DNA of 64,000 nucleotides, from NCBI GenBank assembly GCA_000621985.1, contig JHWW01000006.1, forward strand, positions 62,001 through 126,000, in the 5' to 3' direction. Position numbers and translations under genes: made by a program. Shown piece after piece: positions 1-64,000 of this stretch (positions are counted from its first letter, which is position 1; every line of letters begins with the position of its first letter). The stretch comes from Lachnospiraceae bacterium V9D3004. GTDB lineage: Bacteria > Bacillota > Clostridia > Lachnospirales > Lachnospiraceae. The notes under the pieces are model-generated. The model was not told where the DNA came from and searched no databases. It saw only the letters and a list, made by a program, of their open reading frames with translations.

Positions 1-314
1 ACCTCATCGATCACGAGCACAAGCTTCATTCCCGCAGGTGCCTTAGCCACAGCAGCCTTAAGAACCGCCTCGAATCCTTCTTCCTCGATATTAAGTCCTT
101 CGCCATTCTTCCACTCTTCCCTCATGAGAAGATGCTGTTCGCGCTCGGAACATTCCTTACAACAGTAATAAAAACCGTTCTTACTCTTAAGAAATTCAGT
201 TGCAAGCGTCGTCTTACCCGTTCCCTGACGTCCGTACAGTATTACAAGGGAATTATTGGGCGATGCATACTCCTCCTCAAGAAATCTGACATCTTTTTTT
301 CGACCAACCATCAT
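1..314 (-). CDS. AAA ATPase, N-terminal part (cut by window edge)
   Basis: The first 104 codons of a P-loop ATPase run off the left edge with no stop. The start is the first of two adjacent ATG codons at 314-309. The N-terminus (MMVGRKKDVRFLEEEY) followed by LVILYGRQGTGKTT is the usual opening of the prokaryotic 'ATP-binding protein / DUF234-associated' AAA family. A Walker A motif lies about 30 residues in and a Walker B-like LVLVIDE is at the cut end. Members of this family are common in Clostridia, but their physiological role is mostly unknown. I infer ATP binding only. The C-terminal half, which often carries a nuclease-like or DUF234 domain, is outside the window. Confidence 0.8.
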   Translation of the reverse strand, partial: MMVGRKKDVRFLEEEYASPNNSLVILYGRQGTGKTTLATEFLKSKNGFYYCCKECSEREQHLLMREEWKNGEGLNIEEEGFEAVLKAAVAKAPAGMKLVLVIDE

Positions 315-359
315 GATAATCCTTCCTTTCCGCAATCATATATTATCTGTTAAGCATCC

Positions 360-383
360 CCATGAAATATTGGGATTTCATGG
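360..383. other. Short inverted repeat downstream of argS
   Basis: CCATGAAAT and ATTTCATGG form perfect 9-bp arms around a 6-base loop, between argS (stop at 443) and the ATPase gene. No T-run follows on the minus strand, so it is not a textbook intrinsic terminator. It could slow transcription or protect a 3' end. Confidence 0.35.
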
Positions 384-442
384 CGAAAGCTTGTTAATGA
401 GCGATATTTACGTTCTCATCTGTTTCGTTTTTCTTCGCAGGG

Positions 443-2212
443 TTACATCCTCTCCGGCGCTTCAAATCCAAGCAGATCTATACACTGTTCAAGCACGCCT
501 TTAACAATTACAAGAAGCGCTATCCATGATCTCTTCCTGTCAATATTCTCTTCAGCTATTATCTTATTACCGTGATAGAAACTGTTGAATGCCTCAGAAA
601 GCTCATATATATACTGGCATATCCTGTGAGGCGCATTATCGTTAAATGCCTGTTCGATCACATCATTATATTTTAAAAGCGTAAGCATCACATTCTGTTC
701 GCTGTCATTTGCGGGAGGCAGAATGTTATCGCATTCATCAATATTGCCGCCTTCGGATGCAAATCTTGCAAGTACAGACTTGATCCTCACTATCGAATAG
801 AGAATATAAGGACCTGTATTACCTTCAAATGATATGAACCTGTCGACATCGAATACATAATCCTTCGTTGCCTGATTGGAGAGATCACCGTATTTTAAAG
901 CGGATACACCGACGATCTCCGATATATGCCTTGCCTCGGTCTCTTCCATATCACGGTTTTCCATGATCTTGTCATATACTGCGTCACTTATCTCATTTAT
1001 AAGCGTTTCAAGCCTCAATACGCCGCCATCTCTTGTCTTGAAAGGCTTACCGTCTTTGCCGTTCATCGTTCCGAAACCAACGAATACAAGTTTCGTATCA
1101 TCATCTACAAGACCGGTCTTTCTTGCACATCTGAATACCTGTTCAAAATGTAGCTCCTGTCTCTTGTCAACCACGTATATCATTTCTTTTGCGTCAAACA
1201 GCTTAACACGTTCTATTATTGTTGCAAGATCGGTAGTCTCGTAATTCGTGGCGCCATTGGACTTTAATATGATACACGGAGGGATCTCTTTCTTATCCTC
1301 AGGAAGCTTTACGTCAACAACGAGCGCACCGTCGCTCTCATAGGCGAACCCGTCCATTTTCATATTCTCAACCATATCCGGGATATACTTCTGGGCGTCG
1401 CTTTCTTTCTTCCAGAGATCGAATTCCACATTAAGCCTGTCATAATTCTTACGTATATCGGCAACCGATACATCTATGATATGCTTCCATAACGCCATAT
1501 ACCCGCGTCTTCCGGCCTGAAGCTCGGCAGTTGCCGTCTGTGCTGTGGCTAGATATTCCGGATCTTCCTTGGAATGACTGCTTGCATAAGGATATATCTC
1601 TTCAAGCTCACTCATTGTAAATGGCGCATCCTTTGGATATTCTCCTTCGAAGCTCTCATCAAAATAACAAAGATCAGGCTTTCTCTTACCAAGTTCCGTT
1701 ATGATAAGGCCAATCTGAAGTCCCCAGTCACCGAGATGGACATCTCCGATCACTTTATGACCTGCATATCTTGCGATCCTCTTGATACTCTCACCGATTA
1801 TCGCAGCTCTCAGATGTCCGACATGAAGAGGTTTCGCAACATTAGGTCCGCCGTAATCGATAACTATCGTTCTCGGATTATCCGTCTTCTCAAAACCGTA
1901 ATCATCCTCATCCCTCATTTTCTTAACGCAGTCTGCAATAAATGTAGGAGCAAGTGTGATATTGATAAATCCCGGCTTAACAGATTCGATCTTTTCAAAT
2001 GTTATATTGTATTTTAATAATTCTACGACTTCATCAGCGATCATGAACGGAGCTTTATGATAAGCCTTTGCGGCAGACATTGCTCCATTACACTGATACT
2101 GGCAAAGATCCGGTCTGTTGGACAGATTCACCTTGCCGTAGTCCGGGTCGTATCCGGCTTTTTCAAACGCCGGTTTTACCAGCTCTTCGATGTAATCGGT
2201 AATTTTTTTCAT
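443..2212 (-). CDS. argS: Arginyl-tRNA synthetase
   Basis: Class I aminoacyl-tRNA synthetase that attaches arginine to tRNA-Arg in the cytoplasm. The 589-residue length is normal. An N-terminal additional domain comes first. The HIGH-type motif appears as PLHVGHLRAAIIGES near residue 130, after the family-typical YGGPNVAK stretch. The C-terminus has the DALR anticodon-binding region (SFEGNTGPYILYSIVRI and on to EAFNSFYHGNKI). The start at 2212 is preceded by AAAGGAC, a usable though distant ribosome binding site. About 170 bp separate it from the lipoprotein gene upstream, and a G14 tract sits in that gap. Confidence 0.97.
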   Translation of the reverse strand: MKKITDYIEELVKPAFEKAGYDPDYGKVNLSNRPDLCQYQCNGAMSAAKAYHKAPFMIADEVVELLKYNITFEKIESVKPGFINITLAPTFIADCVKKMRDEDDYGFEKTDNPRTIVIDYGGPNVAKPLHVGHLRAAIIGESIKRIARYAGHKVIGDVHLGDWGLQIGLIITELGKRKPDLCYFDESFEGEYPKDAPFTMSELEEIYPYASSHSKEDPEYLATAQTATAELQAGRRGYMALWKHIIDVSVADIRKNYDRLNVEFDLWKKESDAQKYIPDMVENMKMDGFAYESDGALVVDVKLPEDKKEIPPCIILKSNGATNYETTDLATIIERVKLFDAKEMIYVVDKRQELHFEQVFRCARKTGLVDDDTKLVFVGFGTMNGKDGKPFKTRDGGVLRLETLINEISDAVYDKIMENRDMEETEARHISEIVGVSALKYGDLSNQATKDYVFDVDRFISFEGNTGPYILYSIVRIKSVLARFASEGGNIDECDNILPPANDSEQNVMLTLLKYNDVIEQAFNDNAPHRICQYIYELSEAFNSFYHGNKIIAEENIDRKRSWIALLVIVKGVLEQCIDLLGFEAPERM

Positions 2213-2334
2213 GAATTATCATGTCCTTTCGTTATATGTTGGCAAAATTTTATGTGTTGTTTTTATGTTATATCGCAATTATATATCAGACCATAACCCA
2301 CCCGTACCATACGCCGATGAGCATCGGAGATTCC

Positions 2335-2348
2335 GGGGGGGGGGGGGG
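2335..2348. repeat. Homopolymer tract of 14 G (C14 on the minus strand)
   Basis: Fourteen consecutive G lie in the non-coding gap between the lipoprotein stop (2380) and the argS start (2212). They are flanked by TTCC on the left and TCCGGAA on the right, so on the minus strand the C-run sits between TTCCGG and CCGGAA. It is outside any reading frame I support. Such tracts are slippage-prone and could vary between cells, or reflect a sequencing or assembly error. Confidence 0.9.
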
Positions 2349-2379
2349 TCCGGAACGCTTCACGATCTGTCAGCCTCTG

Positions 2380-2778
2380 TCAATCGATCGTATCCACCTC
2401 TATAGGCATCCACATATTCGGATTAAAATTGAGTGTATATTGGTACTTGTTCACATCATTTTCACCTACGCCGAGATCTTCTACAACATAAGTAACGTTA
2501 TCCGACAGCCCGATGAAATGCTTCACATACTTGCCATCCTTCTCTGCGATTATCTCAAGCTGGTTGTCTTCTCTGTCGGCAGTTATTGACATTCTTCCCG
2601 ACATCTGGAACAATACATCTCCCTTAATACAGTTCATTACGGTGATCTTTCTTACGATGTTAAAGTTATCTGCCTGTTTTGACAGATTCTCCGATACCCT
2701 GTCTGCCTCGCTGCATGAAGTCATGCCAAGGACAGCCACACATATCATTGCCGCAATTATTGATCTTTTTCTAATCAT
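2380..2778 (-). CDS. Small lipoprotein of unknown function
   Basis: 132 residues. A short basic N-terminus (MIRKRS), a hydrophobic stretch and the lipobox-like MTSC predict processing at Cys22 and anchoring to the outer face of the membrane. The rest resembles a small beta-rich domain (DVLFQMSGRMSITADREDN, ITVMNCIKGDV) of the kind seen in short exported proteins, and I do not recognise the family. It lies 17 bp downstream of aroA on the same strand, so it is probably cotranscribed with aroA. Function not assigned. Confidence 0.7.
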   Translation of the reverse strand: MIRKRSIIAAMICVAVLGMTSCSEADRVSENLSKQADNFNIVRKITVMNCIKGDVLFQMSGRMSITADREDNQLEIIAEKDGKYVKHFIGLSDNVTYVVEDLGVGENDVNKYQYTLNFNPNMWMPIEVDTID

Positions 2779-2795
2779 GGTTACATTCCTCCCTC

Positions 2796-4253
2796 TTAAT
2801 TCTTATCTGTAAGACTGTCAAGTATCTTAAAATATTCCGGAAATGTCTTGGCACAACAGTCCGGATCATTTATAACGATACCTTCCGTGCACAGTCCCGT
2901 AACGGCAAACGCCATTGCCATTCTGTGATCTTCATATGTATTAATATGCGCGGGGTTTGGAATCCCCGGCATTATCTTAATACCATCTTCATATTCCTCA
3001 TATCCTACACCCATGTTCGAAAGGGCGTCCGCTACCGCGGCAATTCTGTCGGATTCCTGTTTTCTGATATGTCCTACACCTCTTATGGTCACGGGCGAAT
3101 CTGCATAAGGTGCTATGGCCGCAAGAGTCATGGTCTGGTCTGAACAATCGCTCATATCAACGTCTATCCCCGTAAGCCTGCCTGTTCCTTTCACTGAAAC
3201 ACCTTCCGGCATATCGCGTACCATACAGCCCATCTTTTCGAGTATATCAACGAATCTGATGTCACCCTGCATGCTGCTTCTGTATATATTGTCCACAACC
3301 GCTTCCTTACCGGTCACGGCGGCCATCGCATAATAATAACATGCAGCCGACACATCAGGCTCGCACATATATTCACGGGCAACATACGAATTCACACGCT
3401 GATTGGTGCTACGATCACTTTCCGCATCTTCACGTAATGGATCATCAACACTCTTAACTGTATACACATCTTCGGAAGGATTCTCCACATATACTCCGAA
3501 GTCTTTCATCATATTAATGGTAATACCGACATATGACCTTGCGGTTCTTTTTCCAGTCAGTTCAATAGTAAGCGGGCCGTCCAACATCGGCGCCGTCATA
3601 AGAAGGGCGCTTAGAAACTGACTGCTTCTGTCGATATTGAGACTTACGAGGTACTCCGGGTGTTTTGCCATCCCTGTGTTTCCACTGTCTGAAACGTTGC
3701 CGAGAGTGTCGCCTGCATCACTGTTACCGGCATATGCGCTGTCTGATACAACACTGTCGACATATGTGCTATCCTGGAAAATCTTCGGATTCTTCCGTCC
3801 GGTCACCCTGAAAGGCAGCGCGTGATCTTCATTCATATACTCAAACTTTGCGCCAAGATCCTCCAGCGCGCAAAGAAGTTCCGCCATGGGTCTTTTTTGC
3901 ATCTGAGGCGAAGCATTTACAGCGTATTCCCCGTCAGAGAGAGCAAGCATCGCTGTAAGAAAGCGTGCAGCCGTTCCGGCACTCCCGACATCGATCTCAG
4001 CGTTCTTTTCAGGGATTATACCACCTGTTCCTTTAATAATAATTCCAGTTTTATCTTCTGAAACATTTATTCCTAATTTTACAAGACTATCAAGAAAATG
4101 ACGGGAATCATCGCTTGCAAGAGTTCCTTTAATGACCGATGTTCCGCAAGCCAGGGATGCAATAAGCAAAGCCCGGTTCGTAATACTCTTGGAACCGGGC
4201 ACTTTTACATGAATATGATCTGTCTTCAAATGAGTTACATGATATTCTTTCAT
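2796..4253 (-). CDS. aroA: 3-phosphoshikimate 1-carboxyvinyltransferase (EPSP synthase)
   Basis: Transfers the enolpyruvyl group of PEP to shikimate-3-phosphate in chorismate synthesis. The N-terminal substrate loop (VPGSKSITNRALLIASLA), the NAGTA-like GSAGTAARF, the RPM segment and the C-terminal EDHRMAMAFAV are all present. At 485 residues it is about 50 longer than usual. The excess is a Ser/Asp/Gly-rich insert at about residues 155-198, just before the conserved SSQFLSALLM. The insert is low complexity and probably a surface loop. It has its own likely promoter in the 64-bp gap after the RND gene. Confidence 0.95.
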   Translation of the reverse strand: MKEYHVTHLKTDHIHVKVPGSKSITNRALLIASLACGTSVIKGTLASDDSRHFLDSLVKLGINVSEDKTGIIIKGTGGIIPEKNAEIDVGSAGTAARFLTAMLALSDGEYAVNASPQMQKRPMAELLCALEDLGAKFEYMNEDHALPFRVTGRKNPKIFQDSTYVDSVVSDSAYAGNSDAGDTLGNVSDSGNTGMAKHPEYLVSLNIDRSSQFLSALLMTAPMLDGPLTIELTGKRTARSYVGITINMMKDFGVYVENPSEDVYTVKSVDDPLREDAESDRSTNQRVNSYVAREYMCEPDVSAACYYYAMAAVTGKEAVVDNIYRSSMQGDIRFVDILEKMGCMVRDMPEGVSVKGTGRLTGIDVDMSDCSDQTMTLAAIAPYADSPVTIRGVGHIRKQESDRIAAVADALSNMGVGYEEYEDGIKIMPGIPNPAHINTYEDHRMAMAFAVTGLCTEGIVINDPDCCAKTFPEYFKILDSLTDKN

Positions 4254-4262
4254 GTATATACC

Positions 4263-4315
4263 ATCCTAATTGCTATTACTTATATTAGGATATAATTTTT
4301 TTGTTTGATTGTCAA
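4263..4315 (-). promoter_or_regulatory. Probable aroA promoter with overlapping inverted repeat
   Basis: On the minus strand TTGACA (4315-4310), a 17-base spacer and TATCCT (4292-4287) match a sigma-A promoter. An inverted repeat with 8-bp arms (ATCCTAAT / ATTAGGAT, 4263-4291) starts on the -10 box and extends into the leader. It could be an operator or a 5' hairpin. No regulator is identifiable from sequence alone. Confidence 0.6.
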
Positions 4316-4317
4316 GT

Positions 4318-7300
4318 TTAATTATCTTCCACGTAATCTTTTGCTTCGTCATAGGATTCATCAAGATCCTCTCCTACGTCTATAAGCTTAGGCTGTTTTC
4401 TGTAGAGGAGCTCATACATTACAGGCACCATGAACAATGTCATGATAGTTGCATAAGCAAGTCCTCCGACGATAACGATAGCCATTCCCTTTGCCATTGA
4501 CGAGCTGGCATCCTGTGTGAATACCATATTGCTCATTGCAAGGATCGTTGTGATAGCAGTCATAAGAATAGGTCTTATCCTTGTCTTACCTGCAGCGATA
4601 AGAGCATTACGCTTATCAAGTCCCTGGATCCTAAGCTGATTGGTATAGTCTACGAACACGATACCGTTATTAACGACCGTTCCCATAAGAACCATGAATC
4701 CCATGAGTGACATGGCCGATATCTCTTCTCCCGCTATAAGAAGTCCCGCAAAACCTCCGGTGAAGGCAAGAGGCACTGTGAACAGCACGATAAATGGTGA
4801 CAAAAGACTCTGGAACTGTGCGACCATTACAAGATAGATGAATAACAATCCAAGTAATATTGCAAGTATCATCTGCTCAAGCATATCATTTACTTCTTCG
4901 GTCTCACCTTCGATCTCTATAGTATAACCTTCGGGAGCTTCGTATTCCTCAAGTAACGGTTCAAGTTCTCTCGATACAAGAGTAACATTCTCACCATCTT
5001 TGACTCCGGCAGTTACAGTCATATAATTGGTCTGATTCTTACGTGTGATGACCTTTGCAGAATCTACCATCTCTTCTTTAGCAAATTCCGACAGCTTATA
5101 CTTCTTGGTCTTACTCTCTCCGTCTGTGCCGACTTTGGTTGCCTCAACCTCCATATCCATCATAGTGTCACGGTCTATCGTGTCATTTTCATTGATGATC
5201 GTAATTCCTGCGTCATTACCGTCGATATTGATCGTTGCAGCGTCTTTCTTGGTGACAAGCTTACCGCTTATTGCCGCATATATCTGCGCAACGGTGAGTC
5301 CCTTCTTTGCAGCCTTATCCTTATCAATGATAAGATGGATAGCCTTATCGGCTTCTTCAACACCATTGGAAATGTCGGTAAGCTCTTCAACGCCTTCCAT
5401 GATCTTCATGACATCCTCGCTGATCTCAAGAAGCTTATCGTCATCCTCACCATATATATTGATGGACATACCGCTTGCAAGAAGCTGGGATGCGGCTTCC
5501 TGTGAACCTATCGATACTTCACCCGGAAGATCCTCTGTAGCAGCTTTGAGATTATTGATAAGGTCTTTCATCTCTCCTACGGTATTAACATCTTCATCCG
5601 GAAGGATATATACCGCAAAACGTTGGAAGTTGACATCGTCATCACTTGAATCGGTCATTCCTCCGACGAACATTCCGGCTGTTGATCTGTTATCGATGGC
5701 GGCTATATCGCTTACGCCTTCAACTTTACGCATTGCATCGATCGCATCCGTTCCAAGCTTAACGGCTTCTTCCTTGGTATAATCTTCAGGAACCGTTATC
5801 GTTGCGGTTATCGTATCTCCCGTCATATCGGGGATCATAACGATACCCATTCTGAACACTTCATATACACTGAATGCCAGAAGTCCGATGAATATTACGA
5901 TCGTTACTATCTTGAATCTTAAGCACAACTTAAGTACTTTACCGTACAGCCTCTGGAACTTCTCGAATAAAGGCTGGTGAGGTTCCCTCTGATTTCTCAA
6001 TATGATCGAACTTACCGAAGGAACAACCGTAAGCGCAACGAACAGTGAAGCTGTAAGGGCATATGATATCGTAAGTGCAAACGGTACAACAATGTCTCTT
6101 ACCATACCCGTCGTGAATACCATGGGAAGGAACACGCAAATTGTTGTAATTGTAGATGCAATTATCGGTCCCGCAACCTGCTTTGCGCCCTGAACGGCCG
6201 CTCTCGGCGCAGCAACCCCTTTTGCACGCAATCTGCTTATATTCTCGATCACAACGATAGAGTTATCAACCAGCATTCCAATTGCAAGACCGAGACCCGC
6301 AAGAGTCATAACATTAATGTCAAGTCCGGTAAAATACATGATAACTATTGCAAATAACACACTGAACGGAATACTGAACGCCACAACTATGGTCGGTTTA
6401 ACGCTCTTAAGGAACAGTGCCAGTACGATGATCGCAAGAGCCGCGCCGATGAATATACTCGATAATACACTTTCAAGGAACATCGATATATATTTTGACT
6501 GATCGCTGAATGTGACCATCTTGAAGCCGGAATATTTGTTCTCAAGCTCTTCCATTGCTTCGAAGCAGTTATCGGAAACTTCACTCGTATTGGATGTACT
6601 TGACTTGTATATCGCAAGAAATACTGTGTCTTCATCCATATATTTTGCGAATACATTGGCTGAATTATCAACCAGAGTGATATCGGCGACATCCTTCAGT
6701 TTGACAACGCCTATTCCCGGCATCTTGCAAAGTACCATGGAACTTATATCTTCAAAACTCTCGTATTCGTCACCGACTTTTAACAGCCACTGGTTATCAT
6801 CAGCGTCATCGATATAACCGGCAGGCATGGCGAAGTTCTGCGCCGTAACAATACCCGATAAAGTGTCAAGCTTAAGAAGCGCATCCATGTTTGCATTCTC
6901 TCTTGCCGTCTTCTTTGATTTATTGAACTTATCGGTTGCTTCATCCAGTTCTTTTTTGGCTTTATCTATCTCGCTCTTTCCTGCTGCCAGCTGCGCGCTT
7001 GCTGAACCGAAACCTGCTGAAGACGACAGCCCGCCTTCATATGCTTTCTTATAACCTGAGTCTATCTCCTTCATTTGTTCATTCATAGCCTTGATAACAG
7101 CTTTTGCAGCCATTATCTCGGTCTTAAGGTTTGCAAGCTCGGTTTCTATCTGTGGCATTCTTATCTTAACGATCTTATATACCTGGGATACGGCTTCTTT
7201 TGTCAGGCTTTTAACCTGTTCTCCGTATCCGAGTCCCGACATAATATCTTTCAGGTTCTTGATCTTTTTGGGATTCTCATACGCATCCTTGATATTCTTC

Positions 7301-8247
7301 GGAATATCAGTACCGGACATTCCTGCCATCGTTCCCATCTGGGTATAGAACTGTTTGAACATATCGTCCATCTGCTTATACCCGTCTTCAACCTTATTAT
7401 CCTTATATGCTTTCTTCTCGGCCTGAAGAGCTTTTTTGCTGGCTTTCAGACTGTTTAAGGTTGCCTCGTAAGCTGCTTTATTGGCCTGTGCCTTATCAAG
7501 CATGAGCATGGCTTCCGATACACCCTGATTAGCCTGATTCTGCTTGTCTTCAAGTGCTTTTTCCTGCTCTTCAAGCTTCTTCTTTGCCTTGGACAGCTTT
7601 TTCTTTGCCTTATCAATATCTTTCTTTGCATCTGCAAGCTTTTCATTCGTATACACCAGAATGTCTTCATTTAACGAATTGATACGCTCTTCATTAAGCT
7701 TTACTTCCACAGTCTGCTTGACAGAACCGATCTGTGTTATACTTGCCACGCCGTCCTGTCTCTGAAGATACGGAACAACGACCTTATTGGTAAAATCTGA
7801 CAATTCAATGATATCTTTTCCTTCATAACTTACCGACGCATACATTGTTGCAAGCATATCCATACCGATCTCAAGTATGTTCGGAGTACCGCACCCTTCG
7901 GGCAGTGACATCTTATTGATAGCCGACGACACTCTTACAAGCGCCGAATCCATGTCGGTATCACTGCCGAATTCCAACGTTACGATAGCGTAATTTTCTG
8001 CCGAATTACTTGTAATATCCTCGACTCCGCTTATCGTACCAAGCGCACTTTCCATAGGTTCGGCGATATCCATCCTGACTTTCTCGGGGCTTGCACCCGG
8101 TTCGGTAGTGATAACCAGAAGATAAGGGACCGATATATCCGGTAACAGGTCAGTCTTCATTCTGGTCATGGCAACATATCCCGTAACGAGTATAATTATT
8201 ACAGCAACAATTGTAAGATATGGTTTCTTTACACTTAATCTGGTCAT
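4318..8247 (-). CDS. RND-superfamily efflux permease with coiled-coil insertion
   Basis: 1309-residue inner-membrane proton-driven exporter of the AcrB/HAE1-like group. The sequence shows an N-terminal TM helix, a porter domain, a central TM block (FIGAALAIIVLALFLKS, then LAGLGLAIGMLVDNSIVVIENI), a second porter domain and a C-terminal TM block (GFMVLMGTVVNNGIVFVDY). Residues about 200-465 are a Lys/Glu/Ala-rich helical insertion within the first porter domain, absent from AcrB. The organism looks monoderm and no membrane-fusion or outer-membrane partner is nearby. It is last in a MarR-ABC-ABC-RND run, 22 bp after the second ABC gene, so multidrug or lipid export is likely. The substrate is unknown. 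Confidence 0.92.
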   Translation of the reverse strand: MTRLSVKKPYLTIVAVIIILVTGYVAMTRMKTDLLPDISVPYLLVITTEPGASPEKVRMDIAEPMESALGTISGVEDITSNSAENYAIVTLEFGSDTDMDSALVRVSSAINKMSLPEGCGTPNILEIGMDMLATMYASVSYEGKDIIELSDFTNKVVVPYLQRQDGVASITQIGSVKQTVEVKLNEERINSLNEDILVYTNEKLADAKKDIDKAKKKLSKAKKKLEEQEKALEDKQNQANQGVSEAMLMLDKAQANKAAYEATLNSLKASKKALQAEKKAYKDNKVEDGYKQMDDMFKQFYTQMGTMAGMSGTDIPKNIKDAYENPKKIKNLKDIMSGLGYGEQVKSLTKEAVSQVYKIVKIRMPQIETELANLKTEIMAAKAVIKAMNEQMKEIDSGYKKAYEGGLSSSAGFGSASAQLAAGKSEIDKAKKELDEATDKFNKSKKTARENANMDALLKLDTLSGIVTAQNFAMPAGYIDDADDNQWLLKVGDEYESFEDISSMVLCKMPGIGVVKLKDVADITLVDNSANVFAKYMDEDTVFLAIYKSSTSNTSEVSDNCFEAMEELENKYSGFKMVTFSDQSKYISMFLESVLSSIFIGAALAIIVLALFLKSVKPTIVVAFSIPFSVLFAIVIMYFTGLDINVMTLAGLGLAIGMLVDNSIVVIENISRLRAKGVAAPRAAVQGAKQVAGPIIASTITTICVFLPMVFTTGMVRDIVVPFALTISYALTASLFVALTVVPSVSSIILRNQREPHQPLFEKFQRLYGKVLKLCLRFKIVTIVIFIGLLAFSVYEVFRMGIVMIPDMTGDTITATITVPEDYTKEEAVKLGTDAIDAMRKVEGVSDIAAIDNRSTAGMFVGGMTDSSDDDVNFQRFAVYILPDEDVNTVGEMKDLINNLKAATEDLPGEVSIGSQEAASQLLASGMSINIYGEDDDKLLEISEDVMKIMEGVEELTDISNGVEEADKAIHLIIDKDKAAKKGLTVAQIYAAISGKLVTKKDAATINIDGNDAGITIINENDTIDRDTMMDMEVEATKVGTDGESKTKKYKLSEFAKEEMVDSAKVITRKNQTNYMTVTAGVKDGENVTLVSRELEPLLEEYEAPEGYTIEIEGETEEVNDMLEQMILAILLGLLFIYLVMVAQFQSLLSPFIVLFTVPLAFTGGFAGLLIAGEEISAMSLMGFMVLMGTVVNNGIVFVDYTNQLRIQGLDKRNALIAAGKTRIRPILMTAITTILAMSNMVFTQDASSSMAKGMAIVIVGGLAYATIMTLFMVPVMYELLYRKQPKLIDVGEDLDESYDEAKDYVEDN

Positions 8248-8269
8248 AATGAATTCCCTTTCTTTTTCC

Positions 8270-10237
8270 TTAATCTAACTCCAACGCTCCTGTATATAAC
8301 TTATAATATCTTCCCTTCATTGTAAGGAGATCATCATGTGTTCCTCTCTCAATGATCTCACCGTTTTCAAGAACCATAATAGCATTGGCATTGCGGACGG
8401 TTGATAATCTGTGTGCAATTACAAATGTAGTCCTTGTCTTCATCAGCCTGTCCATTCCATGTTCTATATGGCGCTCTGTACGTGTATCGACTGAGGATGT
8501 CGCCTCATCAAGGACAAGTATCGGAGCTTTTGATACTGCTGCCCTCGCTATGTTAAGGAGCTGTCTCTGTCCCTGGCTTAAGTTTGCGCCGTCACCTTCT
8601 ATCATAGTGTCATATCCGTCTTCAAGACGCATGATAAATGAATGTGCGCTCGCGATCTTAGCCGCCTGTTCAACTTCCTCATCAGTTGCATCAAGCCTTC
8701 CGTATCTTATGTTCTCTCTGACAGTTCCGCTGAACAGATGCGTATCCTGAAGGACCATTGCTATATTCTCTCTGAGACTCTCTCTTGTATAATCCTTGAC
8801 ATCCCTGTCATCTATAGTGATTGAACCTTCTTTTATATCGTAAAATCTGTTAAGAAGATTGGTGACCGTAGTCTTACCCGCACCTGTCGATCCGACAAAT
8901 GCGATCTTTTGTCCGGGTTTTGCGTACAATGATAGATTCTTAAGGACAACCTTATCGGGATTGTATCCGAATGTAACATTCTCGAATACTACCTTGCCTT
9001 TGACTTCGGTATCATTCATATCCACCGCATCATCCATATCTGCAGGCTCAGGTTCCATATCCATGACAGCAAATACTCTCTCAGCTCCGGCAAGTGCGGA
9101 GAATATTGTATTTACCTGCATCGACAGTTCATTTACCGGTCTGGAAAATTGTCTTGAAAAATTAACGAATACCGTCACACCGCCGATATCAAAACCACCG
9201 ATAATGAACGACGCTCCGAATATCTCTACCGGTTTCTTGACTATGCAGAGTATTGTTCCTACCGCACCAACTATGGCATAGCTTATCTGACTCATATTAC
9301 CCATGACAGGCCCCATTATTCCGCCAAAGAACTGTGCCTTGATCTGCTTGTCACGCAGATTATTGTTAAAATATCTGAATTCTTCTATCGCTTTTTTCTC
9401 ATGACAGAACACTTTTACTACTTTCTGTCCGGTAACGGTCTCTTCTATATATCCGTTAACATCACCGAGCGCAGCCTGCTGTGCCGCGAAATATTTTCTT
9501 GATCTGTTGGCGATCATCTTGCCTGCTTTCAGCATGAGCGGGATAATTAACACGGTAATGATCGTTAGCCAGACATTTGTATATAACATTAGTCCGAGTG
9601 TTCCGATTATCGTTATTATTCCGCTTACAAGCTGTGAAAATGAATTGTTAAGGAGCTCGCCTACCGCATCAACATCGTTGGTAAAACGGCTCATTACATC
9701 TCCGGTGCTTCTCTCATCAAAATATCTTATCGGAAGAGACTGAAGCTTATTAAACAGATCTTTTCTTATGTTGTATATGGCTCTCTGGGATACTCCGACC
9801 ATAAGTCTTGCCTGAAGATACAGAGTACATATGCTGATAACATATACGCCGGCCATTTTTAATATACCCGTTATAAGATGCCATATACCGTCTGACAAAG
9901 CGTTCGAATATGCTTCGGTTCCTGCTTCAAGTCCCAGCAATATCTGAAAATCATCCGACAGATTATTAACAACCGGCCTTAGCAGATATGAACCGAACAG
10001 TGATGTCACGGAACTTACAATGACACATATAAATACTATTACGAGCAATATCTTTTCATGAGCAATATAACTTAACAGCCTTTTGATCGTATCTTTGGAG
10101 GCTTTGGGCTTTTCTATGGCCATTCCTATTCCGCCATGGCCTCTTCTTCCGCCGCCGGGACCTCCCGGTTTATCAAAGCCACCCGCTCCGGGTTTAACGA
10201 GGAGATTATCACGGTCTTTTTTCATATTTTCTTTCAT
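8270..10237 (-). CDS. ABC exporter half-transporter (TM domain + ATPase), second subunit
   Basis: Type IV ABC exporter (MsbA/LmrA-like): a six-helix TM domain followed by an ATPase with Walker A GSTGAGKTT, signature LSQGQRQ and Walker B ILVLDEATS. I place the start at 10237 (MKENMKK). An AAGGAGGAG site sits 7-8 bases upstream, and the ATG overlaps the TGA of the preceding gene, which implies translational coupling. A longer in-frame reading that starts at 10294 lies inside that gene and is unlikely. The first 45 residues are Gly/Pro-rich (KPGGPGGGRRGHGG) and probably disordered. Probably a heterodimer with the upstream half-transporter. Confidence 0.93.
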   Translation of the reverse strand: MKENMKKDRDNLLVKPGAGGFDKPGGPGGGRRGHGGIGMAIEKPKASKDTIKRLLSYIAHEKILLVIVFICVIVSSVTSLFGSYLLRPVVNNLSDDFQILLGLEAGTEAYSNALSDGIWHLITGILKMAGVYVISICTLYLQARLMVGVSQRAIYNIRKDLFNKLQSLPIRYFDERSTGDVMSRFTNDVDAVGELLNNSFSQLVSGIITIIGTLGLMLYTNVWLTIITVLIIPLMLKAGKMIANRSRKYFAAQQAALGDVNGYIEETVTGQKVVKVFCHEKKAIEEFRYFNNNLRDKQIKAQFFGGIMGPVMGNMSQISYAIVGAVGTILCIVKKPVEIFGASFIIGGFDIGGVTVFVNFSRQFSRPVNELSMQVNTIFSALAGAERVFAVMDMEPEPADMDDAVDMNDTEVKGKVVFENVTFGYNPDKVVLKNLSLYAKPGQKIAFVGSTGAGKTTVTNLLNRFYDIKEGSITIDDRDVKDYTRESLRENIAMVLQDTHLFSGTVRENIRYGRLDATDEEVEQAAKIASAHSFIMRLEDGYDTMIEGDGANLSQGQRQLLNIARAAVSKAPILVLDEATSSVDTRTERHIEHGMDRLMKTRTTFVIAHRLSTVRNANAIMVLENGEIIERGTHDDLLTMKGRYYKLYTGALELD

Positions 10238-11994
10238 ACAGCCTTCTCCTCCTTTTCTACCTGTGAATAGTATATCTCGGAGTAAGTCTCGCAAGACTGC
10301 ATAAGCTCTTCATGTGTGCCTGTGCCCACAATACTTCCTTCGTCTATAACTATTATCTTATCCGCATCTATTACCGAGGATATCCTCTGCGCGATTATTA
10401 TCCTCGTTGTATCCGGTATCTCCTTAAGGAAGTTATCCCTTATTATCGCTTCAGTTGCGGTATCGACAGCACTTGTACTGTCATCGAGGATAAGTATCTT
10501 CGGATGCTTAAGAAGCGCCCTTGCTATACACATTCTCTGCTTCTGTCCGCCGGATACGTTAACGCCGCCCTGATTGATCATCGTATCATACCCTTCCGGA
10601 AATGAACTGATGAATCCGTCAGCCTGGGCATATCCTGCTATTCTCTTGATATCTTCAAGTGATGCTTCCTCATCGCCCCATCTTAGATTATTCTCTATGG
10701 TTCCGGAGAACAGAACATTATTCTGAAGAACCATTGCAACTTTATTGCGAAGATCATCAAGAAGATAATCTTTTACATTTACATCATCAACAAATACTTC
10801 TCCGGAATCCGCATCATACAGTCTTGGTATAAGCTGCACTATACTTGTCTTTCCCGAGCCTGTAGAACCGATGATTCCAACCACTTCTCCGGGCTCTATC
10901 ACAAAATTGATATTGTGAAGAACGTTATGATTCTTTTTCTTGTAATACTTGAAACAGACATTCCTGAATTCGACTTTTCCTCTTGTTACCTGAGGCATGT
11001 CGGCTCCTGCTTCTTTTTTCTTAACGGCTTCATCATCATTAAGATCTATCTCCGTGTCAAGAACTTCCTTGATCCTTGCCGAGGAAGCAAGAGCTCTTGA
11101 TCCCATGATCATCATAAATGATACGATCATAAGTGACATAAGGATCTGTACTACATATGTAGTAAATGTTGTGAGCTCACCTATTGTCATATCCCCTGCA
11201 AGTATCTGATTTCCGCCAAGCCATACAACCGCTATAGTTGTAATGTTCATTGCGATCGTCATAACAGGCTGGGTCAGTATAACAAGCTTTATGGCATTAA
11301 GAGTGTTATTTTTGAGTTCGGTGTTGGCCACGTCAAACTTTTCTTTTTCATACTCTTCCCTTACAAATGATTTAACAACCCTTGAGTTGGTTACATTCTC
11401 CTGTACAACGGAATTGACTCTGTCGATCTTCTTCTGCATGATATTGAATCTTGGAAAAGCATTTTTCATTATTATAAGAAGTGTTACCGTAAGAAGCGGA
11501 ATAACTATCGTGATCACGAGTGCAAGATCAGGCTTCATCATATACGCCATGATAAGTGCTCCGATGAACATACCCGGTGCACGAAGAAGCATCCTGAGCG
11601 CTATCGCTATAGCATTCTGCAGATTGGTAACGTCATTCGTAAGCCTCGTAACAAGCGAACCCGTCTGGAATTTCTCAATGTTCGCAAATGAAAATCTCTG
11701 GACTTTCTCGAACAGATCCTGCCTCAGATCTCCCGCAAAATTAACAGCAGCCTTGATCGCAAACCATGCTCCAAGCACTCCTCCAAGCATCATCAAAAGC
11801 GCAGTAACGACCATGATCACACCTATCATGATTATGTAACCGACATCGCCTCCGTCTTCTGCGATCCCGTTATCAATGATCATCTGCAACAGCTTCGGCA
11901 TCATTACTTCTCCGATAACTTCAACTATCATGAATAACGGGCCAAGTATAAATGCATACAGATAAGGCTTAACATATTTCCAATAAACAGCCAT
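10234..11994 (-). CDS. ABC exporter half-transporter (TM domain + ATPase), first subunit
   Basis: 586 residues: a six-helix TM region, then an ATPase with GSTGSGKTS (Walker A), VSGGQKQR (signature) and ILILDDSTS (Walker B). Here Asp replaces the usual catalytic Glu after Walker B (LDDS against LDEA in the partner). That is the hallmark of the degenerate site in heterodimeric exporters such as BmrCD or TM287/288. GGAGGAG precedes the start. It lies 20 bp after the MarR gene and overlaps the next gene by 4 bp. Likely role: multidrug or lipid export, under control of the MarR protein. Confidence 0.93.
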   Translation of the reverse strand: MAVYWKYVKPYLYAFILGPLFMIVEVIGEVMMPKLLQMIIDNGIAEDGGDVGYIIMIGVIMVVTALLMMLGGVLGAWFAIKAAVNFAGDLRQDLFEKVQRFSFANIEKFQTGSLVTRLTNDVTNLQNAIAIALRMLLRAPGMFIGALIMAYMMKPDLALVITIVIPLLTVTLLIIMKNAFPRFNIMQKKIDRVNSVVQENVTNSRVVKSFVREEYEKEKFDVANTELKNNTLNAIKLVILTQPVMTIAMNITTIAVVWLGGNQILAGDMTIGELTTFTTYVVQILMSLMIVSFMMIMGSRALASSARIKEVLDTEIDLNDDEAVKKKEAGADMPQVTRGKVEFRNVCFKYYKKKNHNVLHNINFVIEPGEVVGIIGSTGSGKTSIVQLIPRLYDADSGEVFVDDVNVKDYLLDDLRNKVAMVLQNNVLFSGTIENNLRWGDEEASLEDIKRIAGYAQADGFISSFPEGYDTMINQGGVNVSGGQKQRMCIARALLKHPKILILDDSTSAVDTATEAIIRDNFLKEIPDTTRIIIAQRISSVIDADKIIVIDEGSIVGTGTHEELMQSCETYSEIYYSQVEKEEKAV

Positions 11995-12014
11995 TTTTCA
12001 GTACTCCTCCCACA

Positions 12015-12482
12015 TTATAATATTTCACAGTCGGCCGTTCCCAGATGCTTATTCATATTGTTCTCAAGTCTCTTCAGATAACTGTTGAAGATCTCACATT
12101 CTTCATCCGTAAAACCTTCATACATCTTCTCATCGAGCCCGTCAAAAAGCATTATACTCTTTGATATTATATCTTTTCCCTTGTCAGTGATGGTCAGATT
12201 ATTGAATCTGTTATCATCATCATTATTCGTTTTTTCGATATATCCAAGCTTCACTAACTTCTTTACACTGATTGTTATCGTAGCCGGAGATACCTGTAAC
12301 ATCTTTGCAAGTTCTTTCTGATTGATACCGGGACGGCAACTAAGCTTCATCAATATAGTGTGCTGGGCCGGATACAGATTGATATTGTTCGATGTTAGTT
12401 CTTCTTCGAGACATTTCCTGTGTTTATGGTTGATAACCATAAGATGCCACATTATTTCCCTTATTTTCTCAATATTTACCAT
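12015..12482 (-). CDS. MarR-family transcriptional regulator
   Basis: 155 residues with the winged helix-turn-helix typical of MarR: LSCRPGINQKELAKMLQVSP, then ATITISVKKLVKLGYIEK and the wing NRFNNLTITDKGKDI. It is the first gene of the export operon and has AAGGAGG before its ATG. MarR proteins usually repress their own operon and release DNA when a ligand binds. A long inverted repeat just after the predicted -10 box upstream fits autorepression. The ligand is unknown but probably related to the exporter substrates. Confidence 0.93.
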   Translation of the reverse strand: MVNIEKIREIMWHLMVINHKHRKCLEEELTSNNINLYPAQHTILMKLSCRPGINQKELAKMLQVSPATITISVKKLVKLGYIEKTNNDDDNRFNNLTITDKGKDIISKSIMLFDGLDEKMYEGFTDEECEIFNSYLKRLENNMNKHLGTADCEIL

Positions 12483-12587
12483 TATATTCCTCCTTGCTTA
12501 ATTCTGATACTTCCATACCTACCGTAATAGCGCCGAAGGATGTGTGTTCATACAAGTATTATACACTCCCCGCAGCATATCCAACAT

Positions 12588-12673
12588 AATAAGCATGTTA
12601 ACAATTAGTAGTCTAATAATTAACATGCTTATTAACTAGTACAGTATTATATCACTTTTGTTTTCAAACGCAA
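12588..12673 (-). promoter_or_regulatory. Promoter and likely MarR operator of the export operon
   Basis: On the minus strand TTGCGT (12673-12668), a 16-base spacer and TATAAT (12651-12646) form a promoter. Just downstream, perfect 14-bp arms AATAAGCATGTTAA (12588-12601) and TTAACATGCTTATT (12620-12633) flank an inner ATTAG/CTAAT pair. The palindrome sits at the expected transcription start, where a bound repressor would block RNA polymerase. Assignment to the adjacent MarR is inferred from position. Confidence 0.7.
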
Positions 12674-12714
12674 GTGAAAATTTTGTGAACAAGGTTACTG
12701 TGAAGCAGGAACCG

Positions 12715-12784
12715 CCCCTCAATCCATAGCCACAAGCAGCGTAGCTGCTACGGGTGCGAAGCAGCCGGGCTATGGGTTGTGGGG
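12715..12784. terminator. Long imperfect hairpin downstream of the sensor kinase
   Basis: Outer arms CCCCTCAATCCATAGCC and GGCTATGGGTTGTGGGG pair over 17 bp with two mismatches and enclose a small AGCAGC/GCTGCT hairpin. It lies directly after the kinase stop (12794) and before the MarR promoter. There is no T-run, so factor-independent termination is uncertain. It could also be a REP-like palindromic element. Confidence 0.5.
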
Positions 12785-12793
12785 CTGTGAATC

Positions 12794-15700
12794 CTACTTC
12801 CCTTCTTCAACCACCTCAGCCGGCAGATACTTTTTGAGCCTGTCTTCAAGCTTATGTACATCAATAGGCTTGGAGAGATAGTCGTCAAATCCGGCTTCTA
12901 TATATCGTTCTCTTGCTCCGACTACTGCATTGGCTGTAAGAGCTATGACGACTACCTGTGAATCAATAACAGCTTCTTCCTTCATTACCCTTAGAGTCTC
13001 TATTCCATCCATGACAGGCATCATATGATCGAGGAATATAATATGATATGATTTCCTTTTTGCTAGCGCGATCGCAGCCTTACCGGACATTGCGGTATCC
13101 GGCTTGATGCCGCAAAGCTTCAGAAGGTTGGCAGCCACCTTGAGATTGACAAGGTTATCATCAACCACAAGTATCTTTGCATCAGGAGCTTTCAGTGTTA
13201 TGTCCTCTCCGTTACTCCTGCTCTTATCGCTGTGACGTTTTTCGTAATCACCTACCGGCGTATCATCAACTATCTCCTGTCTGAGGCTGAAAGAGAATAC
13301 CGAGCCTTTACCGTATTCGCTCTCAACCTGAAGAGTGGAGTTCATCATTTCAAGCAGTCTCGTTACGATAGACATTCCGAGACCTGTTCCTTCTATATTA
13401 TGATTTCTCTTCTCATCCAGCCTCTCAAATGATTCAAAGAGTCTGTCCATATCTTCTTTTCTGATGCCGATTCCCGTATCTTTTACTTCGGTGATCAGTT
13501 CAATATATCCGTCTTTTCGTCCTCCGTCTGAAAATGACAGGGTAACGCTTCCTTCTTCCGTATATTTTACTGCATTGGTAAGAAGATTCATGATAACCTG
13601 GCTTATACGTACATCATCACCTATGAGCATTGAAGGAAGATTCTCATCCACACTTACGATAAGCTCAAGATTCTTCGACTTCGCACGCTCCGATATACTT
13701 ACAACAATATTATTGATCATTGAAGCAGTATCGTATTTTACGGGAACGATCTCCATCTTGCCGTCTTCTATCTTGGAAAAATCAAGGATACTGTTTATTA
13801 TGGTAAGCAGAGTTCTTCCGGCCGTCTGAATGTTGGAAGAATAATCAAGCACTGCATTATCCTTTGATTCCCTCAATATCATCTCATTCATACCAAGCAC
13901 GGCATTGATAGGCGTTCTTATCTCGTGCGACATCTGTGCGAGGAACTGGCTCTTTGCCTTACCTGCCGCAATAGCCGCATCCGCAGATGCCTTGATCTGC
14001 TGCGTGGTCTTTTCCTGCCATCTGATCATATTGGTCAGTGTCCTGTATATCATTATTATACATGCAATGAATATCACTAGTCCGACTATTCCGTATATGA
14101 ATACCCAGCCGTATATTCTCCATATATCACTTACAACATACACCGAGAAATTGGATTCATCATTTCTCTCTGCGATCATTATCCTGAATGATCCGTCATA
14201 ATCATTGAAAATGTGTGTGCTTCTGTCAGGTCTTACTTCTCCGTAAGGAAGCTCGGATATATTGGTGGTTTCCTCTGCTGACATCTGATAACTTCCGTAA
14301 GGATGATTGATAATATTGCCTCCGGCATCCACAAGAAATGCATAGCCGTTATCGGTATAACTGCTACCGAGTATATCTATAAGTTTGTCAATATAAAAGT
14401 CTATTCCAAAATTTCCCAGAAAATCTCCTGTTTTATAATTATACACTCTCTTTGCAAATGTAACACAATACAATCCGGTCTGCTCATCATAATATGGCGC
14501 GGATATACTCCATCCGTTCTTTGCAGCCATTGTGTCTTTGTACCACTGTCTGTCTTCAACACGCCAGCCATCGTCGGGTTTCCAGCTGGTATTCATGTAT
14601 ACTGTCGGTTCAAGTTTCGGATTGGCCATATATGATGCGGATATATCAGTGTATTGTTTTGTGATCCTGTTAAGGTATGATATCGTCTCATCATAATTAT
14701 CAAGCATCTCCGGATTGGTGGATATCACACTGCTGAACATATCAAGAATACTTTTCTGCTTATTGATCCATTCCGACAGATTATATGTATAATCATCGAC
14801 CTCGTTCTCCATCATCTCATTACCGAGACGCCATGTTGCGGATATACTTCCATACAGACTGATGATCATGGAGAACACCATGAAGATTATAATGATCGTC
14901 CTGAATCTTCTGTTTGCAGCCGTTCTTATCTTCTTTCCGGTTTTTTCGGTCTTTTTGTTGTCGGTAAGAACAAGACTTGAATATGATATGATCTGTCCGA
15001 TCATTTCATACAGTCTGTCACCGGCAGCGTGGATCTTTGAGAATTCTTCATCCGTGTCGGATGCTTCTTCAATATTCTCCCTGCTTGAATACTCGATTAT
15101 CTGACAGAGAGGTTCCCTTAATTCACTTGTTACATTACGAAGGAATTCTTCCTTTGTCTTTAAAGCCTCCTCGGCTTTTTTCTGACTCCTTTTAGCGGAA
15201 AGGTACAGATGAATGATTATCGCAAAAAGCAAAAGACTCATAAGTGTGGTGATGATCAGCTGCATAAATGATGTGCTGTACATATCCCAGTCATCAACAC
15301 CGACGATAAGATACCATCCGTTACCCGATCTGGTAGCGAATAGATTTTCAGATAAAATACCTGATTTGATCCTGTTTGATATTACGCCTTCCTTGTTCTT
15401 TGCAAGAGAAAATATGCCGGCATATTCGGGAATGGATTCCGTGATCTGCCTGCCTATGAGCGATTCGTTGGAACATCCGGCAACAACACCGTCTTCGGTA
15501 ACAATAATGGCATTGGTAGTGCCTTTTTCAAATATATCCTTTATATGTGCCTGGATATTCTCCATTGTATAGTCTACCGCAACAACCGTGTCATGATCGC
15601 TTAGCATCACCGATACCGTATAACATATATTCCCGGTCATCGCATCTATATAAGGCGAAGTAACATAAGTAGCTCCGTTACTTTTTGCCGCACCTGTATA

Positions 15701-16084
15701 CCATCCTCTCTCGGTTGCCACATAATCATCGGGCATATCAAAATTCGGTATGATCGTCCAGTCACTGCATGCTACGTACAGATTATAACCACCGTTTCCT
15801 TTTTTGGTGATCTTATAACTTTCATCATACAGATAAGAAGTAAGCTTCTCTTTGTCGTCAAGCATATTCTGAAGATTGATCGCATACTGCATAGTAAGCT
15901 TCTCTGCTTCATTTATAGTGCTCTCAAGCTCTCCGCTCACCTGTGACAGCCTGTTCATACCGGCTTCTTTCGTAAGTCCCGAAGTTATGCCGAAGACATT
16001 CCATGTATACATGAACAATATAATAAGAAGAAGTGATGCAAACGCTATTATGATACCTATATAACTATCCCTGTTCTTCTTCAT
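12794..16084 (-). CDS. Hybrid sensor histidine kinase, tandem Cache sensors, one degenerate DHp
   Basis: 1096 residues. Order: TM (about 9-30), dCache-like extracellular domain (about 35-270), TM (about 273-296), an intracellular segment FLRNVTSELREPLCQII (about 314-330), TM (about 394-415), a second Cache domain (about 420-655), TM (about 660-681), a true HisKA with phosphoacceptor His720 (FLAQMSHEIRTP), HATPase (NLLTNAVKY, EGTGLGMSIV), and a receiver domain with Asp1019 (IIFLDHMMP). The segment at 314-330 looks like a DHp motif in which Ser320 replaces His, so the protein resembles two fused sensor kinases with only the second active. Cache domains usually bind small metabolites outside the cell. 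No response regulator gene is adjacent. Confidence 0.9.
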   Translation of the reverse strand: MKKNRDSYIGIIIAFASLLLIILFMYTWNVFGITSGLTKEAGMNRLSQVSGELESTINEAEKLTMQYAINLQNMLDDKEKLTSYLYDESYKITKKGNGGYNLYVACSDWTIIPNFDMPDDYVATERGWYTGAAKSNGATYVTSPYIDAMTGNICYTVSVMLSDHDTVVAVDYTMENIQAHIKDIFEKGTTNAIIVTEDGVVAGCSNESLIGRQITESIPEYAGIFSLAKNKEGVISNRIKSGILSENLFATRSGNGWYLIVGVDDWDMYSTSFMQLIITTLMSLLLFAIIIHLYLSAKRSQKKAEEALKTKEEFLRNVTSELREPLCQIIEYSSRENIEEASDTDEEFSKIHAAGDRLYEMIGQIISYSSLVLTDNKKTEKTGKKIRTAANRRFRTIIIIFMVFSMIISLYGSISATWRLGNEMMENEVDDYTYNLSEWINKQKSILDMFSSVISTNPEMLDNYDETISYLNRITKQYTDISASYMANPKLEPTVYMNTSWKPDDGWRVEDRQWYKDTMAAKNGWSISAPYYDEQTGLYCVTFAKRVYNYKTGDFLGNFGIDFYIDKLIDILGSSYTDNGYAFLVDAGGNIINHPYGSYQMSAEETTNISELPYGEVRPDRSTHIFNDYDGSFRIMIAERNDESNFSVYVVSDIWRIYGWVFIYGIVGLVIFIACIIMIYRTLTNMIRWQEKTTQQIKASADAAIAAGKAKSQFLAQMSHEIRTPINAVLGMNEMILRESKDNAVLDYSSNIQTAGRTLLTIINSILDFSKIEDGKMEIVPVKYDTASMINNIVVSISERAKSKNLELIVSVDENLPSMLIGDDVRISQVIMNLLTNAVKYTEEGSVTLSFSDGGRKDGYIELITEVKDTGIGIRKEDMDRLFESFERLDEKRNHNIEGTGLGMSIVTRLLEMMNSTLQVESEYGKGSVFSFSLRQEIVDDTPVGDYEKRHSDKSRSNGEDITLKAPDAKILVVDDNLVNLKVAANLLKLCGIKPDTAMSGKAAIALAKRKSYHIIFLDHMMPVMDGIETLRVMKEEAVIDSQVVVIALTANAVVGARERYIEAGFDDYLSKPIDVHKLEDRLKKYLPAEVVEEGK

Positions 16085-16109
16085 CAGATCCGTTCCCCTT
16101 TATAATCGT

Positions 16110-17360
16110 CTACAGTCCAATACCGATCTGCTTTGGAATCTTCGCTTTTACAAATATGCCGTCAGCTCTGTAATCTTCTTCAATAAGCTGTCCGTATTTT
16201 CTGATGTCCTGTATCTTGGCGGCATCACTGTACGGAATTACCTGTTCAATATATCTCATGCCGTCATCTATTATATTCATGATCTCGTCAAGAAGTTTGT
16301 CGAGTCCGAGTTTTTTTCTTGCGGAAGCTCTTATGGTACATCTGCTTCTGATATCGCTTCCAAGCATAATATCATTATCAAGCTTATCTACTTTATTATA
16401 CATTGTGATCACAGGTTTATCGGCAATTCCAAGTTTTTCCAGTGTGTCATATACAACGTCCATCTGCATGTCGCAGGAAGGATTGCTTATGTCAACGACA
16501 TGGAGGATTATATCCGCATATTTTGCCTCTTCAAGTGTACTTCTGAATGCATCGATAAGATGATGAGGCAGCTTATTAATGAATCCTACCGTATCGGTGA
16601 ATAATATCCTGTTTCCATTTTCATATTCATATATTCTTGTGGTAGGATCAAGCGTTGCAAATAACTTGTCTTCTTCAAGAATCCCCGCTCCGGTGAGTGT
16701 GTTAAGAAGTGTTGATTTTCCTGCGTTGGTATAACCTACGATGGCAACCATCGGCATAGCGCTTTCCATACGTTTTTTCCTTGCAACATTTCTTGATCGT
16801 TTTACTTCTTCAAGTTCTTTGTTCAGTATTGATATACGCTCACGTATCACACGACGGTCCATCTCAAGCTTCTTTTCTCCGGGTCCCCTTGTTCCGATTC
16901 CGCCGCCAAGCCTTGACAGTGAACTTCTGAGTCCGACAAGTCTCGACGAACGGTATTTTAACTGCGCAAGTTCAACCTGGATCTTACCTTCGCTTGTCTC
17001 CGCTCTCATCGCAAATATATCAAGTATCATTATTGTTCTGTCAATAACTTTTGTATTAAGCGCCGTCTCAAGATTTTTCAACTGAGCAGGCGACAATTCA
17101 TCATCACAGACTACGGTATCCACACCGTAATCTTCAACAAATTCCCTGATCTCTTCTACTTTTCCCTTGCCTACATATGTTCCCGGATGGATAGCTTCCC
17201 TGTTCTGAATAATTCTGCCAACTGTCACGGCTCCCGCCGTTGATGCAAGCTCGGCTAGTTCATCAAGAGATTCCATAACTTTATCTTCGTTACCACCTGT
17301 GGCAACACCAACAAGAAGCAGACGCTCAGCCTGTTCTTTCGTATCAAGCATATCTTTCAT
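16110..17360 (-). CDS. hflX: GTPase HflX
   Basis: 416 residues, standard for this ribosome-associated GTPase, which splits stalled or hibernating 70S ribosomes. It has the N-terminal HflX domain with the conserved ETSEGKIQVELAQLKYR and a Gly-rich GGGIGTRGPGEKKLE segment. The G domain follows, with G1 GYTNAGKST at 209-217, G3 DTVGFI and G4 NKVD. GGAGTG precedes the ATG at 17360. It lies 25 bp upstream of the sensor kinase gene on the same strand and may be cotranscribed with it. Confidence 0.95.
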   Translation of the reverse strand: MKDMLDTKEQAERLLLVGVATGGNEDKVMESLDELAELASTAGAVTVGRIIQNREAIHPGTYVGKGKVEEIREFVEDYGVDTVVCDDELSPAQLKNLETALNTKVIDRTIMILDIFAMRAETSEGKIQVELAQLKYRSSRLVGLRSSLSRLGGGIGTRGPGEKKLEMDRRVIRERISILNKELEEVKRSRNVARKKRMESAMPMVAIVGYTNAGKSTLLNTLTGAGILEEDKLFATLDPTTRIYEYENGNRILFTDTVGFINKLPHHLIDAFRSTLEEAKYADIILHVVDISNPSCDMQMDVVYDTLEKLGIADKPVITMYNKVDKLDNDIMLGSDIRSRCTIRASARKKLGLDKLLDEIMNIIDDGMRYIEQVIPYSDAAKIQDIRKYGQLIEEDYRADGIFVKAKIPKQIGIGL

Positions 17361-17470
17361 GTGATATCACTCCGTATGTCTGTTCGCACTTCTCCTGCGC
17401 CATAGTCCTTCTGCTTCCAATCTGTCACATTTTCGTTACTTACGGCTATGGGTCGTTGTAGAGGTTCCTC

Positions 17471-18718
17471 CTAATTTCTTGCGCGTGTCTTAATGAATTC
17501 ATATTCACGCTGCAAAGTATCGTCAGGATTCTCTTTAAGATATTCAGCCGCGATATTTTTTGCTTCTTCGTATTTTCCAAGATGCTCATTAACAATTATC
17601 TTATTAAATACGAGCTTGTTCTTTATCTCACCGGCAGCCATCGGTATACCCTGATCAAGCCAGTCAAGCGCTTCATCATATCTTTCGAGTTCAATAAGAC
17701 AGCCCGCCAGCTGATTACAGTATTCTGCGGTCTTTCCACCCGGTTTTTTTATCAGATATTCCGAATAAAGGGCGATGGCTCCTTCATAATCTCCGTTGTC
17801 CTGACTTATTCTTCCCTTGTAAAATATCGCATCATCATTACCCTGTTCCAAAGCCTTGTCAAAACTTTCTGCCGCTTTATCATAATCTCCTTCAAAATAT
17901 TTGAACACGGCATAATAGAATACATCTTCATCATCTTTTTCCGCTACCGCTTCAGCTTCCTCAAGAACCTTTGCGGCGCCGCTTTCATCAAGAGTTCCTT
18001 TCAATTCAAAATATAGTCCCATATAAGCATCGTAACTGCCGGATTTTTCCTTGATCGCATTCTGATAATCCGCTATGGCTTCACTGTGGTTTCCAAGAAT
18101 ACTGTGTGCCTTTGCCCTGCCAAGATAATAACCCGACATGGCTGCACCGCTTCCACCCTCTTCGATCAGCTTATTCAGGTAGCTTAATGATTTATCAATA
18201 TTATTAAGATATAATTCGCAATCAGCCAGGTATGCCATAATGTCTTTATCAATATTCTCTAATTCTTTTGTCTTTAAAGCCAGTTCAAAATAACCTTTTG
18301 CCTGCTCATAATTACCCTCATTATAATAGGTAAGCGCAATTCCCCTGTAAGCACGTTTATTATTCTCACGAACTATCCTGTTATCGGTATCGGTAACTAC
18401 TTTCTGATATTGTTCCCTGGCTCCTTCATAATCGCCCATGCATATCAGGGCAGCTCCGTAACCGATATAATATTCCGCTTTTTCGGAATTAATGTTTATC
18501 GATTCCTCAAAGTTTTTACACGCTCCGGCATAATCACCTTTTTCAATCTGTTCAAGACCTGCTTCATATTTGCTGTCGGCCTCTCCCGAACATCCTGCAA
18601 GACATGCCGAAAAGGCAAGTATTGATAATATTATTACGATATTTTTTTTGATCTTAGTAATGAACGATCTGTTGTTCGTATTATTTGCGTTCTTATTATC
18701 TGTGTTCTTGATCTTCAT
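17471..18718 (-). CDS. TPR-repeat lipoprotein
   Basis: 415 residues. A signal peptide ends in the lipobox LAGC (Cys43), followed by about nine tetratricopeptide-like repeats (for example YEAGLEQIEKGDYAGACKNF and YGAALICMGDYEGAREQY). TPR lipoproteins on the outer face of the membrane act as protein-protein scaffolds, and the partner is unknown here. The gene starts 43 bp after the ECF fusion gene with CGGAG upstream, so it may be the distal gene of the cobalamin operon. It could also be independent. Confidence 0.85.
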   Translation of the reverse strand: MKIKNTDNKNANNTNNRSFITKIKKNIVIILSILAFSACLAGCSGEADSKYEAGLEQIEKGDYAGACKNFEESININSEKAEYYIGYGAALICMGDYEGAREQYQKVVTDTDNRIVRENNKRAYRGIALTYYNEGNYEQAKGYFELALKTKELENIDKDIMAYLADCELYLNNIDKSLSYLNKLIEEGGSGAAMSGYYLGRAKAHSILGNHSEAIADYQNAIKEKSGSYDAYMGLYFELKGTLDESGAAKVLEEAEAVAEKDDEDVFYYAVFKYFEGDYDKAAESFDKALEQGNDDAIFYKGRISQDNGDYEGAIALYSEYLIKKPGGKTAEYCNQLAGCLIELERYDEALDWLDQGIPMAAGEIKNKLVFNKIIVNEHLGKYEEAKNIAAEYLKENPDDTLQREYEFIKTRARN

Positions 18719-18761
18719 ATTATTCTGTCACTCCGTATATTATATGTAAAATATTCAGCAA

Positions 18762-21347
18762 TCAACCGGATACCCTCAGGATCTTCGAAACCATGGGTCT
18801 CACAAAAAACCACAGGCACACTGCCGTCACTCCCGCAAGCACCAGATCCACGGGAAGTCCCGCAAGATATATTGCGGCAAGTGATTCCGGTGTGATCTCA
18901 TCTCTTATAATAAATAATGTACTTACATTCACTATACCGCCATATATTATTACTGTAAGCAGTGCACCGGTAATGCTTATGACCGTACGATTCGGATTGA
19001 ATCTTGATCTGTGGAATAACAGTCCCGATATCAGTCCAATAAGTCCCAACGCAAACATTTGCCACGGCGTCCATGCCCCCTGTCCGAAAAATATGTTACT
19101 GATCAGCATGGACAATGAACCGATCATAAATCCCAGCTCACCGCCAAGAGCGATTCCCGATATTACAACGACAGCTACTATAGGTTTGAAAGTAGGCAGC
19201 ATGTAAAATGCAACTCTTGATGTCACTGCTATAGCGCACATCACCGCCACTATCACTATCGTTCGCGATGAGTGATTTTTTTTCTCAAATCCGATGATAT
19301 ACGGAAGCATTGACTCTATCACTATAAGAAGTGATATAAAAATGTACTTCTGATCATGTAACACCATCACTCCGCCCCATACTGTAAGAGGCATTATGAT
19401 CAGATACGTGATCCACATAAATATATTGCTGACGCTCTTTTTTCTGTGGGTATTGTTGTTATTATATATTTTTTTAACATTTTTTTCAACCTTTTTAAGA
19501 TTTTCTTGTGATACACGGCTTTTTGAAGTGCCGGCGCCATCCGGCATGTCGATGTCATCCGATGCACCGGTGCTATCCGAAGTGCCGTCACTGTCAGGTA
19601 TATTTAAGCTATCAGCTGTACCGGGATTTGTTGCTTCGGATTGTTGGTCTACATACTTTGCCACATCCTCGATCGTAACACAGTCATCAATTATACCTTT
19701 CGTAATTCTGGTAACCGCTGTCGTATAATAATTGTTACCAAGCATGAAATCATGAGTATTGTTTTCAGCGATAACCGAACCGTCAAATAACATGCCGCAC
19801 CTGTCGGTACATTCAGCAAGGAATTCAAGGTCATGACTTACTATGATTATCGTACATCCGCAGGATGCGAATTCTCTAATAATCTTAGTCAAAGATTTTT
19901 TATTAATACTGTCCATTCCTTTGGATGGTTCATCCATGAGAATTATATCCGGAGAGCATGATAATATTTTCGCGATTGCAACTCTCTGTTTTTCTCCTCC
20001 CGATAATGAGAAAGGATTTTTATTAAGTATTTTTTCAAGGCTGCATATCTTTATAATATCCTCTTTATCATACCGATTTTTTTCTGCAGCGGATATGGCA
20101 TATTCAATCTCTTCTTCCACTTTATTTTTTCCGAATAATAATTCCGGTTGCTGTGGAAGTAAAGCAAGTTTTTTTCCGGATGCAATTGATATTTTTCCGT
20201 GATCTGTTTTTTTAATTCCGGCTATCAATGACAGAAGCGTACTCTTGCCGCTTCCGTTGGCACCGGCTATTCCGAATACTTCTCCCTCATAGAATGAAAA
20301 TGACATATTTTTTATAATATCGGTATTATTTCCGGGGTATCTGAAATATATATTTTTTATACTGACCGCTACAGATTTTTTTTCTCGGGTTTCATCTTTA
20401 TGCGAGGTATATGAACGATCATGATCACCGATCGTTGTCATCTCAAGTTCTCTCTTAAGCCACTTTCTTCCATCAGAAGTATTGAAGGGACACGTCATGA
20501 TCTCTTTTTTGTTACTTTCGATATCTGTTCTCATTTTATCAAAAAACAGACTGTAGATCCTTGCCGCCGCAGGTAATGACTGTCTGATCTGATCGTCACA
20601 CTCATTAACGAAAGAATTATAATCGTTATTTCCAAGAGGATTCTTATTATATATGCCCTTTACTCTTCCTTCGGACATGACGATAATATCCGTCGATATT
20701 GGGATCAGTTCTTCAAGCCTGTGGGCAGATATTATAATTGTTACTCCAAGTTCCCTGTTAAGTCTGCCGAGCATGGATATGAATTCCAATGCACTTACGG
20801 GATCAAGCTGGCTTACAGGTTCATCAAGAATAATAACCGAAGGATTCATAACAACTACCGATGCCAGATTGAGGAATTGCTTTTCTCCTCCCGATAATTC
20901 TTCAACTTTTTTCTCATATATATCCTGCATTCCAAAATACGAAGCAACGTCGGCAACTTTCTGCCTGATGAGATCCGCTTTTATGCCAAGACTTTCAAGA
21001 CCGAAAGCAAGTTCTGTCCATACTCTGTCTGTAGCGATCTGAGCTTCTGGATCCTGATATATATATCCTATATTTTCTGCCTGTTTTCTTTCATCCACAG
21101 ACATTATATCTTCATCACAGAATTGTATATGTCCTTTATGATCTCCTATGGGACGTACTGCCGGTTTAAGATGTCTCAATAAAGTGGTCTTGCCGCAACC
21201 TGACGGACCGCATACTATGACAACCGAACCTTTGTTAATATCAAGTGATACATTATTAAGAGCCGCATCTTTTGATCCATCATAAGAAAAAGACAGATCT
21301 TTTACTCTGTATATAACATCACTCGTTAATGTCCTGTTGATATCCAT
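18762..21347 (-). CDS. ECF transporter: ATPase-ATPase-S-component fusion
   Basis: 861 residues joining three parts of an energy-coupling-factor importer. ATPase 1 has GPSGCGKTT at 47-55 and LSGGEKQ at 151. ATPase 2 has GANGSGKST at 362-370 and LSGGEKQR near 448. After a Ser/Asp/Gly/Thr linker (about 565-610), residues about 640-861 form a membrane S component with KPIVAVVVISGIALGGELG and FFGQGAWTPWQMFALG, which resembles the CbrT-type cobalamin S subunits. The start at 21347 overlaps ecfT by 29 bp and has AAAGGAGAGG at good spacing. The riboswitch upstream of the operon supports corrinoid as substrate. Confidence 0.9.
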   Translation of the reverse strand: MDINRTLTSDVIYRVKDLSFSYDGSKDAALNNVSLDINKGSVVIVCGPSGCGKTTLLRHLKPAVRPIGDHKGHIQFCDEDIMSVDERKQAENIGYIYQDPEAQIATDRVWTELAFGLESLGIKADLIRQKVADVASYFGMQDIYEKKVEELSGGEKQFLNLASVVVMNPSVIILDEPVSQLDPVSALEFISMLGRLNRELGVTIIISAHRLEELIPISTDIIVMSEGRVKGIYNKNPLGNNDYNSFVNECDDQIRQSLPAAARIYSLFFDKMRTDIESNKKEIMTCPFNTSDGRKWLKRELEMTTIGDHDRSYTSHKDETREKKSVAVSIKNIYFRYPGNNTDIIKNMSFSFYEGEVFGIAGANGSGKSTLLSLIAGIKKTDHGKISIASGKKLALLPQQPELLFGKNKVEEEIEYAISAAEKNRYDKEDIIKICSLEKILNKNPFSLSGGEKQRVAIAKILSCSPDIILMDEPSKGMDSINKKSLTKIIREFASCGCTIIIVSHDLEFLAECTDRCGMLFDGSVIAENNTHDFMLGNNYYTTAVTRITKGIIDDCVTIEDVAKYVDQQSEATNPGTADSLNIPDSDGTSDSTGASDDIDMPDGAGTSKSRVSQENLKKVEKNVKKIYNNNNTHRKKSVSNIFMWITYLIIMPLTVWGGVMVLHDQKYIFISLLIVIESMLPYIIGFEKKNHSSRTIVIVAVMCAIAVTSRVAFYMLPTFKPIVAVVVISGIALGGELGFMIGSLSMLISNIFFGQGAWTPWQMFALGLIGLISGLLFHRSRFNPNRTVISITGALLTVIIYGGIVNVSTLFIIRDEITPESLAAIYLAGLPVDLVLAGVTAVCLWFFVRPMVSKILRVSG

Positions 21348-22194
21348 TGAATCTGCCTCTCCTTTCCCATATAATCGCAGGTATAAAACATAACATCATG
21401 TACACTGTGTACACACTGATACTTATGAAACCGTGATATTCGCATAACACATACGGATAATATTGCCAATATATATAATCTGTGGCATATCCCCATATCA
21501 CATATATTGTCATGACTGTTATGATCACAAGCCATATTCCGTCAGCGGCACGGAAGATATATCTGGTATACGAAGTCCTCCCCGGCAATCCGAAGCCTCT
21601 GCATCTCATACTGTCCGCAGTATTGACCGAGTCATCGAGTATCCATGTAAATGTTGACGACATTACCGACACGGCTTCATGCAGTCTTGAAGAAATTCCC
21701 GAAGGTGTTCCCGTAAGCACCCGGTTTACATTTCTTACTTCCTTCATGTGAGTTGTCAGTCTCGGAATGAATCTTAAACTCATTGAGAATGTGAGCGCAA
21801 GCACCGGAAATATTCTTCCGATCACATACATGATCCTCTCGGATGTCATTATCTTATTCACAGTGATAAACCACAACACAACAGCAAGAAGAATCGCTGC
21901 CATGTTAATTCCGAACAATATCGATTCCAAAGTGAGAGGATTGCCTCCCGGCAGATATGTAAGAGTTGTCATTCCTTCATGTGAAAACATAGGATTAATG
22001 GCTGCGGTGATCACAACCATTATTATAAGATATATAATACTTTTTAAGATATTATCTGTGCCTTTGATCCTTATTACAAGCATTCCCGCACCGATAATAC
22101 TGAACAAAGTGCATATCGGATTATTGATAAGCATCGCAAGACTGATCACACATATATAATATACAAGAATAACTAACGGGTGTCTGTATTCCAT
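21319..22194 (-). CDS. ecfT: ECF transporter transmembrane coupling protein EcfT
   Basis: 291-residue membrane protein. It has five or more hydrophobic segments and the cytoplasmic coupling-helix region SMRCRGFGLPGRTSY, matching the Ala-Arg-Gly-type signatures through which EcfT contacts the ATPases. It transmits ATP hydrolysis to the S component. It sits between the DUF4430 lipoprotein-like gene (23 bp upstream) and the ATPase-S fusion (29 bp overlap), so the complete importer is encoded here. It is shown as cobalamin-related by the operon riboswitch, not by its own sequence. Confidence 0.92.
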   Translation of the reverse strand: MEYRHPLVILVYYICVISLAMLINNPICTLFSIIGAGMLVIRIKGTDNILKSIIYLIIMVVITAAINPMFSHEGMTTLTYLPGGNPLTLESILFGINMAAILLAVVLWFITVNKIMTSERIMYVIGRIFPVLALTFSMSLRFIPRLTTHMKEVRNVNRVLTGTPSGISSRLHEAVSVMSSTFTWILDDSVNTADSMRCRGFGLPGRTSYTRYIFRAADGIWLVIITVMTIYVIWGYATDYIYWQYYPYVLCEYHGFISISVYTVYMMLCFIPAIIWERRGRFNGYQQDINE

Positions 22195-22217
22195 GTCTCA
22201 TTCTCCCTGCATCATTA

Positions 22218-23546
22218 CTACTCTGCCAGATAATCACATGTATATCTGAAGCTTATCTCATCTCCGTCATCAACTTTATATGCCGAGCATCCTTCGCCCG
22301 GTGATTCGCCGTTAACATAGTATAACCACCCCGACAGTTCTCCGCAATCGAATTCATATATATTGGCAATTCCCTCAATATAATAACTGCCATATACAGG
22401 GGTATATGAATATTCGAGATGGATATCTTTTTCTTTTGTAATTCTTTTTAATATGTCAAATACCGTATCATTTTTTTCTATCTCAACTGTTGTCTTCGAA
22501 AGAATGATCCCATTCGAAGGAAGTATCTCTTCTTTTCCTTTAACAAGCATATCCTTATGCTTAAGAATATCTGCACAGCTGATGGATATAGTACAACTTG
22601 GACCAGAAGGCTTAGGTGTGGATGTCGGCTTCGCCACTGGTTTTGTTGTTGGTTTTGCAGTCGGTTTAGCCGTAGGCTTTTGTGTCGGTTTTGCAGTCTG
22701 CTTTGCTGTTGGTTTAGTTGTTGGCTTTGTTGTTGGTTTCGCTGTTGAGCCGGTTACAGGCTTAGCGGTACTCTCAGTGGCAGGTTTTTTTGAAGGCTTC
22801 ACGGTTGATCCGGATGTGGTTTTTTTAGCCGGTGTATTTGCCGGTTCCGACGCTTTGCCGGATGAGTCGGTGGAAGTTGAATTCCGGGTATTATTATCAC
22901 TGTTAGAACCGGATGAATTATCCTGTTTAGATGTAGACTGTGCCTGTTCATCCTGATCTTTTTTCCCGGATGAAGAATTAGTTTTTTTATTCTTACTATC
23001 GTCTGTTGTCTTATTTTTTTTGCTATTATGTTTTGAAGATTTATTATCAGTCTTATTATTATCGGTTTTGTTTTTTACAGTCTTATTATCAGACTTGTTT
23101 TTATCATTTTTCTTTTTATCGTTTTTGTTTTTACCTGTCTTTTTTTTATGGGCTTTCTTTTCTTCGTTTTTGTTACTCTGGGTTTTTCCCGATTTTTGAT
23201 TTATATTTTTGTCTATATTATTGTTTGCATCTTTTTGATCATTATTTTTTTCGTTCTTATCGTTTGAGTTCTTATTTTTTTTGTTCTTGTGTTTTTTGTT
23301 ATCGGTTTTAATATTTTTATCCGATGAAATATTTTCATCGGTGGCTGTGTTTGATGTTTCCGAAATATTATCATTACCGGTTTCATTGTTATAAGCAGCA
23401 CCGGCCCCGGAAACATCTGTTTCCGGGGCTGATGTATTATCTTCTGACACAGTCCAGCCATGCATTCTGTCTGATGCACCGCCATACCAGTATGCCGTTA
23501 TAAGTATTAACAAGACAGCAAATACAGCAATTATTTTTTTCTTCAA
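22218..23546 (-). CDS. Exported DUF4430 protein with long basic low-complexity linker
   Basis: 442 residues. An N-terminal hydrophobic segment (IIAVFAVLLILITAYWYG) acts as signal or membrane anchor. Residues about 80-200 are extremely rich in Lys, Asn and Asp, followed by Ser/Thr-rich sequence and a KPT/KPTAKPT repeat block (about 240-315). The last 125 residues form a DUF4430 domain (TVFDILKRITKEKDI, SGWLYYVNGESPGEGCSAY), the fold of the transcobalamin and intrinsic-factor beta domain. The linker may carry the domain through the cell wall. Together with the neighbouring 821-residue protein it probably hands corrinoid to the ECF transporter. No lipobox Cys is seen. Confidence 0.82.
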   Translation of the reverse strand: MKKKIIAVFAVLLILITAYWYGGASDRMHGWTVSEDNTSAPETDVSGAGAAYNNETGNDNISETSNTATDENISSDKNIKTDNKKHKNKKNKNSNDKNEKNNDQKDANNNIDKNINQKSGKTQSNKNEEKKAHKKKTGKNKNDKKKNDKNKSDNKTVKNKTDNNKTDNKSSKHNSKKNKTTDDSKNKKTNSSSGKKDQDEQAQSTSKQDNSSGSNSDNNTRNSTSTDSSGKASEPANTPAKKTTSGSTVKPSKKPATESTAKPVTGSTAKPTTKPTTKPTAKQTAKPTQKPTAKPTAKPTTKPVAKPTSTPKPSGPSCTISISCADILKHKDMLVKGKEEILPSNGIILSKTTVEIEKNDTVFDILKRITKEKDIHLEYSYTPVYGSYYIEGIANIYEFDCGELSGWLYYVNGESPGEGCSAYKVDDGDEISFRYTCDYLAE

Positions 23547-23567
23547 ATCATCACGCTTTCTTTTACA

Positions 23568-26033
23568 CTACAGTTTTATCTTCTTCTTATATGCATCTTC
23601 TTTATTCTTTGGGACATGAACCTTTAACTTCTTATTGGTTCCCTTGAATGCATTTTTGTCAATGGTTTTAATGTATAATGCTTTGATATATACGTCTTTC
23701 AGCTTCTTACATCCTTTAACAAATCCTGCAGCAATTTTAGTTATCTTATATTTTTTGCCTTTGTATGAAGCATAACTGTTTATCACGATTTTCTTGCAAT
23801 TCTTATTCTTGACACCGATTACCGACGCTGTAAATTTTCCGGCTTTTGATGAAGTCACCTTATATTTTATATTACCCTTGATGAATGATTTAGGGGTCTG
23901 TTCGGTATCGGTTGCAGCAGGTGATGCTGTTACTATAGGTGTTGATGTTGCTACAGGCGCATTCGTTACATTTGGAACATCTGTTGTCTTCGGTGCTTCT
24001 GTTACTGACGGTTCTTTCGTTGGCTCTGATGTGGGAACAGCTGTAGGTTCTGCCGTAGGCTCTAATGTAGGTTCTGCTGTAGGTACAGCTGTCGGTTGCG
24101 CTGTAGGAACCGCTGTCGGCACTGATGTAGGAACTGCTGACGGTTCCGCTGTAGGCGTTGACGTAGGAACAGCTGTAGGCGATGTTGTAGGTCCTGATGT
24201 GGGTTCTCCCGTAGGATCAGCAGACGGCGATGTTGACGGTTCCGATGATGGTTCTGATGTTGCCGATCCCTTTACGTAAGCTGCGATCTCATCTGCATTA
24301 TACATCGGCTCGGTCACGTCTGTCATGTTATAAAGACTGTTTTTATTATTTTTAAGACGATCATATGCAACAAGGGCATAAGTACTCTGATAAGATGCCA
24401 TAGCATTTGAAGCACCTTCGATCGCATGTGCAAATGATCCGTCATCTTTCATAAAACTCATTAATGCATTCAATACTCCGGCATCTTCTTTTTTGCATAT
24501 CATTCCGAGTACGGCATCATATCCGCATGAACTTAATGCTGTGAGCACCTGAGCATTACTCTCAGCGTTGAATGCTCCATAGGAAGCATATCCGCCATTA
24601 TTTTTCTGTAATTTATCAAGAACATTTAATCCATCTGATATACTAAGATTGACATTTAAATTATCAACTGCATACGGAGCTAGCGCACATAATACCATTG
24701 ATGTCATATCAGGATCACTTGTCTTCGAAGTCTTGGTATAATTCCATCCGCCGTCTTCAACTTTGTTGTTAAGTATATAATCAATAAGCAATTCCCTTGT
24801 ATTCTGTGTCTTTCCTTCTTCAACTTCAGGAATAGTATAATTACCGGCATCTAATGCCAACAGCGTATATACTGCTCCGTTTATTCCGGACTTTACAGCA
24901 TAATCGTAATCAGCAAGAGGTTTAAGCATATTATATCCCGCAACATCGGAAGGATCGGCTCCGATCGCAGTGAGCGCAAGTATTACTCTGTCATTATCGG
25001 TACTCTTAGGTGTTGCTCCCACTTTTGTTGCAATACTGTCACTGTCAAGTTCTCTTAATTTATCAATTATCGCTTTATAATAAGTTGTATACAATTCTTT
25101 ATCTTCAATTCCGCCACGTGCAAGAGTGAATATTGACCATTCGCTGTTATATGCCGGTGAAGTATTATCAAATAAGGACTTTATGTAACCCAGAGCCTTG
25201 TCCACATTATCTCCAAGACTCTGAATAAGTATACTGTCATTTAATGCGGCAAGATCATCAGCGGCATTTTTTACTTCTTCTTCAGTTGCATCCCATTTAT
25301 TAAGTGCAGCCATTGCAGCTTTATATTTATCTGCATTCTTATCACCCTTATAATCAGCAATAAGTCTTATAAGCCTGTCTTTATCAGGGAAAGCTATTAA
25401 CGGAATAGTAAACTGAGGATCTGCTGTATTCGTGTCTGCACCCCAGCCATATAACGAAAACTGAAACCTTATTACATCATTATCATTGTAAGGATTATCA
25501 CCGGAAGCAAATAAAATGTTTCCCATTCCGGCCGCAGGACCGGCATTATTAACGGCTACCAACCATCCACCGTAATATGTGAAATCCATTGAGCCTAATG
25601 TGTCAGATTCTCCTCTTTGATAATTTGCACCACAATTATCATCTGCGTCTATCGCATCAGTAATGGCTTTGGGAATATCGTTTTTACTCCATCCTTCCGG
25701 ATCACCACCGTCTTTGATTCCGTCAATATAGGAACCTTCATCAACTCCGATCACGATATCTCCAAACTGTCTCTTGAACAGATCGTACAGTGATTCTTTC
25801 TCGTATACAGGAACTTTTACCGGTGTGACCACACATCCCTGACCGAGAGTTACTTTTTCGATCGTAATATACACATAACCGCCCCACTTGGCAGCTGCAT
25901 CAGCCTCATTACCAACGGGAACATTCAAAAACGAGGTTAAAAAAACAGCCATTGCAACTATCATTGCAATCCATTTTTTACCAATCATGTGTGTTTTTTG
26001 TTGTGTTTTTGTGTTCGTGTGAGTATTCATCAT
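23568..26033 (-). CDS. Surface corrinoid-binding candidate: DUF4430 + alpha/alpha toroid + PT stalk
   Basis: About 821 residues from MMNTHTNT. I chose 26033 because AAAGGAG precedes it, and the longer frame to 26228 runs through the riboswitch. A signal peptide (WIAMIVAMAVFLTSFLN) is followed by a DUF4430 domain (about 50-190), a helical linker, and a prenyltransferase/squalene-cyclase-like alpha/alpha-toroid region (TSMVLCALAPYAV, NNGGYASYGAFNAESNAQVL). A Pro/Thr/Ser/Glu stalk (about 595-710) and a C-terminal LRR_5/BspA-like region (KITKIAAGFVKGCKKLKDV) complete it. The toroid plus DUF4430 pairing parallels transcobalamin and intrinsic factor. With the riboswitch this supports corrinoid capture at the surface. 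Binding itself is inferred. Confidence 0.82.
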   Translation of the reverse strand: MMNTHTNTKTQQKTHMIGKKWIAMIVAMAVFLTSFLNVPVGNEADAAAKWGGYVYITIEKVTLGQGCVVTPVKVPVYEKESLYDLFKRQFGDIVIGVDEGSYIDGIKDGGDPEGWSKNDIPKAITDAIDADDNCGANYQRGESDTLGSMDFTYYGGWLVAVNNAGPAAGMGNILFASGDNPYNDNDVIRFQFSLYGWGADTNTADPQFTIPLIAFPDKDRLIRLIADYKGDKNADKYKAAMAALNKWDATEEEVKNAADDLAALNDSILIQSLGDNVDKALGYIKSLFDNTSPAYNSEWSIFTLARGGIEDKELYTTYYKAIIDKLRELDSDSIATKVGATPKSTDNDRVILALTAIGADPSDVAGYNMLKPLADYDYAVKSGINGAVYTLLALDAGNYTIPEVEEGKTQNTRELLIDYILNNKVEDGGWNYTKTSKTSDPDMTSMVLCALAPYAVDNLNVNLSISDGLNVLDKLQKNNGGYASYGAFNAESNAQVLTALSSCGYDAVLGMICKKEDAGVLNALMSFMKDDGSFAHAIEGASNAMASYQSTYALVAYDRLKNNKNSLYNMTDVTEPMYNADEIAAYVKGSATSEPSSEPSTSPSADPTGEPTSGPTTSPTAVPTSTPTAEPSAVPTSVPTAVPTAQPTAVPTAEPTLEPTAEPTAVPTSEPTKEPSVTEAPKTTDVPNVTNAPVATSTPIVTASPAATDTEQTPKSFIKGNIKYKVTSSKAGKFTASVIGVKNKNCKKIVINSYASYKGKKYKITKIAAGFVKGCKKLKDVYIKALYIKTIDKNAFKGTNKKLKVHVPKNKEDAYKKKIKL

Positions 26034-26101
26034 CACATCTCCTTTATATATTATTTGTAATACGTGAGGAGCATGGCACACGCTTGCCGGGTTGGTGCCA
26101 C

Positions 26102-26142
26102 AAAAAAAGCTATACCCTCGCATATACTTGCATAGATATAGC
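26102..26142 (-). terminator. Intrinsic terminator of the cobalamin riboswitch
   Basis: On the minus strand GGCTATA and TATAGC pair around a 20-odd base loop and are followed by seven T. It lies between the aptamer and the start of the first gene, as expected for a ligand-dependent transcription terminator that closes the operon when cobalamin is bound. A second hairpin (TGGCAC/GTGCCA) follows it. Confidence 0.75.
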
Positions 26143-26217
26143 CGTACCAAAATAAACCATTGATCCTCTTTTTGGATAATAGCTCGTGTGACGCTGCTTT
26201 CGGTTACGGCAAAAACA

Positions 26218-26340
26218 ACCATCTGCACCCATGTATCTGACTTACAGGCTATATATGTATATGCCTTATCACAGTGACCGACTCGCCGGGACTCTCACCC
26301 GATTCCATGTCCCATACTCAAATGGTGATGCAGGATGTCA
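26218..26340 (-). ncRNA. Cobalamin riboswitch aptamer
   Basis: Read on the minus strand, the leader contains GGGTGAGAGTCCCGGCGAG, then GTCGGTCACTGTGATAAGG and AAGTCAGATACATGGGTG. These match the conserved cobalamin riboswitch core (B12 box, ACTGT, AGTC-GATAC). The segment CTGCATCACC near the 5' end can pair with GGGTGCAG near the 3' end to close the aptamer. A terminator sits about 75 bp downstream. The exact ends are estimated by eye. Confidence 0.88.
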
Positions 26341-26355
26341 ATAATTCAGTACAGT

Positions 26356-26384
26356 ATGATATCACATAAGATTGATGGTTGCAA
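26356..26384 (-). promoter_or_regulatory. Promoter of the cobalamin-uptake operon
   Basis: On the minus strand TTGCAA (26384-26379), 17 bases, then TATCAT (26361-26356). Transcription would start near 26349, just before the aptamer. The -35 hexamer is self-complementary and is also used by the glmS promoter in the other direction. Confidence 0.65.
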
Positions 26385-26407
26385 GTTTAAGTATGAATGT
26401 ATATAAT
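26379..26407 (+). promoter_or_regulatory. Promoter of glmS
   Basis: TTGCAA (26379-26384), 17 bases, then TATAAT (26402-26407), leaving a leader of about 45 bases before the glmS start. The -35 box is the same six bases used by the divergent cobalamin operon. The leader is too short for a glmS ribozyme and none is seen. Confidence 0.65.
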
Positions 26408-26458
26408 GATGTGTGTAGATTTGCTAGCTTTTAAATATATCAGGAATGGAGAAATATT

Positions 26459-28288
26459 ATGTGTGGAATTACTGGTTATACCGGAATGCTGAATGCAAAA
26501 GATATCATAGTTGAAGGATTACAAGCGCTTGAATACAGAGGTTATGACAGCGCGGGTATCGCATTCTGCAGCTCTTCCGGTTCATCTAATAAAACAATTA
26601 CAATAAAGACTGTAGGGAAGGTGTCTAATCTTGCTTCAAAACTTGCAAGCGAGAATATTGATACACACTGTGCCATAGGACATACCAGATGGGCTACTCA
26701 CGGCGGCGTTACAGAAACCAACTCTCATCCGCATTCCTGCGGCAAAGTTACTCTGATACATAACGGTATTATTGAAAATTATCATGAACTTGCAAATGAA
26801 CTGGCAGAGACCGGCAGATATCCGGTGTCACAGACAGACAGTGAGATCGCTGCCATGCTTATTGATTCTTTATATGACGGGGATCCTCACGAAGCAATAC
26901 GCAAAGCTTCCGAAAGACTGATCGGAGCTTATGCATTCTGTATAATATTCGAAGACCGTCCGGGCTCCATATATTCCGTAAGGTGCGGAAGTCCTCTCGT
27001 TGCCGCTTATTGCGAAGACGGCGCATTTGTAGCTTCTGATATCGTTGCTATTATCGAACACTCCAAAGATTATTTTGTACTTCCCGAACATCATATAGCA
27101 CATCTTTCCTCCGAAGGGATCAATGTGGTTGATTATGCGGGAAATACATATGAATGTGATATGCTTCACGTAAGCTGGGATATAGCTGCCGCAAAAAAAG
27201 GCGGTTACGAACATTTCATGCTCAAAGAGATACACGAACAGCCCGATGCACTGCTTAATACTATCACTCCACGTATTATCAACAATCTTCCGGATTTTGA
27301 TGAAGACGGGGTTCCTGACAGCCTGTTCACAGGTATTAACAGAGTCGTCATAACAGCATGCGGAACGGCCATGCATGCAGGAATGCTCGGCAAACTTCTT
27401 ATTGAAAAATATAACCGAATTCCCGTATCGGTTGAGATCGCTTCCGAATTCAGATACGGTAATCCGATTCTTGATGAACATACACTGGTTATTACAATAT
27501 CACAGTCAGGCGAGACCGCCGATACTCTTGCTGCAGTAAGATTGTCAACCGAACTCGGTGCAAAGACCCTTTCGGTTGTTAATGTAAAGGGCTCATCTAT
27601 CGCAAGAGAAAGCGACTATGTACTCTACACCCACGCAGGTCCGGAGATATCAGTTGCCAGTACAAAAGCTTATACGGTACAGCTCTCGATGATGTATCTT
27701 ATCGCCTACAGAATGGCAATGGCAACCGGCAAACTGTCAGATTCCGAAGCAGCTTCAAGAGTTAAAGGACTGCTTAAGTCTATCGACAACATGAAACGTG
27801 TACTAAAATATGATGATGAGCTTAACGAAATAAGTAAGAAGATCAGAAAAGTGGAAAACCTCTTCTATCTCGGCCGCGGCGTTGATTACGCCATCGCTTG
27901 CGAAGGTTCATTAAAATTAAAAGAAATAAGTTATATTCATTCGGAAGCATATGCTGCCGGCGAATTAAAACATGGCACCATATCGCTTATAGTTGATAAT
28001 GTTCCCGTGATCGCATTTGCGACCCAGGAAAATGTATATGCAAAAGTAATATCCAACGTTGTGGAAGTCCGTTCAAGAGGCGCTTATGTAATTCTTGTTA
28101 CCTCAGCCGGAAAACGTGTTGATACAACCCTCTGCGATCATCATATAATACTTCCCGCAATGGATGAAGAATTCACACCGTTTTGTACTGCCGTGATCCT
28201 TCAATATCTTGCATATTTCACTGCAGTAAGGCGTGGTCTTAATGTTGATCAGCCACGTAACCTCGCAAAGTCGGTTACGGTTGAGTAA
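26459..28288 (+). CDS. glmS: Glutamine-fructose-6-phosphate aminotransferase (isomerizing)
   Basis: Makes glucosamine-6-phosphate from fructose-6-phosphate and glutamine, the first committed step to UDP-GlcNAc for peptidoglycan and surface sugars. The 609-residue length is standard. The class II glutamine amidotransferase domain begins with the catalytic Cys2 (MCGITGYTG). HTRWATHG and the N-terminal YRGYDSAGI follow. Two SIS domains (VVITACGTAMHAG, ITISQSGETADTLAA) form the isomerase part, and the C-terminus ends in the invariant PRNLAKSVTVE. GGAATGGAG precedes the ATG. Glucosamine made here would feed the WecB pathway at the right end of the window. Confidence 0.97.
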   Translation: MCGITGYTGMLNAKDIIVEGLQALEYRGYDSAGIAFCSSSGSSNKTITIKTVGKVSNLASKLASENIDTHCAIGHTRWATHGGVTETNSHPHSCGKVTLIHNGIIENYHELANELAETGRYPVSQTDSEIAAMLIDSLYDGDPHEAIRKASERLIGAYAFCIIFEDRPGSIYSVRCGSPLVAAYCEDGAFVASDIVAIIEHSKDYFVLPEHHIAHLSSEGINVVDYAGNTYECDMLHVSWDIAAAKKGGYEHFMLKEIHEQPDALLNTITPRIINNLPDFDEDGVPDSLFTGINRVVITACGTAMHAGMLGKLLIEKYNRIPVSVEIASEFRYGNPILDEHTLVITISQSGETADTLAAVRLSTELGAKTLSVVNVKGSSIARESDYVLYTHAGPEISVASTKAYTVQLSMMYLIAYRMAMATGKLSDSEAASRVKGLLKSIDNMKRVLKYDDELNEISKKIRKVENLFYLGRGVDYAIACEGSLKLKEISYIHSEAYAAGELKHGTISLIVDNVPVIAFATQENVYAKVISNVVEVRSRGAYVILVTSAGKRVDTTLCDHHIILPAMDEEFTPFCTAVILQYLAYFTAVRRGLNVDQPRNLAKSVTVE

Positions 28289-28289
28289 G

Positions 28290-28520
28290 ATGGCAATGGT
28301 TCATTATATTTTACGATCTTACAGGTGTGCTTCCTGCCATCTATATTATCATCCTTGTTATAATTTATCCCGACAAGCAAAATGTCATTTCCATAGTCCT
28401 TTAGCGCGTCGGGATATTTTTTAGAGATGATCTGATCTATCGTAATGCAGTGGCGACGTCTCTTCTCTGTGGATCTTTTCAATCTGTCCTGCTACCGCTA
28501 TGTATCTTCTCTTGCTCCGA
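28290..28520 (-). pseudogene. Remnant of an AAA-ATPase/PD-(D/E)XK (DUF1703-type) gene
   Basis: Two adjacent frames carry pieces of the C-terminal nuclease region of this family. The first is GQIEKIHREETSPLHYD (about 28438-28507). The second is QIISKKYPDALKDYGNDILL, continuing VGINYNKDDNI and KHTCKI (about 28300-28440). Stops and a frame change separate them, and the middle of the domain, with the catalytic core, is missing. The open 77-codon frame that reaches into glmS starts at TTG and ends in antisense glmS sequence, so it is not a functional gene. This is a decay product between glmS and the lipoprotein gene. Confidence 0.7.
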
Positions 28521-28538
28521 TAATGCACTTTATTTAAA

Positions 28539-29240
28539 TTAACGATAATTCGTTCCTGTTCTGTCCTGATATAATTCATATAACGATTTGCCCTGATCTT
28601 CCGGATTCAGATCAACATCTCTTGCATTATCTTTCCATCTGCTGTCATCAGACAGAATATAATAAGCAATATTATGCTGCTTCCATTCATATGCCATATC
28701 TTCAGCTGTGCGGTATGACTTCATATCGCTCCCATGAATCTTATGTTCTCCGATAAGCGCCTGACATATTATTGTCATGTCGTTAATGTCGGTGATCTTA
28801 TATGAATCGATTATCTTCCAGTGATCGGTTGAATATACTGCCTTGAATATCTTATCATCATATGTAAATGAATAACTGCTTCCGTCACCGGCAGGATTGC
28901 TTAATTCTAAGTCATCTTCGGATTCTAAGATCCCTTTACCTGCAGCTGTCGGTTCCGGTTCGGAATCCTTATAATCCGGTGTTGGATACTCCTCTGCTTT
29001 TACGGATGAATCCGATGCTCTGCCCTCTCCACTGATATCGCTTTTTTCTTTCTGACTTGACTCTCCTGTCTGTCCATCTTCTTCGGTCTGATCTTTTCCT
29101 TCTGTCAGTTCTGCTTCGGTGACAGATTGTTCTCCGACTTCATTCTCTATATTGGCTTCACTGTTGTCGGAACACCCCGACAGTATATATATCATTACGA
29201 TTAAAAATATACAGATTATCTTTCTTTTTTTACAACACAT
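28539..29240 (-). CDS. Lipoprotein with acidic linker, downstream of the transglutaminase gene
   Basis: 233 residues. Signal sequence with lipobox LSGC (Cys23), then a Glu/Ser/Asp/Gln-rich spacer to about residue 100, and a C-terminal domain of about 120 residues (SYSFTYDDKIFKAVYSTDHW, IICQALIGEHKIHG). I do not recognise the domain. The ATG overlaps the stop of the transglutaminase gene (ATGTGTTGTAA), so it is the distal gene of the MoxR operon and is translationally coupled. A role outside the membrane, with the transglutaminase, is inferred. Confidence 0.8.
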   Translation of the reverse strand: MCCKKRKIICIFLIVMIYILSGCSDNSEANIENEVGEQSVTEAELTEGKDQTEEDGQTGESSQKEKSDISGEGRASDSSVKAEEYPTPDYKDSEPEPTAAGKGILESEDDLELSNPAGDGSSYSFTYDDKIFKAVYSTDHWKIIDSYKITDINDMTIICQALIGEHKIHGSDMKSYRTAEDMAYEWKQHNIAYYILSDDSRWKDNARDVDLNPEDQGKSLYELYQDRTGTNYR

Positions 29241-31833
29241 ACAATACTCTCCACACCGGGCTTCTTAAAAATTCGTAGAATTTTTCATATTCTTCTGCAC
29301 CTGATACGTACGAAGGCGAGTAAAGAACACGTTCAACATATCCGAAGATTTCTTCGAATTCTTTCTTCATAGCCGCAGTTTCGGCATTATTCTTATCCGG
29401 GGTGTTCTCTCGCATTTTATCATTATCCGGGCTGTCTTCGCTCAGTTTATTCTTGTCGGGGTTATTATCATCTATGATATTATCATCAGAGCTATTATCA
29501 CCCGATATATCCCTGCCCTGATTCTTCTTTACCCGTTTTAATTCATAATAATAATCTGCCAATTCTTCCGCAAGTTCCATAGGCAGAGGATTCTCAGACT
29601 TAATCATCTTCTTTTTCTTGAGTTTTCTTACATATTCGATATATCTGCCATAGACAAGTTTTTTATAATCTCCGTTCTTTAACCATCGTCTGTAACGAAG
29701 CTCTTTAATTATTTTTCGAATAAGCAGAATTAGTATCCAGAACACACATGCAAGCCCGATCACAATTCCGATAGGAATTATTATGATATTCAGATCCGGG
29801 CCGTCATTTTGTGCGATCTCCTGTAAGGTATCGTCTGTTATTGAAATCGTGTCTTCGGAAGTGTCTCCGAGACCAAGATCCACAGTCAACAGATTACGCA
29901 GGAATTCTCCTATTCCTCCGGTCGAAGCCGGCGCCACATTATCAAAATCAGGCGGTGTTACTTCATATGGAATGAAACCTTTGCCTTCAATATATACTTC
30001 CGGCCATGCATGTGCATAAAAGTCGCTCACTTCGACAGAATACTTTCCACTCTCATCAACTTTTCTGCCATTTTCCGCAAGCAATGACGGAGGAATACAA
30101 TATCCTTCAACGTATCTTGCAGGAATCCCCAGATGACGAAGCAGCATTACGGCAGCGGATGCAAAATGCGAGCAGTAACCGTTTTTTTGCGTCTCAAGAA
30201 AATAACGCACAAAATCCGCATCCGTCGGTGTCTTTCCGGGCGACAGAGAGTAAGGATATTCTTCAGGAAATACCTTCTTAATCGCTTTACACGCCAACAG
30301 TCTGAACTCATTGATCGCATTAACATCATTTTCTTTTACTGCTTGTCTGTAAGCCTTTATATCAAGCCCGAGATTATTATGTTCCCTTACAAATGCAGTC
30401 AGATAATTATTCAGATTATTTGATATATAACAGTTATAATCTATGTAACTGTCATACCCGTTAATTTCAGATATACTGTCATCATATTTTTTATAGTGTA
30501 CCTTGGGCAGAGGAAGATACTTTATATCCGATACATATAGAGAAGCTTTATCTCTTCCGTCTCTTCCGGTGAAAAATGAATTATCACGCCTTCCTTTCAC
30601 ATTCTCTGCCAACGTGATATACGGTGTCACAAGCATCCCAAAACTCATATCAAGATAATTGATCTTCATACTTTCGGCAGTCATATCACTGTCCGTAACT
30701 CTCTTAATATATTCCTCATCAAGTTCCGACGCCGAACCCGGATATTCATTCCATCTCTGGCCTGTATATTCCGTTCCGTAATAACCCGGCAGATACAATG
30801 TCTCATTATCATAAGGAACGTATTCGACCACAAGATCTGTCTGGAGATCGGAGCTTACCGAAGACACTCCGCCCAAAGCTCCCCTTGCGAGTCCGTTAAG
30901 AGAATCATATCTGTTAAAGAAACCGTAAAAACCATTTTGAACAAGAATCTTAATATTGTCGTCGAGGATCGCCTTGGCGCTGTCATTTTCCGTCTCACCC
31001 AAACCTCTTTGATATGCAGGAAGCGAAAAAACACATATTGCAAGAGAGAAAATCCCTGCAAAAGATATCGCATACAGGATTCCCTTATGGTTTCCTCTTG
31101 TCGTATAATATGTCTTTTTGAATATCTTATCCCTGACATAATCCGGATCTTTTCTGCCCGTAATCTTAACCCTTGCATATGAACCTCTCTGCAGCAGTCC
31201 CGAAGCGATACAGCCGGTCATTGTAAGGATTATGGATATGATCGGCGGTTTAAGTCCAATATACAGAGGTACTTCAAGCAGTATGAAGGAGATTCCGAAA
31301 GTCTCCGCAAAATTCATGTAACGAGAAACCGTTATATTATACATAATGATCAGGAAAAATGCTATGAAGATCAAAGCTATGGTAATAGTAACATTCCTGT
31401 TGCCGTACAACTCTTCCGAAGACTTGATCACATCCATCTCAAAATGATCTCCGTAAGCATCTCTCACTCTGTTCATTATCGCCTGAAAACCACTGTTTGC
31501 GTACAGATAATATCTAACGAGTTCAACAGTAAATAATATAAGTAAGATCACATAACCCGAATAAAAAAGTATCTTATTCACATAAACGAGCGAAACAAGA
31601 ATGCTTATAAGCGCGATAAAAAATATCACCAGTAATTTATTATAATTTAAAGAAAAAGCATCACAAAAACCGGTGATCGTTCCCGTACATACCAGAAAAA
31701 TGATCAACGCTTTTGAAAGGCACAAAAACAGAGAGCTCGCTCTCTTGCTGCCGTAGATCTCAGTTATGGCAACACCTGACAACTCAAGCTCTTTTTGTCT
31801 TTTTTTCTCCTTAAATGATAATAAACCTGCCAT
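29230..31833 (-). CDS. Membrane transglutaminase-like protein (TgpA/DUF3488 type)
   Basis: 867 residues: an N-terminal block of about six to seven TM helices (35-275), an extracellular part, a transglutaminase-core domain, one TM helix (about 670-695) and a cytoplasmic tail with a DUF4129-like character. Catalytic candidates are Cys554 (NGYCSHFASAAVMLLRHLG), His608 (FYAHAWPEVY) and Glu624 (IPYEVTPPDF, where many members have Asp). Proteins of this kind sit next to MoxR and DUF58 genes in many bacteria. Substrates are unproven. AGAGG precedes the ATG. Confidence 0.9.
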   Translation of the reverse strand: MAGLLSFKEKKRQKELELSGVAITEIYGSKRASSLFLCLSKALIIFLVCTGTITGFCDAFSLNYNKLLVIFFIALISILVSLVYVNKILFYSGYVILLILFTVELVRYYLYANSGFQAIMNRVRDAYGDHFEMDVIKSSEELYGNRNVTITIALIFIAFFLIIMYNITVSRYMNFAETFGISFILLEVPLYIGLKPPIISIILTMTGCIASGLLQRGSYARVKITGRKDPDYVRDKIFKKTYYTTRGNHKGILYAISFAGIFSLAICVFSLPAYQRGLGETENDSAKAILDDNIKILVQNGFYGFFNRYDSLNGLARGALGGVSSVSSDLQTDLVVEYVPYDNETLYLPGYYGTEYTGQRWNEYPGSASELDEEYIKRVTDSDMTAESMKINYLDMSFGMLVTPYITLAENVKGRRDNSFFTGRDGRDKASLYVSDIKYLPLPKVHYKKYDDSISEINGYDSYIDYNCYISNNLNNYLTAFVREHNNLGLDIKAYRQAVKENDVNAINEFRLLACKAIKKVFPEEYPYSLSPGKTPTDADFVRYFLETQKNGYCSHFASAAVMLLRHLGIPARYVEGYCIPPSLLAENGRKVDESGKYSVEVSDFYAHAWPEVYIEGKGFIPYEVTPPDFDNVAPASTGGIGEFLRNLLTVDLGLGDTSEDTISITDDTLQEIAQNDGPDLNIIIIPIGIVIGLACVFWILILLIRKIIKELRYRRWLKNGDYKKLVYGRYIEYVRKLKKKKMIKSENPLPMELAEELADYYYELKRVKKNQGRDISGDNSSDDNIIDDNNPDKNKLSEDSPDNDKMRENTPDKNNAETAAMKKEFEEIFGYVERVLYSPSYVSGAEEYEKFYEFLRSPVWRVLYVL

Positions 31834-31938
31834 ATCTAACCTCTGTCGTATTTAAAAAAAAATCAACTGTTCAGCACCCTAATTCGCATGCTTTTCACCA
31901 AAAATTTTTATGAGTTCATGCGATGTCAAACACTTACT

Positions 31939-32964
31939 CTATACAAGAAGATTGTCCTCATACAGTTTTATATCTCTATCGTGTACAGTGAGAATGATCG
32001 AAGACTTCTGACCCGATGAATAATATGCTTCTCTTGCACTTCCTTCATTATCATAAAGGGGCAGAAAAAACATATTCCTGTAGCACTCATAAAGCATCTC
32101 TTCATTATCTATCACAAAATATTCAAAATCACATACGGAGTTATTAAAAAGACATATCTCAAAACGCTCTCCGGAAGCTATTAACTCTCTTGAAACAGCA
32201 TCAAGTGTTTTAATTGTCTGCTCGATATTATTTCGTTCAAGCTCGGGTAAAATAATAAGCGACATCACTGATGTCCTTTCCATCTCCTTAACCTGAAGAG
32301 AATCGGTTTTTGCACTGAGTTTCCAATGGATCCTTGCAAGACGGTCACCGGGGCGATATTCTCTAATTTCTTTGATATCAGAAGACGGATTCCCCTTAAG
32401 GTCAGGTTCCGAATACTCATCATACCCTTCCGAAAAAGGCATCTCGGGTGCAACAATCTTACCCGAATCCGTCGGAAATACCGGCACCGAGACAGTAAAT
32501 TCGGCAGGAATATACGTGCTCACCATTCCAAGAAATCCCGTAACAAGAAGGCTTTTGGCATTAAAAGAAACCATACCTGTCTTTGACGTCATCGTATTAA
32601 TATATATCCTGTCCTTCTTTGACGGAGCAATGTTAAAATTCAGATAATTAATATTTTTATTCCCATAATAATGATTAGATATATTAAAAGTCAGCCTGCA
32701 TTTCAGAAATGGCAGATATGTCGGGTTATCATATTCAAGGAAAAATATTATATCATTTCCTTTATCAACCGCTGCCGCATCAGTCCCGCCAGAAACTTTA
32801 ATTTTCTTAACATTTATAATAAATAACGGAATAAGTCCCGCAGGAAGAAGGATATAGGGAAAAAGCAGAAAAACAAGATAATTCTGCTTAAAAACGATGA
32901 TAAAAAAAAGTATAAGTATAAATACAAAAAAATATTTTATTATAGACCAAATGTGTATCTTCAT
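31939..32964 (-). CDS. DUF58 domain protein
   Basis: About 341 residues from MKIHIWSIIKYFF. An alternative start at 33075 would overlap the moxR gene by 89 bp and has no ribosome binding site; the GGACGG upstream of 32964 is weak. Two N-terminal TM helices (8-50) are followed by beta-rich sequence and the DUF58 signature GNPSSDIKEIREYRPGD, continuing RLARIHWKLSAKTDSLQVKE. DUF58 proteins resemble von Willebrand A domains in part and act with MoxR ATPases. 22 bp separate it from moxR. Confidence 0.9.
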   Translation of the reverse strand: MKIHIWSIIKYFFVFILILFFIIVFKQNYLVFLLFPYILLPAGLIPLFIINVKKIKVSGGTDAAAVDKGNDIIFFLEYDNPTYLPFLKCRLTFNISNHYYGNKNINYLNFNIAPSKKDRIYINTMTSKTGMVSFNAKSLLVTGFLGMVSTYIPAEFTVSVPVFPTDSGKIVAPEMPFSEGYDEYSEPDLKGNPSSDIKEIREYRPGDRLARIHWKLSAKTDSLQVKEMERTSVMSLIILPELERNNIEQTIKTLDAVSRELIASGERFEICLFNNSVCDFEYFVIDNEEMLYECYRNMFFLPLYDNEGSAREAYYSSGQKSSIILTVHDRDIKLYEDNLLV

Positions 32965-32986
32965 AAGAAATATCCGTCCCGAATCG

Positions 32987-33910
32987 TCACATCGGCATAG
33001 GTACCGAATCAAATGACATTGAAAGAGTTCTTGCAGGAATATATCCCGCTGCTTTCGCTTTTGTGGAAAGTACAACCCTGTGATTGGCTACGCTGAAATA
33101 TACTGCCTTGACATCTTCCGGCACCACATAATTCCTGTTCATTATAAATGCGTGAGCTTTTGACATCTTAAGCAGCGATATACTGGCACGCGGACTAAGA
33201 CCGAGCTGGTAGAGATCATTTCCCCTTGTTATCTCCGTAAGCTTTACTATGTAATCGAGCATAGAATCCGTAATATTAACAGCCTCGACCATATCCTGCA
33301 ATCTTAAGATATCATCCTTTTGCATACAGGGATTAAGACGATCCGTTATCTCGTGGGAATCCCCTTTCAATATATTCACTTCACTGTTATGATCGGGATA
33401 TCCCATAGTCAGTCTTATCATGAATCTGTCAAGCTGTGACTCCGGAAGCTTCTGCGTACCGGAAGCCCCGATAGGATTCTGTGTGGCTATGACAAAAAAT
33501 GGTCTGGGAATAACATGAGTAACACCGTCGACGGTACATTTCTGCTCTTCCATTACTTCCAAAAGCGCAGACTGTGTCTTCGGCGAAGTACGATTGATCT
33601 CATCCGCAAGGAAGAAGTTGGTGAACACAGCGCCCTTTCTGAACGTGAATTCACCTGCATTCTTATCATACATCGTAAATCCCATAAGATCGGAAGGAAG
33701 AACATCCGGAGTGAACTGTATTCTCTTATAATCAAGGTTGAGCACCTTAGCAAATGCTGTTACAAGTGTGGTTTTCCCGACACCGGGTATATCTTCAAGA
33801 AGCACATGTCCGCCGGCAAGAATAGCGCAAAGCACCATGTCAATAACTTCATCTTTGCCGTGGATCACAAGCTTAACCGAACTTCTTACTCTGTCAATCA
33901 TCTCAGCCAT
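32987..33910 (-). CDS. MoxR-family AAA ATPase
   Basis: About 307 residues from MAEMIDRV. GGAGG lies 5 bases before the 33910 ATG, and the longer frame to 33949 has no such site. Walker A GVGKTTLV, Walker B FFLADEINRT, sensor 1 (VIATQNP) and the MoxR-specific arginine-rich region GLSPRASISLLKMSKAHA are all present. MoxR ATPases are thought to act as chaperones that assemble or activate partners, often via vWA/DUF58 proteins. It is the first gene of the MoxR-DUF58-transglutaminase-lipoprotein operon, divergent from the NitT-type importer. Confidence 0.93.
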   Translation of the reverse strand: MAEMIDRVRSSVKLVIHGKDEVIDMVLCAILAGGHVLLEDIPGVGKTTLVTAFAKVLNLDYKRIQFTPDVLPSDLMGFTMYDKNAGEFTFRKGAVFTNFFLADEINRTSPKTQSALLEVMEEQKCTVDGVTHVIPRPFFVIATQNPIGASGTQKLPESQLDRFMIRLTMGYPDHNSEVNILKGDSHEITDRLNPCMQKDDILRLQDMVEAVNITDSMLDYIVKLTEITRGNDLYQLGLSPRASISLLKMSKAHAFIMNRNYVVPEDVKAVYFSVANHRVVLSTKAKAAGYIPARTLSMSFDSVPMPM

Positions 33911-33954
33911 AATATCCTCCATACTATTAAGAAGTAGACGCTTCAACATCCTCC

Positions 33955-34010
33955 GGGTCCAGCACCCCAGTCCCTTGTCGCTTCGCGTAGGGGAACACTG
34001 GGCTGGACCT
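33955..34010. other. Long inverted repeat between divergent operons
   Basis: GGTCCAGCACCCCAGT and ACACTGGGCTGGACC pair over about 15 bp with one or two mismatches around a loop of about 24 bases. It lies in the leader of the MoxR operon, upstream of the NitT-type promoter. It resembles the other GC-rich hairpins of the window and may be a REP-like element or a transcription barrier. Confidence 0.5.
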
Positions 34011-34080
34011 TATAGTCATTTTAACAAACATAACGTGAATACGCAATCTTAGGCTTTGTTATTTTTTTATCAAATAACTA

Positions 34081-34109
34081 TTGACAAGTTTATTATCATC
34101 CTCTATAAT
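34081..34109 (+). promoter_or_regulatory. Consensus sigma-A promoter of the NitT-type importer operon
   Basis: TTGACA (34081-34086), exactly 17 bases, then TATAAT (34104-34109). This is a perfect consensus promoter, so the operon should be strongly expressed unless repressed. It is about 60 bp before the start of the substrate-binding protein. Confidence 0.85.
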
Positions 34110-34126
34110 CGTAAACCATAGCAATA

Positions 34127-34152
34127 CCTACTTAAATGATATGTTTACTAGG
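34127..34152. promoter_or_regulatory. Candidate operator in the importer leader
   Basis: An imperfect inverted repeat, CCTACTTAAA (34127-34136) and TTTACTAGG (34144-34152), lies downstream of the -10 box and runs into the ribosome binding site (GGGAAGGA). A repressor bound here would block a very strong promoter. The regulator is unknown; Rrf2-type factors use sites of similar shape, but this is a guess. Confidence 0.45.
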
Positions 34153-34167
34153 GAAGGATGGATGATT

Positions 34168-35100
34168 ATGAAAAAATCAACGAAAAAAACACTGTTATCA
34201 CTGTTACTGGCACTTACTCTTACCGTATCTTTGACAGCCTGCGGCTCAGGAAAAGACGGCGATGGAAATACGATCAAGATTGCTTATCTGCCCATCACTC
34301 ATTCACTTGCCGTGCTGGAAGAAGCTAAGGAACTTGAACAACAGACCGGCCTTAAGGTTGAACCTGTCAAATACGGTTCATGGCCCGAACTTCTTGACGC
34401 TCTTAATTCCGGCAATGTAGACGGCGCTTCCGTTCTTATAGAACTTGCAATGAAATCTAAGCAGGAAGGCATTGGAATCAAAGCAGTGGCACTCGGTCAC
34501 CGTGACGGCAATGTTATCGTTGTTTCCAATGATATCAATACTGCCGCTGACTTAAAAGGCAAGACATTTGCAATTCCTCACAGACAGTCTTCACATAATA
34601 TTTTGCTTAATGACGCACTTGCAACTGCAGGACTTACGATTGATGATGTGAATGTTACCGAGCTTGCACCTACAGAGATGCCTTCAGCACTCGCAAGCGG
34701 TCAGATCAACGGCTACTGTGTTGCCGAACCTTTCGGTGCGATGGGTGTATCGCTCGGAGCCGGCAAAGTACTGTTCAGTTCGGAAGAACTGTGGGAGAAT
34801 TCACTGTGCTGCGGTCTGGTACTCACTGATAAATTCATCAACGACCGTCCCGATGACGCCAAGTATTTTGTTGAACAATACAAACAGGCAGGCAATGCCC
34901 TTGATAAAGAAAAAGCCAAAGAGATCGCCAAAGAATATCTCAACCAGAGTGATGAAGTTCTTGACACTTCTCTCCAATGGATATCCTACAACGATCTTGA
35001 CATAACCGAGGATACTTATAATACACTCGTTGAAAAAGTTAAGTCTTACGGTTTATCGGATAATCCGCCGGATTATAACGATTTTGTGAAGAATTTTTAA
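34168..35100 (+). CDS. NitT/TauT-family ABC transporter substrate-binding lipoprotein
   Basis: About 310 residues from MKKSTKKT; the start at 34168 follows GGGAAGGA at about 9 bases, and the longer frame has no site. Signal peptide with lipobox LTAC, then the SsuA/NMT1-like two-lobe fold: IKIAYLPITHSLAVLEEA, WPELLDALNSGNVDGASV, DLKGKTFAIPHRQSSHNILL, SALASGQINGYCVAEPFGA. Members bind nitrate, sulfonates, taurine, thiamine precursors or unknown anions, and the sequence does not tell which. The ligand might relate to the CooS protein encoded downstream. Confidence 0.92.
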   Translation: MKKSTKKTLLSLLLALTLTVSLTACGSGKDGDGNTIKIAYLPITHSLAVLEEAKELEQQTGLKVEPVKYGSWPELLDALNSGNVDGASVLIELAMKSKQEGIGIKAVALGHRDGNVIVVSNDINTAADLKGKTFAIPHRQSSHNILLNDALATAGLTIDDVNVTELAPTEMPSALASGQINGYCVAEPFGAMGVSLGAGKVLFSSEELWENSLCCGLVLTDKFINDRPDDAKYFVEQYKQAGNALDKEKAKEIAKEYLNQSDEVLDTSLQWISYNDLDITEDTYNTLVEKVKSYGLSDNPPDYNDFVKNF

Positions 35101-35119
35101 TATATAGGACGTGATGTCA

Positions 35120-35881
35120 ATGAAAAAAATAATATCAATAAAAAATGTGATCATCTCTCTGGCCATACTTATATTATTATGGCAGTTGCTGTTTTCGATC
35201 AGCAATTATGACAAAGCTCTGTTTCCGTCGCCTCTCATGGCATTTGACGCATTAATAGAGATGATAAAAAACGGTCTTCTGCTCGAAAATATAAAAGCAA
35301 GTATGTATCGTTTTGCAATCGGATATGTAAGCTCCGTGTTGATTGCCGTGCTTCTCGGAGTCATACTCGGAAGACTTCAGAGCGTATTCAAGTACATCAA
35401 TCCGGCAGTGCAGCTTATAAGACCGATATCACCGACAGCCTGGATGCCCTTTATAGTTCTTTTGTTCGGGATCGGTGATATACCGGCAATAGTCATAATA
35501 TTCATTGCCGCATTCTTCCCTGTTCTTCTCTCAACGGTATCGGCAGTCGGTAATATCGATCCGATATATCTGAAAGTGTCGAAGAATTTTGGGATAAAAC
35601 AGCCGTCACTTACATGGAAGGTCATATTCCCTGCGGCATTTCCACAGATCGCTAACGGCATACATCTTGCACTCGGTACAGCATGGATATTCCTTGTTGC
35701 AGGTGAGATGGTCGGAGCACAATCAGGGCTTGGCTATCAGATAATTGACGCAAGAAATAATATCCGAGCAGATATTCTTCTAGCTACAATACTTGTGATA
35801 GGAATAATCGGAATTCTGCTTGACGGCTTGTTAAAATTAATAGAAAATGCTATTCTAAAATCCTGGGGAGGTGATGAGTGA
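35120..35881 (+). CDS. NitT/TauT-family ABC transporter permease
   Basis: About 253 residues with six predicted TM helices and the cytoplasmic EAA loop (NFGIKQPSLTWKVIFPAAFPQIANGIHLALGTAW). I chose ATG 35120, about 10 bases after AGGA; a GTG at 35111 and an ATG at 35114 are possible but too close to the site. It starts 20 bp after the binding-protein gene and its TGA overlaps the ATG of the ATPase gene. It forms the import channel with its paired ATPase. Confidence 0.93.
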   Translation: MKKIISIKNVIISLAILILLWQLLFSISNYDKALFPSPLMAFDALIEMIKNGLLLENIKASMYRFAIGYVSSVLIAVLLGVILGRLQSVFKYINPAVQLIRPISPTAWMPFIVLLFGIGDIPAIVIIFIAAFFPVLLSTVSAVGNIDPIYLKVSKNFGIKQPSLTWKVIFPAAFPQIANGIHLALGTAWIFLVAGEMVGAQSGLGYQIIDARNNIRADILLATILVIGIIGILLDGLLKLIENAILKSWGGDE

Positions 35882-36651
35882 TGTATATTGAAGTAAAAGA
35901 CGCATGCAAAAATTTTGTTCAGGACGGTAATGAATTCGTTGCACTCGATCATGTATCGCTTGGCATTGAAAAAGGTGAGTTCATCTGTCTTCTCGGCCCG
36001 TCGGGATGCGGTAAAAGTACTCTCCTCAATGCTCTCGCAGGATTCGAAAGAGTAAGCAGCGGTTCCGTGACAATTGAGGATACCGAAGTAACGGCTCCTT
36101 CAATCAATAACATCACGATATTCCAGAATTACGGTCTGCTCCCCTGGCGCAACGTGCTTAAGAATGTTGAGCTTGGTCTTGAATCCAAGAATGTTCCAAA
36201 GTCCGAACGTGAACAAATTGCAAGAAAATATCTCGACCTTGTCGGACTTAACGGCTATGAAAAACGCTATCCGAAACGCTTATCCGGTGGACAGCAACAA
36301 CGTGTCGCTATCGCAAGAGGACTTGCAGTCGATCCGGACATCATATTCATGGACGAACCGTTCGGTGCATTGGATGCGATCACAAGAATGAAGCTACAAG
36401 AAGATATATTGAATATATCCAGAAAAGAAAAAAAGACAATAATATTTGTAACACACGATATTGAAGAAGCAGTATTTCTTGCTGACAGGATCGTTGTTAT
36501 GATGGCAGATCCCGGAAGGATCAAAAGTATCGTGAAGGTTCCTCTAGGCGCACATCGCGACAGAACAAGTGAGGATTTCTTATATGTAAGAGATAAGATA
36601 TTCGAGCTGTTCAATCTCAAGACCGAAGGATATATAGAGTATTACATATAA
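35881..36651 (+). CDS. NitT/TauT-family ABC transporter ATPase
   Basis: 256 residues with Walker A GPSGCGKST, Q-loop FQNYGLLPW, signature RLSGGQQQRVAIARG, Walker B DIIFMDEPFGALD and the switch histidine TH. The ATG at 35881 overlaps the permease stop (TGATG) and has GGGGAGG before it. It powers the importer. It ends 90 bp before the cooS-family gene, with a weak CACG-ATT-CGTG hairpin and T-run (36674-36689) between them that could reduce but not abolish read-through. Confidence 0.94.
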   Translation: MYIEVKDACKNFVQDGNEFVALDHVSLGIEKGEFICLLGPSGCGKSTLLNALAGFERVSSGSVTIEDTEVTAPSINNITIFQNYGLLPWRNVLKNVELGLESKNVPKSEREQIARKYLDLVGLNGYEKRYPKRLSGGQQQRVAIARGLAVDPDIIFMDEPFGALDAITRMKLQEDILNISRKEKKTIIFVTHDIEEAVFLADRIVVMMADPGRIKSIVKVPLGAHRDRTSEDFLYVRDKIFELFNLKTEGYIEYYI

Positions 36652-36741
36652 CAACTGTAGCTTTACAGCAACTCACGATTCGTGTTTTTATGTATTATGT
36701 GCGATTAACATTAATCATCATTATTAAACAGGAGACATACT

Positions 36742-38841
36742 ATGAGCAAGAAAAACCATGATATTAAAAATGAACATCACCACTCTCACGATGACGGTCC
36801 GGCACACATCCACTCACACCGTAATATTATCGGATTCGATGAGCACGGCATTCCCACGGTCATACTCAAAGCCGATCATGGCGAGGGCGATGATGATGAC
36901 CCGAAAGCATTTATAAAAGATTATATGAATGCCGTATCGGAATATAAGAAGACATTTCCTTCAAAAGATGAAGTAGCCGAACAGACTCCCGATCCTGCTG
37001 TAAGAGAAATGATAAAACGTATGGAGCAGCTTGGAGTTGATACAACATTCGACAGATTTGACAAGCAAAAACCGCAGTGCAGCTTCGGACTTGCCGGAAT
37101 ATGCTGTAAGATATGTAATATGGGGCCTTGTCGTATCACCGAAAAAGCTCCGAAAGGAGTCTGCGGTGCAGATGCAGACCTCATTGTCGCAAGGAATCTT
37201 CTGCGCTCTGCAGCTGCAGGTGCAGCTCAGCACGGAATGCATGCAAGAGAAGTTATGCTCGCACTCAAATGGGCCGCTGAAGGCAAGCTTGACGTTCCTA
37301 TACTCGGTGAACAAAAGATCCGTTCAACCGCTGAAGCATTCGGCATCAAGCAAAAGAACCGTCAGCTTAAGCACGTTGCCTGTGATCTTGCCGACGCACT
37401 TCTGGAAGATCTGTCAAGAACCGTTCCCGATGAATACAAAACAATATCCGCATGTGCTGTTCCCGAGAGACAAAAAGTGTGGAAAGAACTTGATATCCTT
37501 CCGATCAGTGCATATCATGAAGTCTTCGAAGCATATCACAAATCCGGATGCGCAACTGACGGTGACTGGCGTTCTGTAATGCAGCAGTTCTTAAGATGCG
37601 GTCTCGCATTTACATTCTCAGGTGTCGTAGGCGCTTCAATAGCTACAGACAGCCTGTTCGGCGTTGGTGACAGAGTCACATCCAAGGTTAATATAGGGGC
37701 CCTCGAAAAGGGCTATGTCAACATAGCAGTTCACGGTCATCTCCCACTGCTTGTAAGTCAGATCGTTGAAGCCGGCAAGCGCGAAGACCTACTTGAACTT
37801 GCCCGAAGCAAAGGCGCAAAAGGAATTCGTTTCTATGGAATATGCTGCTCAGGTCTCTCGGCAATGTACAGATATGCCGGAGTAATCCCACTTTCTAATG
37901 CCGTATCTGCCGAGCTTGTCCTCGGAACCGGTGCGCTTGATCTGTGGGTTGCCGACGTACAGGATGTATTCCCTTCCATCATGGAAGTAGCGCACTGTTT
38001 CAAGACCACGGTTGTCACCACCAGCGAATCGGCTAGACTCCCAGGTGCTGAACGTTATGAATACGATCATCACCATTCAAATATCGGCGAAACAAAAGCT
38101 CTTGCTGAAAAGATCGTAAGGAGAGCCATCGAAAGCTTCGAAGCAAGAAAAGGGATACCTGTCTACATTCCTCCTTACGAAGTGGAGGCTGAAGTCGGTT
38201 TCTCAGTAGAATATATACATAAACGTTTTGGCAGTATGAAGCCGCTTGCAGACGCAATTAAAGATGGCAGGATCCTTGGCGTTGTTAATATGGTCGGATG
38301 TAATAATCCTAAGGTTCTGTATGAAAAATGTATTGTAGATGTTGCAGATGTTCTTCTGAAAAATAACGTATTGATAATATCTAACGGCTGCGCATCATTT
38401 CCATTAATGAAGCTTGGTTACTGTGCGGTATCGGGAAAAGAAAAAGCAGGCGATACATTAAGAGAATTCCTTGAGCCCGATCTCCCACCGGTATGGCATG
38501 TCGGAGAATGTATCGACAATACACGTTCCTCCGGAATATTCGCCGGCATTGCAGGAGCACTCGGTCACAAGATGTATGAAATGCCATTCGCATTCTCATC
38601 ACCCGAGTGGGGCAACGAAAAGGGAATCGATGCAGCTCTTGGCTTCAGATTGAACGGAATCAGCTCCTACCACTGCGTGGAAGCCCAGATATACGGTTCC
38701 AAAAATGTTATCGAATTCCTCAAGCTTGGCACCCTTGAAACACTCGGTTCAACCATGAATGTTGATACCGATCCTGTCAAGCTGGGTGAAAAGATCGTTG
38801 CCGACATGAAAGCAAAGAGAAAAGCTCTCGGATGGGATTAA
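36742..38841 (+). CDS. CooS-family Fe-S protein lacking one canonical C-cluster cysteine
   Basis: 699 residues on the anaerobic CO dehydrogenase scaffold. D-cluster Cys113 and Cys121 and B-cluster Cys122, Cys125, Cys130 and Cys141 are present (QCSFGLAGICCKICNMGPC). C-cluster ligands seen are His331/His333, Cys369 (GICCSG), Cys520 (GCNNP), Cys550 and Cys590 (GECIDN). The position usually Cys in VDVQCxMP is Asp408 (VADVQDVFP). Residues 1-50 are His/Asp-rich (HHHSHDDGPAHIHSH), beyond the usual N-terminus. No CooC, CooF, acetyl-CoA synthase or hydrogenase gene is near. Family members that lack a cluster cysteine, such as CooS-V, carry an Fe/S/O hybrid cluster and are not CO dehydrogenases. Activity here is therefore uncertain. 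Confidence 0.92.
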   Translation: MSKKNHDIKNEHHHSHDDGPAHIHSHRNIIGFDEHGIPTVILKADHGEGDDDDPKAFIKDYMNAVSEYKKTFPSKDEVAEQTPDPAVREMIKRMEQLGVDTTFDRFDKQKPQCSFGLAGICCKICNMGPCRITEKAPKGVCGADADLIVARNLLRSAAAGAAQHGMHAREVMLALKWAAEGKLDVPILGEQKIRSTAEAFGIKQKNRQLKHVACDLADALLEDLSRTVPDEYKTISACAVPERQKVWKELDILPISAYHEVFEAYHKSGCATDGDWRSVMQQFLRCGLAFTFSGVVGASIATDSLFGVGDRVTSKVNIGALEKGYVNIAVHGHLPLLVSQIVEAGKREDLLELARSKGAKGIRFYGICCSGLSAMYRYAGVIPLSNAVSAELVLGTGALDLWVADVQDVFPSIMEVAHCFKTTVVTTSESARLPGAERYEYDHHHSNIGETKALAEKIVRRAIESFEARKGIPVYIPPYEVEAEVGFSVEYIHKRFGSMKPLADAIKDGRILGVVNMVGCNNPKVLYEKCIVDVADVLLKNNVLIISNGCASFPLMKLGYCAVSGKEKAGDTLREFLEPDLPPVWHVGECIDNTRSSGIFAGIAGALGHKMYEMPFAFSSPEWGNEKGIDAALGFRLNGISSYHCVEAQIYGSKNVIEFLKLGTLETLGSTMNVDTDPVKLGEKIVADMKAKRKALGWD

Positions 38842-38866
38842 TAAGATGGTGTTTGTTCTGTCTAGT

Positions 38867-39060
38867 CAATATCCGTAATGCATAAAAATCCATTGCAATC
38901 TTTGTTAAAAATGCTGTATCCAAAACAATGTATTACCAAAATATTGAAGTGACATTGTGCATGTTGAACAAAAGGCATCAGTTAGTTGTCACTAACTTCA
39001 AGTTTGAAAAAATGGAAAGCGTCGTGATCAGCTTTCCATTTTCAAATACTAATTCATTCC
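38867..39060. repeat. Rpn-island repeat, copy 1
   Basis: About 194 bp, starting 25 bp after the cooS stop. Begins CAATATCCGTAATGCATAAA and ends with the hairpin GGAAAGC-10-GCTTTCC (39014-39037) flanked by AAAAT and ATTTT, a bidirectional terminator. Copies 2-4 are near-identical. Confidence 0.9.
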
Positions 39061-39066
39061 TCAGAA

Positions 39067-39426
39067 TTATTCCTGTTTATCTAAAACAGTTATAACTTCC
39101 TCTTCTGATATCCCTAGCATCTTAGCAATGTCGGTAATAGAAAAACCTGCATTGTTATACAAGGCTTTAACACTACCTTCAAGTCTGCCTTCAAGCCTAC
39201 CTTCAAGCCTGCCTTCAAGCCTGCCTTCAGATATTCCCGCATTATATATCGTCTTAGCCTCATGCTCCAATACCGTTCCGCCCATAACCGCACTCACTCC
39301 TTCCAGGATATTATCATGCTTAGCTGCCAGATGCTTCAACACATAATTAATCATGTCTATTATGGTTCTGTAATTATAGTATGACAGATCTCCCTCTTTT
39401 GTCAACCTCTGAAGTTCATTTATCAT
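39067..39426 (-). CDS. C-terminal Rpn-type protein encoded in a deleted rpn copy
   Basis: 119 residues, homologous to the C-terminal third of the intact Rpn protein (42592-43527) and almost identical to it up to residue 71. It has four to five tandem GRLEG units (39173-39232) against one in the intact copy, then a small helical C-terminus ending EEEVITVLDK. The PD-(D/E)XK nuclease domain is absent. It may be only a remnant, or it may be expressed as a nuclease-free C-terminal protein, as described for RpnS in enterobacteria. No clear ribosome binding site precedes its ATG. Confidence 0.5.
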   Translation of the reverse strand: MINELQRLTKEGDLSYYNYRTIIDMINYVLKHLAAKHDNILEGVSAVMGGTVLEHEAKTIYNAGISEGRLEGRLEGRLEGRLEGSVKALYNNAGFSITDIAKMLGISEEEVITVLDKQE

Positions 39427-39540
39427 AGTTTTAAAATCGGCTGTGAGCCTGTCAAGTCTGTCCGGATTGGAATTAATCTCTAAACTATTTCTCTGTCATA
39501 ATCGCCATTGATTATAATGCCCGTTCAGAACAGCAGGAAA
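39427..39540 (-). pseudogene. N-terminal remnant of a deleted rpn copy
   Basis: Upstream of the 119-codon frame, sequence matching the intact copy continues to about 39480 (EINSNPDRLDRLT). It then jumps to a short match with the region encoding YNNEHIIINGG and REKRI (about 39487-39530). About 370 bp of the nuclease domain has been lost between those points, and stops interrupt the joined frame. Confidence 0.65.
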
Positions 39541-39549
39541 TCAAAAACA

Positions 39550-39725
39550 TTAATTTTCTGAAATCTCCCAATAACCACTATACCCACTTCCAACATAATT
39601 GACATTTGGCATTGCTGCAATATTGTGTTTTACCGTTCTGTCAGACACATCAAGTTTTTCTGCCATAACTTTTGTTGTAACCTAAGAATCTGCTTTTATC
39701 AATTCTAGTATTATCTCAGCCTTAA
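39550..39725 (-). pseudogene. Fragment of a helix-turn-helix protein C-terminus
   Basis: On the minus strand an interrupted frame reads KAEIILELIKADS-stop-VTTKVMAEKLDVSDRTVKHN, ending with YVGSGYSGYWEISEN and a stop. This is the winged-helix tail typical of AlbA_2/RecG-like regulators or ATPases. It overlaps the 3' end of the ORF6N gene in another frame. Only the tail survives, so it is a fragment left by rearrangement. Confidence 0.55.
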
Positions 39726-40709
39726 AACAGGCTGTAAAAGAAGATTATCTACCATCGGATAATATAGTTCTTTATTATCCGACTTAGATATTGTTGTAAT
39801 CTTGTTACCTGCATCCTTGCTGGACGCTCCACAATGATAAATCTTTTCGGTCCGCGCCTTATAATCGAGGATAATATATCTATCATGGAATTTCCCGCCT
39901 GTTCGTTGGAATGACAGCTTTACATTCGGATACTCTGCTTGAAAAGCCTGAAGCTCTGACAAGCGAAGGATATTCATCAAATTGTCGCTGAAAATGACAA
40001 TATCCACGTTTGTAGGAACGCTTTTCAACATCAGCAACGTTTTGGGACCGATGTAGTTATCCACTATGTATAGTTTCTTTTTGGCCTTGCTATATATATC
40101 CGCATATGCAGCATCTGCCTCAAACGTTTGTCCTGCATAGATAACATACTCAATACCCTTATCCGGCAATGAAAAACTCTGAATCACTTTGGTCAGATCA
40201 TCCTTTGTAACCATTGCATCCTTAATCTCGCTGATTTCTCTGGTATTTTCCGAAACCTGCAAAGACAGGCTTGCAATATTCGAAGAATCAGGCAGTAATG
40301 GATCATGGCTCAGATAATCCTTCATTTGCTTAAACGTTCTTATTAAAGCCTTACTCTGTCGAGTCGCCAATTCTCCATTTAACACAGTCATAAGCATGTA
40401 GATACCGGTTTCTGTAAATACATATGGCTCATATCTGCTTTTGGGGTTTATGTTTGCGGTCAAAAAATTTGACCGCAAATCAGCAGTTTCCTCCGCTGTT
40501 AACTGAAAACGAAAATCATCCTCGAATTTTCCAATATTATTCTTCACCTGTTGATTAAAGGTTTTCGTTGTGTAACCATAGATTTCTGCCAGATCCGCCG
40601 CCAACATCACACGCTGTCCTCTAACCATGTATATCTTTGCCTTAAGTGTTTCAACTGTTATCTCTACTGGAATCAATTCATTCTTCTGATCGTTCATATG
40701 TGCATTCAT
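39711..40709 (-). CDS. ORF6N-domain protein with PLD-like C-terminal region
   Basis: About 332 residues from MNAHMNDQKN; ATG 40709 lies 7 bases after AAAGGA, and ATG 40715 is too close. Residues about 14-110 form an ORF6N DNA-binding domain (KIYMVRGQRVMLAADLAEIYG, then TKTFNQQVKNNIGKF), common in phage antirepressor-like proteins. The C-terminus (IEYVIYAGQTFEADAAYADI to KFHDRYIILDY) resembles the phospholipase-D-like region often found with ORF6N, with an HDR variant of the HxK motif. The function is unknown; defence or regulatory roles have been proposed for such proteins. Its C-terminal end abuts a broken gene. Confidence 0.82.
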   Translation of the reverse strand: MNAHMNDQKNELIPVEITVETLKAKIYMVRGQRVMLAADLAEIYGYTTKTFNQQVKNNIGKFEDDFRFQLTAEETADLRSNFLTANINPKSRYEPYVFTETGIYMLMTVLNGELATRQSKALIRTFKQMKDYLSHDPLLPDSSNIASLSLQVSENTREISEIKDAMVTKDDLTKVIQSFSLPDKGIEYVIYAGQTFEADAAYADIYSKAKKKLYIVDNYIGPKTLLMLKSVPTNVDIVIFSDNLMNILRLSELQAFQAEYPNVKLSFQRTGGKFHDRYIILDYKARTEKIYHCGASSKDAGNKITTISKSDNKELYYPMVDNLLLQPVLRLR

Positions 40710-40780
40710 ATGCATGTCCTTTCTGATTAAAAAATGCTTAAAATCGTTCCAAAGCTGAATACCTAACCTTGTCAGCAAGC

Positions 40781-40885
40781 TCCTTCATGTACAGTCTGTA
40801 TCATAATATCCGGATATGATGATCTTGCTGTAATACTGTTGTAATAATTCATTGAACACAGTATACTACCCGGTAATACATTATT
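40781..40885 (-). repeat. Copy of the rpn upstream region, now in front of the ORF6N gene
   Basis: About 105 bp nearly identical to 43532-43640, which carries the likely promoter and ribosome binding site of the intact rpn gene. Shared features are TCCTTCATGTACAGTCTGTA, the palindrome ATATCCGGATAT and the ATACAGTATAC-type -10 region. Here the ATG is gone and the ORF6N gene follows, which implies recombination between rpn copies. Confidence 0.8.
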
Positions 40886-41080
40886 CAATATCCGTAATGC
40901 ATAAAAATCCATTGCAATCTTTGTTAAAAATGCTGTATCCAAAACAATGTATTACCAAAATATTGAAGTGACTTTGTGCATGTTGAACAAACAGCATTAG
41001 TTAGATGTCACTAACTTTAGGGTTGTAAAAATGGAAAGCGTCGCGATCAGCTTTCCATTTTCAAATACTATTTCATTCCT
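40886..41080. repeat. Rpn-island repeat, copy 2
   Basis: About 195 bp, near-identical to copy 1 with a few substitutions. Hairpin GGAAAGC-10-GCTTTCC at 41033-41056. It overlaps the stop region of the short Rpn C-terminal frame. Confidence 0.9.
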
Positions 41081-41297
41081 CAAAAACAATCCTCTCAACC
41101 TCCTCCTCGGAGATATCAAGTTTCTTAGAAATATCCTCAATACTATAATCTGCATCATAAAATAGTGATTTCACTCTGCCTTCAAGTCTACCTTCCTCTT
41201 TACCCTTAACCATACCTTCATCTATTCCCGCATTATATATCGTCTTAGCCTCATGCTCCAATACCGTTCCGCCCATAACCGTATTCACTCCCTCCAA
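41073..41297 (-). CDS. Short Rpn C-terminal frame (remnant or RpnS-like)
   Basis: 74 codons starting at TTG, matching the end of the intact Rpn protein (GVNTVMGGTVLEHEAKTIYN to SEEEVERIVFEE). It has GMVKGKEEGRLEGRVKS in place of one GRLEG unit. GGAGGGAGTG lies inside the shared sequence, upstream of an in-frame ATG (VNTVM), so an internal start is conceivable, though the spacing of 14 bases is long. It lies 20 bp after the PD-(D/E)XK gene at 41318-42274 and might be read as its downstream partner. It could equally be a truncated leftover. Confidence 0.45.
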   Translation of the reverse strand: MEGVNTVMGGTVLEHEAKTIYNAGIDEGMVKGKEEGRLEGRVKSLFYDADYSIEDISKKLDISEEEVERIVFEE

Positions 41298-41317
41298 GAT
41301 ATGACTAAATAAATATA

Positions 41318-42274
41318 TCAGTTCTTCACTAACATCTTTTCCTGAACAGCCCTAATCTCTTCCATGGAATAATCAAATAACTCCGAAATTTCTTCAGGCG
41401 TCTTGCCTTTCTTTAGCATAGTTGAAATAACATTAGTCCTCTCTGAAACTTTCGCTTCACCCCATGCTTCGTTCCATGCCTTATCCCAAATCAAATCTCC
41501 AATCCCTTGCACAGTATCGACCTCCTTATTAATGTTCTCCTGAGGTGTCCCGATCCGGCTGATTATCTTGTCACGGTTATTAGTTAACACTCCCTTAAGA
41601 TAATCGAAGATCTCAACGCTGCTATCTGCGTCGGTATCAAGCCTGATCAATACAACCTCAAGCAGATCATAATTAGTTATCTCTTCCTCAACTGTACCAT
41701 AAAAATCTTCTTTTGTCAGCTTATATCTGCTGACAGTATTCTTGAATTTCTTAGGAATCCTTGAGTCATAACATACCCATATGGAGTAAACCTTCTGCAA
41801 CACACCGTAATTCGTCTCTTTTGTCAATTCCCCAAGCTGCCTTGAAAGGCTTCTAGCCGAATAATATATACTTCGCTTAATCAACGGATACCCGGGGGAA
41901 TAGGAACCTTGCGCTTCAAAATCAATGAACAGCTGAATGTTAAGCTCAGTCCGCTTATTCTCAGGTAATGCAGCTTTAAAATGAACATCAAATAACACAT
42001 TCTTGTCAGATACTGATTTCAGATCAGTGTCGATCTGAGTTACTCTGACATCATCAGTCTTAGGATAATCGCTTACCGCTTCTACCTTCGATATACTGGC
42101 CTCATCAATAAGATCAATTATCTCATCCAACGATAAGCCTTCGTACTCTTCAATAGTTTCTTTCAAAACCGGCGCAAGAATCTCTTTGTTAAGAAATAAA
42201 TCATGACACTTTTCGTCCATCAAGTCCTTAACTTCACTTATCTTATCTAGTAAAATATCTGTCTCTTTTTTCAA
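41318..42274 (-). CDS. PD-(D/E)XK nuclease-family protein
   Basis: 318 residues. The core resembles PD-(D/E)XK nucleases of the Rpn superfamily (LNIQLFIDFEAQGSY with the acidic-x-Gln motif, preceded by VLFDVHFKAA). It ends in a helical tail (EEISELFDYSMEEIRAVQEK) of the same design as Rpn tails. It is not a close relative of the intact rpn copy and belongs to a second family in the island. The likely activity is DNA cleavage; the biological role is unknown. Confidence 0.75.
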   Translation of the reverse strand: MKKETDILLDKISEVKDLMDEKCHDLFLNKEILAPVLKETIEEYEGLSLDEIIDLIDEASISKVEAVSDYPKTDDVRVTQIDTDLKSVSDKNVLFDVHFKAALPENKRTELNIQLFIDFEAQGSYSPGYPLIKRSIYYSARSLSRQLGELTKETNYGVLQKVYSIWVCYDSRIPKKFKNTVSRYKLTKEDFYGTVEEEITNYDLLEVVLIRLDTDADSSVEIFDYLKGVLTNNRDKIISRIGTPQENINKEVDTVQGIGDLIWDKAWNEAWGEAKVSERTNVISTMLKKGKTPEEISELFDYSMEEIRAVQEKMLVKN

Positions 42275-42409
42275 TGAATACCTCCCTAAAAACTACAGGA
42301 TGTATCATTATATCCGGATATTATGCACATGCTGCTAATAACATCGAAATGTTTGATCCACCAAACAGCATCGACTTAAAGTAAGTGTAACACACATCAC
42401 TGACTTTGA

Positions 42410-42605
42410 CAATATCCGTAATGCATAAAAATCCATTGCCATCATTGTGAAAAATGCTGTATCCAAAACAATGTATTACCAAAATATTGAAATGAGTTTG
42501 TGCATGTTGAACAAAAGGCATCGGTTAGTTGTAACTAACCTCAAGTTTGAAAAAATGGAAAGCGTCGTAATCAGCTTTCCATTTTCAAATACTAATTCCA
42601 TTCCT
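42410..42605. repeat. Rpn-island repeat, copy 3
   Basis: About 195 bp with hairpin GGAAAGC-10-GCTTTCC at 42556-42579. It is the 3' flank of the intact rpn gene, so the hairpin likely ends that transcript. Confidence 0.9.
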
Positions 42606-43527
42606 CAAAAACAATCCTCTCAACCTCCTCCTCGGAGATATCAAGTTTCTTTGAAATATCCTCAATACTATAATCTGCATCATAAAATAGTGCTTTCACT
42701 TTACCTTCAAGCCTGCCTTCAGATATTCCCGCATTATATATCGTCTTAGCCTCATGCTCCAATACCGTTCCGCCCATAACCGTATTCACTCCCTCCAAGA
42801 TATTATCATGCTCAGCTGCCAGATGCTTCAACACATAATTAATCATATCTATTATAGTTCTGTAATTATAGTATGACAGATCCCCCTCTTTTGTCAACCT
42901 CTGAAGTTCACTTATCATAGTTTTAAAATCGGCTGTGAGCCTGTCAAGTCTGTCCGGATTGGAATTAATCTCCCCAAAATCGTCCTCATAAGCGAAAATG
43001 TAAAATGGAAGTAAAAAATACAGCTTTTTCTCTAACAACTCTTCCAATGAATAATTCTTCAAGCACAAAATATGTACAGGAAATTCAAATCTGTCATTCT
43101 CATACTCCATAATAATCTTCATATGTTCAGGCATATCTTCATCATGTCGAAGGAACAGCACTGCCGATCCCGGAACCCTGATATACATGACATTGCCATC
43201 TACTTCATACGAATCCATAGCATCAAGAACAATGTACTCGAACATTCTAACTACCATACTGTCATCCGGTCTTGTCTGACACTCGAACACATACCGCCTT
43301 CCGGCAATCCCAAATGCACTGTCATTAATCCTCTTCTCTCTGTCACGACCGCCATTGATTATTATGTGTTCATTGTTATAAAAAATGACAGGCTCATCCG
43401 CATCATAACTCATACCGAACAACTCATTAACCAAAGGAATAAGAAGATTCTTACAGTCATACATCATTGTCTTAAATGCATCATCGTATGGTCTCGATGA
43501 TACCTTCTGTTCTGTTAATTGTTTCAT
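42592..43527 (-). CDS. Rpn-family PD-(D/E)XK nuclease (intact copy)
   Basis: 311 residues, the one full-length member here. Nuclease-core motifs are DDAFKTMMYD near residue 15 and RRYVFECQTRPDDSM near residue 77, the E-x-Q signature of this superfamily. The C-terminal part (IDMINYVLKHLAAEHD, GRLEGKVKALF, EEEVERIVFEEWN) is shared with the two short frames. Rpn proteins promote recombination in E. coli and some act in phage defence. AAGGAGTC precedes the ATG at good spacing. Confidence 0.85.
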   Translation of the reverse strand: MKQLTEQKVSSRPYDDAFKTMMYDCKNLLIPLVNELFGMSYDADEPVIFYNNEHIIINGGRDREKRINDSAFGIAGRRYVFECQTRPDDSMVVRMFEYIVLDAMDSYEVDGNVMYIRVPGSAVLFLRHDEDMPEHMKIIMEYENDRFEFPVHILCLKNYSLEELLEKKLYFLLPFYIFAYEDDFGEINSNPDRLDRLTADFKTMISELQRLTKEGDLSYYNYRTIIDMINYVLKHLAAEHDNILEGVNTVMGGTVLEHEAKTIYNAGISEGRLEGKVKALFYDADYSIEDISKKLDISEEEVERIVFEEWN

Positions 43528-43531
43528 ACAC

Positions 43532-43640
43532 AGACTCCTTCATGTACAGTCTGTATCATAACATCCGGATATGATGATCTTGCTGTAGTACTGTTGAAAA
43601 ATTTCGTTGAATACAGTATACCACCCAGTAATACATTATT
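43532..43640 (-). promoter_or_regulatory. Upstream region of the intact rpn gene
   Basis: Carries the ribosome binding site AAGGAGTC, the palindrome-like ATCCGGATAT and a likely promoter (TATACT). Near-identical to 40781-40885. Promoter assignment is by eye. Confidence 0.4.
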
Positions 43641-43815
43641 CAATATCCGTAATGCATAAAAATTTATCGCACTCTTTGTTAAAAATGCTGTATCCAAAAC
43701 AATGTATTACCAAAATATTGAAATGACTTTGTGCATGTTGAACAAAAGGCATTGGTTAGTTGCATCTAACTCCTGGCTTGTAAAAATGGAAAGCGTCGTG
43801 ATCAGCTTTCCATTT
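43641..43815. repeat. Rpn-island repeat, copy 4
   Basis: About 175 bp with hairpin GGAAAGC-10-GCTTTCC at 43788-43811. No rpn gene follows it, so it marks the right end of the island or a lost copy. Confidence 0.88.
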
Positions 43816-43928
43816 ATTTCACTAGCGCTTCAGTCAAATGTTTCCCTAAAGAATATCTGAATCACTCTGTATACTTCATATGATATACCGGCAGGTTATA
43901 TCTTCAGCAGACGATGTTTTCCAATAAA

Positions 43929-43996
43929 AAACCTAGCACCTTAAAGTGTAGTGAAATGTTAGCATTTCCTACAACTTATTATAACCGGCTAGGTTG
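43929..43996 (-). terminator. Terminator hairpin of the polysaccharide operon
   Basis: On the minus strand AACCTAGC and GCTAGGTT form the base of a long imperfect stem, with CATTTC/GAAATG near the loop, and are followed by TTTTTTATT. It lies just after the flippase stop (44014). It probably ends the surface-polysaccharide transcript. Confidence 0.75.
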
Positions 43997-44013
43997 GCTA
44001 GGTAAAGATACCC

Positions 44014-45294
44014 TCAAATTATACTCTTACACTTAAATGATTTATGAAATCCCATTGCTTTTATCATAAGATTTATTGAAAGAACCAATTCACCTGCCGC
44101 CGCTGCTATCGAAATACCATACACATTAAAAAGAAGTCCCATGATAACATTTAGAAGCACTGTAATTATAGCACCTATAGAAACCGCTTTGCTATATGCC
44201 TTTTGATTTCCGCTTGCTACAAGGAATTGAATCCCTAGCAGATTATTAGTAACGCTAAGTATCATCCAAATTATTAAAGGAATTGTGATCAATTCATATT
44301 CTAAATAATCCTTTCCAAAGGCGATAGAAATAATCATTGTTCTAAAAAGAATAACCATTAATCCGCCAAATGCAAACAAAGGGATAATGACCAAAGAAGC
44401 TTTCTTCACCGTCCTTTTTCCAGCTTCATACGATTCTGTAAATTTTACACTTATATGCGGATATAGTGCCTGACTCATTGGAGTAAAAAACAAAATCATA
44501 ATATACGGCAATTTATATATAGCAGAATATATACCTATGTCACCATCAGTAGCAACTACTCCAAGCACGGTAGTTCCAACTGCGCTAATTATTTTTGACA
44601 TCGCCTGTGATATAAAAAGATACCACCCATCTTTTAGTTCATTTATTGCATCAGAAATTTTACATAAGTGAACTTTCAAGCAATATTTTTTATTCGCAAT
44701 AATGATTCCTATTAAAGCTGATAATAAAAATGTTGCTGAATAACAGAAACAATATAAATAAAGGTTCTCTTGAGATTTAACAAGCAAAAAAACCATCACA
44801 ACCGAAATCAATCTTGAAATCGCATTTACAATCGTAATAAATTTCATGTCCTGTTTTCCTTGAAATAACCAAGTTAGCTGAAAAGACACTCCAATAATAA
44901 CAAGAAATAGGATATTCATACTAATGTAGCGTTCCATGCTAACCTTTGTTACGAGGCTTATTATATTCATTCCTATATATGATAACACCAAAAGAATCAA
45001 TCTGGCCGTAATAATTCTGCTATACAAAGGTTGTATATTTTTATTACCTTGAATAGATACCTTTCTTGCGCCAGTAAAGGCAAAACCATATTCAACTATT
45101 ACCTGGAAATATGTTACCCAGTTTAAAGCAATGGAAAAAATACCATAATTTGCGGATCCCAACACTCTTGTAATATAGGGGAGTGTAACAAGCGGAACGA
45201 TCGTGTTAAATACTTGCAAAATAAATAACCAAAATCCATTTTTGAATAATTTGTTACTAAATATCTCCTTTACTCTCTGAATCATTAATTTCAT
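44014..45294 (-). CDS. Polysaccharide flippase (Wzx-like)
   Basis: 426 residues with about 12 TM helices, of the MATE-like MOP superfamily that moves lipid-linked repeat units across the membrane. Family features include NGFWLFILQVFNTIVPLVTLPYITRVLGSANYGIFS at the N-terminus (given here as sequential stretches NGFWLFILQ, PLVTLPYITRVL, GSANYGIFS) and the even spread of helices. Its ATG overlaps the stop of the F420-type gene by 4 bp. It is last in the minus-strand locus. Confidence 0.9.
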   Translation of the reverse strand: MKLMIQRVKEIFSNKLFKNGFWLFILQVFNTIVPLVTLPYITRVLGSANYGIFSIALNWVTYFQVIVEYGFAFTGARKVSIQGNKNIQPLYSRIITARLILLVLSYIGMNIISLVTKVSMERYISMNILFLVIIGVSFQLTWLFQGKQDMKFITIVNAISRLISVVMVFLLVKSQENLYLYCFCYSATFLLSALIGIIIANKKYCLKVHLCKISDAINELKDGWYLFISQAMSKIISAVGTTVLGVVATDGDIGIYSAIYKLPYIMILFFTPMSQALYPHISVKFTESYEAGKRTVKKASLVIIPLFAFGGLMVILFRTMIISIAFGKDYLEYELITIPLIIWMILSVTNNLLGIQFLVASGNQKAYSKAVSIGAIITVLLNVIMGLLFNVYGISIAAAAGELVLSINLMIKAMGFHKSFKCKSII

Positions 45295-46475
45295 TTCCTT
45301 CTCAGAACAAATTTAGCGCATCTTTTAATAACATGTTTGACAGGACGTATTATTTTTTCTTTTTTAAAAATCTTATTACATGTTGCAGTAAATCCATTCT
45401 TCGGATATAATTGTTCGAATCCGGCTCTGTACTCAGATTTTAATGATGGTCTATTCAACTGTTGTTCATACCGCAATGCCTCATCCAAAGGACGCTCAAA
45501 ACACTTCAGCAGATTGTTGTCTATCATCTCATTAACCCATTCTTGCCCACGCTGCGTATTAACAATGATACATGAGATTCCTTGTGATTTTTCATTCTGA
45601 ACATTGCCTTCAAATGGTGCTATCTTACCAAATCCACTGAAGTCACCAAATGTAATATCTCCTACTCGCTCTGCCTTTGCATACTGACACTGGTAACAAT
45701 TCGGACGATATATGGTAGCGTTATGATAACCAATCTGATAATTATCATCGCTTTCTACAAACTTACTGTATTTCTTCCCACCGTCATGTTTAACAGAAAG
45801 AACAAACTTTGAAGTCATATAATCACTATCACGAAATGTAATTGCCTCGATACTTTTTGCATGTACAGTCTTTTTAATATGTTCTTTTAAATACTCATGA
45901 GAAGGCACTCCATGGCAAATCAAATCTACAAAAAATAATCGATTATTGTCAATGTGATGTGTGGCAGCAAATCTCTTTAAAGCTGCCACCTGACATGGCA
46001 ATCCTACAAAACAAATTATTTGCTTCTTTGTTTGTTCTAGAATATCCATACATATTGAATTCATAAAGGAGTAAGTGTACTTAGAATTCCGAAACTTTTC
46101 TATATCTTCTTCCCCAAATCCAATGTGATGATTTGCAGTCATGGTGTCTATATCAAATTGCACACCCGTAAATGGATATCCTTTTAGTAAACACAATTTA
46201 TATACACTGCTTATTCCCCCACCTGAAGCCGAAAACCATCGAATATTATTATCCGTAGAATATGCTGCATAACACTTTATCGGGGAATTTAAATTTGCTT
46301 GAGATAATTCAGGACATGCCCTTACACAACTTCCACATTCAATACATTTTGAACTATTAATTTGTGGATATAAATTGTCTAATGAATCCTTTGTCATCGA
46401 AACGGCCCCTGTATTGCAAGAATTCATGCAATTCATACAACCTGTGCAGTTTTTCTTACTTGCTAAAGTTATCAT
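45291..46475 (-). CDS. F420 hydrogenase beta-subunit-like protein with two [4Fe-4S] ferredoxin motifs
   Basis: 394 residues. Two CxxCxxCxxxC clusters at the N-terminus (CTGCMNCMNSC, CIECGSCVRAC), then the FrhB_FdhB N- and C-terminal domains (FVGLPCQVAALKRF, CYQCQYAKAERVGDITFGDF). Such proteins occur next to polysaccharide pyruvyltransferase genes in many surface-polysaccharide loci, and a pyruvyltransferase gene is in this locus (58043-59137). Its reaction there is not established. It starts in an AT-rich, otherwise empty region and overlaps the flippase gene. Confidence 0.85.
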   Translation of the reverse strand: MITLASKKNCTGCMNCMNSCNTGAVSMTKDSLDNLYPQINSSKCIECGSCVRACPELSQANLNSPIKCYAAYSTDNNIRWFSASGGGISSVYKLCLLKGYPFTGVQFDIDTMTANHHIGFGEEDIEKFRNSKYTYSFMNSICMDILEQTKKQIICFVGLPCQVAALKRFAATHHIDNNRLFFVDLICHGVPSHEYLKEHIKKTVHAKSIEAITFRDSDYMTSKFVLSVKHDGGKKYSKFVESDDNYQIGYHNATIYRPNCYQCQYAKAERVGDITFGDFSGFGKIAPFEGNVQNEKSQGISCIIVNTQRGQEWVNEMIDNNLLKCFERPLDEALRYEQQLNRPSLKSEYRAGFEQLYPKNGFTATCNKIFKKEKIIRPVKHVIKRCAKFVLRRK

Positions 46476-46732
46476 TTACATTCACCTGTACTCAATGAAA
46501 TATATTCTTTAGATTACTCAACCTGTGTATAAGAACGTGGGGGTATTGTTATTTTTTTGAACATTAGTTTGATATGTATTTTTAACTATATACTTATGCT
46601 ATAGTACATTTTGGCCTAATCGTATTGCCCTGTATTTGACCATTTTTACACACTAACATTAGTCCTTGTAGAGGTTATCGAATAGTTCCATTCCCTTTTC
46701 ATTATTCACACAGTTAGATTAAAATACGCATG
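46476..46732. other. AT-rich gap (no gene) before the F420-type gene
   Basis: No open frame with coding character. Apart from the remnant at 46733-46850 I see nothing recognisable in the gap between the F420-type and GNAT genes. Confidence 0.5.
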
Positions 46733-46850
46733 CTCAACTCCAAGCTGATCTCCGTATCTCTTCTAAGAAGCAAATTCTCCAAGAGTAATGTCTCCTACTC
46801 TATTACAGCAACTGTACCAGCACTTATAACATGATTCTCTAGGAGAAAAC
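46733..46850 (-). pseudogene. Remnant of a second F420-type gene
   Basis: On the minus strand a short frame reads CYKCWYSCCNRVGDITLGEF then a stop. It matches CYQCQYAKAERVGDITFGDF of the neighbouring intact gene. Only this piece of the gene survives, which shows that the locus once held a paralogue. Confidence 0.6.
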
Positions 46851-46906
46851 TTAGCTTAAATAAGACTCGTGAAAAAACATATGTTTATTTGCCTTAAGTT
46901 TAATTC

Positions 46907-47398
46907 TCATGCATCAAATCGATACTTTCTAAGCTTTACTTTGCCGACTTTTGGATACACATGTTCCTCGTATTTTTCAGTCCTTTTAAACCCACATTTT
47001 AAAGCCACACCTTGTGATGCAATATTATCATCCCTAATTTGTACATAAATTCTATCATCAATCTTTTTGGCTAATTCAATTCCCAGAGTCAAAGCTTCAG
47101 ATGCGTATCCTCGACGTTGAAATCCTTCAACAACTGTATATCCAATGTCTATCCCATCCGTTCTTTTAATCAACTGAATGAAGCCTACACTTACACCTCT
47201 TTCAATTTGAATAAGAAACAATCTTCGATCTTCTGGCTTTTCAAAAACCGAATCACCCAATCTATGAAGAAATAGTCGACGAAATTCTTCCTTATCAGGA
47301 ACACTCTCATAACCATTCCAATAAATATCATCAGGGCTACATCTTACTTTATAATATTCCTCGAAATCTTCTAGTGTTGTAGGCTTTAGTATAATCAT
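46907..47398 (-). CDS. GNAT-family acetyltransferase
   Basis: 163 residues with the GNAT fold: motif A VVEGFQRRGYASEALTLGI, plus DIGYTV before it and a C-terminal NIASQGVALKCGFKRTEKYE. It transfers an acyl group, usually to an amine, here perhaps on a sugar or amino-alcohol. 10 bp separate it from the ATP-grasp gene upstream. Confidence 0.85.
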   Translation of the reverse strand: MIILKPTTLEDFEEYYKVRCSPDDIYWNGYESVPDKEEFRRLFLHRLGDSVFEKPEDRRLFLIQIERGVSVGFIQLIKRTDGIDIGYTVVEGFQRRGYASEALTLGIELAKKIDDRIYVQIRDDNIASQGVALKCGFKRTEKYEEHVYPKVGKVKLRKYRFDA

Positions 47399-47408
47399 AT
47401 TTTTCCTT

Positions 47409-48596
47409 TCAATCCACTACAAATTGAATACAATCAATTACTCTTTGACATTGATCTAGGGCTTCTTTTGTGGTTTTTCCTTTGCAAACAACATACCCAA
47501 ACCTAGCTGAATCATCCGTTGCGTTATCATAGTGTTTTCCAATTATTCCTGACAACTCAATTTTAACCACATCATCTATCTGTTCTGCATTATTCAAACC
47601 TCTAATATCATTTAGTGTACCTTCTCTAGCAGGTACAAAACGAACACCTGCACAATTACCACTATTATGATAATTACTCACATCTGGTTTGATTCCTAGC
47701 GCCAATTCTATTGCCGCCTGTGCCATATTAATTCCAGAAATAGAAGTCTCCAATAAATATGTTGTGATACAATCTCCCCCAAGTCTAGCTCCTAATTCAA
47801 CCAACTTTGGTCCCTGTTCTGTTATAATGATTTCAACATGAGCAGGACTATTAACTAAGCCTACAGCCATAACCGCCTTTGATGCTAGTTTTCTTATAGA
47901 CTCCTTAGTGTCCTGCGGTAATGCCGAAGGTTGAGAATGACCAATTTCGAAGAAATTAGGCGCACCAGAAGTTATTTTGTCAGTTATTTGTATTATATGT
48001 GGAGTGCCATCAATAACAAGAACTTCAACACTAACCTCTGGTCCTTGCATGTATTCTTCAATAAGAATATCCCCTGAACGACCTGCTTGTGAACTAAAGC
48101 ACACCGCTTTTTTGAGTTCATTCTCATTATGAATCATGTATATTCCTCTTCCACCGGCAGAATCAATTGGTTTAGAAATAACCGGATAGTGTAATGACAT
48201 AGAAAAAGATTCAATTTCTTGCTTCCGTATAACTTGAAAAATCGGATGTGCTACGTTACACCTTTCAAAAGCCTCAAGCATTTTTACTTTATCTGTAGAA
48301 TTGATGGCAACATCCACTGTATGACCAGGAAGCCCTAGGGCTCTGCTAACATATGCTCCTGTAACAACAGAAGTATCGCATGCCCCAACAACTATACCGT
48401 CTGGATTAAAACAACGTGCAATTTTCATAACTGCTTCCGTATCTCTTAAGCTACAGATAAATGTCTCGTCGGCATAATGAAAAGCTGGTGCATCCCTGTT
48501 GATATCAACTACGCCTGTGTATAATCCCATTTTTTTTGCTTTTCGTACAATAGGGCTTTGAAAAATAGGTCCACCTAGAAACAATACTCTCTTCAT
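47409..48596 (-). CDS. ATP-grasp domain ligase
   Basis: 395 residues with an N-terminal Rossmann-like region (MKRVLFLGGPIFQSPIVRKA) and the ATP-grasp core (HPIFQVIRKQEIESF, PVISKPIDSAGGRGIYMI, ILIEEYMQGPEVSVEVLV, PKLVELGARLGGDCITTYLL). ATP-grasp enzymes join a carboxylate to an amine or thiol via an acyl-phosphate. In a surface-glycan locus it could amidate a sugar acid or join an amino acid to an amine. The substrate is unknown. Confidence 0.88.
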   Translation of the reverse strand: MKRVLFLGGPIFQSPIVRKAKKMGLYTGVVDINRDAPAFHYADETFICSLRDTEAVMKIARCFNPDGIVVGACDTSVVTGAYVSRALGLPGHTVDVAINSTDKVKMLEAFERCNVAHPIFQVIRKQEIESFSMSLHYPVISKPIDSAGGRGIYMIHNENELKKAVCFSSQAGRSGDILIEEYMQGPEVSVEVLVIDGTPHIIQITDKITSGAPNFFEIGHSQPSALPQDTKESIRKLASKAVMAVGLVNSPAHVEIIITEQGPKLVELGARLGGDCITTYLLETSISGINMAQAAIELALGIKPDVSNYHNSGNCAGVRFVPAREGTLNDIRGLNNAEQIDDVVKIELSGIIGKHYDNATDDSARFGYVVCKGKTTKEALDQCQRVIDCIQFVVD

Positions 48597-49407
48597 GTAT
48601 TTTTCTTCCTTTCTAAATTTAATGGAACGAAATACACGAAGAATGAAAATGAATGCTACAATTAATTCATTCGAATATACTAACAGTACATTGATAAAAA
48701 ACTATTCTTTTTCAATGTATTAAGAGATTTGCAATATTGTTATAATACACAGTAGATATACAGTGCTTGTCTTCAGTTTTCAAGCTGAAGCAAGGATGCC
48801 CATCAACACGTCTGACACCAATCATTTTCTACGGTAATACTTATACACAATTACGTAACCAACAATCGCAATATCATCTGTCTCATCATATGAACTGTAA
48901 CTTGCTATTATTTTTTTTGCTACATAAATCCTTGCTATGCCTGTATTATGACGAGTTAAAAGCTTTAAACAATTTTATTCATTCATAGACACTGGAATAC
49001 TCTCTCTCATTAACAAAAGCTCAGATATTATGTGAATAGCAACACTATTCTCCATTCTACTTATAAATGTATAATTTTTCTTAACACCAACCGCATTCTT
49101 ATCATATTTTTGATTTCATTCCAATATATAATTATCTAACCGATATTTACTTGCTCTTTCTACAATATCAATTTGGGACGTTACGTCTCTGAGTAGTTTT
49201 ATTGTAACTACCATTATCAATAACTCAACTAGTTAAAATATATATATTCTGCAAAACAAGCTATCACTGTATTTAAAACCCCACGAACTTTTAGGGTTGT
49301 CTTCTTACAGTTAAATATTCTCATTCGATAAATCTATTTTTTAGATATAAAGATATGTCATAAGTAACATTACTCGCATACATGTTCTAAAATGCATTCA
49401 TTAAGAA
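48597..49407. other. AT-rich intergenic region, no gene recognised
   Basis: About 810 bp between the ATP-grasp gene and the cytidylyltransferase fusion. A 73-codon open frame at 48767-48988 lacks a ribosome binding site and coding character. I see no recognisable remnant. It may hold the promoter for the ATP-grasp/GNAT genes. Confidence 0.5.
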
Positions 49408-50715
49408 TCACTGATTCCCCTTATATTCTTCCAACACTTTAGCAATTGTTAATGATATGTTTCTACTAATATAATAATCAGGTGTATTATTACTTATTGC
49501 ACTTGCCAACGCCACAAGTTCATATCTAATACCCTCACCATCAACTTGATAAAAGTATCGCTTATTATTTGCTAGGTTCTCATACCTAATTTCAAAGTAA
49601 TCTGTTTTCCACCATGGAGCTGGCACATAGATATACCCTTTAGTTCCTGAAACTATCAATTCCCCCTCTGACTTCACTCCGGTTCCAACTTTTATGGTTG
49701 CTGTAGCATTAGGATATGTAAAGTCTATTTTTGTAAAACTATCGTATTCACCTTCTTTGATTGAAAATATAGTCTTCGATTTATATTCCGTCCCGAGAAT
49801 TTGAAATACTGGAAGCATTGTAGTTGGCCCCCATGCTTCAAGTGAGCCCCAAAGTCTATTGCTTTCAACTTTTTCTGGCGAGTTTAAACTTGTGCATGTG
49901 GCGTCTACAGATACTACTTTCCCAATCTTCCCGCTCTTTAGTAACAGAAGCATCCTTGAATAGGCAGTAATATATGCGGTTCGTGTAGCATCCATTAATA
50001 TCAATCTATTTTCTTTAGCATATCTAAGCAACGTATTACAATCTTCTAAATTCATTGCCAAAGGACTTTCACATAAAACATGTTTTCTAGCTTCTAATGC
50101 TTTCATGTTCAGATCAAAATGCTTTGATGGATGCGCATGTATGTAAACGGCATCCACACGACTAAGTAGTTCTTCATAACTTGTTGTATAAAACATCTCA
50201 CTTTCTAGGTCATTAAGAATGCCTTCTTCTGGCACACAGAGTCCCACTACATCAACGGCATTAACAAACTTTGACTCATTATAGAATTTTCTTAGAAATG
50301 GTGCATAACCAACCATACCTAGTCGCAAAAAAGACTTCTCTACTCTTATTTCAGAACTACTTACACCTTCAGTTCTAGGTAGATAGACAACCTTGCAAAA
50401 TTCATTCAAGTAATCAAAATATCCAGCCCAATCTGAACCTACAGTAAAGATATCAACTCCAAAACGTCTGATATCATCGATTTTCTGTCCCTCATATTCT
50501 TCTATTATGACCTTATCAGCTATACCAGTTTCTTGAATCGCAGATACACGTTCCTCAAGACTCTGCTGAACGTTAATCTTCCCCCTTGTCTTATCAAAGT
50601 CGTCTGCTGTCACACCAACAATCAAGTAATCTCCAAGAGCCTTAGCTCGTTCAAGTAACCTTATATGACCATAGTGAAGAAAGTCGTAAGTTCCATATGT
50701 TATGACCTTTACCAT
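49408..50715 (-). CDS. Cytidylyltransferase fused to a degenerate Gfo/Idh-type domain
   Basis: 435 residues. Residues 1-128 are a TagD/GCT-like nucleotidyltransferase: HxGH at His14-His17 (LHYGHIRLL) and RTEGVSSSEIR at 114-124. From about 131 a Gfo/Idh/MocA fold follows, but its NAD-binding turn is GMVGYAP and the EKP motif is CESPLA, with Ser217 in place of the conserved Lys, so dehydrogenase activity is doubtful. The N-terminal part should make a CDP-alcohol from CTP and an alkyl phosphate or phosphonate. It is 34 bp downstream of the aminotransferase gene. Confidence 0.87.
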   Translation of the reverse strand: MVKVITYGTYDFLHYGHIRLLERAKALGDYLIVGVTADDFDKTRGKINVQQSLEERVSAIQETGIADKVIIEEYEGQKIDDIRRFGVDIFTVGSDWAGYFDYLNEFCKVVYLPRTEGVSSSEIRVEKSFLRLGMVGYAPFLRKFYNESKFVNAVDVVGLCVPEEGILNDLESEMFYTTSYEELLSRVDAVYIHAHPSKHFDLNMKALEARKHVLCESPLAMNLEDCNTLLRYAKENRLILMDATRTAYITAYSRMLLLLKSGKIGKVVSVDATCTSLNSPEKVESNRLWGSLEAWGPTTMLPVFQILGTEYKSKTIFSIKEGEYDSFTKIDFTYPNATATIKVGTGVKSEGELIVSGTKGYIYVPAPWWKTDYFEIRYENLANNKRYFYQVDGEGIRYELVALASAISNNTPDYYISRNISLTIAKVLEEYKGNQ

Positions 50716-50749
50716 AAATCATCCCTCATCCTAAGGTTATTCTTCAACT

Positions 50750-51823
50750 TTACAGCATTCCACGCTTCTGCATATCCTTCATAGCATTAATCAAAGTAGT
50801 ATTATCATCATGTGTCAGAGATCCAATATGTCCTACACGAAATATCATGTTCCTCAAATCGCCACCATTCGGACAAATCCAAATTCCATATTCATCTTTT
50901 AGCACTTCAAAGACCCTATATGCATCTGTATTAATCGGATGAACAGGTGTAACTCCATTTGCTGGAGATTCCGAGAAAAACTCGAAAGGAAGATCAGTAA
51001 TCTTTTCTCGGAAGTCCTCTGCCTGTGCTGCAACACGAGCTATCTCAACATCTGCACCTCCGGCAGTTTTGATTTCTTTTAACCTTGTATTTATCTGTCG
51101 AAGTATTCCAACCGCAGGGGTAAACGGCGTCTGTCCTCTTTCCATATTCTTAAGGGCATCAGCCAGATTGAAGTACATCGACTTGATTTTTTTGCTTGTC
51201 ACTCTTTCGACAGCACGAGGAGCAAGAATGATGATTGAAATGCCCGGAGGGCAAGCTAAAACTTTCTGTGAACCTGTGATCATCACATCAGCACCACAAT
51301 TAGCCATATCAAATGGATCTGCAAGAAATGACGAAACGCAGTCACAAACGTAAAACACCCCATTCTTTCGGCAAAAATCACCTATCATCTCTGAATCATA
51401 AAGTACACCAGTGGATGTCTCATCTATATTCACAAGAAGTCCTGTAAATCCGTGATTATCATATTCATACAGCCGTTCTTTGGTAAGTTTCTGTCCGTGA
51501 TTAAGATGGATAACTGTATGGGGTACATCATGTATCTCACATAACTCAACAAACCTGTGTCCGAAACTACCGCCATCAATAACAAGAACCTTATCGTTTT
51601 CGTCAAAGCAATTCATCACAACAGCTTCCATTGAACCAGTAGAAGAGCTCGTCATAAATATTGATTTAGATCCTTCCGGCGACTTTGTAAAGTTCAACAT
51701 CAATTGTTCATTTTCAAACATAATATTTGAAAATTCTGGTGTTCTAAAATACGGTACCTGTTCTCCACCAACTGTCAGAATTTCATTACTGCACATTACA
51801 GGACCTACTGTGAAATTAAGCAT
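50750..51823 (-). CDS. PLP-dependent class V aminotransferase (alanine-glyoxylate/AEP type)
   Basis: 357 residues, fold type I. The PLP-binding lysine is predicted to be Lys187 ([13 protein letters not shown]), with DCVSSF before it and GHIGSL near the end. Relatives include alanine-glyoxylate, serine-pyruvate and 2-aminoethylphosphonate aminotransferases. In this cluster an amino-alcohol phosphate or phosphonate is the likely product, to be activated by the adjacent cytidylyltransferase. That is inference from the order of genes. Confidence 0.88.
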
Positions 51824-52287
51824 TATTTATAATTTATGATGTATTCTTAATCGAATACACATATTTCCCTTTCTTTTATTTTATGTATTTTGATTAAATA
51901 CGATTAGATACTATGGACTTTTGATTTTCCCTTTTGCTTCGACCAATCGACTGTAGTGTATTACCGCTACCTTTATCAAATTTTTTTCAATAAGTTGGAT
52001 GTTGCTAATAACTATCTCTGTAAAAATTCCTTGCATCTATCAAGTCTATATAAATAACCTCATGCGGGCATCACTATTTTTTTTAATGATTGAATGTGTT
52101 TGTTCCATTATTATTTACGTAGGTATTGATACTGTCAAACTCAACAATTATGCCACGGTCCTTTCTTCTGACTGAACCATACTCACTGGATCAAATAAAA
52201 ATGCAAATGACGGTGATGGATTCAAAAACTATCCGACGAGCATAATAAAAAAGTCCCAATTTTAATCATATACCATAAAAATATTTT
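51824..52287. other. AT-rich intergenic region, no gene recognised
   Basis: About 460 bp between the LicD and aminotransferase genes. A 31-codon frame begins at ATG 52140 (MPRSFLLTEPYSL) on the plus strand, but nothing about it is recognisable. No remnant of a known gene is seen. Confidence 0.5.
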
Positions 52288-53124
52288 TTAATTTAGATTT
52301 GACCGTTCATAGTTTTTCTTCTGCTTATATTCAACTTTCAGAAAATGGGTTATCCTTTTGTTTTCTGGTGGTAATTCCATATAATTCCCAAATAAGCTAC
52401 TTAAGTAAATTTCATAATTTTGAGGTGCAAAAAACTGTTTATTCTCAAATTCAATCTCAACAGGATTTAAATAACAATCCAAGTCCAAATTTCCTCCAGT
52501 AACTCTTTGCCAACATACTGAAGATGCCTTGTGACAATTGGTATCATTATATTTTATTGATTCGTTTTCAATATACCTACACAAATTATTTATCCCGATT
52601 AATCTAACTAAGGCTTTTAGAAATAATTTCAGAAGATTCTTGCCTGTAGCTTTTCCAGATTTAAAATCAGTTGTATATGAAATCACCAAACTTCTTAGTC
52701 GAATAAATTTTCTATGAAATTTTTCAGCCTTTTTTTTATCATCCGGAACAGAATCAATAGGAAAAATATCTATCCACAATCCATGTGGAGTCTTGTTGTT
52801 TTCCATCTTTGCTACAGTACTCATATCTGATAGTTTAACAAATGGATAATAGTAATATGGATTACGTCTACTAAGTAATTCAGTTCCATATATTTCTTTA
52901 CCGGTTAACATCAGATTAATAAATTTTTCATAATCCACTCTTGGCATCATAACGTCTATATCATCATCCCATGGAATAAATCCTTTATGCCTAACGGCTC
53001 CTAGTAAAGTACCATATGTTAACATGTATGTAAGATCATTATCTCTACAGAATCTATCGAACTTTATAAGAATCCCCAATTCGACTTCCTTGATTTCCTC
53101 AAGAGTTAAATAATTATTTTGCAT
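52288..53124 (-). CDS. LicD-family phosphotransferase
   Basis: About 278 residues from MQNNYLT; I chose ATG 53124 because AAGGTG lies 6 bases before it, while the frame to 53133 would start at GTG without a site. The nucleotidyltransferase-like catalytic motif is WDDDIDVMMPR, preceded by GTLLGAVRHKGFIPWDDD (spelled in two parts: GTLLGAVRHKG, FIPWDDD). LicD proteins transfer phosphocholine or other phospho-alcohols from CDP-linked donors to glycans. It is the likely user of the CDP product made by the fusion gene downstream. Confidence 0.9.
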   Translation of the reverse strand: MQNNYLTLEEIKEVELGILIKFDRFCRDNDLTYMLTYGTLLGAVRHKGFIPWDDDIDVMMPRVDYEKFINLMLTGKEIYGTELLSRRNPYYYYPFVKLSDMSTVAKMENNKTPHGLWIDIFPIDSVPDDKKKAEKFHRKFIRLRSLVISYTTDFKSGKATGKNLLKLFLKALVRLIGINNLCRYIENESIKYNDTNCHKASSVCWQRVTGGNLDLDCYLNPVEIEFENKQFFAPQNYEIYLSSLFGNYMELPPENKRITHFLKVEYKQKKNYERSNLN

Positions 53125-53268
53125 ACATCTCACCTTAAATCATAATTGTTGAAGACAATTTTCATTGTCATACAGATGGCTTCTATAACGTCCTTATCGC
53201 TAATTTTTACTCTATTCTCCAATGCAGAACCGAGGTATTTGTATGTTCATATAACCTGCATTCCAGGA

Positions 53269-55016
53269 AACGTGACGAGGAATTCCTCATCACAGCACCT
53301 TGAAAACATTGAATTTTCATGAAAATTCGCCATTTTACACTTGCATTTTTCATCGTCATGTTTTATAATGTATAATATAAACATGACGAGGTGATCATAT
53401 GGCAATTGTTAAACAAACCGATAAACGAAGTGGGATCACATACGCCTACGAGACCACTTATTTTTGGGATAAGGAAAAGAAGCAATCTCGCTCAAGGCGT
53501 GTATGTATCGGCAAAGTCGATCCTATCACCGGTGAAATAGTACCAACAAGAGGTCGCGCAAAAAAAGGAGAAGCAAAAACTTCTAAAGTGCCGTCTACAA
53601 AGACTGGTCCTAAACCTTTTTTGGAATCAAGGCATCTGTATTATGGCGCCACATATCTTCTTGAAGCATTCTCCGATGAAATAGGTTTGACCAGAGATTT
53701 GAAGCAGTGTTTTCCGGATATATATAATAAGCTTCTGTCAATTGCTTTCTTTCTTATACTTGAGGATAACAATCCTTTGTATCGGTTTGAAAAATGGCAT
53801 CTTACCCATAAGCATCCTTATGGAAAAGATATCGCATCACCAAGAAGTAGTGAGCTGTTCGCTTCAATAACGGATAATCAGGTAACGCAGTTCTTAAGAC
53901 TTCAAGCTAAGCGACGTGTAGAAGATGAATACTGGGCATATGATAGTTCAAGTATATCCAGCTATTCTGAAACGCTTAATCAGCTTCAATGGGGCAAGAA
54001 CAAGGAAAATGATAAACTGCCGCAGATTAATCTCCTGCTTGTATTTGGAGAGAAATCCGGATTACCTTTTTACTATCGTAAACTTGCCGGTAACATCCCG
54101 GATTCCAAGACTGTCAAGCATCTTCTTGAAGACTTGGATATCTTGGGTTTTGGTAAGACCAAGTTTGTTATGGACAGAGGCTTTTATTCTGAAGATAACA
54201 TCAAAGGTCTGTACAAAGAACACGTCAAGTTCCTTGTTGGAGTTAAGCTGTCGCTTAAATTCATAAAAAAACATCTTGATGAAGTATATGATGATATCCG
54301 TATGTTTACCAACTATGATGAGGGTATCAATACTTATGGTTATACAGTATCTTCTGAATGGAACTATACCCGGGAGAGACCATATAAAGGCGATGTCATC
54401 AATGATAAAAGAAGGATTTACATCCATTATTTTTACAGCATCGAAAAGGGTGCTGATGACGAGCAGGCTTTTGATAAAAGAATCTCTGAGTTGTGTTCCG
54501 AACTACTTGAAGGGAAAATCGTAGAGGAACACAAAAAAGCTTATTCACAGTTCTTCGAAGTAAAAGAAACACCAGTCAGAGGACGTCAAGTATACTACAA
54601 AGAGAATGAAATCAAAGCTGCTCGTAAATATTTAGGATATTTTGCCCTAATTACTAACGAAAAGATGGATGCTTTCACAGCATTGCATCTGTATCGTATG
54701 AAAGATGTTGTTGAAAAAGCATTTGGTAACATCAAGGATCGTCTTAACATGAGACGATTATTAGTAAAATCCGAGAAAAATCTCGACGGCAAAATATTTA
54801 CTGAATTTATTGCACTAATTTTGATCTCTCACCTTGATCACAAGATGAAAGAGACAAATTTATATAAAACTTATACTATGCAACAGCTGCTTGATAAGCT
54901 CGATGTTCTCGAATGTTTTGAAGATGAGAACAAGAAACTTCGTATTGGCGAGCTTCTTAACAAGCAAGCAGAAATATATGATGTTCTCGGTGTGAAGAGA
55001 CCGACCTCGTCATGTT
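53269..55016 (+). mobile_element. IS1634-type insertion sequence
   Basis: About 1.75 kb containing one transposase gene. Possible terminal inverted repeats are AACGTGACGAGG (53269-53280) and CCTCGTCATGTT (55005-55016), matching 11 of 12. A further internal copy AACATGACGAGG lies at 53380-53391. The stop TAA of the transposase straddles the right end. No target-site duplication is evident, so the ends are provisional. It sits between licD and the polymerase gene, splitting the locus. Confidence 0.7.
53353..53389. promoter_or_regulatory. Palindromic operator-like site around the transposase promoter
   Basis: TCGTCATGTTT and AAACATGACGA flank TATAAT boxes just before the transposase ATG. The arms copy the terminal repeats, so transposase could bind here and damp its own promoter. 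Confidence 0.5.
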
Positions 55017-55018
55017 AA
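53399..55018 (+). CDS. IS1634-family transposase
   Basis: 539 residues with the N-terminal YETTYFWDKEKKQSRSRRV, a DDE-type core (VMDRGFYSEDNIKGLYKEH with the first Asp-containing segment, WAYDSSSISSY) and the tail YRMKDVVEKAFGNIKDRLNM, where Lys/Glu belong to the YREK-like region. Members are cut-and-paste transposases. The frame is intact. The gene lies on the plus strand against the minus-strand polysaccharide genes. Confidence 0.93.
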   Translation: MAIVKQTDKRSGITYAYETTYFWDKEKKQSRSRRVCIGKVDPITGEIVPTRGRAKKGEAKTSKVPSTKTGPKPFLESRHLYYGATYLLEAFSDEIGLTRDLKQCFPDIYNKLLSIAFFLILEDNNPLYRFEKWHLTHKHPYGKDIASPRSSELFASITDNQVTQFLRLQAKRRVEDEYWAYDSSSISSYSETLNQLQWGKNKENDKLPQINLLLVFGEKSGLPFYYRKLAGNIPDSKTVKHLLEDLDILGFGKTKFVMDRGFYSEDNIKGLYKEHVKFLVGVKLSLKFIKKHLDEVYDDIRMFTNYDEGINTYGYTVSSEWNYTRERPYKGDVINDKRRIYIHYFYSIEKGADDEQAFDKRISELCSELLEGKIVEEHKKAYSQFFEVKETPVRGRQVYYKENEIKAARKYLGYFALITNEKMDAFTALHLYRMKDVVEKAFGNIKDRLNMRRLLVKSEKNLDGKIFTEFIALILISHLDHKMKETNLYKTYTMQQLLDKLDVLECFEDENKKLRIGELLNKQAEIYDVLGVKRPTSSC

Positions 55019-55579
55019 TCCGAGAATGAAGGTATCAACCTATGCAATTTCCCCTGCTTGTTAGTATTATCATTTCTTTTCATCTGTCTTTAATGAAATA
55101 CACTCTTCAATAGTCTCAAATTTTAACCGAAGAATGGCGTTTTAATTATCTTGAGCATTCGCTTAATTGTTCTTTTTGAATCTACGTACTCATTCTTTAA
55201 TTATTTAATAAATTTATTAGACGTATCGTAATTCCCTAGCGTTAAACAAAACTAAAAAAACATTCTTATCTCTAAGCTTTCTCGTAATAAATCCTTCCTC
55301 CTGACCTACTATTAATTATTTTTCTTTTTCAAATTACGCCACAAAAGCAAGCTTAGAATAATTATAGTTCTGCACTGATGTTGAAATGACATATCTCAAT
55401 ACATGGTTCACCAATAATCTAAGCTAACATTTTTCAAAAGGATATTAAAATTCTCTCAGTAATTCGCTACAAGCATTTCAAGAGGTAGAACGCACAGCCT
55501 CACAAGCAGTATATCCAAATCAATAATCGCTAGTTTCTGTATTATTTATGTTAACCCCATTTACAATGTTTTTATAAAA
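55019..55579. other. Intergenic region with no gene recognised
   Basis: About 560 bp between the transposase and the polymerase gene. AT-rich, no coding frame and no recognisable remnant. It could hold the left part of a once-continuous locus. Confidence 0.5.
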
Positions 55580-56872
55580 CTATAAATGTGTTTTTCTGTG
55601 TTTAAATAAAACAATTTTTCTATGTTTTGTATTTTCGAAGAACCAATATACAAAAATAAGAAATATATACACAATATATACATCTGTATTTTGAGTCAGC
55701 AACACAAGTATAAACATGAACATGAGTGATTTCGATTTAACTTGTTTCATGTTGTCAGCTAACTTGCAAAAAAATAGAATACCAAAAATCCCAAAAACAA
55801 ATCCAAAATAATTAAAATTACACAGACACATTTCATACCAGCATGGTGTTGTTCCTGATGGAAGTTTTTGAATCGAAACTCCCAAAATGGACGATGATAA
55901 ATATTGGTAATGACTGAATGGTTTTGATGGCCATAAAAACCTGGGAACAAAAACAAATAGGGTTGAAAAAAAACTCTGACCTGGATAATCCAGTATATGA
56001 TCATGTAAAAAAAACTCATGCTGAATTACATATTTAATTACATCATCACGTCCAAAGTCAACACGAAGCATATCATAGATAGTTTGAAAGCCCATATTTG
56101 ATAAAGGTTTTATTACTACAAAATAAACAGCCGCAAATACCACCAATGCAATTCCGCTAATAGGAAAGAATTTAATAAGTCTTTTTCTCACCTTGTCTGA
56201 TATATTTGATTTAGAGAGAAAAAACAAATAAAGAATTGCCATTACAGCAATAATAAACCTTTTACCTTGCAGCCAAGCCAACAACACCGATACAACAACC
56301 AAAAAAATAATCTTTCTTCTTGTTATCTCTCCAGAAAACACATAAATGCATAGGCAATATATACTGAGCAAAATGAGCGAATTTAATACCAAACTCTCAT
56401 TTCCTGCAATACCTCTCGCTGACATTGAAGTATATGTAAATAACTTAGTAAAATTACCTGTTATTATTACATATAATAAAGGTAAAAATATTATTGCCAA
56501 GTATACATATTTATTCTCTATTTTTTTTTCAATTGTCGCGGATTCTACTCTATATTTATATTGTATTTTTCTATTTGCTTTTCGTCCATACACATAAAGT
56601 GCAATGATTGCCACAAACATGTATATATCGTATATAATCGCTATACTTGAATCATTAATAGATGTTGAAAATGTTCTATACCAATACAATGCAAAATATG
56701 TGGGAACACCTATCAAATAATTCAAAGCAATTGGCAAACAACAAAATATATATTGAACAAGGATAACATAATAAGCAACTGAACAATATCGTTTAAAAAT
56801 TATTTGAGTATATACTTTAAAAGTGATCCATGTTGAAATTATAATTAATAACAAATCCAGTAAATAATTCAT
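55580..56872 (-). CDS. Oligosaccharide repeat-unit polymerase (Wzy-like)
   Basis: 430 residues with about 10-12 TM helices and the family's large extracellular loop between later helices (VDFGRDDVIKYVIQHEFFLH, PSKPFSHYQYLSSSIL). Such proteins join repeat units on the outer face of the membrane. Sequence conservation is low in the family, so the call rests on topology and locus context. No chain-length regulator or initiating phosphoglycosyltransferase gene is in the window. Confidence 0.78.
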   Translation of the reverse strand: MNYLLDLLLIIISTWITFKVYTQIIFKRYCSVAYYVILVQYIFCCLPIALNYLIGVPTYFALYWYRTFSTSINDSSIAIIYDIYMFVAIIALYVYGRKANRKIQYKYRVESATIEKKIENKYVYLAIIFLPLLYVIITGNFTKLFTYTSMSARGIAGNESLVLNSLILLSIYCLCIYVFSGEITRRKIIFLVVVSVLLAWLQGKRFIIAVMAILYLFFLSKSNISDKVRKRLIKFFPISGIALVVFAAVYFVVIKPLSNMGFQTIYDMLRVDFGRDDVIKYVIQHEFFLHDHILDYPGQSFFSTLFVFVPRFLWPSKPFSHYQYLSSSILGVSIQKLPSGTTPCWYEMCLCNFNYFGFVFGIFGILFFCKLADNMKQVKSKSLMFMFILVLLTQNTDVYIVYIFLIFVYWFFENTKHRKIVLFKHRKTHL

Positions 56873-56898
56873 GGGACTACTTATTCCCCTTTGACATA

Positions 56899-58020
56899 TT
56901 AGTTGATATTGATCAAGCCATTTTCACGGATGATCACTTTCATCAAACTCTCATTATCAGTGTTCGAATAAAATTCATAAGCCTTTTTAGAATATTCGTC
57001 ATAGTTTTCTTCTATTCTTTTTATAGAATCTACCAAAACGCTTCTTTTTATCTTGCAACATATCCCTGCCCCTGATGCACCGATTGTGTTGACTAAACCG
57101 GGAACATCATTACCAATAGAAGGAATACCTAAACCCGAATATTCGTAAATCTTATTTGGCGCGCAGAATGCCCTATTTAACGAACTTTTCTCGTCATAAA
57201 ATACAAATCCAATATCCGCATAGCTTGTAACTTCAAGATGAAAAGGAGCAGGAATATTTTCTATAAAGAGTGTATTGTTATATTCTTTTGCTACCTCTGG
57301 ATAGATCTTTTCAGGATCCTGCCCCATTAGTACAAAATAATAATTACTTCCTGAATCCCTAATAGCTTTAGCCATGGTTACCATATATTTGCGGCTTTTC
57401 AAAATTCCTTGATATATTATGAACTTCTTATCTTTGATGCTCTCTATTGCTTTTCTGCTTGCTTCTATTGATGGTTCTTTTCTTCTTTTTTGATCAAAGT
57501 CATAAGGTTTATTTGGCATTACATACGGTAGTTTCTTCAGATGATACCAATATCTCATAATATATGCTCGTGTTGTTTCGCAGCATACAATGAATCTAGC
57601 ATCAGCTGTCAACTTGCCAAACATCTCTCTCTTAAACCTATCATCATCAGGAAGTTCCAGAGAAGTAAGTGCATAGTTAACCCCCTTTAGTTTACCGACA
57701 AGAGGTATTGCAGTTTCTGCCGTACCAAACCAAAAGACTATCTGTGAGATATCCCCAATAGATTTTATACGGCGTTTTACTGCATTTCCAAATGAAATCC
57801 AATTATTCACTTTATCGAGTTTTCCAGGATATTTGCCACGATTTTCACCAATTTCTATAGTTCTAATCCTTTCTGAATTTAAAAGTTCTATTAGCGGCTC
57901 ACTGCAAGATCCAAACCATACTTCGACATCAACCCCACTCCTCTTAAGCATGCGTATCTGTGCAATACAAGGAGGATATATGTGTAATTGTGATTTTACT
58001 ATATAAATAACCTTATCCAT
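56899..58020 (-). CDS. Glycosyltransferase (GT-B, GT4-like)
   Basis: 373 residues. A GT-B fold is suggested by the later half: KKFIIYQGILKSRKYMVTMA (donor domain start), YFVLMGQDPE, YEYSGLGIPSIGNDVPGLV (nucleotide-sugar-binding E-x7-E region). The N-terminus (KVIYIVKSQLHIYPPCIAQI) carries the acceptor domain. It adds one sugar of the repeat unit, and the identity is unknown. 23 bp separate it from the pyruvyltransferase gene. Confidence 0.85.
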   Translation of the reverse strand: MDKVIYIVKSQLHIYPPCIAQIRMLKRSGVDVEVWFGSCSEPLIELLNSERIRTIEIGENRGKYPGKLDKVNNWISFGNAVKRRIKSIGDISQIVFWFGTAETAIPLVGKLKGVNYALTSLELPDDDRFKREMFGKLTADARFIVCCETTRAYIMRYWYHLKKLPYVMPNKPYDFDQKRRKEPSIEASRKAIESIKDKKFIIYQGILKSRKYMVTMAKAIRDSGSNYYFVLMGQDPEKIYPEVAKEYNNTLFIENIPAPFHLEVTSYADIGFVFYDEKSSLNRAFCAPNKIYEYSGLGIPSIGNDVPGLVNTIGASGAGICCKIKRSVLVDSIKRIEENYDEYSKKAYEFYSNTDNESLMKVIIRENGLININ

Positions 58021-58042
58021 TATATTATTCCTTTAGTATTCA

Positions 58043-59137
58043 TTATGAAATCGCTACGTCTAAAAAATCATAAGATTCTTGTGGTAGTTCTGTAATTCTA
58101 GAACTAACTACACTATAATCTATTGACAGATAATCTATCTTTTTATCATCCATATAGATAAGCCGTCTATCAAGTCCAATTAGAGTTAAATAATCCTTAA
58201 TTCTAGTATCAGTACTTTCTCTATGGTTGATAATCGAGTATATTTCTTTCTCAAAAATCGTCGAGAAAACCGTTCCGTGATAGCCATCTGTAATTACGGC
58301 ATCTGCATTATATATGTAATTAAGAAATTCAATAGGTCCCGCATTATTAATGAAACGCTTATCAAAAGACTTCTGTGTCAGATGCATCCATATCACTTTT
58401 ATGCCAAGTCCCTTTTTTTTAGCGATTTCTTCAGCAATTGTCATATTCTCTGCTATTGGATCTTTATCAATAAAATAACACAGTAAGTATTTTACTTCTG
58501 AGTTCTCTTTCTCAACGAAATGTTCCCAATCACTCTTCGCTAACAAAAGCACAGGATCAATGGTACTATCTGTTTCCTTTCCATACAATTTCTCTATTAC
58601 CGGTTTAGCTGTCAATTCTCTAACTCCAACTTGATGAAAATCCTTAATATAATCTGCATATTTTTTAATCTCATCATATGAAGATTCGCCTATACTTACC
58701 GAATAACCTATTTTTTTTGCTTCAATCTCAAAAGGAAACAAAAACATATCATCAAAATCAGCAATATGTGGATTAAATACCTGATCACTTCCGGATATGA
58801 CAACGTCATATCTATCAGTTTCTATAAGACTATTCAGTTCTTCATTGTTTGTTACTCTTCTTGTACAATTTAAGTATTGACTCACAAAGAAAGAAAAGGC
58901 ATGCTCCTTTTCAATTCTTTGTTTAACAAAGGGCAGCAATAAAACGTTTACAACCAAATTCTTAACTCCATCACGTTTATGAAATAAAGAATTGTTCTTT
59001 TCTTGAGTCCTCGAAACAGCATTAAGTATATATACCTCATAGCCTCTTTTTCTTAAACATTCCTGTAAAGCAAAACATTGCAATACTGCTCCATAGTTTC
59101 TTGCAAAATGATATGTGATAATTCCAACTTTTTTCAT
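58043..59137 (-). CDS. Polysaccharide pyruvyl transferase family protein
   Basis: 364 residues with the family's typical N-terminus KKVGIITYHFARNYGAVLQ and a later DRYDVVISGSDQVFNP. The C-terminal region has TDGYHGTVFSTIFEKEIYSI. Members add pyruvate ketals from PEP to sugars, giving glycans negative charge. The pairing with the F420-type gene (45291-46475) is seen in other loci of this kind. It ends close to the next glycosyltransferase. Confidence 0.87.
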   Translation of the reverse strand: MKKVGIITYHFARNYGAVLQCFALQECLRKRGYEVYILNAVSRTQEKNNSLFHKRDGVKNLVVNVLLLPFVKQRIEKEHAFSFFVSQYLNCTRRVTNNEELNSLIETDRYDVVISGSDQVFNPHIADFDDMFLFPFEIEAKKIGYSVSIGESSYDEIKKYADYIKDFHQVGVRELTAKPVIEKLYGKETDSTIDPVLLLAKSDWEHFVEKENSEVKYLLCYFIDKDPIAENMTIAEEIAKKKGLGIKVIWMHLTQKSFDKRFINNAGPIEFLNYIYNADAVITDGYHGTVFSTIFEKEIYSIINHRESTDTRIKDYLTLIGLDRRLIYMDDKKIDYLSIDYSVVSSRITELPQESYDFLDVAIS

Positions 59138-59159
59138 ATATACTTCTTCTCCTCAAATA

Positions 59160-60026
59160 TCATTTACGTTTGAATTTCTCAAGGATAATCGTTGGATTAA
59201 ACTGATAATAAAGCAAGTCTATTACTTCAAGGCCCGTATATTTGTTAAATGTATGCACCCTTCGATATTTGATTGAAGTATCTAATTTCATATCTGAGAC
59301 CTTATACGTACATATTTCTGTTTCATCTAATAAGCCATCATCAAACAAGTCTACCTTACACATATGTAAGTATTCACCATACACTCTTCCACACTCTTGA
59401 AGTGCATGATAAATGCCATCCGAATAATTTATAAAATTCCCTGCTGGTCTTTTATCTACATAAGATCCAGATAACTTTATTTGTTTAGCAATGCATTTAT
59501 CCAAATTAATCCTAAATACAATATTCTTTTTTTCAGGTAGTTTCTGGCCTATAGCATATATGACATCGTTCTGCTGGAAAAAAACCGTGTCAACAATCTT
59601 CAAGTTTTGAACAAGCGTTGCATGATATTCCCATTTATATGGAAAATAAGTTGCCTTATATAGTCTAAGTTCATTAGCCTCACTTGTCTCCGGCATCATG
59701 TAATAGTTGTCATTATATTTTATGACATTTGGAAATGACATATGGAATGGTTCGTTGATAATCTCAATAAATTCGTTGTTTTGGGTCAAATCACAAACTC
59801 CAATCGTTCCCTTTTCACCATTTTTATCATCCATAATCTCAACAAAAATATAATCTCTTCCTTTGTCATGGAAAGGAAATGGATCTGCATACCAACGGTG
59901 AAGAGTAGGATTAATTACTTGAAAAGGTATGTTCTTTTGAAATTGAGTATCCTCGTCTACATATCTATATCCAATTCCATATGCTCCCTTAAAAAAAAAA
60001 TGTAGTAATTTTTTAAAAGTAATCAT
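59160..60026 (-). CDS. Five-bladed propeller-like protein (GINT1-N / GH43-like fold) in a glycan locus
   Basis: 288 residues. Repeated motifs typical of the propeller (HRWYADPFPFHDKGRDYIFV, SFPNVIKYNDNYYMMPET, ADPF-type and PE-type turns) match the domain found beside glycosyl- or formyltransferases in surface-glycan loci. The GINT1-like name is from memory. It may be an accessory or a transferase of a sugar to a glycan. The ATG overlaps the stop of the next GT4 gene by 4 bp. Confidence 0.75.
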   Translation of the reverse strand: MITFKKLLHFFFKGAYGIGYRYVDEDTQFQKNIPFQVINPTLHRWYADPFPFHDKGRDYIFVEIMDDKNGEKGTIGVCDLTQNNEFIEIINEPFHMSFPNVIKYNDNYYMMPETSEANELRLYKATYFPYKWEYHATLVQNLKIVDTVFFQQNDVIYAIGQKLPEKKNIVFRINLDKCIAKQIKLSGSYVDKRPAGNFINYSDGIYHALQECGRVYGEYLHMCKVDLFDDGLLDETEICTYKVSDMKLDTSIKYRRVHTFNKYTGLEVIDLLYYQFNPTIILEKFKRK

Positions 60027-61267
60027 TTCAATTCCCTTTTGTCCATTATGTCGCTATAAATGCTTTTTAAACTGCTAACATGCGTTTCATAACTATATTC
60101 ATCAGTATCAAACGATCGCGAGATATTTTTCTGCATTCTAGTAATTACCTCATCATCCAATATTATATTGATTTTACTAATCAAATCTCTTGTATTTTTC
60201 GATTCGTAAACCAAGCCAGTAACATTATCTTCTATCATTTCTACAGCTGAAGTGCAATTTGTTACAATGCATGGCAATCCATATGACAATGCTTCTGGTA
60301 TAGTCAATGGTGAACCTTCATTGCATATTGACGGAAAGATTAACGCACGAGCTTCTTTATAGTACTTTGACATTTTTTCGCCATCAACCCAACCAGTAAA
60401 TTCTATATTTCTATATTTGGTTCTTAAAAAATCAAATAACGGTCCTTCTCCAATAACTATACCTATTATGTCATTTTTCTTCTGCACTTCTGTAATTGCT
60501 TCACAAAAATATTCTACTCCTTTTTCTTCAGACACTCTCCCTACACATATTATTATATGAGAATTCACATGATCTCCAATCATATCTTCAGCTAAATCAA
60601 TCGGATTTTGAAGAAAATAAAAGCTATTGGATTTGATATATGGTTTTGAAAGGGAATAAATTCTATTCGAAATATAAATATAATTAATTAATTCATTATC
60701 GGAAATATATTTATTCTGCTTTGTTTGCCTAATACATCTCCAGATTTTTTGTAAATATGATCTTTTATCGCAATTGCATAAATAACACCTTACTGACAAA
60801 GGTTTTAGTTCACAAAGTTGTTGAGTCCTGTAATTATAAAATCCTCCATTAGGACATACTGAAAAATAATCATGTAATGTTATAACAATACTAAATTTAT
60901 TTTTATAAGCTATTGCCACAACCGAAACAGACAATGCCTTGCTCCAACTGTGGACGTGAACTATGCTATTTGTTGGATCATATTGCGATAATAATTTCTC
61001 AAAAATGTTCTCGGCATGTAGGTTCCAAATACCATATTTTAATACATCAATTTTTTTTTTGTTCTGAGCAATATGCTTTGTTGATATACATATTGTCCTA
61101 ATATTCTTATTATTTTTAAGTTCTTTATCTATTTCCTTGTTTGCCCCAAAGAAAATAATTTCATAATTATCATCTTTAGCAAGTTCTATAGCACTTTTTA
61201 CGGCAATTTTTGAGGCTCCTCCACCTATAGTTGCAATGTCATTGACAATGATAATTGTTCTTTTCAT
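60023..61267 (-). CDS. Glycosyltransferase family 4
   Basis: About 414 residues from MKRTIIIVND; AAAGG lies 9 bases before this ATG, while the longer frame begins at TTG 61291. GT-B fold with the N-terminal GGGASKIAVKSAIELA, the conserved IIICVGRVSEEKGVEYFCEA, and the donor site EGSPLTIPEALSYGLPCIVT. A retaining glycosyltransferase that builds the repeat unit; donor and acceptor are unknown. Confidence 0.9.
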   Translation of the reverse strand: MKRTIIIVNDIATIGGGASKIAVKSAIELAKDDNYEIIFFGANKEIDKELKNNKNIRTICISTKHIAQNKKKIDVLKYGIWNLHAENIFEKLLSQYDPTNSIVHVHSWSKALSVSVVAIAYKNKFSIVITLHDYFSVCPNGGFYNYRTQQLCELKPLSVRCYLCNCDKRSYLQKIWRCIRQTKQNKYISDNELINYIYISNRIYSLSKPYIKSNSFYFLQNPIDLAEDMIGDHVNSHIIICVGRVSEEKGVEYFCEAITEVQKKNDIIGIVIGEGPLFDFLRTKYRNIEFTGWVDGEKMSKYYKEARALIFPSICNEGSPLTIPEALSYGLPCIVTNCTSAVEMIEDNVTGLVYESKNTRDLISKINIILDDEVITRMQKNISRSFDTDEYSYETHVSSLKSIYSDIMDKRELK

Positions 61268-61294
61268 ACTACTTACCTTTATTAATCTCAAAAT

Positions 61295-62407
61295 TCAAAA
61301 TATCTTCTCCAAATGTTCATTAACCATTCTCTTAGCATCGAAACAAACCACTCTTTCTTTTCCCATAACTATTATTTTATTTCTAATTTCTTTATCATTA
61401 TTCAGATTAATTATTGATTCGGCAGCCTGTAAACAATCGTCTATTTCCACAAGAAGCCCAGCATCTCCAACTATGTATGGAATAGCATCAGCTTTAGTCG
61501 CCACAATCGGTTTTCCCATGTACATATACTCTGGAAGAACTAATCCGAATCCTTCCCATCGGCTAAGAAGTACACCTACATCGAAAACACCCATGTAATT
61601 CAGCGGATCATCAACCCATCCAGTGATTAAAAAACTGTTCTCAAGCCTAGCATCTTTGATCAATTTCTCAGTCTTTTCTCTTAAATGCCCATCACCGATG
61701 TCATCCCCAACCATTATAAAGAATGCTTCCGGTATCTGATCCTTAACAATCCTAGCCATTTTTACAAATACATCAGGCGCCTTCTGTTTGGTAAGCCTTC
61801 CGATTGTACCAACGACATACGCATTCTCAGGGATATTCAATTCCAGTCGACTTTTCTGATGTAAATTATTATACTCATCAAAATCTATACCATTATCAAT
61901 GACTACAAGCTTATCTGATTTGCATATTTTGTGTTCTATTGCCGATTTCTTTTCATATTCGGAGATACAAACAATCATATCAGTTAGGCGAGCCAACATT
62001 CGTTCCACCATCTCGTAGAATTTTAATTTTTTTTGACCCGTGCCTTTTATATTGAAGGCCCAACCATGTGCATTATAAATCAGTTTATTCTTGATTCCTA
62101 CATCAGCAAGCCGTCCTATCGCACCAGCTTTAGAACTATGGCAGTATACTATATCTGGATTAAAATGCTTGATAGTCTTACGCACCTTTAAAATCGCCTT
62201 AAAATCTGCCATCGAAATCGAATTATGCATGGAATCAATAACTACAACTGATTTTACCAAGTCCTTAAACTTTCTTTTATCAAATGTACTTGAACACACC
62301 AATATATGTTCATATTCATGATATTTCTTCATTTTGGTCAAAAGAGTGACCAAGTAACGCTCAACCCCCCCCGGTGCTTCAGCAATATGTAAAATTGTTT
62401 TTTTCAC
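61295..62407 (-). CDS. Glycosyltransferase family 4
   Basis: 370 residues with HIAEAPGGVERYLVTLLTKM at the start, YCHSSKAGAIGRLADVGI, GTIGRLTKQKAPDVFVKMA and WEGFGLVLPEYMYMGKPIVA (E-x7-E donor site). The N-terminus and HAHG-like YNAHGWAF are typical of GT4 enzymes that act on lipid-linked acceptors. It probably acts early in the repeat unit, after the WecB product is formed. 28 bp separate it from the next gene. Confidence 0.9.
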   Translation of the reverse strand: MKKTILHIAEAPGGVERYLVTLLTKMKKYHEYEHILVCSSTFDKRKFKDLVKSVVVIDSMHNSISMADFKAILKVRKTIKHFNPDIVYCHSSKAGAIGRLADVGIKNKLIYNAHGWAFNIKGTGQKKLKFYEMVERMLARLTDMIVCISEYEKKSAIEHKICKSDKLVVIDNGIDFDEYNNLHQKSRLELNIPENAYVVGTIGRLTKQKAPDVFVKMARIVKDQIPEAFFIMVGDDIGDGHLREKTEKLIKDARLENSFLITGWVDDPLNYMGVFDVGVLLSRWEGFGLVLPEYMYMGKPIVATKADAIPYIVGDAGLLVEIDDCLQAAESIINLNNDKEIRNKIIVMGKERVVCFDAKRMVNEHLEKIF

Positions 62408-62547
62408 TTAATAACTCTCCTGCGCAATATAAAGAAAAACTCTATCCTTGTTTGTGTATTGATGTTTTTGTTTTGAATACATCTTCCCAACCAATTATTT
62501 AAGATATAATAGCCTTTTTTCATAAATATATATGTATCAATTTACAA

Positions 62548-63666
62548 TTAACGTGCTACCCACTTACTATATTTCTTTCCTTCCAATATATCCGCAATTC
62601 TCTTACATGCATGCCCGTCACCATATGGGTTGCATGCATTACTCATCTTTTCATATTCTTCAGGATTTTCAAGTAATTCCTTAAACGATGTGTATATAAC
62701 ATCCTCGTTAGTTCCGACTAATTTCAATGTTCCGGCATCTATTCCTTCCGGTCTCTCTGTCGTATCTCTCATCACAAGAACCGGAACACCATACGAGGGG
62801 CATTCCTCCTGAATTCCACCGGAATCAGTAAGACATAAGAATGATCTGGCCTCAAAGTTATGACAGTCAAACACCTCAATAGGTTCTATGATATGTATCC
62901 TGTCACAATCACCTAATTCCTCATCTGCTGCCTTCCTCACGATCGGATTCATATGAATCGGATATACAGCCTTACAATCCGGATGTTCATCAAGGACACG
63001 CCTTATTGCTCTGAACATATTATGCATAGGTTCACCCAGATTTTCTCTCCTGTGAGCTGTAATAAATATCAGCTTATCATCACCAACCCAGTCAAGTTCA
63101 GGATGAGTATAATCTTTTTTCACAGTGTGCTGCATGGCATCTATAACAGTATTTCCGGTAATGTATACTGTATCAGAATCCTTACCTTCTTTTATCAGAT
63201 TGTCTGCTGCTAACTGTGTAGGAGCAAAATTATATTTACTTACAATTCCGACCGCCTGTCTGTTGAATTCCTCAGGATAAGGCGAATATATGTTATATGT
63301 TCTCAATCCTGCTTCAACGTGTCCCACAGGAATCTGCAGATAAAAGCATGCTAATGCAGTAACAAATGTAGTACTCGTATCTCCATGAACAAGTACTACA
63401 TCGGGTTTTTCTTTTTCAAGTACGCCTTTAATACAATTCAAAATGTTGATCGTTATATCAAATAATGTCTGCTGATCCTTCATTATATTCAAATCATAAT
63501 CCGGAACAATATCGAATGTTTCCAATACCTGATCTAACATTTGCCTATGCTGTGCTGTTACACATACAATAGTTTTTATGGACTTTCTTGTTTTCAATTC
63601 ATTTACAAGCGGACACATCTTAATTGCTTCCGGTCTTGTTCCAAAGACCAACATTACTTTTTTCAT
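62548..63666 (-). CDS. wecB: UDP-N-acetylglucosamine 2-epimerase (non-hydrolysing)
   Basis: 372 residues. Interconverts UDP-GlcNAc and UDP-ManNAc. Motifs: FGTRPEAIKMCPLV, VHGDTSTTFVTALACFY, GHVEAGLRT, TAHRRENLGEPM and LTDSGGIQEECPSYGVPVLV. It provides UDP-ManNAc or downstream sugars for the locus. Hexosamine precursors come from GlmS encoded elsewhere in the window. 140 bp separate it from the next GT4 gene. Confidence 0.95.
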   Translation of the reverse strand: MKKVMLVFGTRPEAIKMCPLVNELKTRKSIKTIVCVTAQHRQMLDQVLETFDIVPDYDLNIMKDQQTLFDITINILNCIKGVLEKEKPDVVLVHGDTSTTFVTALACFYLQIPVGHVEAGLRTYNIYSPYPEEFNRQAVGIVSKYNFAPTQLAADNLIKEGKDSDTVYITGNTVIDAMQHTVKKDYTHPELDWVGDDKLIFITAHRRENLGEPMHNMFRAIRRVLDEHPDCKAVYPIHMNPIVRKAADEELGDCDRIHIIEPIEVFDCHNFEARSFLCLTDSGGIQEECPSYGVPVLVMRDTTERPEGIDAGTLKLVGTNEDVIYTSFKELLENPEEYEKMSNACNPYGDGHACKRIADILEGKKYSKWVAR

Positions 63667-63802
63667 TTGTATTTATTTCTCCCTATCCGGTAATAATCTG
63701 ATGTCTTTTATTTCATCCAATATTTTTCTGGCTATCGACTCTCTCAGTGCATCTTTCTTCAAACAACGATTCAAATATCATAATTCGATCAATATCTGCC
63801 TG

Positions 63803-63997
63803 TTAAAATTTATGTTTAATTCCACTTTGCTTCATAATTTCATTAGCTGTATGTCTTGATTTTATCTTTCCATCGACTGTAACATTTATTTTTGTAATCG
63901 GACTATACCAGATATCATGATCCCCTTTTCCATGCCTAACAAAATAACAACCATTATCTTTCATAATCTCTCGTACCTTTTTCTCAAACTCAGCCAT
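63803..63997 (-). CDS. hicA: HicA-like toxin (mRNA interferase)
   Basis: 64 residues, the size of HicA toxins. The fold's beta-hairpin carries the usual catalytic His (RHGKGDHDIWYSP) and the C-terminal ANEIMKQSGIKHKF matches the family. HicA cleaves mRNA and is neutralised by HicB. No hicB is seen downstream, where a 33-codon stretch (RESIARKILDEIKDIRLL) lacks a start. A partner could lie upstream beyond the right edge. Confidence 0.75.
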   Translation of the reverse strand: MAEFEKKVREIMKDNGCYFVRHGKGDHDIWYSPITKINVTVDGKIKSRHTANEIMKQSGIKHKF

Positions 63998-64000
63998 GTA

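Follow-up and report, generated by a model that had tools for sequence, protein, structure and literature searches.

A carbon monoxide dehydrogenase-like protein with an altered C-cluster ligand, encoded beside a NitT/TauT-type importer, and its possible role in sulfur acquisition

Importer and CooS-like genes

In the 64,000-nucleotide stretch of DNA analysed here (the window), four consecutive forward-strand genes encode a NitT/TauT-type ABC importer and a homologue of the carbon monoxide dehydrogenase (CODH) CooS. The importer genes are preceded, on their own strand, by a putative promoter that matches the sigma-70-type consensus TTGACA-N17-TATAAT exactly (34081..34109). The first gene, for an SBP lipoprotein of NMT1_2 fold (34168..35100; Pfam NMT1_2, 129.6 bits), has an ATG start with GGGAAGGA upstream; the TTG start given by the ORF caller, 34081, falls inside the promoter-like site. 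The permease gene (35111..35881; BPD_transp_1, 78.2 bits) and the ATPase gene (35878..36651; ABC_tran, 106.2 bits) overlap by four bases and are followed by cooS (36742..38841; 699 residues), whose product scores 493.9 bits against TIGR01702 (curated cut-off 478) and 449.5 bits against Pfam Prismane PF03063, and is the single PF03063 match of the host genome. These scores bear out the CooS-family identity assigned in a preliminary description of this DNA, which had also remarked that CooC, CooF and acetyl-CoA synthase genes are missing nearby; the annotations of the ten surrounding proteins that were scanned include none of them. The importer directly upstream had been overlooked.

The importer, assigned to its family by sequence, shares its superfamily and a linkage to sulfur assimilation with the SsuABC and TauABC sulfonate importers, which work with oxygen-dependent desulfonation. 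It differs from them in having a CODH-fold protein as partner, and its SBP scores 133.5 bits against the SsuA family model TIGR01728, under the cut-off of 163.5, which leaves it outside that family. The nearest solved structure to the SBP is 3un6 from Staphylococcus aureus, followed by SsuA and TauA. The title of 3un6 names bound zinc, and we take the protein to be SAOUHSC_00137, that is, SA0167. The S. aureus SA0167 operon belongs to the cysteine regulon of CymR and drops 11.5-34 fold in the presence of sulfide (PMC5480029); an annotation of SAOUHSC_00137 is given in PMC3128592.

At the locus itself (31000-44000) no riboswitch or T-box was detected (Rfam, E ≤ 1), and no reference sulfur protein was matched in the whole window (E ≤ 1e-6). 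Directly downstream of cooS, the reverse strand carries Rpn/PDDEXK-type recombination-promoting nuclease fragments and an ORF6N protein (39067-43524). The operon (34081-38841) may have been acquired horizontally; a match is present in 0 of 9 same-genus genomes, the nearest proteins (94-96% identity) come from Ruminococcus-labelled loci, the operon has a G+C of 0.44 compared with 0.388 in the window as a whole, and the best DNA match is 80% (L182). Immediately downstream of cooS a pair of small ORFs is recurrent, each being present in 30 loci (for example L182:12714-13402); the pair in L182 gave no Pfam match.

Cluster ligands and fold

A phmmer alignment to CODH-II (7err) places the D- and B-cluster residues Cys39, Cys47, Cys48, Cys51, Cys56 and Cys70 of that enzyme at C113, C121, C122, C125, C130 and C141 of the window protein, the C-cluster ligands His261, Cys295, Cys446, Cys476 and Cys526 at H333, C369, C520, C550 and C590, and the acid-base residues His93 and Lys563 at H164 and K627. 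The D-cluster is of type II, Cys-(X)7-13-Cys-Cys, here C113-(X)7-C121-C122. The C-cluster departs from the canonical Ni-CODH set of five Cys and one His at the column of CODH-II Cys333, which holds D408 (codon 37963..37965, forward strand). The preliminary description had placed this Asp at a ligand column and numbered the remaining C-cluster cysteines correctly; of the two histidines that it offered, 331 and 333, only the latter occupies the ligand column.

The substitution is not a base error, since all 100 close relatives in a 152-row alignment (window included; the partial L125 was left out of the residue table) carry an acidic residue here, Asp in 98 and Glu in two. The same column is Cys in 12/12 rows of a sister group, termed Cys-type below, and in 39/39 control CODHs. 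Among the Asp/Glu-type proteins the B- and D-cluster cysteines, His93 and His261 are invariant (100/100 rows), as is Lys563 (99/99 non-gap rows).

An AlphaFold2 model of the window protein has a mean pLDDT of 81.0. The N-terminal extension with its ten His (codons 1-60; 36742..36921, forward strand) is predicted with low confidence, residues 1-51 having pLDDT below 50. The best PDB fold match is the CODH 6t7j (TM 0.83/0.91), and the 50 best PDB fold matches listed are CODHs. We rejected an identity as hybrid cluster protein (HCP) on these matches and on that to TIGR01702.

The preliminary description had drawn an analogy with CooS-V of Carboxydothermus hydrogenoformans and proposed an Fe/S/O hybrid cluster with slow hydroxylamine reduction, a reading that can be put more broadly as an HCP- or CooS-V-like hydroxylamine or NO reductase acting under nitrosative or redox stress. 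The two proteins do share the CODH scaffold and a single changed C-cluster ligand. CooS-V (clade D, group D-1), with Cys295 replaced by Glu, demonstrates that one such change can yield a hybrid cluster (PMC9311411), and clade D CODHs and HCP have ligand features in common (PMC10502027). The window protein, however, keeps Cys295 as C369 and has lost Cys333 instead, and it combines a type II D-cluster with H164 where group D-1 has a type III D-cluster and a Tyr in place of the acid-base His (PMC6344411, Table 2). CooS-V is 49th among the PDB matches listed for the model, and genes of nitrosative stress are not recurrent in the largest clusters of neighbours from the 121 neighbourhoods considered below. 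As CooS-V differs in the ligand lost, in the D-cluster and in the acid-base residue, we rejected the analogy; a slowly hydroxylamine-reducing hybrid cluster is a guess that has no matching case, and we hold it to be highly improbable. The earlier observation was right and its interpretation partly supported, in that a canonical ligand has changed and CooC, CooF and acetyl-CoA synthase are missing nearby.

Class placement

Compared by its features with the published description of the group, for which WP_026514536 is the representative, the window protein appears to be a member of clade B, group B-1. It agrees with that description in the type II D-cluster, the C-cluster pattern H C D/E C C C, the acid-base His and Lys, the N-terminal His-rich region (10 His in residues 1-60) and the adjacent NitT/TauT ABC genes (34168-36651), and differs in none of the defining features. 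The Cys-type loci (L099-L110) would, from their features, correspond to group B-4 (all Cys; Moorella, Calderihabitans). This group resembles the window system in importer order and in the remodelled pocket positions, and differs in having Cys at 333, no His-rich tail and cysK directly upstream, with about 38-40% identity. A 71-row tree joins the two clade B groups with an SH-aLRT of 99, subject to a long-branch warning.

Group B-1 was described in 2019 together with its Asp/Glu state and its ABC partner (PMC6344411). The substitution in itself is therefore already known, and we rejected the Asp as a source of novelty on this ground and because the sister group, which has the importer too, lacks it. 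A 2026 survey in eLife reports ABC genes for 64% of clade B operons and describes clade B as having no characterised enzyme and its role as not deducible from gene context (PMC13056359). 'Cysteine synthase' is named as a neighbour of cooS in PMC7306483 and PMC11338639. Our literature searches listed no paper linking clade B CODH to sulfur assimilation.

Substrate pocket

On the alignment, the second-shell pocket next to the C-cluster is remodelled in both clade B subgroups, at CODH-II positions 219, 312, 567 and 570, which we take to line the substrate site. D219 is replaced by F in 100/100 Asp/Glu-type rows and by Y in 12/12 Cys-type rows, S312 by A (100/100) and I (12/12), and I567 by A (99/99 non-gap rows) and Q (12/12), the controls having I in 31/39 and D in 8/39; W570 gives way to G, S or A in the Asp/Glu-type and to S or T in the Cys-type. 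Solved CODH-II variants at 567 and 563 are among the PDB matches of the model. The aligned residues suggest that the pocket above the cluster is enlarged. The Cys-type group still has all five Cys, yet it shares the importer and the remodelled pocket, so the Asp probably arose later within the system and is not the basis of its function.

Gene neighbourhoods of relatives

Neighbourhoods were collected for 28 Asp/Glu-type and 12 Cys-type homologues (12 of the 14 Cys-type genomes then known), for 80 further loci reached through an SBP alignment (the best 80 of 391 relatives, which did not extend to staphylococci) and for 40 control CODH loci. A script located CooS in 101 Asp/Glu-type loci (window included), 12 Cys-type loci and 39 control loci; nine loci in which it found none were dropped before counting, five on short contigs (L113, L115, L138, L153, L167), two on partial contigs (L086, L211) and two in which an overlapping reading frame masked cooS (L095, L096). 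Genes were called by a simple longest-ORF rule, which will have overlooked some neighbours. An SBP gene lies within 3 kb of cooS at 96/101 Asp/Glu-type and 11/12 Cys-type loci and at 0/39 controls, and CooC within 8 kb at two, none and eight loci, respectively.

After CooS and the importer, the 121 neighbourhoods clustered have their largest neighbour clusters in cysteine synthase, present at 33 loci, and the MetY/CGS family, present at 26; the relatives are ringed by sulfur amino-acid genes, not by nitrogen-stress genes. We defined a core sulfur set of CysK, MetY/CGS, PatB, sulfite-reductase-like, TusA and sirohaem genes. A member lies within 10 kb of cooS at 29 of the 101 Asp/Glu-type loci, at 28 of them with one on the same strand, two contigs being, to judge from their lengths, counted twice among the 101 and in the 29 (L072/L190 and L074/L183). 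The corresponding figures are 12/12 for the Cys-type, a group picked by match range after cysK had been noticed in one member (L004), and 1/39 for the control CODH loci; the short-piece Cys-type loci L060 and L061 also have CysK beside cooS, making 14/14. Counted within 8 kb, CysK or MetY/CGS is found at 27/101 Asp/Glu-type loci versus 1/39 controls (Fisher, 4.9e-4), at 18/58 versus 0/38 once rows at least 95% identical are dropped (Fisher, 3.3e-5) and at 4/17 versus 0/30 under 85% identity (p = 0.013), all three values being uncorrected for relatedness. On a 74-row tree the sulfur-neighbour label needs 17 changes, at least 10 of them forced by well-supported branches, which implies that the association was gained or lost repeatedly. 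One control locus, L230, has CysK, MetY, TusA and ThiF within about 6 kb.

The arrangements vary: cysE-cysK-cooS in the sister genomes L092 and L093, with no importer nearby; SBP...cooS-metY-cysK in L140, L156 and L186; cysK-metY-Rrf2-SBP...cooS in L157; two CGS/MetY-family genes followed by cooS-SBP in L075 and L078; and cooS-PatB-cysK in L114 and L120. In the Pseudobutyrivibrio loci L178, L188 and L190, sulfite-reductase-like, TusA, ThiF, JAB and sirohaem genes precede importer-cooS on the same strand, and in L178 and L190 these genes are followed downstream by MetY and CysK. Representatives checked against family models pass the cut-offs for CysK (L099, L110, L140, L114, L092, L190), O-acetylhomoserine sulfhydrylase (L140, L190), CysE (L092) and PatB (L077); the CGS/MetY pairs in L075 and L110 belong to the family but score under the equivalog cut-offs listed. 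In L183 (2555-7263; Butyrivibrio sp. X503), nifH-like, cysK-like and two nitrogenase-component-like genes lie upstream of importer-cooS; the set might be a methylthio-alkane-reductase-like system.

At 72/101 Asp/Glu-type loci, the window and many short contigs included, the 10 kb around cooS contain no core sulfur gene, and the same holds for 44 of the 68 such loci of at least 15 kb. In the window and its nearest relatives, of Ruminococcus flavefaciens/albus type, cooS stands without a sulfur gene nearby, and the sulfur role of the window unit is consequently inferred from homologues.

Regulatory RNAs at three of the 44 distinct relative loci scanned are of sulfur type; the other 41 gave none. 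A T-box leader directly precedes the Asp-type operon cysE-cysK-cooS in L092 and L093 (109.9 and 118 bits), and by our own reading its specifier region has TGC, a Cys codon, right after GAA (5714-5721). A SAM riboswitch (87.5 bits) directly precedes a run on one strand in L110 of two CGS/MetY-family genes, cysK, cooS, SBP, permease and ATPase.

The importer also occurs apart from its usual partner. An SBP match (E ≤ 1e-60) was found in 19 genomes, 15 of which also have a CooS match (E ≤ 1e-120). In L250 (G828) and L251 (G648), from two of the others, where no clade B CooS is found at that threshold, the SBP, permease and ATPase genes have an acyl-CoA-dehydrogenase-like gene and an HxlR regulator nearby, and the SBPs share 61 and 57% identity with the SBP of L099. 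The acyl-CoA-dehydrogenase-like gene of L250 scores 31.3 bits against Pfam Acyl-CoA_dh_N, and the NCBIfam matches of both genes are weak, SfnB and desulfinase among them; in addition, a homocysteine methyltransferase and two MetY/CGS genes are present in L250. In L252 (663-1747), the first 80 residues of CysK run directly into a truncated SBP reading frame, possibly the remnant of a cysK-cooS-SBP operon after loss of cooS.

These loci bear on the function that the authors who defined clade B gave to the ABC genes, namely nickel import (Inoue 2019; PMC6344411). On that account the importer brings in Ni2+, the His-rich tail loads it, and the enzyme, a Ni-CODH that matures itself and has Asp as a ligand, still converts CO/CO2. 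The His-rich N-terminus, the retained acid-base pair and five of the six C-cluster ligands, the TIGR01702 score and the zinc in 3un6 all speak for it, as do HypA over cut-off in 21/29 carrier genomes (host included) and CooC beside cooS in two basal Asp-type loci (L097, L098), which fits nickel. The zinc and a PF14026 'nickel responsive' protein in L250 hint at metals and so count against a sulfur role. Yet eight of the 29 carriers have no HypA over cut-off, CooC-like matches (E ≤ 1e-15) occur in seven of the 29 and not in the host, and I567 and W570 are replaced; the probable S. aureus orthologue of the SBP sits in the cysteine regulon (PMC5480029). Moreover, cooS follows cysE-cysK in L092 and L093 with no importer nearby, and importer orthologues accompany an acyl-CoA-dehydrogenase-like gene where clade B CooS is missing. 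We therefore regard a nickel-importing, CO-converting unit as unlikely. The cluster may or may not hold nickel; CODH-II Cys333 is a ligand to an iron in the Fe3S4 part, and its loss need not remove the nickel site.

A sulfite-reductase-family (NIR_SIR) protein is encoded in 20 of the 29 carrier genomes, host included, so a second route to sulfide exists in many of them. In the host (L258, C1:430000-446500), sulfite-reductase-like, sirohaem-synthase-like and SAM-synthetase-like genes, named partly by eye, lie together with a second NitT/TauT-type ABC set. The unit could serve sulfur metabolism with the CooS-like protein acting in redox sensing or as an accessory in electron transfer, while a different enzyme, for instance sulfite reductase, frees the sulfur; L178, L188 and L190 hold both in one cluster, and regulatory roles have been proposed for other non-canonical clades (PMC13056359). 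Against this, nine of the 29 carriers have no NIR_SIR match, and the invariant B- and D-cluster cysteines, His93, His261 and Lys563 suit catalysis. An accessory role seems to us quite unlikely.

Discussion

Gene neighbourhood is evidence on pathway, not on chemistry. From the linkage among homologues, the physiological role of the unit is probably sulfur supply for cysteine and methionine synthesis rather than the oxidation of CO. Whether genes 34168-38841 constitute one sulfur-acquisition unit, with a CODH-scaffold enzyme of sulfur acquisition at its end, is in our estimate evenly poised. More tentatively, and with odds a little poorer, the importer may bring in a small sulfur-bearing anion that the CooS-like enzyme would catalytically cleave or reduce, handing on sulfide or sulfite. 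In such a scheme, low-potential electrons would reach the enzyme through the intact D and B clusters, the modified C-cluster would act on the imported anion with His164 and Lys627 as proton donors, and the sulfide (or sulfite, by way of sulfite reductase) would pass to cysteine synthase and O-acetylhomoserine sulfhydrylase. A wider proposal, which we advance as doubtful, is that clade B CooS-like proteins are oxygen-independent sulfur-liberating enzymes whose enlarged pocket would accept an imported organosulfur compound or thio-anion (sulfonate, thiocyanate or similar) and free sulfide from it reductively.

To our knowledge, the release of sulfur from organosulfur compounds by strict anaerobes without oxygenases is poorly understood, and a CODH-scaffold route to such sulfur, if true, would be unexpected. 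With a CODH scaffold, strict anaerobes would then accomplish what aerobes that have the same importer achieve through flavin oxygenases, and the Asp/Glu branch would also have altered the C-cluster itself. The sulfur linkage would give clade B CODH homologues a concrete role, and for rumen and gut genomes a TIGR01702 or CooS annotation alone does not establish the use of CO.
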